Below, in pieces: positions 1-64,000 of a stretch of 64,000 bases of DNA. The notes beneath the pieces were generated by a model. That model was not told where the DNA came from. It worked only from the letters and a program-made list of their open reading frames with translations, and did not search any database. The DNA is from Stropharia rugosoannulata (taxonomy: Eukaryota > Basidiomycota > Agaricomycetes > Agaricales > Strophariaceae). Position numbers and translations under genes: made by a program. Positions within the stretch are counted from its first letter, which is position 1. Every line of letters begins with the position of its first letter. Where the stretch lies: assembly GCA_028532985.1 (NCBI GenBank), contig JANCIK010000003.1:3978001-4042000 (forward strand), written 5' to 3'.

Positions 1-1383
1 ATTTAAAGGTCCAATTCTGTGTAACAGTACGTATCTGTTAAGTTTTAACAACGTGATATATCAATTCACAAATCCCTCCTACTACAGTCAATGATTGTTT
101 TTGTTACACACATATTCTATTCTGTTAAAATTTACCGCAGTACGTTATTAAAAGTCTATATAATCACCACACTGATTGTACTTGTAACAATCCTTCAGTT
201 TCCAAAAAGAAGATTCTTATGCCCATGTTCATTGTACGTTTCGCAGCTCATGGCATCTTTGATTGGAAACTTCTGAGTACGGATCCACTTCCTAGTTCGT
301 TATGTCTCTCGGCAATTTCTGTAGGTAATATTTGAGGAATTTATATATACTTTCAATGAACTCGTAATTTTTAAAGCACTCGGGTTGGGTGAGTATTATC
401 TGTGATAACCTAGTTTTCACTCAATAACTTTTACTCTACTAGTATTAACGGCCAAGTTGTTTATTCATCCTGTCTCCGTAGACACTATTACGGGTCCCAT
501 AAATATAATTAGTGGTATTCCAGATGTAAGTACCATTTAAACTCCTAGTCCGCAACATGGCTCGTAATGTTTTTTCCAAAATCTTCCAGATACTCTCAAA
601 GAGCATTCTGATCTCTGCAGCCGTGATCGACTGGATAATTGTATTGACTCTAGGCTATTATCTCAACAAGGCACGCCCGAAAATTAATATTGAACAGTGA
701 GTGCTTATTTGTCTACATAGAGATCAGCCCTGTTATTCCCTTTTCCTTGAATCCGTAGTAATCGAGCAGACAAGATTATTGACTGTTTGCTTATATATAC
801 CATAAATAATGGTTTTCTCACAAGGTTTGCCAGTCCAATGAATGTCACACACACAGCTTAGGGTCCGTAGCTAATAACCGTACATTTTCAGCGTTACTGA
901 TATCGTATCTCTGACCTTGGTGTGCCTTTTCTTAAACTCCGTGAGAGTAACGAGACCGGCTTCTCACTTTTATGTCTTAGGTATTTACAAAACCAAATGA
1001 CCTTTATTCGTTGGCTGTGTTCCAAGTTATAGGAAATCGTAAGTCTTTTGATATTGTTTCAAATTCAAACGAAACAACCGTCACGTACCGCATACAGTTT
1101 ATTCAAATTCATTACTGGCCACATTGAACTCACGCAAGTCCCACCAAGAATCATCGACGGTGCTAACAACCCTTAACTTCAACTCGTACCCGGTCCGAGA
1201 AAATAGGGAAGCAAGTAGCTCAGACGTGCATGTGGAAGATACCCGCCCTGCTTCTTTCCACGTTAATCCAGTAAAGGTATGTAGATGACGTACCCACCAT
1301 TTCGTAACTCTATGACAATGATACATCTGCTTTATTCATAGATAACGGGTGCTTCTGAGACTATTACTACGTCAGAACTATAG
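1..1383 (+). CDS. DUF6534-type multi-pass membrane protein, 5' part outside window
   Basis: This is a several-exon gene entering from the left edge. Recognisable pieces in order are a TM segment ending HIFYSVKIYR near 91-140, a TM piece LISAAVIDWIIVLTLGYYL near 600-670, the stretch NRADKIIDCLLIYTINNGFL near 760-820, PASHFYVL near 955-980, and the family C-terminal hallmark YSNSLLATLNSRKS near 1098-1135, followed by a polar tail. The last intron (about 1277-1340) joins PVK to ITGASETITTSEL and the TAG at 1381-1383. The order matches basidiomycete DUF6534 proteins, predicted integral membrane proteins of unknown function. Splice phases agree at the junctions I checked in the 3' half. The middle exons (about 200-580) are poorly resolved, so some decay there cannot be excluded. 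The coding start is not in the window. Confidence 0.7.
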
Positions 1384-1577
1384 AATAGAACGGGCTAGGT
1401 GTATATGACTGGTTGAACGGCAAGGCCGGAGAGACTTTATTTACTTAGAAGTGAATCATCGTGCCGTAATGCCGCTAAAATCACCGTGTAAACTTGGTGT
1501 AAACTGTGACAGGGCCATTGGTTGCCAGTTGACTGAATTCCACGGCGCATTCAACCACCTATCGTTTAGACCTGCAA

Positions 1578-3061
1578 ATGAAAGTACGGTACCTGCCTGA
1601 AGAGCTCACTGATCTTATAATCGACAAGATACCAGAATCATATCGGTCAACGCACACTCCCAAGGAAATTCAGCTCCTTCCATGTCTTTCGTCGCTTTCA
1701 CTAGTCTCACATTCATTCCGGACCCGCGTCAATCATCATCGTTTCTATCAGCTTTCGTTTGCCATTCAGCATCTATCTATTGGCCAATATGAACGACTCC
1801 TTACCCTACGTCGCCTAATTTGTCAGCGCTTTTGGTCTTTCCCGGAGATGACAATTCAGCATCATGTCCGTTCTCTTCAGCTTTATATTATTCAAGATTA
1901 CAATGCCACGAGCACTCCTGATGCGTCATATACCGCTGAAGTTATCGAGAGTATAGTCAACCATAACTGGCAGGCAGACAAGGGGGAATATGAACTTTCT
2001 GTGATTGGGTGTAACCGGCACTCTGAGTCCATGTCGTTCAACTGGAGCTTCATCAATTCTCGACTTGCTGCCGCTATTGAGAACGTTTGCAGTTCTCATG
2101 CTTTGAAGACCTTGAGGATTATGGGTTTTACTAAAGTGCCTTTGAACCTTGGTTCACAGGTTACTTCACTGGTCTGGAGGGGAGACGACATGCAAGTCAT
2201 CGGTATGCTTCCCATCATTTGGTGCAGCTATGAATCTCTCTGATAGCCCAAGTCCAAAGCAGGCCGCTCGTTCGCCAGCTAAAACGACTTGATATTGAAC
2301 ATGGGAAACGTCAACTCAGCACTTTACAACTCAATGGATCTCTCGAAACTCCTCAACTCGAAGACCTGGCAGTCGTCCTGTCTTATCCGGAACAGCTTTG
2401 GTCTATTAAGCGTACCCTGGAAGAAGCAGTTTCAATCCGGACTCTGAAATTGGAGATACATGCGTCTGAAGAAGGCTTGTCGCTTGGTTATCTACCACAT
2501 ATCCGACGCCACCTCATCTCTTGCTGCCCAACAAACCTTACCACGCTTCATATTAATCACCGCTTCCTGGACTCCGTCTCCCGTCTGAAGCGCTCAGCAG
2601 GAGCGCGCATCGTCGATTTGCTACAACCCCTTCCAACCACGGCACTGATGCATTTGCATACACTCGTCATTGAAACCCAGTTTAATTGGGGGGATAGACG
2701 TACAAACTCCATCGCTGAGCTCTTGCATGGGCATGGGTGTATTGAGCTCGCAGATTTTCTTGCCACTGACGAATTCTCTGCACGACTTCAGCGAGTCGGT
2801 GTATATTATATATTGGGTGGGTATCGTCCCGTCCGCGTGGGACTAGCAGCTGAGGACTCACTAGAAGGCTGGCGCATGTTTGAGCGAAGTGCACTTTCCT
2901 ACCTTTCAACATATTTCTCCGAACTTCACGAGAAACGACCGCTACTTAAAACAGATATTAGAGTCTTGGATAGAAAAGGATGGCTATATGATGAGGGCGG
3001 TGTAATGCTGGATACCAGGGATATCACCTGCAACGTAAGAGAATATGTTTACCTGGCATAA
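1578..3061 (+). CDS. F-box-like protein, two exons
   Basis: The N-terminus begins with an F-box-like stretch (LPEELTDLIIDKI, then LSLVSHSFRTRV) typical of the many Agaricomycete F-box proteins that recruit substrates to SCF ubiquitin ligases. The rest is leucine-rich without clear repeats. The first reading frame stops at 2243, but a 44-nt GT-AG intron at 2203-2246 joins it in phase to the downstream frame: exon 1 is 1578-2202 and exon 2 is 2247-3061, giving 479 residues. The junction reads MQVI-A-QVQSRP. The intron is short even for a fungus, so an alternative is a frameshifted copy. The exact phase match and absence of stops through exon 2 favour an intact gene. The substrate is unknown. 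Confidence 0.75.
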
Positions 3062-4272
3062 GTCTTGCGAATAACTAACCATTACTATAGGTATTCAAAC
3101 AAGCAAAGACACGGTTCCCGTGAACATTACAAAACACCTCAAATTTAATTCAAAGTAGTGACATGGGCCGCGGTCAATTCTAAATTTTATCCATGTACTG
3201 TCTTCAACGACGTTGTGTATTGACTTATTTTTTATTTTCTTCTTCCGTTGCCATAAACGTGACGATCACACGTAGTACTCCAATGTGCTAGTGTATCACC
3301 TTTAGTGTGTAAGTAGTACATATGTAGAGGTGACTGTTAACCTTATGCGAGTATAAGTACTGAATTTGCAGCATTGATAAGTAAGTCCGTCGTACGACAT
3401 AGTACGCTGTCAAATGAATGGACTCACGACTGCAAAAATGAGGTTTTGTGTCATACAACGCGACTTCGTGCGACGTAACTATCAATAGAACTTACTGAAG
3501 TTATATATTGCGCAACCATATAAGACAGATATCAGATATCTGATTTCAAACGAAACGATGTATGGAGCCATAAAATTTATAAACTCGTAAGGTGGTGTTG
3601 AGCCATTCATTACAGCGATCACCATCAAGTTGTGGGATAACTGATTGAGAAACTCAAGAAAGACTTGAAATCAACTTGAAATGCACTCTCGAGTACATGT
3701 TCTGAGACGGGTCTGAGCCGCTGATGTAATTCCGCTAACACGTTTCGGACAAAAAGAATTTCGGGAGGTTTCTGGCTAAATTCATATACTTATATGTACA
3801 TACTGCATTGAAAGGACGAAACCCATATGCTTATCATCTATTCCCTGTTTGATCAGAAGTTGCCTGGTGATGGATTGTGGAATGAGTTTGAATTAGCCCA
3901 AGACCAGAAAGACAGATCCACAAACCATATAATGAATATGTTTTAAGATATTCTGTAAGTTGAAGCACTCGCTGTCTTTTAACACCAGCTTGTTTTCTTA
4001 TTTCACCCAATTGCCTCTCTCTGGCGCGGCTATGTCAAGGTAACAGGTATTGCCCACCGAACGTGATTGATCTTGGCGGCTAATTTAGGACTGTGATGGG
4101 AATGTAGGCAGCTTACCAAAAGTAGCAATTATTCCCGACCATATGATATACATCCCTTACCATATTGCGGGTTAGCGGAAAGTCCCCACCGTTTTCGAAA
4201 CACTTTCTGCAGAAACCGCACTCTTTACTTTCTTATGGTGCCCTTGACTTAACCACTTTCGTTTATACGCTC
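3062..4272. other. intergenic, AT-rich
   Basis: No coding region, RNA gene or repeat was recognised. It may hold an unrecognised first exon for the gene starting at 4273. Confidence 0.5.
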
Positions 4273-5811
4273 ATGTCGATTAACCTGCCCCAAAATGTCC
4301 CTGTTGACGACACAGACTCGCACATCGCATACAGCTCTGGGGATTGGCAAGTTTACACAGGCTCTACGAGGCAATGGCACGGGGCTGTTCACGGAACCGA
4401 TAATCCTGGGGCAACTGTAGCTTTTAGCTTCCAAGGTTTGTTCAAGACTCTGTTATGATGAGGTTCAAATCTCACTTTGGCTGTAGGAGAAGCCTTCATT
4501 GTTCATACCACCCTTCCTGGTGGCGGGGGCAATGTCGTAGCAGACATATCCGTTGATGGAGGGGCACCGACACGAATAAATCAGGCTTGCGGCACTGACA
4601 ACGTTTATATGAACGTCTTCTACCAGTCTTCAATCATGACTTTCAAGACGCATACGGTTGTTATAACAAACCGCGGCACAACTGCAGACCCTCTTCTCAT
4701 GTTCGATGAAGTAACGCTGTATTCACAGGATATTGTTCCATCAATGAATGATCCTCCAACTGTTAGTCAACCTACAACATCATCATCGTCTACCAGTTCT
4801 AGTTCCACTCAACAGTCTTCATCAACATCTCAGACTCCCCAACCTGTAACGACCGGCTCTGGAACCACTGGTAATCCATCTGGTTCGTCAACTAGTAGTA
4901 CTAAGGGTACTGAGAACCCTTCGATTTCATCCTCAGCTCCTTCAACTAGTGCGTAATATTCCACTTGACTGCTGTAGGAAAACACCGCTTATGCGAAACG
5001 CAGCTGGTTCGGCTTCCTCGACTCACAATTCTACAGCCTTGACTGGCAGTACGACAGTTGTACAGACGTCGACATCTACTTCATTCTCTACGGACTCGAC
5101 AGGTGGCGTCTCCACCATTGTTAATGTATTCACAACTTCCGTTGTGCAGTCTGCGGAAACAGGCCTAAGCTCCTCCCCAGAGCCATCTCATTCTTCGTCG
5201 TCAGCGCCTATTGGAGTAATAGTAGGAAGCGTCCTCGGTGGCCTCGCTCTCTTCGTACTATGTCTCATTGCATTCGTGCTGCTCCGGCGCCGTAGAAGGG
5301 ATGGCGAATCCCATCTTAAGGACTCCAGTTTCTTTGGCCGTAAAAGAGGTTTGCATTACGACGCGTCGCTTGGTTTCAAATTAGCTGATACGACCCCTTA
5401 GCCTTGAAACCCCATGAACCCGAGCCGTTCAGGGTCAGCGCCCCGCCCCACGCCCAAAACCAGCCTTACCCGATCAACGACTCGCGCCCTTTCATCTCAA
5501 ACGAAAAATCTCTGAGACTACATCAGAGTGCAGACAGACTCGGCGGACCATCTGCCAGCCCGGAGAGCTTCACGGGTGACGCGTACGGCTCGGTCGCAGC
5601 ATCGACATCGGCTGCGACTTTGCTGGAGCGCGGCCCATCTGGATCTGCACAGCCACTAGGCACCAGCCAAGATACCCATCAGCGCTCAATTAGCGATACC
5701 ACCTCAAGTTCAATGTATGCGTCTCCCCTCACAGTATCTGGGGACGAGGTACCTCCCCCTTATCAGCCTTCAATAACGACAAGACTTGCCGACTATAAGA
5801 GTCGAGCGTAG
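4273..5811 (+). CDS. Ser/Thr-rich single-pass membrane protein with cytoplasmic tail
   Basis: Four exons (4273-4435, 4487-4948, 5004-5348, 5402-5811) join in phase to 459 codons. The first about 150 residues form a compact ectodomain (PVDDTDSHIAYSSGDW, then FDEVTLYS). A Ser/Thr-rich stalk to about residue 275 follows, probably O-glycosylated. Next come one TM helix at about 277-302 (IGVIVGSVLGGLALFVL), a basic stop-transfer RRRRRD, and a long Pro/Ser-rich tail. This is the common basidiomycete Mid2/Skg6-like surface-sensor layout; a role in wall sensing or adhesion is inference. An in-frame TAG at 5399 lies inside the last intron (5349-5401). I chose the first in-frame ATG at 4273, but it gives no signal peptide, so an upstream exon encoding one is likely missing from this model. 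Confidence 0.7.
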
Positions 5812-6725
5812 TTTCCCCCTTTCAAGAACAGTTGGACTGCTCTTCATCACAATAGGCATTATGAATGCCGCCTGGTAAATAAACATTGATTAATATACAA
5901 TCACATTCGTTTGGTTGCACCTCTTACTGCTCGATCTCTTCAAAGCTGTTGGCTTGTGTTGAATTATATACCACGTAGTCAGTTACTGTTGATTTCAAAT
6001 TGGATTTGAACACAGTTTGTTTGTTGTTTTTACTTCGTATGCATAAAGCTGCGATTCAGTGTTAAATATAAATTGCCATCTCATCTGGTCGTACATATTC
6101 TCCATCTAACCACACACTCCTTACCTCTGCATGCCATACCTGACTCTTTAAACACGTTGCCGTCTATACGCTCACAGGTTGAAGTGGTAGTAGTACAATT
6201 GATCACAGTACTTATAATAACATAAAGTCTGTTTAGTTTGAGTAAGTACAGGTTTGTGCTAGACTGCTGCAGTACTGTACACGTTCAAGCCGACCTTGCC
6301 TCCGTGATTGACTTCAAACAAAATCCTATTAAGTAGATGCAATGCAAAGTACTTGATACTCCTTTTAAACTCCACGTGTTTTGTCTTATGACCTTTGTAC
6401 ACACCAACGTGTGTCGTATTGTATAAGACAGAAATAACCATGACGCGCCCATTGACATCCATTGACACTCATCAGCGCGGCGTTTGTATGAACCTAAAGC
6501 GAGGTAGGCCGCAGAGGCGTGTATAAAAATAGACTGGGCGCCATATGCATGAACTGTCCAAAGAGCTATTTTTATCTTTTTCGAGGAGTACTAGTAGAAG
6601 AGAACGGAAGTTGAGCTTGGGATGCGGATCTTTACGTTATAAAATTAACTATACATAAAGCTAGGCTCCATTGCATTGAAGCCACTCGTACCTTTCTTTT
6701 GACCCCCACCCAGAGACCAGACATC
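5812..6725. other. intergenic
   Basis: Spacer between two plus-strand genes. No gene recognised. The promoter of the transporter gene should lie in its right part; a TATAAAA-like string occurs at about 6522. Confidence 0.5.
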
Positions 6726-9414
6726 ATGGCTTTAAACTGGAAGGAGAGGTTGCGTCCCGTATCTCTTATCTTTGCGTACGTATCTCACGACTCTGGGACC
6801 CGAGAAATCTCTAAGACCCATCAAACCGTTGCAGATGTGGAACAGCACTGTTCTCAGACGGTGGGTAGCTATCAGTCAAATGGGATGGGAAGTGGTATGC
6901 TGAGTCGTGTTCGCATCTTCAGGCTATGGTAATAGCGTCATTGGAAACGGTACGCCAGATCTTCACTGTTAGTATCGGGATAGCGTCCTCATCTCCCATT
7001 GATAGTTAACACCCGTGCGTTTTTTGAGGAACTTGTGCTTCTATACACACTTCAACCAACGACGAGCCCATAGTGTTGACGAGAATATATGGTTCCGACG
7101 AACTCGCTAAGAACAACTATAGCAAGAAGCTAACCAGTTTGACCTTTGCTGGAACTGTGCTTGGCATGCTGACATTCGGTATGAGCTCATAATTCTGAGT
7201 AACGGCGGCCAGCTGACCATCATCCATGGAGCAAGGTTACATCTCGGACAAGATTGGACGCAAATTCGGCATGGTCAGTTCATATCCCTTATCCTTAAAT
7301 TCAATTCCAAAAAGTTAACATTCCTGCGAAAGATGGCAGCTGCAGGCATTGTAACTCTTTTCTCAGCCTTGTCAGGAGCGTCGGCAGGTGCACATGGTAG
7401 TATCGGGGGCATGTTAAGCATGCTCGGGGCAATGAGGTAACCAATAACAATGTTTATAGATGAAGGTCACAACTGAAGCAGGGGGGAAGATTTCTTCTCG
7501 GGGTGGGTATAGGCGCAGAATATCCTTGTGGGTCTGTTTCTGCCTCCGAGCAGTCGGAGAGGCCTGGCGTCAGCAAGAAATCGCAGCACCGGTGGTTCGC
7601 AATCGCGACAAGTATGTACTTTTAGTTCTGGAGCTGTGTTCTCTCTGATTTTCTGATGTTGCCCGACACAAATAGACACCATGATTGATTCAGGCTTTGT
7701 CTTTGGCTGCTTTGTACCCCTAGTCCTATTCTGGATGTGAGCAAGTGTGCTTTTTATAAAATCTAGTAGGCTTACCTTCCATCTTTCAGATGTGGACCAA
7801 ACCATCTCCGTGCAGTATGGAGGCTATCTCTTAGCCTGGGCGCATTCCCTGCACTGGCTGTGTTTTTCTGGAGATGGAGTATGGACGAACCGGTGGTTTA
7901 CCAGAAGAACTCAATGAAGCACGCCAAAATACCGTATATGCTTGTAATCCGTAGGTACTGGGTAAGACTGGCCGCTATTGCTTGTGTCTGGTAAGCAGAA
8001 CCATTTATTTATGCAGCTTTATGACATTGATCGACTTCTCAGGTTCTTTTACGACCTGATCGTGTACGTTTGTCTGTTCATTCCCCATCCCCGAGCCAGT
8101 TTAAAGTCTTTACCGTTTCTCCCAAAATAGATACCCTGTGAGTCCTTTCCCTGCAATATGAATATGGTTTTGACGTATCGATGCCCTTAGTTCGGCATAT
8201 ATTCTTCTATCATCGTAAACAAGTAAGAGCGCAGAAGTTAGCTTCTTTATCCTTCTTGAGCTTAACACTTGGTTCAGCATTACTGGAGGCAATGCTGACC
8301 TCACTGTGGTACTGGGTTGGGCAACTGTCATAAAGTATATTTTCAGTATTCAAGATTCATCAATTTGTGAGATTGACAACTTGTGTTACCTCAGCTTGTT
8401 CTACATCCCCGGAACTTTGACGGGATCCTTCATCGTTGACCACCTAGGTCCAAAGAATACTTTAGTACGTGTTGATGGATTTACCTCGAGATTATCATTC
8501 CGACGCCAACTTTTGTTCTAGTTACTAGGCCTGATTTCCCAGTCGATCGTCGGTTTCATTATGAGCGCCTTGTATAGCAAGTACGCATTGATTTGTTTAG
8601 TGTCCATGCTGCTTGATGACTGATACTGCCCGACAGATTGGTCCCCCACATCGGTGCTTTCGCGGTATGTACATTGTTGTTGTTCTCATTTACTTTATTT
8701 GGAGATTATGAACTGGACAGGTTGTCTATGGTATCTTCCTCAGCCTGGGCGAAGTCGGCCCTGGGGTATGTATCGGCCTCCTTGCTAGCAAGACAGGCCC
8801 GACAGCTATTCGTGGTCAATTTTATGGCCTGGCTGCAGCAACGGGCAAGGTCGGTGCGTTTGTTGGTACCTGGAGTATGTCTTACCCTTCGCATTCGTTA
8901 TGTCGATACTGATCGTTGTAATTTATTTTCAGTCTTCCCACCCATAATTCAAGGTATGCCAAATCTCCCAGCCCGGTGAAAATCATCAGAGGCTAATCTT
9001 CACTTCGATGGAAGCCTTCGGCGGTTCTGATTCTGCGAGAGGCAACACAGGGCCTTTCTGGATCGGAAGTGGTGCGTCAATTGAAGGTACTTTGTTGGAT
9101 GTGTTCCTGACATACCCTGTCATCCGATTCAGGTGTCGGAATTGTCAGCGCATTTGTCGCCTTCATGTGGATCCAGCCGCTGCAGCCTGATGGGATGGAG
9201 AAGGAGGACCTTGCCGTACGTGCTTGCTCCAACTAGACCATTAAATTTCTCAGTTGGACTGATTTTGTTTCCCTGTGGACAGTTCCGCGAGTACCTGGAG
9301 GCCAACGGATACGACACGTCTCAAATGGGTCTCCCTGGAGCCAGTCAACTCTCTACCGTTGAAGACAGAAAAGGTGAAATTATAAGCGACGAGAAAGTAT
9401 CCCAGGAGGCATGA
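6726..9414 (+). CDS. MFS transporter, glycerophosphodiester permease (Git1-like) type, 22 exons
   Basis: Removing 21 short introns yields one uninterrupted protein. Diagnostic pieces in order are [13 protein letters not shown] (TM1), the MFS signature [11 protein letters not shown] after TM2, [20 protein letters not shown] (TM4-5), [11 protein letters not shown] in the central loop, [59 protein letters not shown] and a tail [19 protein letters not shown]. This order matches the fungal Git1-like branch of the phosphate:H+ symporter family in the plasma membrane, which imports glycerophosphoinositol or related phosphodiesters. The substrate here is inferred from family only. ATG 6726 starts a short cytoplasmic N-terminus and exon 1 ends at 6775. 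Two exons are tiny: 9 nt at 7007-7015 and 7 nt at 8131-8137. The stop is TGA at 9412-9414. All junctions I traced keep phase. Confidence 0.9.
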
Positions 9415-9783
9415 AGAACATCCTACACGAATCTTTAATGACTGTTTTGTCTGTAGCCTTTATAACGACTTAATGTATGACTTCTTGTTGACTTCTTTGG
9501 GTATTTGAACTATGGTTTTGAAAAATGACGGTCGCACGCGAAGAAAATCAATTCAATGAATCTGCAAGATGTAGAATGCAATGTGGAGGCGAGACGGCAT
9601 ATATAGCGTTTCTGTTAATTTTGTTCGACTTCTATCTACTCACATACAAGTACATATGTCCGGATTAGCGACATAGTTATAAAATATCCCTGCCTAAAAC
9701 GAAACGCATAAGGACCACTGCCACATACATACAAAATGAAGCGACTGGGAACTCACAATTACACCCCTTAAAGGTTCATACGA
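9415..9783. other. intergenic between convergent genes
   Basis: The two genes end toward each other here. The space should hold both 3' UTRs; nothing else was recognised. Confidence 0.6.
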
Positions 9784-12007
<2,224 letters not shown>

Positions 12008-13412
12008 CGCGAATTACGAGGATGGGTGTCAAGTCAGTGCTGCAGAAGGGGTCTAGCAAGTAATATGATAGTCAGACACGGTTTCAGAACGCGTAAGCAA
12101 AGCATCTGACGCACAAGGGCCGTTGGACACTGGGACCGGCGGGGGAAAGCGGGGAGGAGAAATACGGGGCGAGAAAATGAAATGTGGAGAATATAAGTAG
12201 GGCCCAGGCTGAGGGTTGTCCCATCGGCCATGCACGGCACATACCAGCACATCCACGCGTTTCGTTGGTCAAGAGCAAGATCGGCGACGGTTATTTCCGT
12301 CCAACCGGACATCGGGCCCTTGAGACGCTTTTCGGCGTTCAAAAACGTGACATTTTTTCTTTCTTTCTGAAGGCCCGGGGTACAGAAGGACAGGATAATG
12401 CAAGAGCGCAGTACATGAACCGCCTGGAAAGGCGATTTTAATCCTGGATAGTACGATGGGTATGCTTTTACAGAAACTGTGTCCGTCAAAACGGGTCCGT
12501 AAATATTCAGTCTACAGATCAGCAATCTTGCAGCAATCAATAACTTTATATAAGCTCTGCTCACTCTATTAAGTTCTCTGGAGAAACGACGCTATAATCC
12601 AATCGCAGCCCTACGTTGCCACCCAACATCAGCATGCCACATAAACGATTGTACCAAGGATAGACCTCCCGAAGTACTGTTTATAGTTGATGCGGCGACG
12701 GCACGAATCATGATCATGATCAAGCAACCTGCGAAAGTGATTAGTTGACATATATACATAGACTATGGTCAGCCGGTCATAATTTTCTCACAAAGTGTGT
12801 AATAGTAGAAATCGAGAACCGCGTCGAAGTTACGTCGAGGTAACCTCAATGCCACTGCCAAAAAACAGTACGGTTATGTTGCGGTCATGTCAGTCTTAGC
12901 TGAATAGTAGAAATGTTCCCAGCTTAGCTAGCATTGACTGTTACGTACAAGTACATATTGAGTACATACCCAAGGTTCAGAGAGCGGCATATTTTCGTAG
13001 AGGCGGAGAAACGTAAATAACGAAATGGAGGAAGGCTTAATACTTATGTAGTATTCTTGTTTGGTGTATAAAAGTCCAGTGCAGTCCATCAGGAAGATCA
13101 CACGCGACTTGGGGGCGCTTGGATGAACTCGGGCCGGCACCCCAAGTGATCCCAACAAACCAATTGCGGCAAGTGCCACGCATCGGCCAAACAAACGCGT
13201 CACGGCCGAAACTACTCCCAAACTGCCTCCAAGTACCCCAGGCAAACTACAAGTACAACGCTCCATACTCCCCCAAGTCACAAACCACTTGGCCAAGGCA
13301 CCAACAACTGGGACGCTCGTTTATAAATTCTAATGTTTAATAAATATATATAAAATTATAATAAATTATGATTGACATGCTTATAACAAAATTTTAACCT
13401 GCGGCGTTCGCA
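12008..13412. other. ACH1 upstream region and probable left end of the Plavaka-type element
   Basis: No gene recognised. From about 13095 to 13300 the hexamer CCAAGT (or ACTTGG) recurs in both orientations, the kind of subterminal repeat carried by CACTA-like elements. From 13330 to 13400 the sequence is strongly AT-rich. The element boundary itself was not resolved. Confidence 0.4.
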
Positions 13413-16022
13413 TTACAGCTCAATAACCATCCGCGGGTCGTGCTGGTCACCGGGGGCATCAGCGCCGTCGCCTGTACCGACTCCTTCTCCGTGCAGTTTT
13501 GCACGCGCCGTTGCTTCGGCCAAAATTTCCACCCAATCCGCTTCGGTCAACCGATCGGCAGTATGGGCCCATGCCCTAACACGGGGCCCCCACTCGGCCT
13601 CGCCAAACGCAGAGATCGGTTGTCGATTTCCACGGACCTTCCGCAATGCTGGGTCTTCCCCCGAGGACCATAACGAGATTGCTCGTTCGAGCTGCCAGTT
13701 GTTATGATTCATTAGTATACAAGAACAGTGTATGAAGTTCCAAATACTGACTGCTGCTACACATAATCCCATTGCGCCTACTGGAAACCCAGGATAGTTT
13801 ATGACAGCGGATCCAACTCTCTTGATATGAAGGGCAAAAATGTCCAACACGAGATCCGATCGCAAGCCACCCTTGTGTCCCTGAAATCCATTAGCTGACA
13901 CTGGCTGAGAATACGTGACTGATTAGCATGACGTACCGGTTCAGCATCCGGATTGGCATAGATAAAGTTGAATGAATGCGGCGGTTGATACGCCCATTGT
14001 ACGTACTCTTGTATGTCGTTTTTCGTAAATGCATTGGTCGTGAAGAATTCATGCACTGTACTGAGTGCGCCCATGCCAATGGCGCTCCGCCAGTCGATCA
14101 GAATCCCACCCGACTGTAAAAGAACATGTGAATAGAAGAGACTGGGGCATGAGTACAACGTACCACTGCAACAAGGATGTCTAACGTGCTAGGTTGTTTT
14201 CCTTCGGCCTCCTTCAATGGTATTTCGGGAAAGACGGTTTGCCAAATGCTGCATGTTAGGTCTTGGGTAATGAGGGCATTCGTGCCATACGGGTCCTTGT
14301 GAGTGGCGGCCCATGCAGTTATCGTGTGACGGAAAGCTTTCTTCCAGCGCAACATGTGTGAGGTTGACTTGTTGAGAGGAAGGTTGGCCACAATGTGCGT
14401 CTCGCGGTGGCGGCGTTTATTTGGGACAGCCTCCGTTATGGGCTGTTCAGTGATGCTAATATTGCCCTGGGCCCTGCGGTATGAGTACAATCCGTTCTGG
14501 GATCAACAAAGCAACATACCACACCACGCCCGGATAAGTGTGAATGAACAACAACGGTGGGCTTGGCGGCACGGGCTACTTCCAAGTCTTGAGGGCTGTC
14601 CTCGTAATCAAACTCCCCCATAACTTGCGGGTCATCCTCGATGTGCGCTTCGGGCTGCTTAGGCAGTTTTGCAGGAATCTTGCGCCTCCAGTTGGGTATA
14701 AGTCCGCTGGACGGGCCTGACTCTCCTGGGGGCGGAGCTGGTCTGGGTCTGCCAATGATCATAGTCAATGATATGAGCAGGGCGAGATCGATAATGTACT
14801 CGCCGTTTCTCTTGAGCAGATTCATCTGCTGGCATGCCCGGGAGGACAGATACCTGCTTACGCTTTGTGCTGGCGATAGCGGATGGTGGCCTGACTGCAG
14901 AGACACGATGAAGCTGGTTCACATTCTGACGGAATTCACCGCGCTGCCGCGGCAGAGTGAATTAGTCAAATGAACAAAGGAGAGGATTATATGCTTACAA
15001 CAACCTTGCTGGACGGCTTGGAATAAGTTGGTCGGGTTGGGATAGCTGTTGTGGGAGCTAATAAACAAACAGCTGGTTAGTAACACGGGGAGATGATGAC
15101 CGTGAGTGGATGAGATAAGCAGGACTAACTAGCATGTGGCAGTTCAACGTCAGTTAACTCCTTGTCTGTGTAACCTTCTCCACAAGACAACTCGAAGCTG
15201 GAGTTGCTCAAGTCTGGGCCAGAAGATGGCGGTCCGTCATCGTCATCGTCGCCCTTGTAGTCCTGTTGCTGTTGCTGCATAAATGTAGGTTCGGGTTCAT
15301 AATCCGAGCCTTCGTCATACATGCTCATATCGTGGTCCTCATCACAGGGTTGCTCGTCCGCTTGGGCCTCGTAAACCTGGTGATTAGAAGTATGCTAGAC
15401 ATGGTCAGAACTGCAACTGGTTGATGTATATGTGAGTACATACTACATTGTCATCCAACGATGGTTTTAACGGCTACACCAGACAAACATGTCAGATTAT
15501 CCAACAGAATGAGTATTTGTACATGCCTTCAAAACCGAGGGTGTAATAGCCAAGTCTGGACGCAGTGAAATCGCCTGTTGGGCGTTTTCCTCTGCACGCA
15601 ATGAATCCTCGATAGCCGCGATCTGTTGGCACTGCAATTTTTTTTGGGCTTCGGCATTGGCCTGTTGTTTTTTCAAAGCAAGCTGGGCAGCTATTTTGTC
15701 CTGCTGGACCTGCGCTGAAGTTCGGCGGGAAGGCGTGTCGATAATGGCTTGACCAGGTTGGTACTTGCCGTTGGTCCGCTTAGGCCGGGTGGTCTTGACT
15801 TCTGTTGGTGGTGCCGTGGCTACTACTACTGAACCTCCTCGACCCTGTCCTCTGCCACGGCCTGGGGGACGTCCACGTCCACGTCCTCCTCTGACAGTGG
15901 TGTTCAATCCGTCTTGATGCCCAGAGGCATCTGCGCAGACAACCACGGCAATGGTCAGACCAATTCTTAAATCATAAAATGTGTTAACTCTTACCGTGAT
16001 TTTCTTGAATATTAGATGTCAT
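13413..16022 (-). CDS. Plavaka-associated accessory protein
   Basis: This is a multi-exon gene starting at ATG 16022 (MTSNIQENH) and ending at the TAA at 13413-13415 (MVIEL). Segments in order are an Arg/Gly-rich tract (GGRGRGRPPGRGRGQGRGG), a basic then coiled-coil stretch (TSAQVQQDKIAAQLALKKQQ), an acidic Glu/Gln-rich part (FMQQQQQDYKGDDDDDG), and a folded C-terminal half (NLPLNKSTSHMLRWKKAF, ILIDWRSAIGMGALSTVHEF, LRSDLVLDIFALHIKRVGSA). The exon junctions I traced from 14500 to 13413 all keep phase, so the gene looks intact. Hypothetical proteins of this layout commonly sit beside Plavaka transposases; the C-terminal half may correspond to DUF6532, but I cannot verify that. The RGG-like tract suggests nucleic-acid binding (inference). 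Expression is probably from the shared promoter at 16023-16203. Confidence 0.72.
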
Positions 16023-16203
16023 TCTCAAGCGGAAAATGCAGGCGCAGCTTGATTCTATGCGAAAGATGGGTTGGGAAATTTTCTTGTTTGGCCAAGATGC
16101 ATGAGCACTTCCGACGCGCCTTTGTTGGTTCGTGTTTGTTGATTCGTTCAGTGTTGACACGGCGTCGTTGAACACACAGATTGCATAGTATACCCCAGCT
16201 GGC
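16023..16203. promoter_or_regulatory. divergent promoter between accessory gene and transposase
   Basis: Only 181 bp separate the two start codons on opposite strands, so both promoters must lie here or overlap the 5' ends of the genes. No TATA box is obvious. Confidence 0.55.
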
Positions 16204-19200
16204 ATGGCGCGACTGAGATGCACAGTACCAGGGTGCCCGAAAACCTTTCGAACACAGAGTGGTCGCACGTATCATGTGCGCCTCATGCACCAGAACTTCA
16301 ACCTTGTCGCCCCCGAAGATTTGGCCTTCCGTAATTTTTGGGGTGGCGGTGAGGATGACGGTGTCGGGGACAATGGGAGGGATGAGCCTGATATCGAGGA
16401 AGAAGTTCGAGTTCGGCATCATCCCTACCTGACTGGTCAGTACTTTACCCTGATGTCTGATATCTCATTGGGCCGCTTAAGTGCATCATTTTAGCTGTAC
16501 CTTGCAATATTACTGGTCAACCTCTGCCAGAAAATGCACCACCCCCGCCCTATGACATCCAGGAGGACTGGGAACCTTTTGAGGGCGAACAGCAGTTTCG
16601 CCTGGCTGATTTTCTGTTTAGGCAGGAGGAGATGTCGGCAGGTAACATCAACGAACTCATGGACATCTGGGCGGTGAATACTGAGACGGCAGAAGGTCCG
16701 TTCTCGTCGAGTCAGGACATGTATGACATGATCGACAGTATCAAGCATGGGGATGTTCCCTGGCAAGGATTCTCTGCTGGTTTTTCTGGAGATATTCACG
16801 CAAACGATCTGTCATGGAAATCAGCTCAATATAGCGTGTGCTTCCGTGATCCATGCCAGGCCATGGTGAATACCTTGAAAAACACCGATTTCCACGGCCA
16901 GTTTGACTACAGTGCATATGTGAAGCTGAACAAGAAAGGCAAGCGACAGTGGAATGAAGTGATGTCAGGGAACTATGCATGGCGGACTTCAGTAAGTTCG
17001 TCTCTCTTTTGCGATTTGTCCTGCATACTCAATTCCATCCATGAAGACCAAGATATATGAAGATGATCCTTTGACAGCGGGAGCAATGCTCTGTCCGCTT
17101 ATACTGGGAAGTGACAAGACTACAGTGTCCGTCATGACAGGCAATGTAGAGTATCACCCACTCTATATCACCCCGGCCAATGTACATAACAGTATTCGGC
17201 GCGCTCATCGGGGTGCTGTCATACCTATAGGCTTTCTGGCTATACCGAAAAGTGAGTCCTCAATGAGGTATTGCATTTGCTCCGCCAACATTATAGTAGA
17301 TTTGCGGCAAGATGACAATGATGCTGCCTTCCGAAAATTCAAGCGGCAGCTATATCACGCCTCAATAGCCATGATTCTGTCATCCCTCAAGCCTGCTATG
17401 ACTACGCCAGTTGTTCTCTGTTGCCCGGACGGTCATTTTCGGCGTGTGATTTTTGATCTTGCAGCCTACATTGCGGACTATCCGGAACAGGTTTATCTGG
17501 CAGGCATAGTTAATGGCTGGTGCCCTAAGTACGTGCAATTCTTCAGATGGTGCCCGGATTAGCTGACTCGTACTTAAACTCGTTAAGATGTACCAGCATA
17601 CCCGCTCATTTGGACTGTCCTTCGGATCGACAATCACATCGACATACTGAAGAACTGATGAAAATCATACCCTCCAAAACTTTATGGGACGAGTATGGCA
17701 TCGATGATGATATTACTGTACGTGTACATCTATCTTCATGTGGAAGCAGTGTGTTCTAATACCAGAATACTAGCCGTTTACTGTGCATTTTCCTCGTGCT
17801 GACATACATCATATGTTGTCACCGGATCTCCTGCATCAGTTGATTAAAGGGACTTTCAAAGATCATCTCGTGCAGTGGGTTAGTGATTACTTGCATCTCG
17901 TACACTCAAGGGAGCGAGCCTCAGAAATTATGGACGACATAGACCGCCGGTGAGTCATTCTTACCATAATAAATGTAAGATGACTTAATGTGCATAGAAT
18001 TGCAGCTGTTCCGCCGTTTCCAGGTATTCGGCGCTTCCCCCAAGGGCGACGCTTCAAACAATGGACTGGAGATGATTCCAAGGCGTTAATGAAGGTGTAT
18101 CTACCTGCCATTCAAGGCTATGTCCCTCCTGAAATCGTGAAGACTTTTGCGTCATTTTTGGAAGCATGTTACATAGCGCGACGGGCCGATATTGATGAAG
18201 ACTCCCTTGGCGAATTACGACGTGCAGTAGCGCGATTCCACCGTGACCGCGAGATATTTAAAGAGCTGGGTGTACGAACTGGATTCTCGTTACCGCGTCA
18301 GCATTCACTATACCACTATGCTGACCTGGTCATGGAGTTTGGTGTACCCGGAGGACTCTGCTCGTCAATCACAGAGTCTAGACATATCACAGCTGTTAAG
18401 AAACCGTGGCGCCGATCCAATAGGTACGAAGCATTGGGGCAAATGTTAGTCACACTGCAACGCCTTGACAAGTTAGCTGCCGCACGCGTGGATTTTGTAC
18501 GACGTGGCATGTTACCACCGTCGTATGGGCCTCCTCCCCAACCAATCAGAACAAGAGCCACGAACCGTGGGGATAACAGTGACAACGAGGACGAACAAGA
18601 AGAAGACGAGCCGGTCGATGAGCTTGTGATGGGCAATGTTGCACTGGCACTGAGCCGAGGTGGGTATCAATTCCTGTTTTAATTAACACTATTGACATTG
18701 TCCTTGATTTTGTAGCACGTAATTATCCACGCCTGCTACCTGAGCTCGCCGAACACCTAGAAACCCCTGAACTTGTCGACCACACGAGACGTTTTCTGTA
18801 TGATCAGCTGTATCCCTTTGCTGAACTCTCCTCGGATGACGTGGACATCTCACAATGCCCATATCCTTCCACCAAGTTTTCGGTCTTTCATTCAGCACTC
18901 GCTACCTTCTATGCTCCAAGTGACGACTCTGGAATTCGTGGGATGAAACGCGAAAGGATTCGATGCTCACCCAATTGGCGAAAAGAAGGCCCTCGGCGGG
19001 ATTGTGTTCTCGTGGTTGTGGATGATACCAAGCCTGGCATGAGAGGGCTGAGTGCTGCTCGTGTCAAGCTTTTTTTCTCGTTCCAGCATGATGGTGTCAC
19101 CTACCCGTGCGCCTACGTTGAATGGTTTGAGAATTACGGCCGCTACCCGGAGGCCGAGACAGGAATGTGGAGAGTTCGTCCACAGATGACTAGCACTGGC

Positions 19201-19386
19201 AGGAACGCACGCAGGCTAATGGGAGTGATTCATGTGAAGACAATATTGCGCGCTGTGCAATTACTGCCGGTCTATGGTAACGCAATGCTTCCTACAGACT
19301 TCCACCATTCTTATACCCTGGATTGCTTCCAAATGTTCTATGTAAACAAGTATGCCGATAATCGAGCTCATGAATTAATAATTTAA
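16204..19386 (+). CDS. Plavaka-family transposase, intact
   Basis: Eight exons (16204-16435, 16495-16991, 17053-17251, 17312-17528, 17588-17717, 17774-17949, 17998-18659, 18716-19386) sum to 2,784 nt, an exact 928 codons with no internal stop. The N-terminus is a C2H2 finger (C6, C11, H24, H29). Family blocks follow: HPYLTG, EDWEPFEGEQQFRLADFLF, GDVPWQGFSAGFSG, VCFRDPCQAMVNTL, the core LGSDKTTVSVMTGNVEYHPL, RGAVIPIGFLAIPK, CPDGHFRRVIFDL, ADIHHMLSPDLLHQLIKGTF, GRRFKQWTGDDSKALMKVYL and SLPRQHSLYHY. The protein cuts and pastes the element in the nucleus. Conservation without lesions suggests recent activity or recent arrival. Confidence 0.93.
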
Positions 19387-19516
19387 ATTTTGTGTAATCC
19401 TTGTGAATTGATTGAATGAACTTGATGGACTACAAATGTTACTAATATATCAATTAATCACACACTACACTTCCAATGTTTATATTCGAGTACCGTAACC
19501 AAACAACTTCCACCCC

Positions 19517-20106
19517 TTACTCTCTTTCCACGTTGTGTACGAAGTTGGACAACCCAGACTGCATCTTCTTCATTGCAGTACGTGCTTTCTGGATCCGTGC
19601 CTCCACGTTCGCCAGCTCACGCCGCTTCTCTGCCAGGCTTGCCCTTTTTTTCTTCAACTCCTCGGCATGGGTGGCAATAGCACTGTTAAGTTCGCAGCGG
19701 CAATGTTGATCCTCAAGAAACTGCCTTCGAAGTTTCAAGAAGACCTTGCGAGCCGCATCGATGGTGGTCTCGGTATCGCTGAATTGGTCATCCTCATCAT
19801 TCCCCTCGCCCTCGCCAGCCGTGCTTGAAGAGCTATCTGCAGAAGCTCCCTCTGCCGTGGCATGGGTCACGGCGCTGCTGGGCGGCTGTTTCTCCGCGCT
19901 GTATCATATGGGCAGCAGTAAGTTTATTATGACCGACTCCGAGTCAAGTTGGATTGTGTTACTTACCTATTATTCCCTGGTGCAGCGGTCTCAAGTGCCT
20001 CCAGAGCCTCCGCAAAGCTGCGCTTCGGAACCCGTGTTGCGGTCCCAGGTTTGGCAGATGCGCCATTGGTTTGCTTAGAGGCTGAACCTTTCATGCCAGG
20101 AACCAT
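19517..20106 (-). CDS. small coiled-coil protein, probable element cargo
   Basis: Two exons. Exon 1 starts at 20106 (MVPGMKGSASKQTNG) and reads KRSFAEALEALETAAPGNN up to a GTAAGT donor near 19966. Exon 2 starts near 19904 and reads SAEKQPPSSAVTHATAEG, then an acidic Ser-rich segment, then a long charged helix (LKKKRASLAEKRRELANVE) to the stop at 19517. The helix has heptad character and probably forms a coiled coil. It converges tail-to-tail with the transposase gene, ending about 130 bp from it. The function is unknown; a DNA-binding or dimerising partner for the transposase is conjecture. Confidence 0.6.
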
Positions 20107-20413
20107 GGTGTCTAACTAGCATGACTTGTAAGTCAATAATACAACTAGTAGCTGGTTACTCACATAGCACTTCTAGTGAAGGTTCTCTCGGAGATGCTGG
20201 GAGAAACAGAGAAAGGTTGAGAAAGCGCCGGGTTCTGGGTCGTCTTTTTCGAGTGAAGTTTAAGCCGCGATGGCTCAGGGAATGGCGGGGGATCGTGAAT
20301 GGAGAGAGGGCCGGCATGACTGCAAGCCGATTCGATCAATTGTGACAAACATAGTGAGTTTTTTTCCTTGCTATAAAGGTGATACCCGCAGACTTACCTG
20401 CTCCAAGGCGCTC

Positions 20414-21117
20414 ATGTCTTCGCCGCCAGTGCAACTGGCGCCCTACGCTACGCCCCAGACACCCTGCGCTGAGCAACCTTTTGCCAAATCCCCCTCCAGC
20501 AGCCCTTTCACACTCTTTGCTCCGAAACCAAAGCTCTTGCGCCCACCAAAACGTGCTGGGGTTCCACTGCACCCGACACCTCTCTCACCCCCGAAATTTG
20601 ACTCAGGTCGGACTCATGAGGTTGCGGGATCCCGTCACAAGAGGGACGCACCCACTCCCAGACGTGCACCTTCGACTCGTAAGTCCGCAATAAAGGCACG
20701 CATTACCTTACGAATGTACGTCAAACTTGCCATTACTGTCGTTCATGAATCATGCTGAATCTGATACTTAGCCAATACGCCAAAGGCGGTTTCCTTAATG
20801 AGTGTACAAGCGCTAATGCGGCGATTGAAACCATGGTCAGATTCAAGGCAAGCCGTGCCATTGGAGACAATGCCTGCACACCTCGGCGATCCTCTGAGGA
20901 AGGAAACACGGCTGTGGTCTCCAACAATGGTGCACTCCCAGTCAGCCCCCATAGTGTAGCTCTCGCTGCACCGCCTGGATCTCTCAGCCCACTGACCTAC
21001 CGTGCATTATATGAATGGCCACCCGCACGTTTGTCTGCGACCCAAATCCAGTGGCCCCGCATTATGAGTCCTGCGACTCAACGAGCCTATGCTGCCAGCC
21101 TTGGTGTCGGCGAGTAG
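20414..21117 (+). CDS. Pro-rich hypothetical protein, probable element cargo
   Basis: Starts at ATG 20414 with a low-complexity N-terminus rich in Pro, Lys and Ser (PFTLFAPKPKLLRPPKRAG). A GTACGT...TTAG intron from about 20716 to 20770 joins LR-I to QYAKGGFLNECTSANAAIE. The C-terminal part ends SPLTYRALYEWPPARLSATQ and AYAASLGVGE at the stop before 21117. No domain was recognised. It lies in the right arm of the Plavaka-type element, upstream of and divergent from the coiled-coil gene. An additional upstream exon is possible, so the start is provisional. Confidence 0.5.
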
Positions 21118-21427
21118 TAGAAAACTTTACTACATACAATATTGACATTCATTTACTATGTAGTTTACAAGTTGACTAGTAGTACGGTATTACAACTTGT
21201 ATCCAGTAGTAGACGACTAATCAAGTTTATTGTGAATGTCAGACTTACTTGCCAGTGATTGGATGAACTTGGAAAGGATGACACTACTTGGCGGGCTCGG
21301 GTGAGTTCCTAAATGAATGCCTGTAATTGGCGGGATTGGGTATCCCGGCAATCACTCCCGCGTACGCCGACCCGCATCAAGGCGGCCCAAGCCAGCCAAG
21401 AATTTGTCGTCTTGCTGATGTCCCATT
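21118..21427. other. right arm of Plavaka-type element and MYND 3' flank
   Basis: No gene. Repeated ACTTG/CAAGT strings occur at about 21168, 21198, 21248, 21268 and 21290. The element end is probably within this interval. Confidence 0.4.
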
Positions 21428-22678
21428 TTATTTTCCGTCGAGGTACGACGAGGGGTGGGGATCGGCTCCATCAACAATCTCATTCGGGTTCTTCATGAGT
21501 CGCCTCAGCAAGATGCCATTGTCGGTAAGGTTGATGACCCCAGACAGATATTCGTATACTCCTCCTTGAAGAGATGCCCTATGGAGCCCCAATACATCTC
21601 TCTTGATATATGGATGGTCGAAAAATAATTTGTATGCGGATTTCAGAGTATTATACTCTCTCATGTTTTTGCAGTTTCGAAAGCCGTAATCCACTGCTAC
21701 GTTGCTATTAGTATCTCGAAGAAAGCTGTCGACTTCCTCTAAGGTCTTCGAAGGGTCCTCCAAAACAAATCGCTTTAGGTACCAAACGGAAGGGATTTCG
21801 GAAGGAGACGAAGATGAGGACAGTATGTCTGTGAGTGCTGACTCTTGGTCCTCATCATAGAAGTCCAGCCACTCGGAGATTTGTTTCGATTCAAAAAGGG
21901 CTGTGAGTCTTGACTTCTTGAATGCGTCGTAAAATTCATCGAAGGTGCATTGCTCCAGAAGTTCTTGGTATCGTCTGGCCAGTTGCATCTCGTGCCACAT
22001 AGTGTCACAGATGCAGAATCCGAAATATATATAATTACGATCGTTCGGGCCTGGATGAAAACCAGATTTTATGGTGCCAACAAAGGCAAAGCATTGATAT
22101 TTGGGTGCTTCCCACTGCGAGATTGTTCGATGGATGATATAGGAAGGCATATCGGGAGCTCCAGCTCCAGCCACGTATTTCCATGCGAGATTGAGAATGT
22201 CATTAGCGGTTTCATTAGCAGGTTCAGCGTCTTGCCCGGGGGAGTCGTCCAAGATGTTTTGATGCTCAAGAAACCACGGATAGTACAGCCCCCTATTATT
22301 CTTGGGTAATCCTTCGTAGAAGCTCTTGGTTTCTTGCAGTAGTGTTCCAGATTTCCTCCAGCGATGAAGCTTAGCTGCATTCACTCCACCTACTTTGACA
22401 AGGCCTTGGTACAGTCCGAGAAGCATGGACGTCTCTTTAGAAGTTATTTTGCGGAATCCCCAGTCTTCTAACGTTTTGTAATCGGTAGGAATGAGGTCCT
22501 GCATGCAAGCATGAACCAGATGGTCGGCTGTTGTCACTTTTTTTGGGTCGCAGTCAAATTTGTGGCGATACCAGTGTTTTTTCTGGCATGATTTGCTGCA
22601 GTACCGAGCCTTACGACAGTTACTGCACTTGAGATGCCCAACGCTTTCCTGACAGTAATCGCAGAGCAGTTCGTCCAT
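21428..22678 (-). CDS. MYND-type zinc-finger protein
   Basis: A single open frame of 416 residues starts at ATG 22678. The first 43 residues form a complete MYND finger with ligands at C6, C9, C18, C21, C27, C31, H39 and C43. MYND fingers bind proline-rich peptides and act as protein-interaction modules. The remaining about 370 residues (for example FEGLP-like FYEGLPKNNRGLYYPWFLEH, then MWHEMQLARRYQELLEQ) are the unnamed C-terminal region common in Agaricomycete MYND proteins. The stop lies near the presumed right end of the Plavaka-type element, and a gag-only LTR element lies 212 bp upstream of the start, so the gene is bracketed by transposons. The retroelement may have displaced or supplied promoter sequence. 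Confidence 0.85.
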   Translation of the reverse strand: MDELLCDYCQESVGHLKCSNCRKARYCSKSCQKKHWYRHKFDCDPKKVTTADHLVHACMQDLIPTDYKTLEDWGFRKITSKETSMLLGLYQGLVKVGGVNAAKLHRWRKSGTLLQETKSFYEGLPKNNRGLYYPWFLEHQNILDDSPGQDAEPANETANDILNLAWKYVAGAGAPDMPSYIIHRTISQWEAPKYQCFAFVGTIKSGFHPGPNDRNYIYFGFCICDTMWHEMQLARRYQELLEQCTFDEFYDAFKKSRLTALFESKQISEWLDFYDEDQESALTDILSSSSSPSEIPSVWYLKRFVLEDPSKTLEEVDSFLRDTNSNVAVDYGFRNCKNMREYNTLKSAYKLFFDHPYIKRDVLGLHRASLQGGVYEYLSGVINLTDNGILLRRLMKNPNEIVDGADPHPSSYLDGK

Positions 22679-22889
22679 ATTATTGGTACCTTGAAAGCTG
22701 TCAAGTCGGCATACATCAGCTAAGAACAGAACAGTTAATATACAATTCTTATCTCACCTTTGTCGTATCGGGTTTTCACTTGGAGACCTATGAAACACAA
22801 CGCTAGGTCGTCCTGTTGATGGTTCGACGATGATCGTAACTTGCAAGTGATATTGCGGTGCTAGATAGGTTTTTCAAGTTGGTCCAAGC

Positions 22890-23101
22890 TGTCAGGATGA
22901 AGATCCCGAGCTGAGAAGGCAAGGCGAGGGATGAGGGACAACCAAATGTATTGGGGGTGTGGACCGACAAGGTCAAAGGTAAGGTGTACATATGCGTATC
23001 TACGGTATATGTACGATCTGAGGTGGGCCCAAACAGCGGCATACATGCCCGAATGGGTAATGGGGAAGCCAAAGGGGGAAGTGGGTTGTGCAGTCATGAC
23101 A
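22890..23101 (-). repeat. 3' LTR of the gag-only element
   Basis: 212 bp, matching base for base the copy at 25573-25784. It is bounded on the left by CAAGC. Confidence 0.95.
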
Positions 23102-23292
23102 TCACCCCCTCCTCAAGGAGCAGGCCCCGCGTGAGGGTGGCCGATGGATGGGGCGGTTAAGGTGGGCTTCGTGGTCGAGCTCATCCACACAAGATGTTTT
23201 CTGAGAAGGCACAGCGGATTTGGTACACAATGTAGAATTATCAACAATATTAGAAAGAACATGTGTAGTAATACGCGACGAGGACGCTGATC

Positions 23293-24657
23293 TCACTCGT
23301 CGGACTGTGCAAAAAACGGCCCAAGAAGGTCTTGGAGGCGGTCCATTACCTCCGCGTCATCGTCAGCTTCCTCTGCTTCGTCCACATTGTCGTCAATAAC
23401 CTTTCGAACGACTTCAACGGAGTGCGCAAGCGTGTCAACATGGTCAAGTAGTTTCTTGACGCGCTCGCTAAACTTGCGAGGTTTGGTGCAGTCGCGCGCC
23501 ATATGGCCGGATTCACCGCAAGCATAGCAGTTGAAAGGTTTAATTTCTTTGGATGAGGACAGCTTGAGGGGGGCGGGTCTGGTGGGGGGAATGATGGCCG
23601 GGGGCAGGCTTGACGTTGCGGGTGGCGTTGTTACGTCTGGGCGTTTGAAGGGTTGCCAGCGACGGAATTGCTGCTGAGGACGTCGTGCATATGATGTGAT
23701 GTGGTTGTTGTCCGCTGCAGCTTTTGCCTTGCGAGTGCGAAGGAAATTATCGCATTCAAGAATGAGGTCCTTCCAGCCCTCAACTGTGGTCGGAGAGGGT
23801 GTGACGCGGTAGCATTCATCTCGGAGGTCGGGGCGCAAGCCGTCGATGAGGAAGAACAGTGAGGCTTCATCGCCGAAGCGCGATTTGCGGCGGAGGTGCT
23901 CAAACTCAACCAAGAAGAGGCCTGCATTGCGGTCGCCCTGGGCAAGTAGACGCATCTTGCGTTGAGCGTCCTGTCGCTCGTGCGGATTTGCGAATGACGC
24001 GCGTAGGCGTTCTTCAAAGGAGCTCCATGACGAGAAGTGGTAGGACCCTTCTGCAATTTGGTCATAGAGGTCTGTGAGCCAGTCCGACGCATCTCCTTTG
24101 ATCAGAGTAAGAGCATATCGAACCTGCTTTTCGGGTGTGTCAAAATCATCAGGCTGTGCACGGAAGATGTTGACGCAAGCATTCAGGAAGGGTTGCAGTT
24201 TGGCTGAGTCGCCCGTGAACTCATCTGGTTTTGGAAGACGAATCTTGTTACTCGACGAGCGGGCCGCTGGAGGAGCTAATGTAGAGTGCGCATGGACGAG
24301 GGACATGGCGGTCTCAAAAGCGGCAACGAGGCGGGATATCGTAGCAGACTCCGCCGGTGAGCGAGAGCTTCGTCGTCGACAGTGGTGAGAGCACGAGCGA
24401 GAACGCGAACGTGAGGAGTGTGACCGGCGACCTGTACGACGGCGGCTTGTGTCTGTGCGGTCGCGAGGGCTCGACTGGTGTGTGCTTACAGTGGGTGGTG
24501 GTGGAGCCGGCGCGGTTGGAGGGGCAATGTGGGGGGGAGGGTCGCGAGAGCGTTGTACTGCAAATGGTGTGGCCACGATGGGCTGGGAGGGCAAAATAGA
24601 CGTGGGAACCGCAGAAAGAGGGGCGGCCGGAGCGGACGCATCGCGACGTGGAGGCAT
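23293..24657 (-). CDS. Ty3/gypsy-type Gag polyprotein
   Basis: 454 residues from ATG 24657 (MPPRRDASAPAAP). The N-terminal 110 residues are Pro- and Arg/Ser-rich (SRSRSRSCSHHCRRRSSRS). Residues about 150-320 are the retrotransposon Gag capsid fold (LPKPDEFTGDSAKLQPFLN, YALTLIKGDASDWLTDLYD, SFEERLRASFANPHERQDAQ). A single zinc knuckle CYACGESGHMARDC (C-x2-C-x4-H-x4-C) follows near residue 390, then an acidic C-terminus. Gag forms the virus-like particle that packages element RNA. The stop is 190 bp before the 3' LTR and no pol follows. An in-frame TTG at 24708 extends the open frame, but it is not needed as a start. Confidence 0.92.
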   Translation of the reverse strand: MPPRRDASAPAAPLSAVPTSILPSQPIVATPFAVQRSRDPPPHIAPPTAPAPPPPTVSTHQSSPRDRTDTSRRRTGRRSHSSRSRSRSCSHHCRRRSSRSPAESATISRLVAAFETAMSLVHAHSTLAPPAARSSSNKIRLPKPDEFTGDSAKLQPFLNACVNIFRAQPDDFDTPEKQVRYALTLIKGDASDWLTDLYDQIAEGSYHFSSWSSFEERLRASFANPHERQDAQRKMRLLAQGDRNAGLFLVEFEHLRRKSRFGDEASLFFLIDGLRPDLRDECYRVTPSPTTVEGWKDLILECDNFLRTRKAKAAADNNHITSYARRPQQQFRRWQPFKRPDVTTPPATSSLPPAIIPPTRPAPLKLSSSKEIKPFNCYACGESGHMARDCTKPRKFSERVKKLLDHVDTLAHSVEVVRKVIDDNVDEAEEADDDAEVMDRLQDLLGPFFAQSDE

Positions 24658-25075
24658 CGTGGATGAACAGTAATTAAAGCGAAGAAAAGCTGAGTACGGT
24701 AGTGACAATTAAAAGGGAAAAAGGTCAAATATATGCGTTGTTGAGGGAGGCGAGAGAAACGAGACGTGAGAATTAAGTGGTACGTGCAAAGTTATTGACT
24801 CGGAAAGAGATTAATTAAGTTAAGAAAGTGGAGTGATGCTGCAAGTGAGAAAGGTCAACGAAAAATGTGGATGTATGCGTAAAGTATGCTGCGAGAGGAG
24901 TCGTCTAGAACCGAGAAAGATGCGAGTGAGCGAGAATTTCCGAGATAAGGTCGGTCCAGTTGGCGGAGGAAAGAGGTTCAATAATAAGCCAGCTGCGGAG
25001 ACCTAAAATAATGGTCGAGTCTGTCAGAAGCGATTCGGTGAGTACACGAAGTCGAGTGGGCTGTTCGGGGCGGTC

Positions 25076-25780
25076 CTAGCGAGGGTCAGGGGCTTGGGGC
25101 AGGGAAACAGCGAGAGCAGGGAGCAGGGGATCGTTATCGTTCAAAAGTGTGATGTAGCGGAGCTCCTTGTGGACGAGAGAGGTAAGACGAGATTCCAGGT
25201 AAGGGCGAGAAGATTGCAAGAGGTCAAAAGTTGGTTTAAAGTCCTCGAGGACAGAGAGGACGTCTGGGACGCCACCTAGGGCGTCCAGTCGCGTGCGAAG
25301 TTCTGCTATGCGAGATAGAAGAGCAAACTTTTGATACTCGACGAGTTTTGCTGTGTGTTCGGTTATGTCCAGAGGATAGTCACAGTCCACGGGGAAGAAG
25401 AGAATGGGGTCTTCGGGAGAGAGAAGGTCAGGGAGCGAATCAGGCATGTCAGAGCGTGGGGAGACCGGTGATGTAGGCAAAGAGTCCGGAGAGATAGGGG
25501 TGTGAGAATCCAGGGTGGGAGGGGAAAAGGAAGGGCGGGGGAAAAAAGGTGTTTGATGTACCTTTGACCTAATGTCAGGATGAAGATCCCGAGCTGAGAA
25601 GGCAAGGCGAGGGATGAGGGACAACCAAATGTATTGGGGGTGTGGACCGACAAGGTCAAAGGTAAGGTGTACATATGCGTATCTACGGTATATGTACGAT
25701 CTGAGGTGGGCCCAAACAGCGGCATACATGCCCGAATGGGTAATGGGGAAGCCAAAGGGGGAAGTGGGTTGTGCAGTCAT
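25076..25780 (-). CDS. upstream ORF of the gag-only element
   Basis: The open frame of 234 codons starts at an ATG inside the 5' LTR (25780) and runs into the internal region, ending PQAPDPR. Because element RNA starts within the LTR, the true start may be a later Met, for example MPDSLPDLLSPEDP near 25448, giving about 124 residues. The downstream part is acidic and leucine-rich with helical character (LLSRIAELRTRLDALGG). No known retroelement domain was recognised. It lies where some gypsy elements carry a short ORF before gag. It could be a functional leader ORF or simply an open stretch. Confidence 0.45.
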   Translation of the reverse strand: MTAQPTSPFGFPITHSGMYAAVWAHLRSYIYRRYAYVHLTFDLVGPHPQYIWLSLIPRLAFSARDLHPDIRSKVHQTPFFPRPSFSPPTLDSHTPISPDSLPTSPVSPRSDMPDSLPDLLSPEDPILFFPVDCDYPLDITEHTAKLVEYQKFALLSRIAELRTRLDALGGVPDVLSVLEDFKPTFDLLQSSRPYLESRLTSLVHKELRYITLLNDNDPLLPALAVSLPQAPDPR

Positions 25781-25784
25781 GACA
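25573..25784 (-). repeat. 5' LTR of the gag-only element
   Basis: 212 bp, identical to 22890-23101, followed on the right by the CAAGC target duplication. It should hold the promoter for element RNA. Confidence 0.95.
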
Positions 25785-25789
25785 CAAGC

Positions 25790-27930
25790 GCCAAGATATA
25801 ATTGGCGTTCAGTCGGGATCTTCCATTGGCCTGTTCGCTCGTTGATAAAACGACCTAGACAATACTATGGTATAATACCTGCGATGATATGTTCTAATAT
25901 AGCATTATAAATATACGCCTCAGGAGAATGAGAGATAGCTGGACAGGCCAGAAGAGGATAGTATACAAGACTTCGCATGCTTTTACTATATTGAAATAAA
26001 TCAATGCCTATCCACGTAATCATAAAAGTTTGTACTTGCGTTAGCTAGATCCCTGCGAAACGTGCACAGAGTATACCTGGGATGGTCCAGCATACTAGTA
26101 CGCATATTTTATAGATTCGACTTTCAAAGATATGCAGCGCTTTTTATGCTTCAATTTCTGTCCATTCAGTTTTCACTACTATAGACGTAGTGCGTATTAG
26201 TTCAGCACACTAGGCATATCTAGGGTATTTATTGTGCTCGAAGATGTGGTCTCGGCGAGTGCTTTTCGCACCAATTTTAGTATGCATACATTAGGTGCTA
26301 TATCACCACAGTCAAATAAAACAGATAGGGTTAGAGCTAGTGTATCTGAGCGCGTGCTTGTGGCATTAAGCCCCTTTGTGGCACGATTTGCAGTGCATAC
26401 TGAGATTTAGTATGTCTGCTTTTAGGCGGATAAACATCATACAGACCTTGGGTAGACTATTTACGGTATTAATATGTAATTTAAAACGAGGCTTCATGAT
26501 ACAGACCTGATGTGCGTTGGAAAATGTAGTAGTGTGAACGTCGCTCCCGTATCCATATCACGTTCTTGCGCGACATTGACAAAGGTGATATTTTTTAACC
26601 TGCAGAATATTCTTAAGAAGCATCCTATGCTTGGGTGTTAAATCTGGGAACCGCTCTAGCTTCAGGAGCTAGCGATAGCCAGCTTTCAAGGGATGAAAAA
26701 TGAGCATGGGATGCACAAGGCGCCGTACCAAGCAATTTGAGCTGGATCTTGGGCTTGCTTGCTTTCGCGCATTGTTCTACGGCACAGGAAGTACTCTGGC
26801 CGTAGCACGATAAGACTGTTCGAAGCTCATACAAGGTTGGGTCTCTCGGTACAGTCCCAGTGTCACAAGGACAGATGCTGTGGATACAACACGGGAGATA
26901 CATTGCTAAAGACACAAAGCTTAGTCTACCAGTGACCACTGGAATGACCTGCATCATTATGCGTCTGAGGCTAGGTGTTTCCCCAACGATGCATCCGCGC
27001 AAGCCGCCTCTTTTTGCCAAATGAGCCGGCGATAAACAAATTTGAAGTCGGCGAGAGAAGTGGCAGGAAAAAATGTAGGTGGTATGAGATCCATTCAGAT
27101 CAGCCCAAGAGGGCTATGGATATAATGTAACCAGTGTAGACAATCCCCTCTTTACTGGATTTTCGAGACTAGTAAGTGAGGCACTAAAGAGAGACGACGA
27201 TTTGTCTCCGGCATTCACCCGAGTTCGGCCTGAGGGGAGGAGGCATTGAAGGGCGAAGAGAGGGGAGAAAGGTCACGATAGAGTGGAATGAGTTGGCAGG
27301 ACATGAATTTGCTTCAAGAGTGAGTCATCCTTGGCTAGTGACTCGTCGTCCAAGGAAAGGTAAATAATAATTGTGTTGACGAGCTTTAGGGAGAGCAGAT
27401 GGGACAAAAGGAATAAAATATAAGCAGACCTAGCAAACGCTTGGGCGAGGCATACTGAGAGGAAGCGTAGAATCTGGACGAAGATGGCAAGAAGGAGCAA
27501 CTTGAAAAACTGCCAGTCACAGCGGGGTTGCAGCGGGGTTCGAAAAGAAGCACAACGCACTTTCAATCTCCGCTCAAAGCTTTGATCAGCGTCCGCGTCA
27601 TTTGCATGTTCAAGCTCACTGGCAAGTTGTGTCCGTGTTCAAACGTTCACACGTTCAAAGGTCAATCTTGTCTCAATATGCTACACTGTCCCTTGACTTG
27701 CGTCACTGTGTTGGCTGACCGGAACATCGCGAATGAATAAGTAATTCAAAATTGTGCAAACTTTTAGTTCCCGTTCATGTCGACTACTGAGTTCAGAAAT
27801 CAGTCTGAAGCGCGTTCAAAGTATCGCGCGGTGTTCAACCGCAGGAGTAGTAACTAACCACAATGTGACATGATCCATGATGTATGTCATGTTCAGCTGG
27901 CCGTGGCTATTGGGACAGATGTAGTAATTA
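25790..27930. other. gene-poor, AT-rich region
   Basis: Short open frames such as 26625-27020 (minus, 131 codons, Cys-containing) show no family resemblance and no splice-supported extension. No RNA gene or clear repeat was seen. Confidence 0.45.
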
Positions 27931-28370
27931 TTAGTACAAGTCGTAACCTGGTGCACCAGGAGACAGCAATGTCATATATTCTCTGCTTATCTTCCGCGCC
28001 TCGGTATCGCATTTATCACCGCTTTTGTCGCACACGGGCTGAATGATGTCCATAACTCTCGGCTCTGTGGCATTTTCCAGGTACGACATAGGGGTATGCA
28101 CCAAGCTAATGGCACGCTTGTTGCAAATGACGCAATTCCACTGTTGCATGTTGAGGAGCTCCCGGCTGTATTTTGTGGCGAGAAAAGAGAGGAAGGCAAT
28201 CTGGTCCTTTTGAGTTGGGCGGGGTACTTGAAGGGGTTCGGGCAAAGAATGATAATACGTTTTGACGATATCGTCTATGTGCACTTCGTAGCAGACTTGT
28301 TTTTTCGACTGATAAATATTGTTAGCAGCCCAGACAAGAAGGACTGGAGGTTTACCAAGGCACATACCAT
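27931..28370 (-). CDS. small Cys-containing protein, paralogue of the 31818-32804 gene
   Basis: The ATG at 28370-28368 is immediately followed by a 59-nt intron (28367-28309; GTATGT donor, CTAAC branch site, ATCAG acceptor). Exon 2 (28308-27931) begins SKKQVCYEVHIDDIVKTYY, giving 126 residues. The C-terminal half reads WNCVICNKRAISLVHTP, then VMDIIQPVCD, closely matching WVCWNCPARAVSLVHTP and VVDFAQPVCV in the gene at 31818-32804. The spaced cysteines suggest a zinc site, but this is not a standard named finger. Compared with its paralogue it lacks the TPR-like N-terminus. The function is unknown. Confidence 0.72.
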
Positions 28371-30048
28371 ATTGGTTGAGTTGGGTGCGAGAAGAAGATT
28401 GGTTATCCCTGAGACAAATGCGATTCGCTTATAAAGTAGAATGGACTCCTGAGCCTGAGACCTGCTGACTTGGACAACTCTTGACCTTATTGATCGAGAC
28501 TGAGGACACCCCATGAAATGGAGATCAACCATCATGCATCATGCATCATGGCCACAATGTCATTTTTCTTACAAAACTCACTGGTAACGAAAAGGTCGCC
28601 ATTCCGTCGCCTCAAACCGTACTGAAAGTGGTGCAGTTACAATAACTTCAAACGAGCAGTGACCTGTACCCAGAAGTGAGTTATCTTATCTTATCTTGTC
28701 AAGAGATTTATTGGTATCGTTACACTGTTTCCAATTTAAGAGGACTTCAGACCTGGTGGGACCTTAGCTTTCGGCACGGTGATGTGAAACTGCTTATTAA
28801 AAAGACAATTTGGAGTTTCTCAGTGCCAGATGCTAGCAGAACGAGTAATTCAGAATTTTACTAGGTGTATATGTCTTCTCACTTCTGCTTCCTCAGGAAA
28901 TCCGCTTTAAATGGCAGCATAATCACCGACTGACTGCCAGAAAATATGAACATCACAATGCAGGCGCCTAGTCCTACTACTACGTGGCACGGCTAACTGC
29001 AGGCACGACCGACGGCTGTCTAAAGCTTTGAGCGGCAGGCGTTATTTGTTCCACCTGAGGACTGGAAACATGTCTCAGCACCCCCTGATCTAAACTTACA
29101 AAAGCTTACAGAGCTGGTTATATCCCGCTGTTAATATGATAATATACGCAGTGTTCACTGTTTCTCAGCTTGCGAAATAACATTTACTCCTTTCTTGAAG
29201 CTTTGGCAACACTTTTATTTTTAGATTTCTACTCTGCTTACCTGATCTTCTGTCATATTTCTTGTCGGCAGATCGCGAGGATTGTGAGAACAAATTGCGT
29301 TGTTCCAGTCGGACTATGTATGTACAAAAGACTGAAACGGTACGTGCGTCAGCCAATTCATCAACGTTTTAAAGCTTTTATGGCACAAAAAGGTGTACAG
29401 GACGGCGTTCCCTGAGCTGAATCATCAGTTATGATACTGTGCTCGCAGTTATGGGCTCCGAAACCTTGCTTCGGATACAGGGTAAACCTTGTGCTGCCGC
29501 TCCGTAAACGTATGCGGTGGGGTCTTTCTATTTTGAGAACAAAGCGATCAGCGACGCGAGCTGCGCGCCATGGCGTACCGAAAGAAGGAACATGTTGTAC
29601 AACGCAGTATCATCCACCGAAGCTTTGCACGAGGCAAAATAAAGGCGCGGGTTACCATCGATCGTCGCGTAACTCGAAAACGTACTCTCTTTCATACGTT
29701 TTTTTTTTGTATGTCACCAAACATCTTTCAGACATCTTTCAGTGGAGCAGCAAATAAACGCCCATCTACCTTGTCAGGTCCAATCGTTCAAGCTGAGCTG
29801 AAACAATCACAATAGCGTAAAAGTCTGATCCTGCGGCCATGTTTTGGCTAGAGAGAGTTTTCCTATATAAAGAAGACGCCAATTTTGCGAATGCATCCGT
29901 GCTCTAGACTAGTTTATTGAGGGGTAAGAAGAAGTCCATTAAAAAAGAGACATATACTGATACGCCGCTATTTTTCCCTTTAGGCCCGCAGTTTCAGCAG
30001 CAGAAATCTGTCAATTTTCGTTGATCCAGTTGATTCCCAGCAACCTAG
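28371..30048. other. intergenic
   Basis: No gene or RNA recognised. Scattered short open frames lack family resemblance. Confidence 0.5.
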
Positions 30049-31407
30049 ATGGAGGTCATTCCACAAGAGCTTCTTTTGCATATCTTCAACGCTGTAAAAC
30101 GCGACTCTACTGCAAATCCTACAGTAATTCTGACATTAAGTCATGTTTGTTCTCGTTGGCACAAACTTGCTTTGTCTTCCGGTCAGCTGTGGACACGGAT
30201 AGTCCTCACCCATCCTATATTTTCCGGATACCTATTCTACGTCGCGCTTTGCCTGGAACGATCGCTCCATCACCCTCTCGATATTCTACTCGACTTTCGG
30301 GATCCCTCATGGAATTGGGATGAAGACAAACATTCATTTACCAGTGAAGACATGGGACCTATAGTGCGTTTATTCTTAGCCCATGTCACGCGCTGGCGAA
30401 GTGTCGAGCTGTTGTCGGATACTTGGTCACCCATCTTCACTTTCCTGTGGCTCACGCGAAGTGTTAAACATGCCCCGCATCTCCGAATAATCTCTCTCAC
30501 GCGGTGCAACCTATACTACGCTGCACGAGGCAACACCTTTCAGCCAGAATCACTCCGAGAACCAATGCCGCTCTTCGGCGGACTTTCTTTATCCAGCCTT
30601 TCATCAGTCTCCTTAACCGGAACACATATCGACTGGAATACACCCTTATCATCAAGCCTCTCCGAATTAGAGCTGAAGTTTCTAGCACATGATGTCATGC
30701 CCACACTATCCCAGTTCCAGGCAATATGCCTCGCGTCGCCATCGCTGTCTCGCTTAGCCCTTTCTGGATGGGGGCCAAATTTGGACGTTGGAAGACCGCT
30801 CGGCAAAGCCCAAGTTCATCTTAAATACCTTGAACGATTTTCTTTCGGATTCTGCGACATTCCATATTCCCTTCAGCTGTTATCTTTACTTGACTTTCCA
30901 TCACTTGTTGAACTCGTGTTGGAAGATGTATCAAGGGTCGTTAGCCCGGGTGACTGTCCAGACGCAACTCCCCTTATCGAGTGGCTCTGCACACAACAGC
31001 CTGGAAGCTGTATGCCACTTCATCAGCTTCGCAAGTTAGAAATGCACCATGTACAATGCAGCACATTTGCCTTCAAGCAAATGCTGGGACATATGGCGGG
31101 TTTGACAAGCATGGGGCTTACCTGCGTCGCGCATGAACTGCTTTCCGTATTGACATGGCGCGATGATCTAGAACGCTTATGCCCGCACCTTGTAGAGCTG
31201 TACTGTCAAGATATGGATCCCGATATTCTTCTCACCGTGGTTTCCTCGCGCAGGTTGACAATGGGTGTTCTTTCCCCGTTCAGGAAGGCCGTGCTGGAAT
31301 GCGTTAGACAAACATCGCCTTCCCCGGACTCGATAGTGTACATGCGCCTTGTAGGTTTGGGGGTAACGATTCAAGGAGAAAATTGCGGCGAGATGCCTAA
31401 CCAATAA
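30049..31407 (+). CDS. F-box protein, single exon
   Basis: One uninterrupted frame of 452 residues from ATG 30049. The F-box lies at about residues 3-50 (VIPQELLLHIFNAV, then LSHVCSRWHKLALSSGQLW), the exact pattern of Agaricomycete F-box proteins in which the trailing SRWR-like and LW motifs are conserved. The rest is leucine-rich with irregular LRR-like segments (LSSLSSVSLTGTHIDWN, FPSLVELVLEDVSRVV). By family it docks on Skp1 in an SCF ubiquitin ligase and recruits a substrate through the LRR region. The substrate is unknown. It has no intron, unlike the F-box-like gene at 1578. Confidence 0.88.
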   Translation: MEVIPQELLLHIFNAVKRDSTANPTVILTLSHVCSRWHKLALSSGQLWTRIVLTHPIFSGYLFYVALCLERSLHHPLDILLDFRDPSWNWDEDKHSFTSEDMGPIVRLFLAHVTRWRSVELLSDTWSPIFTFLWLTRSVKHAPHLRIISLTRCNLYYAARGNTFQPESLREPMPLFGGLSLSSLSSVSLTGTHIDWNTPLSSSLSELELKFLAHDVMPTLSQFQAICLASPSLSRLALSGWGPNLDVGRPLGKAQVHLKYLERFSFGFCDIPYSLQLLSLLDFPSLVELVLEDVSRVVSPGDCPDATPLIEWLCTQQPGSCMPLHQLRKLEMHHVQCSTFAFKQMLGHMAGLTSMGLTCVAHELLSVLTWRDDLERLCPHLVELYCQDMDPDILLTVVSSRRLTMGVLSPFRKAVLECVRQTSPSPDSIVYMRLVGLGVTIQGENCGEMPNQ

Positions 31408-31817
31408 ATCGGCTTTTATGGTTGTTTCTTGTATAGGTCAGCTGCAAGGTTTACCTTCAACTATGTTTTGCTACGAAATGGTCGTGATAAATATATGTTA
31501 TTTATGTGATTGGCGTGTTACACGGCTAATAAAAGGCTGAATGGTAGAATGAAGTAGAAAGTTATAGAACTGATTCAATGAGGTAGTAAGACGTCGCTTA
31601 TCTCGGACCTAAGTGGGGACTCCTGCATTTGTTAGAGGTTCAACGATGTATATGCGATCCTATCCCCGTGAAGTCGGCCCGAAAAGGAGGCCTGTTACCA
31701 TCATCTAGTAAATCCTTCTTAATGTCTCACTGCCTTTCAGACACTTCCACTACGACCTCAGCCGGCTCAATCGCATACCGCGTTCTCCGATGTCAGCCAT
31801 GCTACAGGAAGATTACA
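31408..31817. other. intergenic
   Basis: Short spacer. The open frame of the next gene extends back to 31629 without a stop, so an earlier start (ATG 31722) is possible. Confidence 0.5.
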
Positions 31818-32804
31818 ATGGTGCCGCAGGCTAGTAGCGTTATCCAGCCGCTCGCATTGTACTCAATTTACAACCGTTTTGTCGGAGTAGATCACGTCTT
31901 GCGGATGAAGGCGACCGCGAATCAGCTCTACTCGTCGAGGGATTACTTTGGTGCCGCTTCGATCTATAGCAGCATACTGAATCAGTTCAAACAGGCCATT
32001 TCTCCTGTAATTATCAGAACTGTGCAGTGCAACCGCGCCGCTTGTTTGATTGAACTCGGTGAGCTCATCTAATCAACCTCCGCCTATCCTTGGCCTACTC
32101 TCAATCACATACACGAAGGACGTTACCAGGATGCCATCCCAGACCTCTTGCAGGTCATCCAGGTCACCATCAATACGTATGATGGCATCGCGGTCACTTC
32201 GAAAGCCCACTTTCGACTCGCTCGCGCCTATTGCGAACTTGGGAGGTACGGAGATGCGATGCAGGAAATGGAGAGATACCGTGAACTTATCGGCGGTCAG
32301 CCCCAGACAGCAGAGACAGCGCTCTACACCAAGATACTGCGTGGTATCATAGGCAGCCAGCAGCCCCCCGACCACTGTGCTCCCCAGGCACCCCTCCCTG
32401 ACCATCATCAGAATCCGCCACCCAGGAACAACAACGGCATGCACCAGCTGCGCTACGAGATCCGAGTCTACAACATACCTGGGCCCATCGTGCGCTACGA
32501 CGCCGTCCCCGCCGCGTTGTGCACCGCCGAGCCGCCGGAGATGCCCACCCGCGTGTTCCTTGCGAACCTCGTGCGGAAGCACCACGAAGCGCTCATGGCA
32601 CTGCGCCCCTGGGTATGCTGGAACTGCCCGGCGCGCGCGGTGAGCCTCGTGCACACCCCAGCATCGTACATCCACCTCGCCGAGCCGCAGGTCGTCGACT
32701 TTGCGCAGCCAGTGTGTGTCAACGGAGGGGAGTGTGAGCGTGCCGCCCGGGAGATGATGGACAGGGAGATGCGTCGCGTTGCCGCCGCGGCGCAGGCCAA
32801 ATGA
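31818..32804 (+). CDS. TPR-like protein with C-terminal Cys motif
   Basis: Exons 31818-32058 and 32119-32804 join in phase (LIEL-G-RYQDAIPDLL) to 308 residues. The N-terminal 130 residues contain TPR-like helix pairs (KATANQLYSSRDYFGAASIY, VQCNRAACLIELG, KAHFRLARAYCELGRYGDAM). A linker rich in Pro, Gln and Asn follows. The C-terminal domain carries WVCWNCPARAVSLVHTPASY and later VVDFAQPVCVNGGEC and is shared with the gene at 27931-28370. TPRs mediate protein-protein contacts, and the Cys cluster may bind zinc. The 3' half is strikingly GC-rich relative to the 5' half and flanks. I chose ATG 31818 because the sequence before it looks non-coding; ATG 31722 is the alternative. Confidence 0.75.
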
Positions 32805-35581
32805 GTCCAACGCGGACCCTTTCCGTCAACAACAACATGAAGACCTCAAGACATACAAGATCATATTAAGAAATCAAGAAAACAAGAAATAAACAACCCC
32901 TTGCTTCGATAAGCGCCATATAATAAGCAAGGTGAAATAAACTTCAACATGACTATGATCATTCACTCTTTCTTTTCTATGCCAGGTTTACTGACTCTGA
33001 CTGAACGTATGTACTTGGATTGTACGTACCATATGTGGCCGGAATATCCCTGGGATCCCTTTGTATTGCACGCAATCCGTGCCTCATTGTCAACTGATTA
33101 AACCGTGGTATTTGTGGCTTCCGTTTCTTTCCCCTTTTCTTCATTTATTCTTCGGCTTCCTGGGGCATGCATGCCAGGTAAGCCATGGGCGGAATATCGA
33201 CAAGTTCCTCAACTCCCCGTCTTGCTATTTAATCACCAGTGAGAATTATGCGCTAAAACGGTGAGAATTTTGTTTATCTGGCATGCCTTCTACATACTGT
33301 CCAACAGCAAGCCCTGGCCCTAGATTGTTGAGATGCACCCAATAAGTGGATCTGTGTTGTGAGGTGCTGGTTCACTGCGGTCTTAATATTGCGGCTCCGG
33401 TGCTAGGCGGAGGGTGCCCCTTCCACAGGCGTCAGAAGGTACATAATGTGCCTACGGCATCCTCAATCTCATGTATGGCCTCGTCGATTAGCTCCCCGGA
33501 GCTCACCGTTATCCACGAAGCCCATACGTCTTAGTAGTCTTCCAGCTCATCAACACCGCACCATCCCAGAGTATTGCAGCATCCCCCACTCCATGCCATC
33601 AATCCCCGGCGGTCTCCCATTGACTTCGGAGGCGCGGCTGCCACCCCCGGCCTGTTATTGCCACCTCTCGTACACGCTCTTTCGCAAGTGGTGATGCCAG
33701 GATAATCATAGCCCCGTCTCCGCCTTCTCGTTCTCTTTTGTCATGGGGTACGGCGCACCTGCCAAGGTTTTGGGCCAAAGAGTGAGCGAAATCATTCGTA
33801 TTTTGGCTCCCTATGTTCGACGTTCTAGTTCTCGTATATCCTTTGGGATGACCGTGGCGCCTCGCCCGAAGTGGGGTGCACGTGCACCTTTGACCAGCTC
33901 ACAGCGCTCCCAGACAGTCTCAGGCGCAGTGCCTTCTTGATTCCTTTGTCGCTGATAGCAGGGCCCTGCAGGGGACGCTGGGAGGGAGTGGAGCCAGACA
34001 GTTATGGGACGTGGAGCAGCCGCCAACGCTATGACGAAGAACTTTGGGGGGAGAAGATCCGTTGTGGGGAAACGTCGCTATTGGAGCCCTTGACAGGTTG
34101 GGGGATCGTGAATTTGAGCCGGATTCTGCGCAAAGTCTACCCCGTTTCACTCCTAGGGCTACGACTTTCTGGGATGTGCCACGATTCGGTTCAAATGATG
34201 AGGCGAGATCCAGATAGATGGTGGGGGAGCGGCGGGGAGCGGATTTCCAGGTGTGCGAGTACGGGGATCGCGGGTGCTGATGGTCTACTTAGAAGCGCCT
34301 TTGAGCAGTTCCAGGTGGGAGAGATGTTGCGTGGTTCATATGGACTCGATCAGGAAATTCAGTGGGATCAAGGTATGTCGTTGTAAAACTCGCCTTCAGA
34401 ACGTCGCGGACTTGTGAGGGGCATTGCCCCGAATTTGAACCGTGAAATGCGCTGCGGGAGGCAGACGTTATCTGCGGCATATTTCACCGAGATTACAAGC
34501 CGCCGGGAGTGATATGCACCTTTTGAGGGTTTTGAGGGAGGGCCATGCCTATCGCTATCGCGTCTAGTCACTCGCGGTGTCATATTCTCCCTGGGTACGT
34601 GTTTGATTTATCACTAGTTATACTACATGACAGAGTTACAGTCCTTTGCATTCTGAGGACCAAGGGGCGCTAGTCGTGCACGCTTTCTATTCATTTGAAT
34701 CCGAATACGCGGCGATCTCGGGGACTCAATTAGCTAATTGTTGACGAGTTTTGTGAGTTCATCCATGTTATTAAGCTTGTTTGCTACGCCGATTGCTCTC
34801 CGTAATAGGTTTTTTTAATTGAACGATGTCTATCCCCGCCGTAACACCAGCTATCGTGGCCAGCATTCAGATAAATTTTAGCTTTGTGAGTGCGAGAGCA
34901 TCCGAAAATAACGTCCTCAAATTGCGAAGGTACGTACTCTATTTTGGCCCTCCACGTTCCGAAGGTCACTCAGCGGACTAGGATGCAGTATTTGAAATAG
35001 GTGTCTGACGAAATGAAAGGCTTCTGTTCTTCGAGTTACGGAGTAGATATAGATGCGGTACCATCGGCATACACTATGTATTCGAACGGGAGGTAATAGC
35101 GCCTTGACTAACGCTCACGTATGATATTCATTCATTAACACAGGGAAAGGACGATCAGAGAAAGGCGAAATTCGGACGTATTGGATCTTCCCTGCCCCTT
35201 CATAAACTGCTGCATAATGTTCAGTTGCATGGACGCAGAAACTGAGGTACGTAACTTGCTCAACGTTTTTTTTTCAAACCAAGATCTCGTGGGTAATTCG
35301 TTATTGTGATGGTTGTATGTTGTGAAAGGTGTGTATCTATAGTGTACTCGTATACAGAAATATTAATCATCTTCAACGCAGAAGCTTGTATTTATAAATA
35401 GATCATGTCCAAGAACAATGGAATAATAGATATAATATCCGAAGCCAGTGTCGTGCGGAGAACGTCTGGCAGTGACAACATTAAATGAAATACTAGAAGG
35501 CGATCGAAACAAGAATAAGGCTACCAGAGGCATTATAAATACATGGCACATCTATCAAAGTTATGAATTATTCATGGTACA
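32805..35581. other. gene-poor region
   Basis: An open frame at 33871-34386 (plus, 171 codons) and several shorter ones have no recognisable domains. The somewhat higher GC content and scattered open frames around 33.4-34.6 kb could be a decayed gene or transposon, but nothing identifies it. Confidence 0.4.
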
Positions 35582-37774
35582 ATGCCTTCTGCTACTGCTA
35601 CTACCTCTGTACCCCGCACAGGGCTTCATTTCCTGATTGTTCCAATGGTGGCTATGGGTGCGGAGATTTAGGCTATGCGCGTTTTGAAAGAGCTAACTGA
35701 GAACGCACTCTTTCATAAACAGGCCATACTAGGCCTGCGAGTCAGCTAGCCCTTCGGCTTATCGATTACGACGAGAGCGTCACAGTGACGCTCCTTACCG
35801 TGCCTGCTCTGCTTGATCGTGTTAAGGGCGACGTTACGTCTCAGATACCTAGTGGGCTCATGGACGAGCATTCGCGCCTTAGGTGGGTCAGGTCATACTC
35901 TAGTTCGGTAATTTCAATTACTTCTGACTTGTCTAACTTAAAGGGTGGCTTCTGCGTTCGCAACTCCGGTAGAAGATAATGTATTTGAATTAATCCAGCC
36001 TTTGATACAAAGCTACCCCGAGGCGTACAAGACACTATGCGAAGAAAAGCCAATTACTTGTGCCACTACCGGAAAGGTTTTCGATGCAGCCCAAGCTCCT
36101 ACCGCCGTAATTATAGACGTATGTACAGGCAATGACTATACCATCCGATTCAAACGCTGAGGATACTTGTGCGCAGTTCGTCATGGCGCCATTGATACGT
36201 ATAACAAGAGAGATTACCGGAAGGTCTGTACCCATCTTCAACTGGGCCACAGGGTCCCCATATAGTTTGCTCCGCTTCTGGGCCCCGGAGTCTCTGGGGG
36301 GACATGGAGGCTTGTACACGAGAGCTAAAGAAGAAGCGAAGCTGACTGGCGAAGACGAAGACGTCGTCGGGGAGAGGGTGAGGAAGACTCATACTCATTA
36401 AGTGGAAACCAGCTTACCTTTTGTTAGCTATACAGACAGACGACTGGGGCCGTGGTGAGACTACCTGGCCTCCCGCCGATGTACGACCATGAATTTTTCC
36501 CTCAGGAGGTAGGTAGTACGTATACATAGCGCACGATGTACAGTTCACTGACACAATGTCATTATTATTTAAGATGGACGTACCCCTCTTCAATATTTTG
36601 AGAATCAGCCTCGAGTGCGCCATGTTCAAATCTCTTTTATTTGTGGGTGTACTGTACTGATTTTTATAAGTGCTTTTGACACTTGCGACGGAGTCATCAT
36701 GACAGCGTCCCCAGTTATTGATGCAGGAGGTATCGCGGGCATCAGGACTTGGTTAGCTCCGACGAATATGCCAGTGTATTGTGTGGGACCACTCCTACCT
36801 AAGAAGAGCTTAATGATACGTAATGAAGACGCTTCAGAAATCACTACATTTTTGACGCGTATGTTGGAAAAGTACGGGGAGCATTCACTAGTCTTGGTGA
36901 GTATTCCAGCTACAACGACATGCATACGATGGCGCAGTCTCACTGTGATGTGCTTGAATAGGTGACGTTTGGCACATTCTCTTGGCCACCGGTACAAGAT
37001 TACATAGACGAAGTTATCACAGCTTTCATAGAGAAGAAAATGCCGTTTGTAAGCTTCCCTGTCAATTTCTTATGTAGTATGGATTCACAATTCAATTATT
37101 TGTTTGTTCAGATCATAGCTCACCCTTCCCCCTTTGCGACGCTCTCCGATGAGCTCATTTTAAAAATTAAATCGTCTGGAATTGGGATTTGCTGCGGCTG
37201 GGTTCCACAGCAGTACGTTCTGGCACATCCAGTACGTTTTCTGATTAAATGCGACATGGGTGGTACAGTCTCTCAACACTTTAGCCGTAATTATACAGGC
37301 GACTGGCTGGTGCCTAACACACGGAGGACAAGGCGGCGTTACAGAGGCCCTAGGAAATGGTGTTCCCCTGTGCGTATCCAAATGTCATTTATATGGAGTG
37401 TATAGCCGCTTGCATGTTTTTTGAGCTTACTACTCCTTAGCATCTGTTGGCCAATAAGTGCCGACCACCCCGTTGCGACCGCCAACGTGTCTCTGAATCT
37501 CCATGCTGGGTTCGAGCTTCTCGAAGTGCGGACTGGACAGGGTCTACAGGCTATCTACAGGCTACAGGGGAGGAAGCCGATTGGGACTCGGGAGGCCGTA
37601 GGCAGGGAGATCCGCGTGGTCCTCGATGAAGCTCGAGGAGAAGTAGGACTTGAGATGAGGAGAACGGCGCAGACAATTAGGGAGAAGATGCATGATTCTT
37701 GGGCCGAAGAAGGTGTTGCGATGTCTGAGCTGCGCGCATTTGTAAAAAAGGCCATTCAAATGAAAGGTCTATGA
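35582..37774 (+). CDS. UDP-glycosyltransferase (GT1 family)
   Basis: A multi-exon gene whose exons join in phase. The ATG is 35582 and exon 1 is 35582-35657, reading LHFLIVPMVAMG, which splices to HTRPASQLALRLIDYDE, the GHxxP-like acceptor-side motif. Later blocks are VTLLTVPALLDRV, FATPVEDNVFELIQPLI, LPGLPPMYDHEFFPQE and PVYCVGPLLPKK. The C-terminal UDP-sugar site reads GWVPQQYVLAHPATGWCL, then THGGQGGVTEALGNGVPL and ICWPISADHPVATANVS, the fungal equivalent of the PSPG box with the expected W, H, GG and E/D positions. The enzyme transfers a sugar from UDP-sugar to a small lipophilic acceptor in the cytoplasm; the acceptor is unknown. The stop at 37772-37774 ends AIQMKGL. No lesion was found. 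Confidence 0.9.
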
Positions 37775-38567
37775 TCATGGCTCATCAGAGCTCATTATTT
37801 GTTTGCGTGTCAAAATTGTTTGCTAAAACAGTGTCACAAAGGATGGCACCATAAAGTAGTGGCCATGGGCGGTACTTGAGTTTCTGTACTATAGACAACG
37901 GTAGGATACTATAGGCCTATTTGACAATCGGCAGTACATTTCAACTGTGAGAACCTTGCTCAGACGTTTCTACTTGATTGGGTGAGATCGAGGAATACCA
38001 GAGACACCAGAGAAAGGATATTTATTAAATATATTTACATCACTTATTTCTTATAGAAGATAAATACTATTCTTTTATGTAGGCCTCTGTCAAGGTACTG
38101 GCGAAGTTAAAGAACGGAGAAAGGCAATATGGGCAAGGCTCGTGTGGACGTCCGACTTTGTGGGCGTCGTGCCACCGGCATTTTCCTGTCAGGTTGGCGA
38201 TTGCCAGCGCCCAACCGCTCTGCATCGACTTGGCGTTACATAATAGTCCTTTCAATAGCACATTACTTATCATGTATGTCAATTTTGGACTAGAATTCAA
38301 CTTTTCCTTCTCATTTCCGTACACTGAGGTAGTCTATACTGTATCAGTATAAGTAAAACATTTTATACATTAGAATACTGTGTCATTTCAAGCTTAAGTT
38401 TCTGCTTCACAGCCAAGATACGGATAAACTTCTTCAGTTCAACTTATGGCATTAACGTACTAGTCCGGGTCAACACACCGGTTCAATTCTCTTTGTCTCA
38501 CACGGGATTTTTATACCCTGGAAGGATATTAAGGTGAGGCTAAGCTTAACTTATACACGGTACCATA
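37775..38567. other. intergenic
   Basis: No gene recognised before the pogo/Tigger-like element. Confidence 0.5.
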
Positions 38568-38569
38568 TA

Positions 38570-39384
38570 CAGTCGAATATGTCATAATGCATAGCGTCCG
38601 TTCCCTCCAAAAGTCTATGCATTATCACAAATATGCAATATGATACATGTAACACATGTGTGACTAATGTGACACCGTAACATTCCCGTTTGAGAACCAA
38701 CCGTCGAGCGTCTTCTGCTTTACTTTCTTTATCTCCTCGATCTGCAAATGCGCCCGCAGCTTCCTCAAGCGTTCAGACAGATCAAAGGACATGTCCTCGG
38801 GTGCATACCTGAGAGCCATCCTCTCCATTTGAGCACATAACTGAATCATGGCAGTGATCGCTGGTTAACGTACTGAAAAACTTGCAGCCAGTCATTCAAT
38901 GTGAGATTGCTACGACGTTCCTTGTCTATGGGCCGTGCCGATGTTTTTGGTGTATTTTTAGCAGCAGGTTCTCGACGCTTGACATCAGGCCGTGTTTTGG
39001 GAACAATGCGGGGTTTTCGAGTACGCTCGGTTCGCTCAGCAGGCATGGGAGAGTAAGAAATCACGGTCAAGTTCTGCTTTGCTGGCACATTAACTAAGAG
39101 AATGTCCGGAATAACAAAAGGAGATTTGATATGATATTGATATGACTTTGATATGACTGTATTGTTAATGGATTGTCCTGAACATGTTCAAATTTGTTAC
39201 CAAACTACCAAATTAAGTTACAATTTTTGTATGTCATAATGCATAATGCATTCCAAAAGTTTATGCATTATTCAATATGACAATTTTTGCATAAATCCCC
39301 GCCCACCAAGTTAGTTCCCATCCAAAACCGATGCATTATGACAATTATGCATTATCACATAATGCATTATGACATATTCGACTG
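38570..39384 (-). mobile_element. deleted pogo/Tigger-like DNA transposon
   Basis: The ends are a perfect 25-bp inverted repeat, counting the TA target (38568-38592 and 39362-39386), starting TACAGTCGAATATG. The element is 815 bp flanked by TA duplications, with CAGT ends as in Tc1/mariner-pogo elements. ATGCATTAT strings recur near both ends. The minus strand carries an N-terminal transposase piece and a C-terminal tail, described separately; the DDE catalytic domain is absent. Confidence 0.88.
38664..39088 (-). pseudogene. remnant of pogo/Tigger-like transposase, catalytic core deleted
   Basis: Frame A (39088-38846) begins MPAKQNLTVIS, is basic, and reaches RRSNLTLNDWLQVFQYVNQ, the start of the HTH DNA-binding domain seen in Agaricomycete Tigger transposases. 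It stops at 38846. Frame B (38849-38664) overlaps that stop as ATGA and encodes a C-terminal tail KVKQKTLDGWF with preceding helix. The two pieces are the two ends of a transposase whose middle (rest of HTH, DDE domain) is gone, and the junction shifts frame. It cannot catalyse transposition. A short DNA-binding peptide could still be made (inference). Confidence 0.65.
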
Positions 39385-39386
39385 TA

Positions 39387-39868
39387 CTAGGCTAACCTGA
39401 TTTAATTGAATAAGCCTACATTAATTCAGATGGTCGAGAAAATATTTTGGCGTTCTTGCAGATGTAACGTTTTTCGGAATTAAGTCTTAACTTAACATCT
39501 CTGCACACGTTTTCGCAATAAAGAACAAATGACCCATCTGGGAGGTAACGCGGAGGGCGTGGCCCTGCTAGGACACTCAATGTAGTCTCTCGTACGATTT
39601 CTACTCCTTCCCATCTCTACGGACATAGCATTGTACCACTGCTGCATTGGCCAGTCGTTAGATTTATTTTTAGGTCTCGCTTAGATTAGGCCGTTATCAT
39701 ACATGCCCCACTGCCATGCCTTCACGAAACCTACGTCCGAATTATCCGAACACAACGCCCTACCCACCAATGTGGATGGTCGCTGATCCAAGACAGAGAA
39801 CAATACACCGGCGATCAGCGGCAACTCTACCACCGTGTCGCATGGGCAAGAAAGAAGCTATAATGGGG
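39387..39868. other. intergenic between two transposon remnants
   Basis: Nothing recognised. Confidence 0.5.
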
Positions 39869-39876
39869 GTGTAATA

Positions 39877-40826
39877 TAGTGTTGCCGTACAGTGCAGTGC
39901 AGCCGCAGTGAAGTGAATTTTGATGGACTGTGAGACACTTCACAGTCGTCACAGTGTGCTGTGAAGTGCTGTGAAGTCAAGGTGATGATGACAAAGCTAT
40001 TACCAGGCAGCAAATATAACCATTTTAAGTAGTAACTTCAAACCTCCGCCGCCCCGGAGTGATTCCCTGCTAATTTCAGGCTGCTTGCGTGTACAAATTT
40101 ATTGAACAAGAAACAGTCAAAAAAATTACAGATTATCATTATTTAACATTTCAATAAGCTCGTTAATCTGTCCTTTTGTTAGAAGTTCTCGAACTACCTC
40201 GGGTGAGACTGAAGTTTTCTCCGCATCCAGCAAGTCTTGCTCTGATGAAACCAGACCATCCAAGAGATTAAGACGATCTTGATGATAAGTGTATTTCAAG
40301 AATTGTAGAATCTCCATCAGCTCAGGAGAAAGGTTGTTACGACGCATTGTGATGGTCTCTTTACTCGATGAAAAGACGCGCTCGCATTTCTTGCAAGTAT
40401 TACAGACTGCGGGAAGGTTTGACATGTAAGAAGACAGCAATCAATAGCATACCTATGTTCTTCCCTCTTTCCTTAAATCCTCACAAGTTTTAGGGCACGA
40501 TAATGAACAAGTGGATATTGCATAGACATCGAACACACTAGAAACAAGTAGAATACATGGCCCTGAGCCATTAACGAGCTCGGAGTCACCTTTTTGAGTG
40601 GTCGGCGCACTGAAACTACATTGCAGTAGTGCATGTGAGCGAAGGATAGTATCTCGATGAGGGAGCGACTGGGGAGTGACAGTAGATAAGACGGAGGCTG
40701 GTCAAGAACCGGCGACTTCACAGCGCTTCACAGCGACTGCGATAGGCTGTGAAGTGTGGCGGAGTCCGAAATCTTGCAGTGCAGTCACAGTGACCGTGAA
40801 GTCACTGCGATGTGGCGGCAACACTA
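39877..40826 (-). mobile_element. non-autonomous hAT element with residual dimerisation domain
   Basis: The ends are a perfect 11-bp inverted repeat TAGTGTTGCCG / CGGCAACACTA. The element is flanked by a perfect 8-bp target duplication GTGTAATA (39869-39876 and 40827-40834), diagnostic of the hAT superfamily. TTCACAG/CTGTGAA subterminal motifs recur at both ends. The 950-bp interior keeps only the C-terminal hAT domain, so the element depends on a transposase made elsewhere. Confidence 0.93.
40126..40440 (-). pseudogene. hAT transposase C-terminal (hATC dimerisation) fragment
   Basis: The 104-codon frame encodes CERVFSSSKETITMRRNNLS followed by PELMEILQFLKYTY, the conserved C-terminal dimerisation block of hAT transposases (usually SERVFS...RRxxLSP). 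The zinc BED finger and RNase-H-like catalytic core are missing, so this is a truncated remnant inside the 950-bp hAT element. The open frame after the motif is intact to its stop. Confidence 0.85.
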
Positions 40827-40834
40827 GTGTAATA

Positions 40835-41250
40835 AGCCACGACCCGAGGCAGGTTTCTGGGGAAGCAGTGATTAGACATATAAAGCAGCTTTTCAGTTCC
40901 CTGGAGCGTGCTAAAATAGCGGTCAGGGTCACATCATGTTGTACTCCGCGCCAGTGTTCCCAAAATGCCCGAGGAGGAAATGGCTGGAAATACTCTCCTT
41001 TCCCCCCTCATTCAGGCCGTGGTCGTGCTTGGCTCCATTTTGCTGTGTATAGCATCGTAGGCTGGGCAACGGGACCGGCGCTAAATGGAAGGCGGGGTGG
41101 GGAAGGAAAAATGGGCCGTGGGAAGAACGAATAGCCGCGTCTAAATTGAGACGCATAATTGAGCCGCTGGTCTTTCTTGACCCCCGTATGTATATACCCG
41201 TTCGCAATTTTTCTTTTCTCTCCCATACCACCACCACCGTCTCTATACCC
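40835..41250. other. BTB gene upstream region
   Basis: Intergenic; should contain the promoter of the BTB gene. CT-rich stretch just before the start codon. Confidence 0.5.
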
Positions 41251-42276
41251 ATGTCTGAATCCCCTCCGCCCGACTACCACCACGCCGCACCCGTCAACGA
41301 CCTCTGGTTCGATGACGGCAACCTCATCCTCAAGGCGGAGAACTCTCTCTTCCGCATCTACTCAGGCCTCCTCGCAGCCCGCTCGTCCGTCTTCAAGGAT
41401 ATGCTGGGCTTCCCCGCACCAGAGGGCGGCAATACCACCCTTGACGGCTGCCCAATTGTGACGGTGTATGACTCTGCTAGGGACATGGGATTCTTCCTCC
41501 GAGCGGTGTTTGATTCCAGGTATGTGCCTTGCTACGTGGACTTGCGCCACCCGTGCTCATCGCGTCGGAAAAGTTACTTCGAGCCAGCCCCCGCACCCAC
41601 AGAACTCCCTATTGTCGAGGCCGTGCTGCGCCTCAGCCTCAAGTACGATGTCAAGTACCTACGACGAAGGGCCCTTAATCACCTCTCCTCGACGTTCCCA
41701 CTCACGCTTACTGGGTGGAAGACGCGTGATACCCTCCGCACTATCCCTCCCGTCGACAACACTCCCTTCGCAGCTTTCCGGCTCGCACGAGAGTTCGAGC
41801 TCGCGTGGCTGCTCCCCGCCATTCTCTACTGCATCTCCAGTCACCCGTTTGAGAAGACGCTAGATGGGGCACCGTGGGCCGACGAGAAGATTCAGCTGGA
41901 GTGGACGGACAAGCGCATGGCTATCGTCGGTAGACAGCGCCTACTTTCCCTACAACATCACTCTGCGCTTGGGATGGCACGGGCCGCAGGCGGAGCCCCT
42001 GTACAAGGGTGCTCCGGCGCCCCTGATCAGGCTGCGTGCTCCTCCACGCGTATGCGTTGCGCGGAAGTGCTTGGGGGGTGGGATATGGCCGGCTTCTTGG
42101 ACTACTTCGAGGACCACGCGGAGATGTACGAGGAGGATCTCTGCGGTGCGTGCAGCACGGCGTTCCGCGAGCAGTGTTCGACGGACTGCGAGGCCATGTG
42201 GGCGAAGCTCCCAGATATGTTCGGTTTACCTGACTGGGAAATTCTCGACCGCATGCGCTTGAAGGCACTTGAATAA
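41251..42276 (+). CDS. BTB/POZ domain protein
   Basis: Exons 41251-41519 and 41574-42276 give 323 residues. The 54-nt intron is a multiple of three and contains no stop, so it can be missed; the splice reads FDSS-YFEPAPAPTELP, restoring the usual spacing. The BTB fold is at about residues 15-125: DLWFDDGNLILKAENSLFRI, YSGLLAARSSVFKDML, then IVEAVLRLSLKYDVKYLRRR. BTB domains dimerise and in fungi often serve as Cullin-3 adaptors or transcriptional cofactors; the partner here is unknown. The C-terminal part contains a Cys-rich segment (EDLCGACSTAFREQCSTDC). The ATG at 41251 follows a pyrimidine-rich leader. This is a very common Agaricomycete paralogue family. Confidence 0.88.
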   Translation: MSESPPPDYHHAAPVNDLWFDDGNLILKAENSLFRIYSGLLAARSSVFKDMLGFPAPEGGNTTLDGCPIVTVYDSARDMGFFLRAVFDSRYVPCYVDLRHPCSSRRKSYFEPAPAPTELPIVEAVLRLSLKYDVKYLRRRALNHLSSTFPLTLTGWKTRDTLRTIPPVDNTPFAAFRLAREFELAWLLPAILYCISSHPFEKTLDGAPWADEKIQLEWTDKRMAIVGRQRLLSLQHHSALGMARAAGGAPVQGCSGAPDQAACSSTRMRCAEVLGGWDMAGFLDYFEDHAEMYEEDLCGACSTAFREQCSTDCEAMWAKLPDMFGLPDWEILDRMRLKALE

Positions 42277-43600
42277 GCATCTCCCCTCTATGATGTGTTG
42301 CCATTGCTTTCTTTGGATTTATTTTTTCTTCGCTTTTCTCTAGGATTTTGGGTTGTATCAATCGCTTATTCTTTCTGTCTTTCCCTCCCACTTTCTCTCC
42401 CTAGATCTTTCACTTTCTATAACATAGACACATACTTCTTACCCCTGGCAGCTTCGTTATGGCCGGTCCAGTGCTTCCGATCCGTACCCCGCCCCATGTA
42501 TTCTTCATCACCGCACCTCGCATTACCCGACACACGCATACTTATAGAAGTTACTACAATCTGCATTTTCCCCCGTCAATTTCAATTGCTCTATGCAGCC
42601 AATTTTGCTATTATAGGAAAGATCCAAGAAGTAAGGTCACGGCGCGCCCACCCTGCGCCTCGTTTCGCGCCTCGAGGGGGTGATAACCTGCTGTAGACAA
42701 GCTTCAGACGCGCAAGGCCTTGGGAAGTACGGCGCCCGGGTTCGGATAAGTGCCGCCCTCGGAACTTTTCCTGTGCGTAAAGCTGCGTGTTGAAAGAGTT
42801 AGCGTGAGGAGCTAGAGCCTTCCACGGAGCTGTAATTGTGCTTGATTAAATTATGTACGCTTTTGCATATCCTCTAACAAGTGCGAAACATTGTCGGGGC
42901 CGAATATGGATGCCACATCTGATTGCAAGCTGATTGTGTATGCCAGAGGTTAGGACGTAAATGGGAAGGGTCCAACCTCTAACACCTTTGCAGACCCTGG
43001 GGCCTGGGTGAATTATGTAACTTGATAGAATGTGCATATGCTTATTAAAGTACCCTAAAACCCTACTTACACAACGGAAATCAACCTGCATGCCCTGTTC
43101 AATCATGGGCGCCGTGGCCTGGCATCGTGCCACTGACGGTAAGAAGCCGGCGCGGGTGCCGGACTCGGAACTTAACATCCGAATCCCGGAATGGGCGGCC
43201 TCTGATAATGACTTCCTTCGGCGCAACTCTGATGAAGCAAGCACTCTGTACTGCATCTACATGAGCAAGGCGCCAAACAGGGAACTTGACTCTAAAAAGT
43301 AACTTGGCAAGTACTGTGCTCGCTTACACTTACATAAGGATATTATTATTGCTTGATAAGGTCTAATTAATAAAAGGCACGATTCCATAGCAAGTAACAA
43401 TTTATTTACGGTGTTCAGATTGCGGGGTACATACTACAAAGTATTTGGGCATTGTCGGTGCGTCGGCTGCGAGTGGTCCGCGAATGTATTGAAGCCTGAA
43501 GTATTTGATTGCAGCGCTTCTGGAAATTCTACTAGTACTAGTAAGGCTTTAGCAGGTGAGTAGTAGTAATATAGCCAAGTACTAGTAAGCGGGGCTTATG
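42277..43600. other. intergenic
   Basis: No gene recognised. An open frame at 43030-43302 (plus, 90 codons) has no resemblance to known proteins. Confidence 0.45.
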
Positions 43601-44045
43601 GACCATTATAATTTGTCCCACTTATCCAAGCTCTCAAATACAATTTATGGTATCCTGGTTGACGCACGCAAGACTTACATAGGACAATATGGCCGGCCAC
43701 GGCAACCTTATTGGACAGTTGTGTCGGAACCACAAATAAATTATGTAATCAATCAATCAATGCCAGGCCATTAATTCACACTCAGATTAACTCAGTGAGC
43801 ATTGAGTGAAGTTGCGTTGGGTAGTCATATAACTCATTAAACTCATCCTTCGACACTCCTGATCTCTGCGCTTTTACACTCACTCATACATCTGTCCAAG
43901 TTTTTCTCGATAACGATTACAGACGGATATATGATGTAAGGAATGATTCTGGCAGCGTGGTTGTCCGCCTTGCTGAAGTTCCATCCACAGTTAGCCCTGA
44001 GTAAGATTGATTGCAGTTGACAATAGAACACACCTAGATGTTCAA

Positions 44046-44261
44046 CTAATTTGGCTGGAGGTCGCGATTGGGCTCGGCTTGCTTTGACGCAACCTTGAGG
44101 AAGTCTACTGATGATCCTAGCAAAGGACAACGCGTAACTCCATCAGTACATTATATGTACACATTGTCAGACGAAGTACCTCGCTTATACTGAATAGGTT
44201 CTGCGGCCACCAGTCCGATAAATAAGACGGCGAGAGCAAACGAGAGGTTGGTGAACTGCAT
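44046..44261 (-). CDS. small secreted peptide precursor 1 (tandem copy)
   Basis: Exon 1 (44261-44180) encodes 27 residues: signal peptide MQFTNLSFALAVLFIGLVAA, then EPIQYKR. A 63-nt intron (44179-44117) sits in phase 1 after KR. Exon 2 (44116-44046) encodes GSSVDFLKVASKQAEPNRDL plus QPN and stops. The total is 50 residues. The KR at the exon boundary is a Kex2-type site that would release a 23-residue C-terminal peptide in the secretory pathway. Two further copies lie upstream on the same strand with the same layout. No known family was recognised. Nearby UstYa-like genes suggest the peptide may be oxidatively modified (inference). Confidence 0.8.
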
Positions 44262-44325
44262 TTAGGACGTGGGATCGATGGGGACTGACACACAATGAGT
44301 GCTGTCCTTTCCCTTCCACAGCAAC

Positions 44326-44333
44326 TTTATATA
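44326..44333 (-). promoter_or_regulatory. TATA box of precursor 1
   Basis: Minus-strand TATATAAA about 65 bp before the start codon, conserved in position in the other tandem copies. Confidence 0.65.
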
Positions 44334-45219
44334 CGCTAACAGATCTCTCTCACAAAGAATTAATCAGTTCAAGGCTCCGCACAGTCTGAAAGATGTACGT
44401 CCATCTTCGCCGCTCAGTGTCTTCTATGATGCACTCTGTGTGTTCTATTGTTTCGTCCAAGAATAGGCATAGGTCGACACCCCTAATCGGCCCATTCTAA
44501 GAGATTTTGCGAGATCATTTCCATAAACGGGTAGTCGTCAATCAATGATCAATGGTAGCGTCCGTTCATTGGGCACTCAAGTGAAAAAGCATGCAACGGG
44601 AGCAAAACGCAGAAAATAGACATCAGAGTCATCCGATATCCAAGGCAATTAGCGAGGTAATTCTACTATTCATACGCCGCAGTTGATAGCACAGCTCAAA
44701 TCATGGCCGCTATGCAGACGATGCTCGAGCCTGAGTACTTCAAGCTCTCTTGCCGCCAATACTAGTTGGCCAATAGCACAGTATCCGCAGGCCCATTCTT
44801 CGCACACTTATTCAAGCTCTCAGATATGGCATCACGTTTCATTCTTATTGAACTCTAACAAGTTCACTAAGCTGTGTTTACGCTCGCAAGACTTACATAG
44901 GACAATGCGGCCGGGCACGGCAACCTTAGTTAGACGACCAAACGGAGTTGCAAGTTCTGTCGGAGCCTCAAGTCAATGGCTTTTAATTCAAGCTCAGATT
45001 CGCATAGTGAGCATCCAAGTTCAAGGGTATTGCGACATTCCTGATCTCTGCGCTTGTACAGCCGCTCATAAATATGTGTACATCTCTGCTGGATTACGAT
45101 TACAGGCGGATAAATAGTAGAGAATGACTTTAGCAGCGTTGTCCACCCTGCTGAAGTTCCGTTCACAGTCATGAGGCTGAGTTTATAGTTGACAGTAGAA
45201 CACACACCTAGCTATTCAA

Positions 45220-45435
45220 CTAGTTTGGCAGGAGGTCGCGATTAGGCTCGGCTTGCTTTGACGGAAGCCTTTCGAAGTCTACTGATAATCCTAGCAAAGG
45301 ACAAAGCGTAACTCCATTAGTACGTTATATGTACACATTGTCGGACGAAGTACCTCGCTTATACTGAATAGGTTCTGCGGCTACCAGTCCGATAAGTAAG
45401 ATGGCTAGAGCAAACGAGAGATTTGTGAACTTCAT
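45220..45435 (-). CDS. small secreted peptide precursor 2 (tandem copy)
   Basis: Exon 1 (45435-45354) encodes MKFTNLSFALAILLIGLVAA and EPIQYKR. The intron occupies 45353-45291. Exon 2 (45290-45220) encodes GLSVDFERLPSKQAEPNRDL plus LPN. The total is 50 residues with the same phase-1 splice after KR as copies 1 and 3. Substitutions relative to copy 1 fall mainly in the middle of the mature part (FLKVA versus FERLP), while SKQAEPNRDL is unchanged, which points to selection on the C-terminal core. The first exon differs by only a few conservative changes. The function is unknown; see copy 1 for the inferred processing. Confidence 0.8.
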
Positions 45436-45490
45436 TGAAAACGTAGGATGGGGACTGATACAATGACTACCATTCCTCTTTCTACAGCAC

Positions 45491-45499
45491 TTTTATATA
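45491..45499 (-). promoter_or_regulatory. TATA box of precursor 2
   Basis: Minus-strand TATATAAAA about 56 bp before the start codon. Confidence 0.65.
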
Positions 45500-45973
45500 C
45501 GCTAACATTTGACTAACAGATGCAGGATCCGATCCCTCACATTGAAGTATTAAATTTATTCAAGGCTCCGCAGAGCCTGAAAGGTATGCGTCCATATTTG
45601 CCGCTCGATATCTTCTATGATGAACTCTGTATGTTATGTTGTTTCGTCCAAGAATAGGCAACGAATCATCAACTAAATTTGGAGTATGTCGGTTCTCCAA
45701 ATCGGCGCATTCTAAGAGATTTTGTGAGATCCTTTCCATGAACGGATAGTCGTCAGTCGATGATCAATGGTAGCATGCTTTCATTAGATATGATCTCTGC
45801 GCTTATACAGTCACTCATGTATTTGTGTAAATTTCTCTCAACAACGATTACAGGCGGATAAATAATAATTCATGATTTTGGCAGTATTGTTGTCCGCCTT
45901 TCTGAAGTTACGTTCACGGTGAGGCTGCGTAGAGCTGTTTACAGTTTATAATAGAGCACACCTAGATGTTCAA

Positions 45974-46194
45974 CTAGTCTGACTGGAGGTCGCGGTTGGG
46001 CTCGGCTTGCTTCGACGCAACCTTGAGGAAGTATAATGATGATTCTAGCACATTTGGAAAAAGCGGAACCCCATCAGTACGTTACATGTATACACATTGT
46101 CGGACGAAGTACCTCGCTTATGTTGAATAGGCTCTGCGACCACCAGTCCGATGAGCATGATGGCGAGAGCAAACCAGAGATTGGTGAACTGCAT
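45974..46194 (-). CDS. small secreted peptide precursor 3 (tandem copy)
   Basis: Exon 1 (46194-46113) encodes MQFTNLWFALAIMLIGLVVA and EPIQHKR. The intron occupies 46112-46045. Exon 2 (46044-45974) encodes ESSLYFLKVASKQAEPNRDL plus QSD. The total is 50 residues. The residue after KR is Glu instead of Gly because the exon-2 edge reads AA rather than GA. The phase-1 splice position and the stop position are identical to copies 1 and 2. The conserved block is again ASKQAEPNRDL. The unit carries its own TATA box, so the three genes are probably transcribed separately. Confidence 0.8.
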
Positions 46195-46251
46195 TTAGGA
46201 CGTGGGACAGGGACTGATACAATGAACACCATCCTTTCTTTCTACAACAGC

Positions 46252-46260
46252 TTTATATAT
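46252..46260 (-). promoter_or_regulatory. TATA box of precursor 3
   Basis: Minus-strand TATA-like ATATATAAA about 58 bp before the start codon. Confidence 0.6.
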
Positions 46261-46700
46261 GCTAACATATGACTGACAGAGCCAGAACTCCTCACAAAAT
46301 ATGGCCTGTTCAAAACTCTGCAAAGTCTAAAAGGTATACGTCCATCTTCGCCGCTCGATGTCTTCTATGATGCACTCTGTGTGTAGTGTAGTTTCTTCCA
46401 AGAATAGGCAATGTTAATGAACGTTGAACCATGAACAAAATTTGGAGCATTTCAAAAGTCGGCACCCCGAATCGGTCCATATTCTAAGAGATTTTGTGAA
46501 AAGCATGTAACGAGAGCAAAAAGCGGAAAATAGACATCAGATTGATCCGATATCCCAGGCGATTAGCGAAGTAATTCTACTATCCATACGACGCAGTTGA
46601 TAGATCACGGCCGCTATGCAGACGATGTCCGAGCGTGGTAAAACGGTGTGTCTTTACTTGAGCTTGAACTCTCCTGCCGCCAGTAGCACAGTATCCGCAG

Positions 46701-48652
46701 ACCCGATCCAAAGAATGAGACAGACGAGAATAGTGACGCTGGAAGACGCGCCTCATACTTTGAATGTGGAAGTTATTAAAAAAATTCTCATAGCCGGATA
46801 GATATCCAGTTTTGCTCAGTGATCAATTTGCTCCACGCTGCCTTTTAGCTGCCTTCGTAGATGGTGAGACAGAGACATTCCTTCTCAATCGTTTGATGCT
46901 GATGGAAACTCTACGATATCATCGTGAACAATGCTATGACAGGAGAAGGGCCATATTTGAAGGTTGATATTATCCGCAGAAATATGCTTTGGACCAGCAG
47001 TGATGGAGAACGAGCGCTTGGGGTTTCCGAATTCTTTGCACATATTCCCGAGGGCACGAGGAAGTCGCACAATGAAGTCTTGTGAGTAAAACATCTTATA
47101 CCGAGAGCGGCGAATGTTCTGAGTAAGCCAAAAGGTTTGTTGATGAGACAATTGGCCAGCTGGCTGAAAATAATTTGACGTTCTCCACTGTACGTCACAA
47201 TTCTTACTATAATCTCAGTTCACACGCAGCTGGTAGATAATTTCTCTGGCAACAGTACAGAGTAAGCGTGGAAAGGGCTTTGCGTTAGCTATTGTCAAAG
47301 ATATCTGTCATAAGGTACTCCTCATGAGATAATTCTCATAGAGCAGGAATATCGACAATGTTAATCTATTATAGGCGCGGATGGGAGAACAAATTGCGAC
47401 ATCAGCGCTTCAAGCTTCGGCAGCCATCTCTCAAGAGAATGTTTGTCGATCGGGACCTTTTCAACCTTATTAATACTGATGGCAATAATTCTTTAAGGTT
47501 TCCTTCTTTGAGTGTCTGGGACGGCAAGAATATGGGAGCATCGATAGACCCTCCCCACTCGGAGAGTTGACCAGCAATATCAATATGATGGTCTGGGAGC
47601 AGCTAGCCTCGGATTGAACATTCCGACGTGCTCACGCACATATATCATATGGGTTTCACGGAACATGGCGCCGGAAAGCAACTCACATAATGCTATGTCT
47701 TCTACCTGCCAGTGATTCAGCCGACACCCTGCCATAAGCAATTTATGTTCTTTGGGAACGCGTCTTTCAATTTCCCGTTTTTCTTAATGGAGATGGGGTT
47801 GGTACCTCTGCATCGGACTCTGTACATTTTGAAGGTAGACACAATTGTCAAATGGTCGGGACGTCGGTGTGCTGGTATGTTGATATCTGAGGGTCCGAAC
47901 TATGACATAGATCTCCCATATCTTTATAATTATGACACGCTTTTGTATGTAGGTGTTTGGCTGACGGAGTCGCGGCATGCAGACCTGGGTTTGAGCTGGT
48001 TATGGAGTGACAAAAGGAGGTGAAATGCAATGCAATGGTCTGATACCGCCAACCAAACCAATCACATATAGTACGCTATGTGTGTAGCACTACTATCGTA
48101 CTTTTGCCAAACTTTTGCATCAGCGGCCAATCGGCGGCTGGCACTTTATGAGTCTATAAGCACCGCGCGCGCCAGCGCGCCCAATGCGCGCTGATTGCGC
48201 GGCGCGTTACTAACAGTGCCGTGACGCTTCATATTATACTATTTACAAATGCTTTACAACGGGTCCGAACTATGACATAGATGTATTTATTTTTGTGTTA
48301 CTCAAGTCAGTGCTAAAGTAGTAAATGTCAAAAGGTTTAAATGACAACAGCGAGGCAATTTTTGGGAGCTACTAAGAGCGGTAATAAGTGGTACTGTCTA
48401 CAGGAGTATCTTTGTCAGTCGTATGTCCCCGGGTTTATGTTTTTTCAGTCACGTTAAAACATTCGCACAAATAAACACGCGGCTCTATTGGGTCTTCTAT
48501 ATCTGTAATGGATCTTCTGACTGTGGAATAAGTGCAGGTATGACTGAAAAAGGAGCTGCATTTCTGCGTTAAACCACTGTAAAATTAGGATATCACGAAG
48601 TATTCTGACCAAATTATGACGGTTTAGACTCGGTTGTCTTCCTTTCTTGTGT
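46701..48652. other. region with undecipherable ORF remnants
   Basis: Minus-strand stretches near 47640-47400 (HIDIAGQLSEWGGSIDAP and LKEGNLKELLPSVL) and 47150-46890 look protein-like but are broken by stops and frame changes, as in a decayed gene; the family was not identified. A 22-bp direct repeat starting GGGTCCGAAC occurs at 47891 and 48261. A GC-rich patch with GCGCGC strings lies at about 48160-48210. Confidence 0.35.
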
Positions 48653-48866
48653 CTACAGTGTGCTTCTATTTGGTTCAGCTTCACTGGAAGCCGTCATCAG
48701 AAAGGTATTTCCTCCTCTGGGGCTGATAAGTTCTCTTCCTATACACATCGTTATGAAGAGCCAAAATAGGAGGGCAAAACATACCTTTGTTGTCACCGTA
48801 CAGTGGTCTACCAAAGGTAGTAGCCACAGCAGAAAATAAAGCTAGCAAGTTGAGTGTGAAACGCAT
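48653..48866 (-). CDS. small secreted peptide precursor 5 (divergent)
   Basis: Exon 1 (48866-48785) encodes exactly 27 residues, a signal peptide MRFTLNLLALFSAVATTFG then RPLYGDNK, and leaves one base. The intron (48784-48715) starts GTATGT and ends CAGAG. Exon 2 (48714-48653) encodes GGNTFLMTASSEAEPNRSTL and stops. The total is 47 residues. The second exon aligns with the tandem copies (FLxxASxxAEPNR). The dibasic KR is replaced by NKG, so Kex2 cleavage is less certain. An alternative acceptor a few bases upstream gives an unrelated shorter end; the homology decides for the model given. A TATA-like string lies about 55 bp upstream. Confidence 0.68.
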
Positions 48867-48916
48867 TTGTTCCCCTGAGTTCGACCTGAGGTTCAAAGTC
48901 GCGAACGTATACCTGC

Positions 48917-48924
48917 ATATATAT
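48917..48924 (-). promoter_or_regulatory. TATA-like box of precursor 5
   Basis: ATATATAT about 55 bp before the start codon at 48866. Confidence 0.45.
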
Positions 48925-49374
48925 TCAAAACTGCATTGTTGTGGTATATTTCTTAGCTGACCACTCTGACTTGTTGATACTCAATTCGGAACCTTTAATT
49001 CCAGGCGTTGCCACTTCCATGGTGTGAAGTATACGTGTACAGTCTGAGAGAAGATGTTCTATATGGGCCTGTCGCACAACGAACCCTCTGTACGGGCACA
49101 ACGGCTATAGGAAGAATGCTAAAGCTACGCGGTGAAAAACATAGCATGTTTACTGTCTACAAACACTACACAGAAAACCCTGCCCGAGTTGATGTGTTAT
49201 ATCGGACCGTGTCGTAACTTCATGAATGAATATTTGAAGTGGTTACAACAAACGGCAACCCCCATGCCTCTACGACACATATGTGCGAGCGATCACTGAT
49301 ATGCCTACTGAGTCGCATCCACTCGACGTGCGCTCAACTCGCTCCTATCCGGCTCGATTTGGGTAGTTTTTCCT

Positions 49375-49537
49375 TTAATGAATATCCCTGTTGGGCCTTC
49401 CATTTCGAGACGTAAGTACTGTGGGTAATTGAGGTGGTACACAAGCGACGCTAACCTCTTTGAACAAGCGACGGTTGGCCAACAACCATTTGGGTCATAA
49501 TTATAGCCACAGCGATAGTTTGTTTTAAGATGTACAT
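49375..49537 (-). CDS. small secreted peptide precursor 4 (divergent)
   Basis: Exon 1 (49537-49456) again encodes exactly 27 residues plus one base: signal peptide MYILKQTIAVAIIMTQMVVG, then QPSLVQR. The intron occupies 49455-49419 (GT...CCACAG, 37 nt, short). Exon 2 (49418-49375) encodes VLTSRNGRPNRDIH and stops. The total is 41 residues. The shared features are the exon-1 length, the phase-1 splice after a basic residue, and the C-terminal PNRD motif (RPNRDI versus EPNRDL). The junction has a single Arg rather than KR. Sequence similarity outside the motif is low, so homology rests on architecture and position beside the other copies. Confidence 0.6.
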
Positions 49538-49590
49538 GACAAAGGACTGGGAACTTGTTTGATTTTTGGCATTCCAAGGAAAACGATTGC

Positions 49591-49600
49591 ATATATATAC
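49591..49600 (-). promoter_or_regulatory. TATA-like box of precursor 4
   Basis: Minus-strand GTATATATAT about 55-63 bp before the start codon at 49537. Confidence 0.45.
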
Positions 49601-50229
49601 TTCTGTGATAATGTGTACCTTTCTAGGCCGCTTCCTGATATCTCGATCGCTCCCTTTTATATGCAAGACCTGTGGGTGAGATGACATACGAATTTGGCAC
49701 AAGTGGTTCTTTCCACAGCGCCGAGCCCGAGCGCATCATTTCTCGGCGGTTTGGGGACATGTATGCACATTGTGATTGTTCAATCCAAAAAAGTGGCGAG
49801 ACCACTCTGCTAGATGTTCCCCACAAGGTGCAGTGTCAGATTGTACTGTCTCAGCCTCGGGTATAAATAACTATAGAGCGTAGTTTGCTGTACTTCACGG
49901 AAATATGCGGAACATTATAACCATTATTGCCCCCGTTCATCCGGAGCCCCATCAGGCTCAATTCCTTTTTCGGAAATTGTAAGCTCATAACACACTTATC
50001 GTCAAGGTCGAGTCATGCAAAAATGATCTCTCTCCACGTAAATTCTCTCAGAATCAAAGTGCACACATGTAGTGAAACACAAAGTGCGCATGGCTAAGGA
50101 GCATACAATGCTTGTATAATACATGCACATCCGTACTTCTGTGGGCTACGTCCTATCCTCTTGACGGTGACATCTCGCGTACTTCAGTAGTTTTCAGCTA
50201 AGAGTCATAGGTAATCAACGTAAATTTTT
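49601..50229. other. intergenic
   Basis: No continuation of the UstYa-like fragment and no other gene was found. Confidence 0.5.
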
Positions 50230-50279
50230 CTAGCTCAATACTGCACAGCATGTACCAGAGTACTCACAAGATGTCGAAG

Positions 50280-50535
50280 AAACGTAAGCTCCATTGAAGG
50301 GATCTATCCGGCGTAATTGTCCAACATCCATGTCGTTCAATCCTTGCATAATCTTGGTCGATTTTAATGCAAAGTGCATATTGGCGACAGCTAGCCCAAT
50401 ATTTAAGATTGTGACGACAAGTATACACAGGAAGATGCTCTTGCTGACTGTAAAGCGGGATGAGTGACTTGTTACAGTTGTATTATGATGGTCCGCATCG
50501 TCAGCCTGTGAGAGCTTTTGGTATTCGTTAGCCAT
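50280..50535 (-). pseudogene. N-terminal fragment of a UstYa/DUF3328-like protein
   Basis: ATG 50535 opens MANEYQKLSQADDADHH, a short cytoplasmic N-terminus, then one TM segment (SIFLCILVVTILNIGLAVAN) and a stem ending LRRIDPFNGAY, the usual start of UstYa-family proteins. The frame leaves the family after about 84 residues. No exon encoding the catalytic HxxHC motifs was found in the 700 bp downstream on this strand. It is therefore either a truncated copy or a gene whose catalytic exons have been lost. It is divergent from the intact UstYa-like gene starting at 50912. Confidence 0.6.
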
Positions 50536-50911
50536 GGAGGTGAATTCGAGGTACACGCGCTACAGAGAGCGTACTTAAGTTTGAGCGAAAGGTATTTGAC
50601 ACAGTTACTCGGCACTGCGAGCTGTGCTTTTCATATCTGATCACAACACACAGCTACCGTGAATGCCGTGTGCGTATCCTGCGGAATCCGTGCCACTGGA
50701 ACTTTCCGAGCGCGAGTCGGACGGGTGTATCTTTCCGGTGGTGATTCTCGGATGACTCCACGTAATGTAACTCTAGATAAAGATGCCAACTTACATATCC
50801 TCCGAATCGCCGTATCAGCGGAGCGGACACTGCATTGTATAGCTGTGAATGAATCTCCGTACATAAATAATGATTATATCTTTGAAGAACGCCATGGCCT
50901 GATTGTTCACT

Positions 50912-51533
50912 ATGTATCCCAAGGAGACCGTCATTTTTGCTCTTGCTTTAGCTACCTTGCTCATAAACCTGTCCAGTCTACTTATCTGGTTGCATGTACT
51001 AGATAATGATGTCCATTTAAAAAGAGCAGGCAAGCTTTGTTTTAAGAACTCAGGCTAATCATGCTGACGATTTTGTAGACTCCATTGACAGTGTTGCCTC
51101 ATTGGAGCTGCCATGGAACAATTCAGAACAAGTCGCTCTCGAATTCAATAATGTTGGTGGTTTTCACATAACAAACGACGATGATTGGGAGCCGTACTCT
51201 CAACCGAAGATGTTCAAACTTGACGGCCGGAAAGATAGAAATTATATGATCTCGATGCAGCATCAACTCTATTGTCTGAATTATGTGCGCATTGCATACC
51301 TCAGCTACCACACGGAGCGACCAAAACAGGCAGAAGATTTCTACGAGGACGCAGAGAAATGCATCGAACAGCTGCGTCAGTACTTAATGTGCCATTCAGA
51401 CCTTACACTCGAGCCAACAACGCTGCATACGCTACCAGACGGTACCAAGACTCCAGGTACTAAAGGCATAGGTGTCGTGCACCGCTGCAATGCTTGGGAC
51501 AGGCTGGAGTCTACGATTGCGACGCTTACTTAG
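50912..51533 (+). CDS. UstYa-like (DUF3328) protein A with degenerate motifs
   Basis: Exon 1 (50912-51029) encodes MYPKETVIFALALATLLINL and the rest of one TM anchor. It joins exon 2 (51079-51533) through a GC-AG intron (51030-51078, CAG|GCAAGC donor). The total is 190 residues. Exon 2 carries the family blocks: FHITNDDDWEPYSQP, then HQLYCLNYVRIAYLSY where the first HxxHC motif reads HQLYC (His to Tyr), and YEDAEKCIEQLRQYLMCHSD where the second lacks its histidines. UstYa proteins are membrane-anchored oxidases that cyclise or oxidise RiPP peptides in the secretory pathway. Loss of the motif histidines suggests altered or lost catalysis, or a partner role. It lies beside the peptide precursor genes. 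Confidence 0.78.
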
Positions 51534-52095
51534 GAATATCGTGGGTATCCCACATATTCTTGAAAAAATTGTACATCATTATTTTAACAGTTGATTTATT
51601 TATATGGGAGCTCGAAATTCTGTGCATTTAGCAATTATGCTTGAGCTGTATATTTTGGCTGCATTTGGAGACGCACGTAGGCATCAGAAGTTGCGAGTTG
51701 ATTCATGATCGTTGGTTCCATGCACGGGATGTATAGGTAAATTATTAGGCCCGAACAGTTGCACGGTTATCTCGGGTATGTTGTACCATGTAAATCGGGA
51801 CGGCTATCGGAATACATATGCAGAGCTTCCATTCCGCAACTCTACTGCATGTCACATAGCAAAAGGCCATTGGAGAGCCCAGATTTGATCATTTTCCAAT
51901 TTCTATAATGTCGAGCGGTGCAGGCTGTACAACAATGAAACAAGTATGTGAAGAGAGAACTTCAATGACTAGCCGGATCAGAATTTCACTGTATAGCAAT
52001 ATTAAGGAGCTGTCCATGTCATTAGGCGCACACATGTACCAGAGATAAGCACATAAAGGTCTATGCCTAGGTTAACTTATGTCTTCTCCAACACC
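51534..52095. other. intergenic between the two UstYa-like genes
   Basis: Nothing recognised; probably the promoter of the second gene. Confidence 0.5.
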
Positions 52096-52664
52096 ATGAA
52101 GCACGATCTTTACATAACGCTTCCAGTAGTCCTTGCAGCAGCAGCAACAATCCTGGTCAATATCTATGTCCTCTTCCTACAACATACAGCTCTGAAAAGC
52201 GTAGTCGCAAGCCAGCAGCATGACGTGTTGAGTGAGCAACAAATAGTAACTCACAGCGTTCTCACTGAACTGTTAAATTCTCAGGAGACGACCCATATCT
52301 CAATCAGCTCCCTGGTAAATTCGAAACGGTGTCCATGGTCATACAGGAGAACAGCATATTCTCATTAGAGAACGACACTGCCTGGGCTGAAACCATACCC
52401 GCAGACCATGGTTTCGTACGACTGGGTCCTCAAGGTCGTACATTTGGAATTGCGGCGTACCACCAGCTTCATTGCATAAACGCTGTACGCTTCTCCTACA
52501 GCGTTGCTAGAGATGGTCTTGTCACGGATCCAGAAGTACTGCGGGCCAAAATGGGACACGACAACCACTGCTTTCAATTCATCCGGCAGAGCATTCTCTG
52601 TAAAGCCGATGATGCGCTCGTCCCAGTCAGCATTTCTCCGAGGAATAGATCCATACCAGAATAG
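52096..52664 (+). CDS. UstYa-like (DUF3328) protein B, both HxxHC motifs present
   Basis: Exons 52096-52231 and 52285-52664 (53-nt intron, GTGAGC donor) give 171 residues. One N-terminal TM anchor (LYITLPVVLAAAATILVNIY) is followed by a stem and DDPYLNQLPGKFETVSMVIQ. The catalytic region then reads FGIAAYHQLHCINAVRFSYS (first motif HQLHC) and MGHDNHCFQFIRQSILCKAD (second motif HDNHC). The paired HxxHC motifs are the hallmark of UstYa-type oxidases. By analogy with dikaritin pathways it would act on a Kex2-released peptide in the Golgi or ER lumen. It is oriented in tandem with protein A, and the five precursor genes lie 2.5-8 kb to the left. Confidence 0.85.
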
Positions 52665-53073
52665 GGATTTGGAACTAAGCATCGTTGTCGAAATTGGCGC
52701 CAGGTGAGAGATTTCGTCGTCGAAAATACGGAGAGGTGGGAAGGAGTGCCTTTCATAGACAGCGATGCAGTAGCTTGATGACAAAAGCGATGTGAATGTC
52801 GGTTCCTTTATGGATTTCATCATGTGTTGCCAACTGAACTCAATTCGGATGTTCCTTGTTCATGTATTTTTGGAGCATGCGCAACTTCATGCAGGGCAAT
52901 TGCGAAGTTGTGAATGCTACACTCCAAGACGGTTGTATCAGAAACCCTGCAGACCTGTGAGAGCCAGTTATGAACTGTGTTTAATCGGAGCCGGAGGCAA
53001 GAGGAGACAGGGCTTCCGACCGATGAAGAATGATGTTATGGAATACTTTATGGGGATACCGTGCGAATATAGA
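52665..53073. other. intergenic
   Basis: Nothing recognised before the MITE. Confidence 0.5.
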
Positions 53074-53075
53074 TA

Positions 53076-53673
53076 CAGTCGAACCTGTCAAAGCCCATAC
53101 CTGTCGGTGGACGCGTCCAGGTATGGGATTTTACAGGGTATGGGATACCAAAAATGGGCTAAAAATAGACCGTATTTTTGCCTTCACATTTACTGTACAT
53201 GAAGTGTAGATTTTAGCATAATAATGTCTTATATACATTGAGGCCACTACCGTATGCTATGAGCCACATATAAAGGTTGATTATTGTTAACTGATCTTCG
53301 ATGCCGTTGCCCTTAAGAAAATGTAAATGTCTCACGTGACTGGATTACCTCGCGAAATGGCGCCCAAACTACCTCTAGAAATGTGTATAATCACTAAAAT
53401 TGTCAGATATATCACTATATAATGATGCTGTACACAGAATCAAGGAGTAATATTTTTTTTTGTACTGAATGATGCCTAGATTAAGGCCCAGAACCCTGGG
53501 AACCTATGGGATTTACCCCTAATTTTCCTCAAAAAAGGTATGGGGTATGGAGTATCAGAGGGTTATGGGATTTGGGCCCAATTTCCCTGCGAACCAACTC
53601 GGTGGACCGGTTTTTCTATGGGGTATAAGGGGTTATGGCCTATCACATGTATGGACTATGGTAGGTTCGACTG
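53076..53673. mobile_element. MITE with pogo-type ends
   Basis: The ends, including TA targets, read TACAGTCGAACCT (53074-53086) and its exact complement (53663-53675). The repeat continues imperfectly for about 30 bp, with CCATAC shared near its inner end. The 598-bp element has TA duplications and no coding capacity; ATGGGAT/GGGTATGG strings recur inside. The first 9 bp (TACAGTCGA) match the element at 38570-39384, indicating the same broad superfamily. Confidence 0.85.
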
Positions 53674-53675
53674 TA

Positions 53676-53950
53676 GTTAGCTTGTGAACTGTCATACGCA
53701 TGTTCTCCTAGTTCCACGATGTCAAGACTCAAAATAGTTCTCGCAGCCCAAGGTTCTCTGAAAGGTCAGTTTCTCTCCACCTCTCACGTTGGTACTCGTA
53801 TGCCGGTGACCGTTCCAGAACGGTCCATGGGCCGCCGCCGCGCTGATAGGATCTCCTCCTTTCAGGGCGTGCGCAACAAAATCACGCGGGGGTCAGTATT
53901 GATAATCTCAAGGTCGGTGTAGGGATGGTGATCAGTACCCCCAGCTATGA
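53676..53950. other. upstream region of membrane protein gene
   Basis: May contain the unrecognised first exon of the next gene. Confidence 0.4.
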
Positions 53951-53953
53951 TTG

Positions 53954-55282
53954 CTTGCAGTAGGTGACGTACATTTTTCCGGTGAATTTACCAACCTGCC
54001 TTTGGAGCAACTCCGTGTCATATATAACGAACTCCCCATTACCGGCTACAACCATGCGTGGAAACTATGCCTTCTCTTAGTACGCCTGAGTCAATATTCC
54101 TGGGGACAGTTTTGGAGGGGGTTTTCTATGGTAATGTCCCGACAACTTACGTTGAAATTGATTTCTAACTGAACTGAAGGGGTCTATTGCGTTATATTCG
54201 CACTTTTTTTGAAGATTGAGCGGAAGTCGACCGGGCGAAGTCGGCTCACCTATCCCCTCGCCCTCTTGTTCGTGCTATGTACAGCGTTCATGGTCCTCGA
54301 CTTCACGCAGCAGTTCATTACTATCGTGAGTTAGCCGGCCGGCCCTTCTTGAACTGGCTAATACGACTTTGAACATGTAGTTCAGATCCACTGAACCTGG
54401 CGGTGGAAATATAGTCGCGAACATAAACATCACCACCTCCATGATCTACACCTTCGTTGACTTCATCGCTCAATGCGTCTTGGTACGTGCCTGGACCTTT
54501 CTCAGGAATTTGAGACCACACGTATTCATCCGCTGTAAAAGATCTATCGATGCTGGATAATGTGGGATCGCAAACCATTATTCATCGTTGTACCGTCGAT
54601 ATTGGCCCTGGCATCGTTCAGTAAGTCAACAAGCATATTGTATTGGAAGTTGTTATCTAACCGAGCTTCAGCCACTTGCCTTACTTTGACAATCGAGCTT
54701 ATTATCGTTGGTCGCGTAAAGACGCCCCCTACCTGGTTTTTCCCTTTGGGAGCTGCATCCTTCAGTATATCTGCTCTGGTCAACTCGGTCATTGCTGGAC
54801 TTCTGATTCTCAAGCTCGTATTGACGCACTATCAACTCAAAAGGGAAGATACACTGGGCCAGACGCACAATCTCCTCCCATTGATAGCCATCCTTATTGA
54901 GTCGGGAACATTTACTTTCGTTGCACAAGTCATATGGACCGTGCTCTTCGGCCTCCAGAACACGGGTTTCAACTCTGTTAACGGACTTATAACGATGGTT
55001 TATGTAAGAGCTTCCTCTTCACAAGTATATAATTTCAACTGATCTTTATCTGGGAAGGGCATTACACCGACGATTATCATTGTCCGCGTCACAATGGGAA
55101 CGTCGTTCGGAGAGAAAACTAGGCACGCTGCGAGCTCACTCAAGTTCAACGACATGAAGAGCTATCCGGCAACGTCAGTTACGGCTGCAAGTATGGGGAA
55201 CATGAGCAACAAGACATTCAACGAAATGTCAACGGGGAAAGTCATGGATGACTACGAGAGTGTTAGACCTGTTTCAGCGTAA
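53954..55282 (+). CDS. multi-pass membrane protein, Agaricomycete family of unknown function
   Basis: Exons join in phase over most of the length. Pieces in order are LPLEQLRVIYNELPITGYNH, then AWKLCLLL (TM), VYCVIFALFLKIERKS (TM), LALLFVLCTAFMVLDFTQQF (TM), IYTFVDFIAQCVL (TM), IYRCWIMWDRKPLFIVVPSI (TM), ALVNSVIAGLLILKLVLTHY (TM), LLPLIAILIESGTFTFVAQV (TM), NSVNGLITMVYG, then a polar tail FGEKTRHAASSLKF ending VRPVSA. This is a very common seven-TM-like family in Agaricomycetes with no assigned function. The stop is the TAA at 55280-55282. The first two junctions are uncertain and no in-frame ATG was found, so the start is approximate and a 5' exon may be missing. Confidence 0.75.
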
Positions 55283-55638
55283 CGAAATTATAATTACTGT
55301 CATTACAAGTGTCCTTGATACCCCAGTAAGCACATCCGCTATTGCGTTCCTGAGTTTTTAAACCGTCTCTCCAACGGTAAACCACGTATTTATAGCCGCC
55401 TGCACGATGTTTGAACTCAAGAATCGGCTTTTGCTGTATAATGAATCTCCAGCCCACTTCACTGCGGACTCGTTCCTTTTATCAAGAAAAGGTACTGTAC
55501 GGAATGCCCTAAAATGCTGGAATTCTTGCCCCACTGGTCCTTGTCATCGCGCCGTCCTACAAATGGGTCGTAGACGTCACCAAATTTTGCTCGACAGATT
55601 ATCTTTATTTCAAGCTCTCGGCCCCCTACAGTACGAGG

Positions 55639-57527
55639 TTATAGCACACCTTCACTATTATCATTCTGCTCTCCAATTTCCTCATCCCTTGGCACCGAGG
55701 TTTCCTCGATCACCGCGTCGCGCTGTGCGTCTCCCCAGTAATCGTCCACACACGTAGGTTGCAACGCCGGTTTCTCGACCCATGCATTCCTGCGAATGTT
55801 CAGAACTAGGCGGGAGCCCTATTAGATTGGTTTAAACTGTCAGAACCGTACTGGCCCAGGGAACGGAATGAGTCGGACGCACCGATAGTGAGTAGAGGAG
55901 GAGGAACCAGCTTCAGGTTTATTCATGCGTTATGTGAGTCTTGAGAATATGACATGGCGGCGAGAAGGTGTCACTCACGGATGCCACCAGTCATTGAAGT
56001 AGCCCAGGTTTGACGCGAGGTCGCTTACCATCGTAAAGAACGTAGCCACTACCAATACAATTAGCAGTTTTAATACACACGAGGAAGAAATTGCGTACGG
56101 AAAATGAGAAAGAAATAGAGAGATCCGTCGCGTAGCATTGAGAGCTCCAGGCTCATGAACTTGTACTCGGGCTTCCTCTTGTCTAGCGTGAAGAGGTGCC
56201 GGAACACGTGGAGAAGCTTGAAGACTGTTAGGAGGAAAAGTATTGCTTTAGGGGTTATAGTGAGACGCCCGGTAAGAAATCGCTCAGTATTATATCACGA
56301 GGTGGGGATAGACTCACAGCTTCCAAGGAGAGCAGGCACCCTTGTGAAGTTGAAGCACTCCGGTAAACACGAATACCAAATGGTAGAAAGTGCGAAGACC
56401 CACCAAGCAAGCAGCTCAAATCTATAAAGCGTTTTGTCCTTCTTTGTCAAGGTAAAGCACCCGGGGCCATGTATGAGCGACCGTCCCTGGTGCTGGCCAA
56501 TCTCGACGTGAACGGTGGTTATAATTTCGCACTGTTTAATGGTTTTTATGAGACACTATGCCACCTCGTGGGCGACAGAATACGTGCGTACGTACCGCAA
56601 GTTCAACTGTACTCCGTTTGTTGGTCAGTGTCAAGCTAAAAAGGATGGTAAGGATAAGAGAATGCACCTGCCCAAACTATCCAGACGGCGATGATGACTA
56701 GAAAAATTATATTCAGTCAACTGCTAATAGCATGAAGAAAATGTTAATATTGTACCTTTTCGTGACTCCCGGTACAAGGCGCAAACTCGGAGGGTGAACA
56801 GCGCGCTTACGAGGGGCAAGATGCAAATGACACCTCCACTGTACAAGACATTATTTTGAGTGAAATCATGGCGTAGTATGGGTAAGATACATACAAGCCG
56901 TGATACCACGTATACGACGCACATCTATTCCTGTCAGGAAGGGATTCACGTTAAAACGACTCCAGGGAAACTCACAACTTGACAGAGTGATTATTAGCAT
57001 GACTGCTATACTTCATAGAGAACTGTCACCACTCACATCGTGGATGTCCTTAGCCAGTGCACGAACTGCAATTGAGGTGTACATCAGATGCGTCGTACAC
57101 CATACCAAAGGCCCAGCGTATGTAGAGCTCACCATGGAATAGTATACTATGACGCTCAGTGGAGGGATGGTGTATGACCAGGGAAGGAAAGCTTACCAGA
57201 GATGAAGTAGTGGGTAATAGCGCGTTATTATGTATAGGATCTTCGGGATGGACCACGCAGCGCTGGGATAATGCCATGCGTCAGTTCGTATCGTAGCTTT
57301 TTGTCGCTAGTAGAACATGAAGCCCGACTTGCCTCCAAACGAGCTTAACTTCGTCGGCAAACAATAGGGATATGTCGTATGCGAGGATCGTTATCACGGA
57401 CACTACAAATAGCGGGAATGATTAAAGCAAAACTGTCAGAGACAAGCAATGGTTCAAAGACTGGACACGCACCAGAGATGTAGTTCAACACCTTCAAAGG
57501 TTCAGATTGCAGAATTGCGTGAGCCAT
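55639..57527 (-). CDS. DUF6533 multi-pass membrane protein
   Basis: ATG 57527 begins MAHAILQSEPLKVLNYIS and splices to VSVITILAYDISLLFADEVK, then LVW-S, then AAWSIPKILYIITRYYPLL, which together are the DUF6533 N-terminal domain. Later segments are ICILPLVSALFTLRVCALYR (TM), VIIAVWIVWA (TM), VVFTGVLQLHK, FMSLELSMLRDGSLYFFL and the C-terminal GSRLVLNIRRNAWVEKP, ending GVL at the TAA at 55639-55641. The second intron (57332-57263) has a GC donor (AG|GCAAGT) and a standard AG. A few middle junctions (57.1-56.9 kb) are not resolved. This is a membrane protein of unknown function, convergent with the preceding gene. Confidence 0.75.
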
Positions 57528-59555
57528 TCGAATCTGTTCGGTAGCTCACAGCCTCCAGGGCGCAAGGGTGTGTATTCACGCCGCCGACGTCGACGTTGGT
57601 GACGTGTAAGATGGGATGCAAGTGGAGAAGGGAGAAGACCAGCTTCAAGCTCCACGACAAATTTAGGCACCCAGAGAGGTTTATATGTCTAATCAAGACC
57701 TATGTGCCAGTGGTTCAAAGACAGGAACAAGGTAGTAAAGTGGACAGCAACCTCACAGGTGCATCATGTATCAGCGGCATCGCGTACTATTGTGCTGTAA
57801 CTTCATCATGAAGTTGTTGATCACGCGCACGCCGGTGTCGTTGATGAGTGATTGCCGTTATGTTGAATAGGCAGCAGTGGTGGGACGAACTACAAATAAG
57901 TACCTAAGTTAGTGGAGGAGAGAGAGAGAATGAGGAAATCAATACACGAAGTTCTTCAGCGCCAAAACTTTGATCGAACAGAGTAATAATTCAAACGAGT
58001 ACCAATGCTTACTGGTCTTATGCTTTCAGTTTTCCGTTTCAGATAGAAACCTGCAACCGGTGAGGGTGTGCTTCCGGTGCACGAATGCTGTTCCCTGCTG
58101 GGTGGGATTAAGGGTTCAGGCTCCCAATTCCATCATTAAGTGCAAATTTGTAGGCGCTCGGAAACTCATCAGAAAAGACAATGCACGCCCAGAAGCTCAG
58201 TACTGAATTTAAACCGGAGGCGTCCGGCACGTCTTACTAGCGGTAAGGAATGTCGGCTTGTAAATTGGGCGGGCCATTTACTTATGTCTGTTGCGAATAG
58301 TGCTCGCAAATACTAGTACTGAGTTTGAAAATTGCCGGCATGGGATATTGAACATGATCTCGAATCCCTCCGGATAGACTGTGGACTGTGGACTCGGCAT
58401 GGACTCGGCAATGGTGTAGCCAAGCACACGCAAAGTAGGCTCCTTCATTTATAATGTTTCTACAGTTGTCACAATGGTGAACTTGTAGACGCAAATTTTA
58501 TTATGACAAATTATACTCTAGATCTTGGTTGGGTGAGTATTTTCAAACAATTTCAGCTGAATTCATTCACAATTCATTTAGCCGTTGTAGAGAAATTTTC
58601 CATATACTAAATTGGGATCTCCAAATACTGGCATTCCTAAGAAAAAACTGTGAAAAATGTGTAATCACTTCCTTTTACATGGGGGAATCTCTGAAATACT
58701 TTCAGCAAGAGCGTTGGATGTTAAAAATGCCCAATATAGACGGCGTGGTCATGCAAATTATCTTTATATCACTCACAGGTTCCAAACAGCAAACATACTC
58801 ATTAAACTCTGAGATGTCTGCTGCGTTCTCAGAGTTTGCCATGCTATTTGCCATGCTATCGCGCATATTCCATACAGACTCCGTCGTAAATGATCCCAGT
58901 ACTGCCTGGCAGATACCACATCAATTTAAACAATATGAAGAAAGGTTTGCAATGTGATGCTGAATGGCAGATGCAGGGGATGACACTTCAGAGGCTCGTA
59001 TCTTTGAGTTGGATAAATCGGACAAGGTGGTAGCCAGTGTATTTTGTAGAAAATCTGGCCTGGCGCCGGCGGAAAGTAGCAGGCACGGGCCGCCTACCCC
59101 GTGCCGGTGCCGCGCCTATGCCGAGTCCATCCAGAAGAATCCGATCTCCTGATCCGCGCGGACTTTCCGAGGTTGACATTGCCGTTTACGACTCCGCCAG
59201 CCTCCAGGGCGCGTCTGCAGATTATTTTCATCTGCGTTCTTCCTTCCTTCCCCTTCCACTCCCGCGTACCCACCCCCTCTCCCTCCCAACTAGCTATCTG
59301 CCGCACTCCCAACATGGCTCTCTCCAACGTACGCCGAACCGCGCCTCCAAACACCCCCACGCCTCGGCTGCGCTCGCGCCCGTTTGTATCCACACCCGCG
59401 CACTCCGTCACATTTTGCAAGATCGCCAGCACCGCCCACGCATCGCGCGCGTCCCATTCGTCCCAGGAAGGCGTCTTGCACGTCTAGGGTGTCTTTTTCC
59501 ACCGCGCGTCTGTGCCGTCGGGTGTGGGGGAGGTCATTAAAGCAGGCTGCTCAGT
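57528..59555. other. gene-poor region
   Basis: Open frames at 58529-58957 (plus, 142 codons, AT-rich) and 59101-59487 (plus, Pro/Arg-rich) have no family resemblance. The GC-rich part at 59.05-59.55 kb may belong to a decayed element next to the copia gag fragment. Confidence 0.4.
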
Positions 59556-59723
59556 CTAAGGATCCGGGATGCTCCCGTCTAGATACCCCTGCGCGCCCCG
59601 CATCCTGCACACCCGGATGATCCGCGCACGCCATTCCGCGTATTTCTCCCCGTCACCTCTCAGTCTGTCCCCATCTGCAAGTACGAGAGGCCAGAAGGCG
59701 TTCGGGTCGGAGTCGGTGAACAT
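59556..59723 (-). pseudogene. copia-type gag fragment
   Basis: The frame encodes MFTDSDPNAFWPLVLADGDR followed by LRGDGEKYAEWRARIIRVCR and MRGAQGYLDGSI. This is the start of Ty1/copia Gag (the YxxW...GYLDGSI pattern of Gag-polypeptide families). It stops after 55 residues with no downstream pol, so it is a fragment or a solo domain. An in-frame ATG at 59795 would extend it by 24 residues. The LTRs were not identified. Confidence 0.5.
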
Positions 59724-60250
59724 GGTGTGTTCCCAGTGGTTCAACGGTGTGGTTTCGTTTGAAATTTGCTTAGTGAAGCAGAGCTGTCGTTGCACAGGGA
59801 AGTAAAGGCGTTGTTTGCACAGGCAAGTAGAGGTATCGTCTGCTCTGGAAACTTAAGTTGAGGTGTTGGAGTCGGACGCTTGAATGTAAGTCTGAGTTGT
59901 GCGTTTCGATGCCGGCGACAATTATTATACCGCGCAATCCATCGGTGCATCAGGCGGACGGGGGCATGTAAGCGGCCGAAACGCTGCACTGTGTAAAAAC
60001 ACCCTGCATGTCCATATACCGATTCAGAATATATTTTGTAAACCCAAGTTGTCAGACACATCGACTCAAAACTGCGTACAATAGAGGGTGGCAGTCTGGC
60101 ACCACTGAAAAGCAAGCACTTCGATCTGACCTTCCTTCCTTCCTTTCCTCACATGGTCACCTGGTAGCAGGCTGGACTGGGAGTCGTCACCCTGATTCAG
60201 CGGGCAAGGCTCAGAGAACAAATTGGATACGGATAGGTAAATGAATAAGC

Positions 60251-60781
60251 TTACTGTCCACAAGTTCCTACCTGACCAAAGTTGAGCGGCTCGCCGTAGG
60301 CTACTTGGATCGTGGACTGGGTTACGCCAGATTTCAAGAAGCATGCAGTTGCGCCCGAGTCGCGATATCCGTACGGTGCGAAGACGTATCCCACACACCC
60401 TAGGTCCTCTGAGTCAAAACACATTTTTATCTGAGCGCGTACATACCAGAATGTGCAGTACATGCTTGCAGACAGCCGATCTCACTGAGGTTGTCAATAT
60501 TAAAGAGCTGGGGTTCAATGCATCGGCAGAGTTCTCGTCTAGTACTAGTGACGATTCAGAGTGCTTACGTCTGAGCCGTACATGTCCACACCGGGATATA
60601 TGGCGTACTCCGTGGCGGGGACGCCGGAGGCTGAGACGGCAGTACGGTCGAGGGTGGCCTGCACTGAGAACATGGGGATACCCGCAATGACAGGGGTACG
60701 CATAATAGCCAACGCATATACCGCGTCGCTGAAAAGCGCCATCATCAGTGGTAAAAGTGTTTTAGTTGAGGTGCGAGACAT
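60251..60781 (-). CDS. small secreted PAN/apple-like protein
   Basis: Three exons. Exon 1 (60781-60569) encodes a signal peptide (STKTLLPLMMALFSDAVYAL) and VSASGVPATEYAIYPGVDMY. The 61-nt intron leads to exon 2 (LFNIDNLSEIGCLQACTAHS), and a second intron leads to exon 3 (GCVGYVFAPYG, then GATACFLKSGVTQ, and GEPLNFGQVGTCGQ). The total is about 140 residues. The cysteine pattern (GCLQAC...CVGYVF...ATACFLKSG) matches PAN/apple domains, disulphide-stabilised modules that bind proteins or carbohydrates. It is secreted; the ligand is unknown. The stop is the TAA at 60251-60253. Splice phases agree. Confidence 0.72.
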
Positions 60782-61828
60782 CCTGTGTGACTCGTCGCAA
60801 GGGTTAGAGGATGATAATACAAGTAGCTAATACACCCAGTTCTTTATACTCATACGATGGGAGCTCAAGAGGCCACTGACTGAACCCAGAAGGGAAACAG
60901 TCAACGTCTCCGTACCGGAACATGCTAATAGTACGCCTTCGAAGTGTCTGTAGTGATACAGAAATTATTCAAAATTTGACAGCTCTGGAATATACAACAG
61001 AAATAGTATCTAGTAGATTAACAAATTAAGCCAAAACAAACCGGCCAAATTTACGCATTGACAGAGTCTACCGAGGCCACGAGGCCTGCGATTACGACCC
61101 TATGCATGCTTATAATCATAATCAAGCAATCGGCTTACTCTCTGGTACGGTCGGAGAACGTTATTGAGACCACTAGCAGACCCCTTCACGAGAGTCAAGA
61201 CTCTACCAGTTGTGAGTCTGCCGCCAGGGGTAGGGCCACATTGGAATGAGGACTCTTGCCGAAGACAGGAGCGGTGGTTCCATGCCAGGTGCCAACTCAC
61301 GCCACCCTGTATAGGGCACCGGTCGCCCCCAAGCGCCTGTTGACCTTTTCGCATTCTTCAACTGCGATAGCCATGCATGCTGCACGTACTATGAACTGGG
61401 TTCACCGGTCAATAGGCGTTTACGTTTACTGTGCTTTTACAGAGCCAGTCATGGGTATAAATATGTATGTAGTAGCACCAGACGTGTTTAATCCCAGTGA
61501 TGACACTATCACAACACGGTTCACAGATATTAAACCCCTCAGTTCATCTATATATACCAAATACTTCGGGATCATAGGTCCACAACAGATATATCTCCCA
61601 TATAGCGGACTTAATGTATCCGAGGAAGGCATGCTTACTCTGACTGGAGCAGAAGCAAAGCAGCTGGGATTTAGGGTGATCTCGGCATACTTCCCTTAGA
61701 ACCGTGTGGGCAATTGTAGTGGCATACTTGTCATGTAATGTATACTACTTTCATACATGCATGGCGTCTCCTAAGCACTGCGCTCACCCACCCCCCTGCT
61801 CGACACGACATCCGGGCCCTGCCCACTA
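60782..61828. other. region with an unassigned open frame
   Basis: A plus-strand frame at 61388-61699 encodes MNWVHRSIGVYVYCAF, then VAPDVFNPSDDTITTRF and LTLTGAEAKQLGFRVISAYF. It looks protein-like but has no recognised family and no convincing first exon. It may be the last exon of an unidentified gene. Confidence 0.35.
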
Positions 61829-62628
61829 TGGGAAGGTAACTGCACATTTATTCCCACGGCGCGCGACTTATTGATGGCACCGCCGCGCGCGACTCAACGG
61901 GTTCGGCAGAATATTATTTTGACTGCTCCCTCCCAGAGGAGTCTATATTTACTGCTCATCATGTACTCTGCATATTATATTGTGTCATAAAGTAGAGTTG
62001 ATTGTAGTTTAATGTTGGTTTAATGACATTTTGTACATATGATGGAATTTGCCGAAATATTCCCACGACATGCCCGCCGCGCGCGACTCTCTGAAGGACT
62101 GCCGCGCGCGACTCAAACCAAGTGGTCATTTTCAAATGCACCATTGTATGTCTCTTTATGAATAATAACAGTATATGTGTGGTACATACAGTATGAATAC
62201 ACAGATTCTACCGTAATATGGGGAACTACATTTATGTTTTAGAAGGAAACTACTACTGAAATTTGACAGGAATATGTGCCTAAGTCCCCATGGATTGAAT
62301 TGAAAGTATTTGAGCAAAAAGGAGAAGATATATAGCTTCGTTGTGTACTCAAATGCTGTCATTAATGAGTGATATTGGACGGCTTAGTGCAGTTGTAAGT
62401 ACAAAAAAGCAGGAAAAACTCGCCTTGTATGCCTCTCAAGGGGATTGATAACCATAAACTCCAGTAATATTTACTATTAATACAATACAAATACCTACAT
62501 ATACTTTATTTCTACTCTAAACACCCAGGATATAGTGAAACAAGCACTGTCCCGTCACTTTGAGTCGCGCGCGGCGGTGCCATCAATAAGTCGCGCGCCG
62601 TGGGAATAAATGTGCAGTTACCTTCCCA
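61829..62628. mobile_element. 800-bp MITE with 69-bp perfect inverted repeats
   Basis: The ends 61829-61897 and 62560-62628 are exact inverted copies starting TGGGAAGGTAACTGC, flanked by TA on both sides (61827-61828 and 62629-62630). The interior is AT-rich and non-coding. The motif GCCGCGCGCGACTC occurs at the inner edge of each repeat and twice more near 62075 and 62098. TA targeting suggests Tc1/mariner-type mobilisation by a transposase made elsewhere. Confidence 0.93.
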
Positions 62629-62630
62629 TA

Positions 62631-63596
62631 TGCCCACCCAGTAGCGCGCTCTGCCGCCACATCCACTGCTGGCGCCCATCAATTTATGCTGGGTAAAAAT
62701 GGGATGAAATGTATTTTATCTTTCTCAGAAATACGTATTTCAGCTAGATTAACATAAGAAATTGCTTCGGGCTTGCCTGAAATAGGAAGCCCGATACCTT
62801 TTCCACTAGTAAATGGCTGGTAAAAGGAATTATTATAAACATATTACACAACTTTTTACATTTTTCCCAACAAAGAACTGGCTACTGCCAGCAGTGATCC
62901 AGCCCTCAAACCGTCTTGGATCTCCGCTCCGCTCTCCAACCAGTGCCTCGCCACCTATGGCAGTTCTCACTCAAGGGTCATCAATGTTCTGAGTAGCTTG
63001 ACAGTATCAGATATTCAAGGACAAGCACGACGGGCTTGCGGCAATGGCATGTCTTGGTTCCATGCTCGATGATCTGTGAGATGCGGCAGTGTATTTGTTC
63101 TTTTTCTTATTCATTGTATTACTAAGGTAAGGTATTGCAGACCGTAACATGATAGATGAGAAGATAGGACTTGCTTTGGCTGCATATTTCCTATGCTACT
63201 ATGCTACCTCGACATGGTGCATCGACGGAACGAATTGTGCACTCCTCCCCAACTCCTCCCAGGTTAAAAATAACAATGGCACAATCACGACTACTACCGT
63301 ACCAGCCGGCGTGGAGCCTCTGCAACCAAGAACCAGCACGTTTCCAGTACAAATAACTCTTCCCGGCTCATCTAGAGTTTGCGCGGAGTATCCACGCAAA
63401 CTGCAAGTCAACATTCTGCTCGAAAACAGCGTCTCTCACGTTGAAGGAGGGCAACCTTCTGGCAACCTCTGGACGCTGATTCAGCGTACAACTTATGGTG
63501 CGTAGTATGAAGTGCGGATCCCCTGATACGGCTCGTAAATAAGTTTTACTTTTAACGTACAAAAGTACAAAAAAAAAAACCCAAAAAGAAGTATGT
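62631..63596. other. intergenic
   Basis: An open frame at 63149-63505 (plus, 118 codons, starting with a hydrophobic stretch) is unassigned. A T-rich run at about 63570-63580 on the minus strand serves as the tRNA terminator. Confidence 0.45.
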
Positions 63597-63667
63597 AGCA
63601 GCAACTTGTTTCGATCAAGTGACCTCAGGGTTATGAGCCCTGCGCGCTTCCACTGCGCCATGCTGCT
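63597..63667 (-). tRNA. tRNA-Met (CAT), no intron
   Basis: The 7-bp acceptor stem is AGCAGCA / TGCTGCT. The D-arm region reads TGGCGCAGTGGAAGCGC with a B-box-like TCGAAAC further on. The anticodon loop CTCATAA carries CAT. The T-rich run downstream on the minus strand (about 63568-63590) fits a Pol III terminator. The elongator type is likely because the stem lacks the initiator pattern. Confidence 0.93.
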
Positions 63668-64000
63668 AATACGTAGCTTGTTACAATTGACATTCCCTAT
63701 TTGAGGTGAAGTTCGGATACTTCAACCCACTGCCGCTGCAAGCCAACAGCAATTGAACTGCGAGAAACCGCTTTGCTTCATTTTTTTCCGTCCACTCCAG
63801 TCTAAGCGTAACACGTGCATATTTGTATTAAATACTGAATACCGTGAGCGATGACTGCCTCAGAGCTCGTTCAGGGTAGAGCAGTGCATTCGTTACCGTG
63901 TCCCCTACAACGAGCTCGCCTGGCATCCACATCCGGATCCTCGTTCAAGTCCGTGCAATTCTCGAGTGCAAATGTTCGATGTTTGACGTCCAACTTTCAA
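63668..64000. other. right-edge sequence
   Basis: Contains 5' flank of the tRNA gene; nothing else recognised. Confidence 0.5.

Follow-up and report, generated by a model that had tools for sequence, protein, structure and literature searches.

The closest described systems are the dikaritins (ustiloxin, phomopsin and asperipin-2a), which pair DUF3328 enzymes of the UstYa family with secreted ribosomal precursors whose repeats are processed by Kex2, and whose known products have a tyrosine in the core. Other ribosomal peptides of basidiomycetes are the MSDIN (amatoxin) peptides, encoded with one core per gene in gene families, by precursors that have no signal peptide and use POPB, and the borosins. 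To our knowledge, UstYa proteins occur in neither of these systems. Borosin precursors include a methyltransferase domain (PMC7878506). Mushrooms also produce KEPs, secreted precursors in which several near-identical cores lie between Kex2 sites. In a KEP survey, 6.1% of the repeat precursors of basidiomycetes had a DUF3328 gene next to them, and the survey suggested that cyclisation 'might hardly occur in Basidiomycota'; as its approach is described, it could detect repeat-bearing precursors only (PMC7329392). As for the enzymes themselves, the DUF3328 protein CctR is a dimeric binuclear copper oxidase that needs its HxxHC histidines (PMC12435403). Pleurotus ostreatus has 16 UstYa genes, six of which are developmentally expressed (PMC8893723), and many mushroom UstYa genes are without a known substrate.

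The stretch of Stropharia rugosoannulata DNA analysed here (64,000 nucleotides, hereafter the window) holds, on sequence comparison, one of three paralogous loci in this genome. The window locus (C3) and its paralogue C1 both carry UstYa B with canonical HxxHC motifs, UstYa A with altered motifs and a short protein C, in a common gene order in which D, B and A lie leftward, then C and the precursors rightward. D, an orphan multi-pass gene, is present at all three loci. At the third, C7, A and B are reduced to scraps and no gene C was found, while gene D and a single precursor, r1, persist. These findings point to a modified-peptide system of a type not yet described in fungi. The best full explanation, a RiPP-like system of single-core modified peptides spread over three loci, would in our judgement have an even chance of being right.

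The initial annotation had described five two-exon genes for secreted peptides in the window, which still holds for p1 to p4 as modelled (two exons, a first exon of 82 nt and a phase 1 intron) but failed for p5, whose intron and frame were wrong. The lengths, given as 41-50 residues, become 50 for p1, p2 and p3, 55 for p4 and 57 for p5. All on the minus strand, the first four are p1 (exons 44261..44180 and 44116..44046; core FLKVASKQAEPNR; TATA box at -72), p2 (45435..45354 and 45290..45220; core FERLPSKQAEPNR; TATA box at -64), p3 (46194..46113 and 46044..45974; TATA box at -65), which has the same core as p1 (FLKVASKQAEPNR), and p4 (48866..48785 and 48738..48653; core FLMTASSEAEPNR; TATA box at -57). 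Tandem repeats contain p1-p3. The 37-nt intron and PNRD end first proposed for p5 are contradicted by its C7 homologue r1, which keeps the other frame (...EPDRSEL / ...EPNRSNL); p5 is thus placed at 49537..49305 (exons 49537..49456 and 49396..49305, minus strand), with a 59-nt intron, core FIKGKTTQIEPDR and a TATA box at -62.

The C-terminal PNR/PNRD motif that these peptides had been said to share was rejected as a family motif. PNR within 12 codons of a stop was not enriched in the DNA examined (35 occurrences against 30-39 for permuted triplets), the AEPNR DNA pattern was not enriched genome-wide (35 matches against 31 for a reversed control) and the other loci carry EPxR. The true signature is F-x(5-8)-EPxR, of which PNR is a local form. 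It defines a family of which 14 members were found (p1-p5 in the window, q1-q8 on C1 and r1 on C7), each gene encoding one core, in a layout that runs from a signal peptide through a short variable leader to the core F-x(5-8)-E-P-x-R, after which come one of D, S, A or T and a short tail. The hydrophobic, signal-sequence-like N-terminus of all 14 was demanded by the scan, whereas two other features were free to vary: the F is present in 14/14 members in a scan that permitted Y as well, and the F-to-E spacing is exactly 8 in 11 of them where 4-11 was permitted. In the 306,009 bases scanned, the 14 start sites compare with an average of 0.25, and never more than 2, across 40 Markov-resampled sets, and each of 12 control motifs, whether permuted or altered, matched 0, 1 or 2 times. 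A TATAWA box lies within 120 nt upstream of 13 of the 14 precursor starts, against 285 of 3601 ATGs (a background of 7.9%), and precursor dN/dS was 0.42-0.69 in four comparisons. A looser EP.R scan also returned scattered rows at L009, L013, L028 and L030, as well as at window positions 14150 and 63149; being without the F spacing, all of these are taken as chance matches.

How do these precursors compare with the known ones? With dikaritins they share the likeness of secreted ribosomal precursors beside a UstYa-family gene pair, one of which, B, has both HxxHC motifs. They differ in that each gene encodes a single core, without repeats, and in that tyrosine is absent between F and R in all 14 cores checked. 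Their loci also add a conserved UstYa partner with altered motifs and the EPxR signature itself. Set against what is expected of a dikaritin precursor, a signal peptide is present (demanded by the scan), while flanking dibasic Kex2 sites and a core tyrosine are lacking. Release by Kex2, as first proposed, fits only in part: KR stands at the exon junction or shortly before it in 7/14 precursors, the other seven having no dibasic site. Mushroom KEPs are likewise secreted precursors, some EPxR members sharing their KR sites, but the several near-identical cores of a KEP are not found here, and surveys built on repeats, as that approach is described (PMC7329392), would miss single-core precursors. 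A repeat detector flagged C12, C8 and three L019 frames (a long open frame and arginine-rich stretches, set aside), and nothing at the EPxR loci. No tyrosinase, methyltransferase or peptidase domain was seen near the window locus in a partial search, among the ORFs sent to Pfam.

Tandem small peptide genes close to a multi-pass membrane protein also recall lipopeptide mating pheromones, and q2 does end in CAIV, a CaaX-like tail. Lipopeptide pheromones have no signal sequence, whereas all 14 members have one (a criterion of the scan), and 13/14 are without a CaaX end; a pheromone origin was rejected for the family as a whole and seems to us extremely improbable.

All 14 members sit at the three loci, and the identical scan found no EPxR precursor at ten other UstYa loci (191 kb). 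The scan covered UstYa loci and the window flanks, so that unlinked members elsewhere are possible. Genome searches with p1, q6 and r1 turned up nothing convincing beyond the three loci (q6 returned three weak rows, E 0.2-0.3), but they are weak as evidence of absence because they miss most known members across loci, r1 finding only p5. Searches of a protein collection, whose fungal coverage is uncertain, with p1, with an alignment of 12 precursors and with UstYa A returned nothing at E 10, 10 and 0.001, respectively, and Pfam gave no match to p1, p4 or the earlier model of p5. Linkage at three paralogous loci and at none of ten others strengthens the inference of the initial annotation that cores are encoded one per gene and multiplied by duplication beside UstYa genes. 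That the neighbouring UstYa proteins act on the EPxR peptides is, in our judgement, somewhat more likely than not. The peptides might instead be secreted unmodified or merely trimmed, for signalling or antimicrobial ends, with the UstYa genes acting on something else. Linear, minimally modified Kex2-derived peptides are indeed known from mushrooms (PMC9769878), and full-length A exists only at C3 and C1, C7 having a precursor and D with decayed A and B. However, peptides that never met the enzymes would hardly be expected to show linkage at 3/3 A/B-type loci against 0/10 other UstYa loci scanned, or so rigid an F-x8-EPxR spacing, and we regard this alternative as unlikely.

The two UstYa genes adjoining the precursors have been confirmed as members of PF11807 (cut-off 25 bits). 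UstYa A (plus strand, exons 50912..51029 and 51079..51533, with a GC-AG intron; 190 aa) scores 59.5 bits (E 5.4e-16), and UstYa B (plus strand, exons 52096..52231 and 52285..52664; 171 aa before an in-frame TAG) 56.0 bits (E 6.4e-15). They are 66% and 78% identical to their C1 counterparts, and both are constrained (dN 0.35 with saturated synonymous sites for A; dN 0.15 and dS 1.56 for B), whereas the precursors evolve more quickly. A PDB sequence search with B gave no match. Like CctR-type enzymes, B has HQLHC...HDNHC and a lone membrane-spanning stretch near its N-terminus. In A, the copper motifs are altered to HQLYC/DAEKC in the window, with one of four motif histidines retained, and to QQLYC/DAQVC at C1. 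CctR is described as a homodimer whose substrate is a non-ribosomal peptide (PMC12435403), whereas here two unlike UstYa proteins are paired, one of them with altered motifs. No TATA box like that of the precursors was seen upstream of A, B or C, so that shared promoter control is not seen.

The in-frame TAG makes window B 37 residues shorter than its C1 paralogue, which is why the window copy may be failing. A stronger version of this idea, that the window locus is decaying and no longer functions, only the C1 locus being at work, would also fit the A/B scraps at C7. We find it somewhat unlikely: both copper motifs of B are intact and precede the stop, the reading frames of p1-p5, A, C and D are all open in the window, and five TATA-bearing precursors persist there.

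On the modified-peptide reading, each small gene would give rise to one precursor with a single core, which, to judge from its signal peptide, would enter the secretory pathway. Kex2 may trim those precursors that bear a KR site, and a second cleavage may take place at the arginine, which precedes a small or acidic residue. B, with its complete binuclear-copper motif, would oxidise the core, partnered by A; the loss of most copper histidines makes a structural or substrate-holding role in a heterodimer the most likely one for A. Since F and EPxR are fixed and the residues between them free, the enzyme may grip or link these positions, for instance by forming a ring whose content varies. Diversity would arise as genes are duplicated and precursors change rapidly, and gene D may export or sense the product, the least certain step. 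As a whole chain this mechanism is tentative, and we would put it somewhat short of even odds.

Gene C had been taken for an N-terminal fragment of a UstYa gene (50535..50268, minus strand). It is a conserved gene instead, for it has a C1 counterpart (L018:781-1035) 42% identical over 86 aa, with the same GTGAGT phase-1 donor (dN 0.49, dS 2.96). The part modelled, its first exon only (50268..50535), encodes one membrane-spanning stretch and LRRIDPFxGxYV, without a catalytic part and without a match in Pfam.

Gene D (about 54067..55282, plus strand) has five exons and encodes a 332-aa multi-pass membrane protein with about seven hydrophobic stretches by hydropathy. Its homologues are 87% (C7) and 68% (C1) identical, and splice sites agree across the three loci. 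D might be the membrane receptor of the secreted peptide, whether oxidised or not: its hydropathy fits about seven helices, a genome query with one of its exons matched the three loci alone, in the same place at each, and at C7 it persists with r1 despite the decay of A and B. Yet D could equally well be a transporter, duplication of the segment would by itself have taken D with it, and many other DUF6533/DUF6534 membrane genes exist in the genome. Nor is there a Pfam family or a PDB match by sequence, NCBIfam giving a single row (12.5 bits against a cut-off of 500), and an AlphaFold model of one exon, made with no alignment, reached a pLDDT of 40. We consider such peptide and receptor modules rather improbable. 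Equally doubtful is the more elaborate proposal of a signalling module on three chromosomes, uniting fast-evolving F-x8-EPxR peptides, a heteromeric pair of canonical and motif-less oxidases and D as an orphan seven-helix receptor; if true, it would belong to a wider class, because other UstYa loci carry unrelated tiny-peptide families of their own.

Precursors of 50-60 residues that carry a single core and whose genes have a short intron are easily overlooked by gene finders and could be the missing UstYa substrates. A search rule can be offered: look near UstYa genes for tiny two-exon genes of secreted peptides that have a phase-1 intron and a TATA box. The 14 candidate peptides are available for detection by mass. 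Because one UstYa partner has an altered copper motif at both of two loci, the idea of a heteromeric enzyme lends itself to a direct test. Elsewhere in the same genome, repeat-type (KEP) precursors occur near two other UstYa loci, which suggests that precursors linked to UstYa genes are habitual in this genome. Other UstYa loci carry tandem families of tiny secreted peptides unrelated to the EPxR precursors.

Fourteen tiny two-exon genes, modelled at three places in the genome, encode predicted secreted-peptide precursors that share a core of the form F-x(5-8)-EPxR: five in the window (p1-p5), eight on contig C1 (q1-q8; 528.7-543.7 kb) and one on contig C7 (r1). The scan required an ATG, a hydrophobic start, a first exon of 70-100 nt in phase 1, an intron of 32-95 nt and the motif [FY]x(4-11)EPxR in exon 2; it returned 13 start sites before C7 and the flanks of C1 were added and 14 with them (306,009 bases). 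Five other orders of E, P and R used as control motifs gave 0, 1, 0, 0 and 0 matches, seven altered forms gave 0, 0, 0, 0, 0, 2 and 0, and Markov resampling of the scanned DNA (n=40) gave a mean of 0.25 and a maximum of 2. Phase, signal sequence and EPxR are no independent evidence, having been required by the scan. Not required were the F found in all 14 cores, never the equally permitted Y, the F-to-E gap of exactly 8 residues in 11 of them (5, 5 and 6 in the others), the D, S, A or T that invariably follows the R (14/14), a first exon of 82 nt in eight precursors, and a TATAWA box no more than 120 nt ahead of 13 of the 14 starts (background in this DNA: 285 of 3601 ATGs). Thirteen models are 50-61 aa long; the q1 model, the end of which is doubtful, has 137 aa and a tail of low complexity. 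The q2 model (L017 1655, +) ends in a CaaX-like CAIV, the sole such case. No member was found in ten other UstYa loci (191,007 bases); since the scan covered the window, flanks and UstYa loci, unlinked members may exist elsewhere. In titles and abstract openings of the open-licence PMC literature, no single-core UstYa-linked precursors are described among the matches listed.

Two-exon models bear out the gene structures that the initial annotation had described for p1-p4, each with an 82-nt exon 1 ending in phase 1. The introns of p1-p3 carry a branch-site-like TACTGAT or TACTAAT, that of p3 being 5 nt longer with the reading frame unchanged. These three genes sit within tandem repeats whose units take in flanking DNA, so that their mutual similarity is by itself weak proof. 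The PNRD-ending model proposed for p5 was wrong, as its homologue r1 does not keep the PNRD. With a 59-nt intron, exon 2 of p5 encodes GPTGIFIKGKTTQIEPDRSELSARRVDATQ, and r1 keeps this frame, with 36 of 57 residues identical.

The accompanying genes tell of a common origin. The two UstYa (DUF3328, PF11807) proteins of the window, A and B, are 66% and 78% identical to their C1 counterparts, while other UstYa genes show 22-41% identity to them and the scraps at C7 54% and 57%. The short conserved protein C has a C1 counterpart with 42% identity and an identical phase-1 GTGAGT donor; it was looked for and not found at the C7 locus, which retains r1 and the multi-pass membrane protein D together with remnants of A and B. 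Splice sites of D agree across all three loci, and one of its exons as query (E 0.001) gave three genome matches, all at these loci; a weaker relative near C on C1 is absent from them, hence this search misses distant kin. In the C1 orientation, D, B and A run leftward, followed by C and precursors rightward, and the window is the mirror image; on C1 another six precursors lie past D. The whole segment was copied as one unit, and its precursors remained with UstYa genes of the A/B type. Another multi-pass membrane gene, with a DUF6533 match (57332-57409, -), lies 2 kb past D, and the window also holds a piece of a Plavaka transposase (16461-17057, +) and a retrotransposon gag gene (23296-24708, -).

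B carries the motifs HQLHC and HDNHC. A has HQLYC and DAEKC in the window and QQLYC and DAQVC on C1, so that of the four histidines in the motif one and none, respectively, are in register. In the DUF3328 enzyme CctR, a dimer, the motif histidines and cysteines hold two coppers, and histidine and cysteine mutants are inactive (PMC12435403); A should therefore be inactive alone, yet its sequence is under constraint (dN 0.35, with saturation at synonymous sites). B has a dN of 0.15 and a dS of 1.56, and the precursors change faster (dN/dS 0.42-0.69 in four comparisons). The simplest reading is that A would be a partner without copper. Departure from the copper motif is not peculiar to A, since UstYa genes at L019 (8984), L022 (8518) and L026 (9115) have HQLRC or HQLKC as first motif, and at C1:1103-1108 kb an altered-motif gene again lies 3-4 kb from a canonical one; such pairs may be general in this genome. 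The window B stops at an in-frame TAG, which the copper motifs precede, and the C1 B runs 37 residues further; this stop counts against a functional window copy.

With modelled gene structures, motif, linkage and paralogy established, a pathway can be proposed in which the precursor genes would be transcribed and their peptides secreted, cleaved and oxidized, possibly by a UstYa heterodimer. Before the core there is a dibasic KR (a Kex2 site) in seven of the 14 precursors, a single R in five and nothing in two; that the core R marks a processing end may be guessed. D, with about seven hydrophobic stretches (a crude count gave 8-10 overlapping windows), would presumably also have a role.

The 48 Mb genome (20 contigs), of which the window is C3:3978001-4042000, has 22 PF11807 matches, which group into 12 loci including that of the window, several with two genes. 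Inspection suggests a candidate precursor of some type at seven of 13 loci (the 12 and the C7 remnant). Repeat-type Kex2 precursors (KEPs) lie near UstYa genes at L029 3116 (C8:1870115, +; ALGAFGKR-type repeats, seven KR sites) and L012 726 (C12:671725, +; EYKR-type repeats, five KR sites), and are useful internal positive controls. Near two further UstYa genes, three tiny two-exon genes for secreted peptides stand in tandem (L020 237, 7000 and 8204; C1:1105236, 1111999 and 1113203, +); they carry QPALRL/QPAERL and are a second precursor family unrelated to the EPxR one. A tandem pair of tiny genes for secreted peptides carrying SKRQDGPA (L024 5988 and 5302; C9:887987 and 887301, -) is likewise near two UstYa genes; TATA boxes precede all five genes of these two sets. 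Introns are about 40-70 nt long, and the genome has 35 DUF6533 and 64 DUF6534 profile matches, families that we take to be markers of Agaricomycetes; both features are consistent with a mushroom-forming basidiomycete. Three genes in tandem (L011 1673, about 4120 and 6212, +) encode secreted, histidine-rich proteins some 150 residues long and lie within 8 kb of the C12 UstYa gene, and a 271-nt inverted pair with 97% identity (L009 6297-7131) is found near the UstYa gene at C12:1900 kb.
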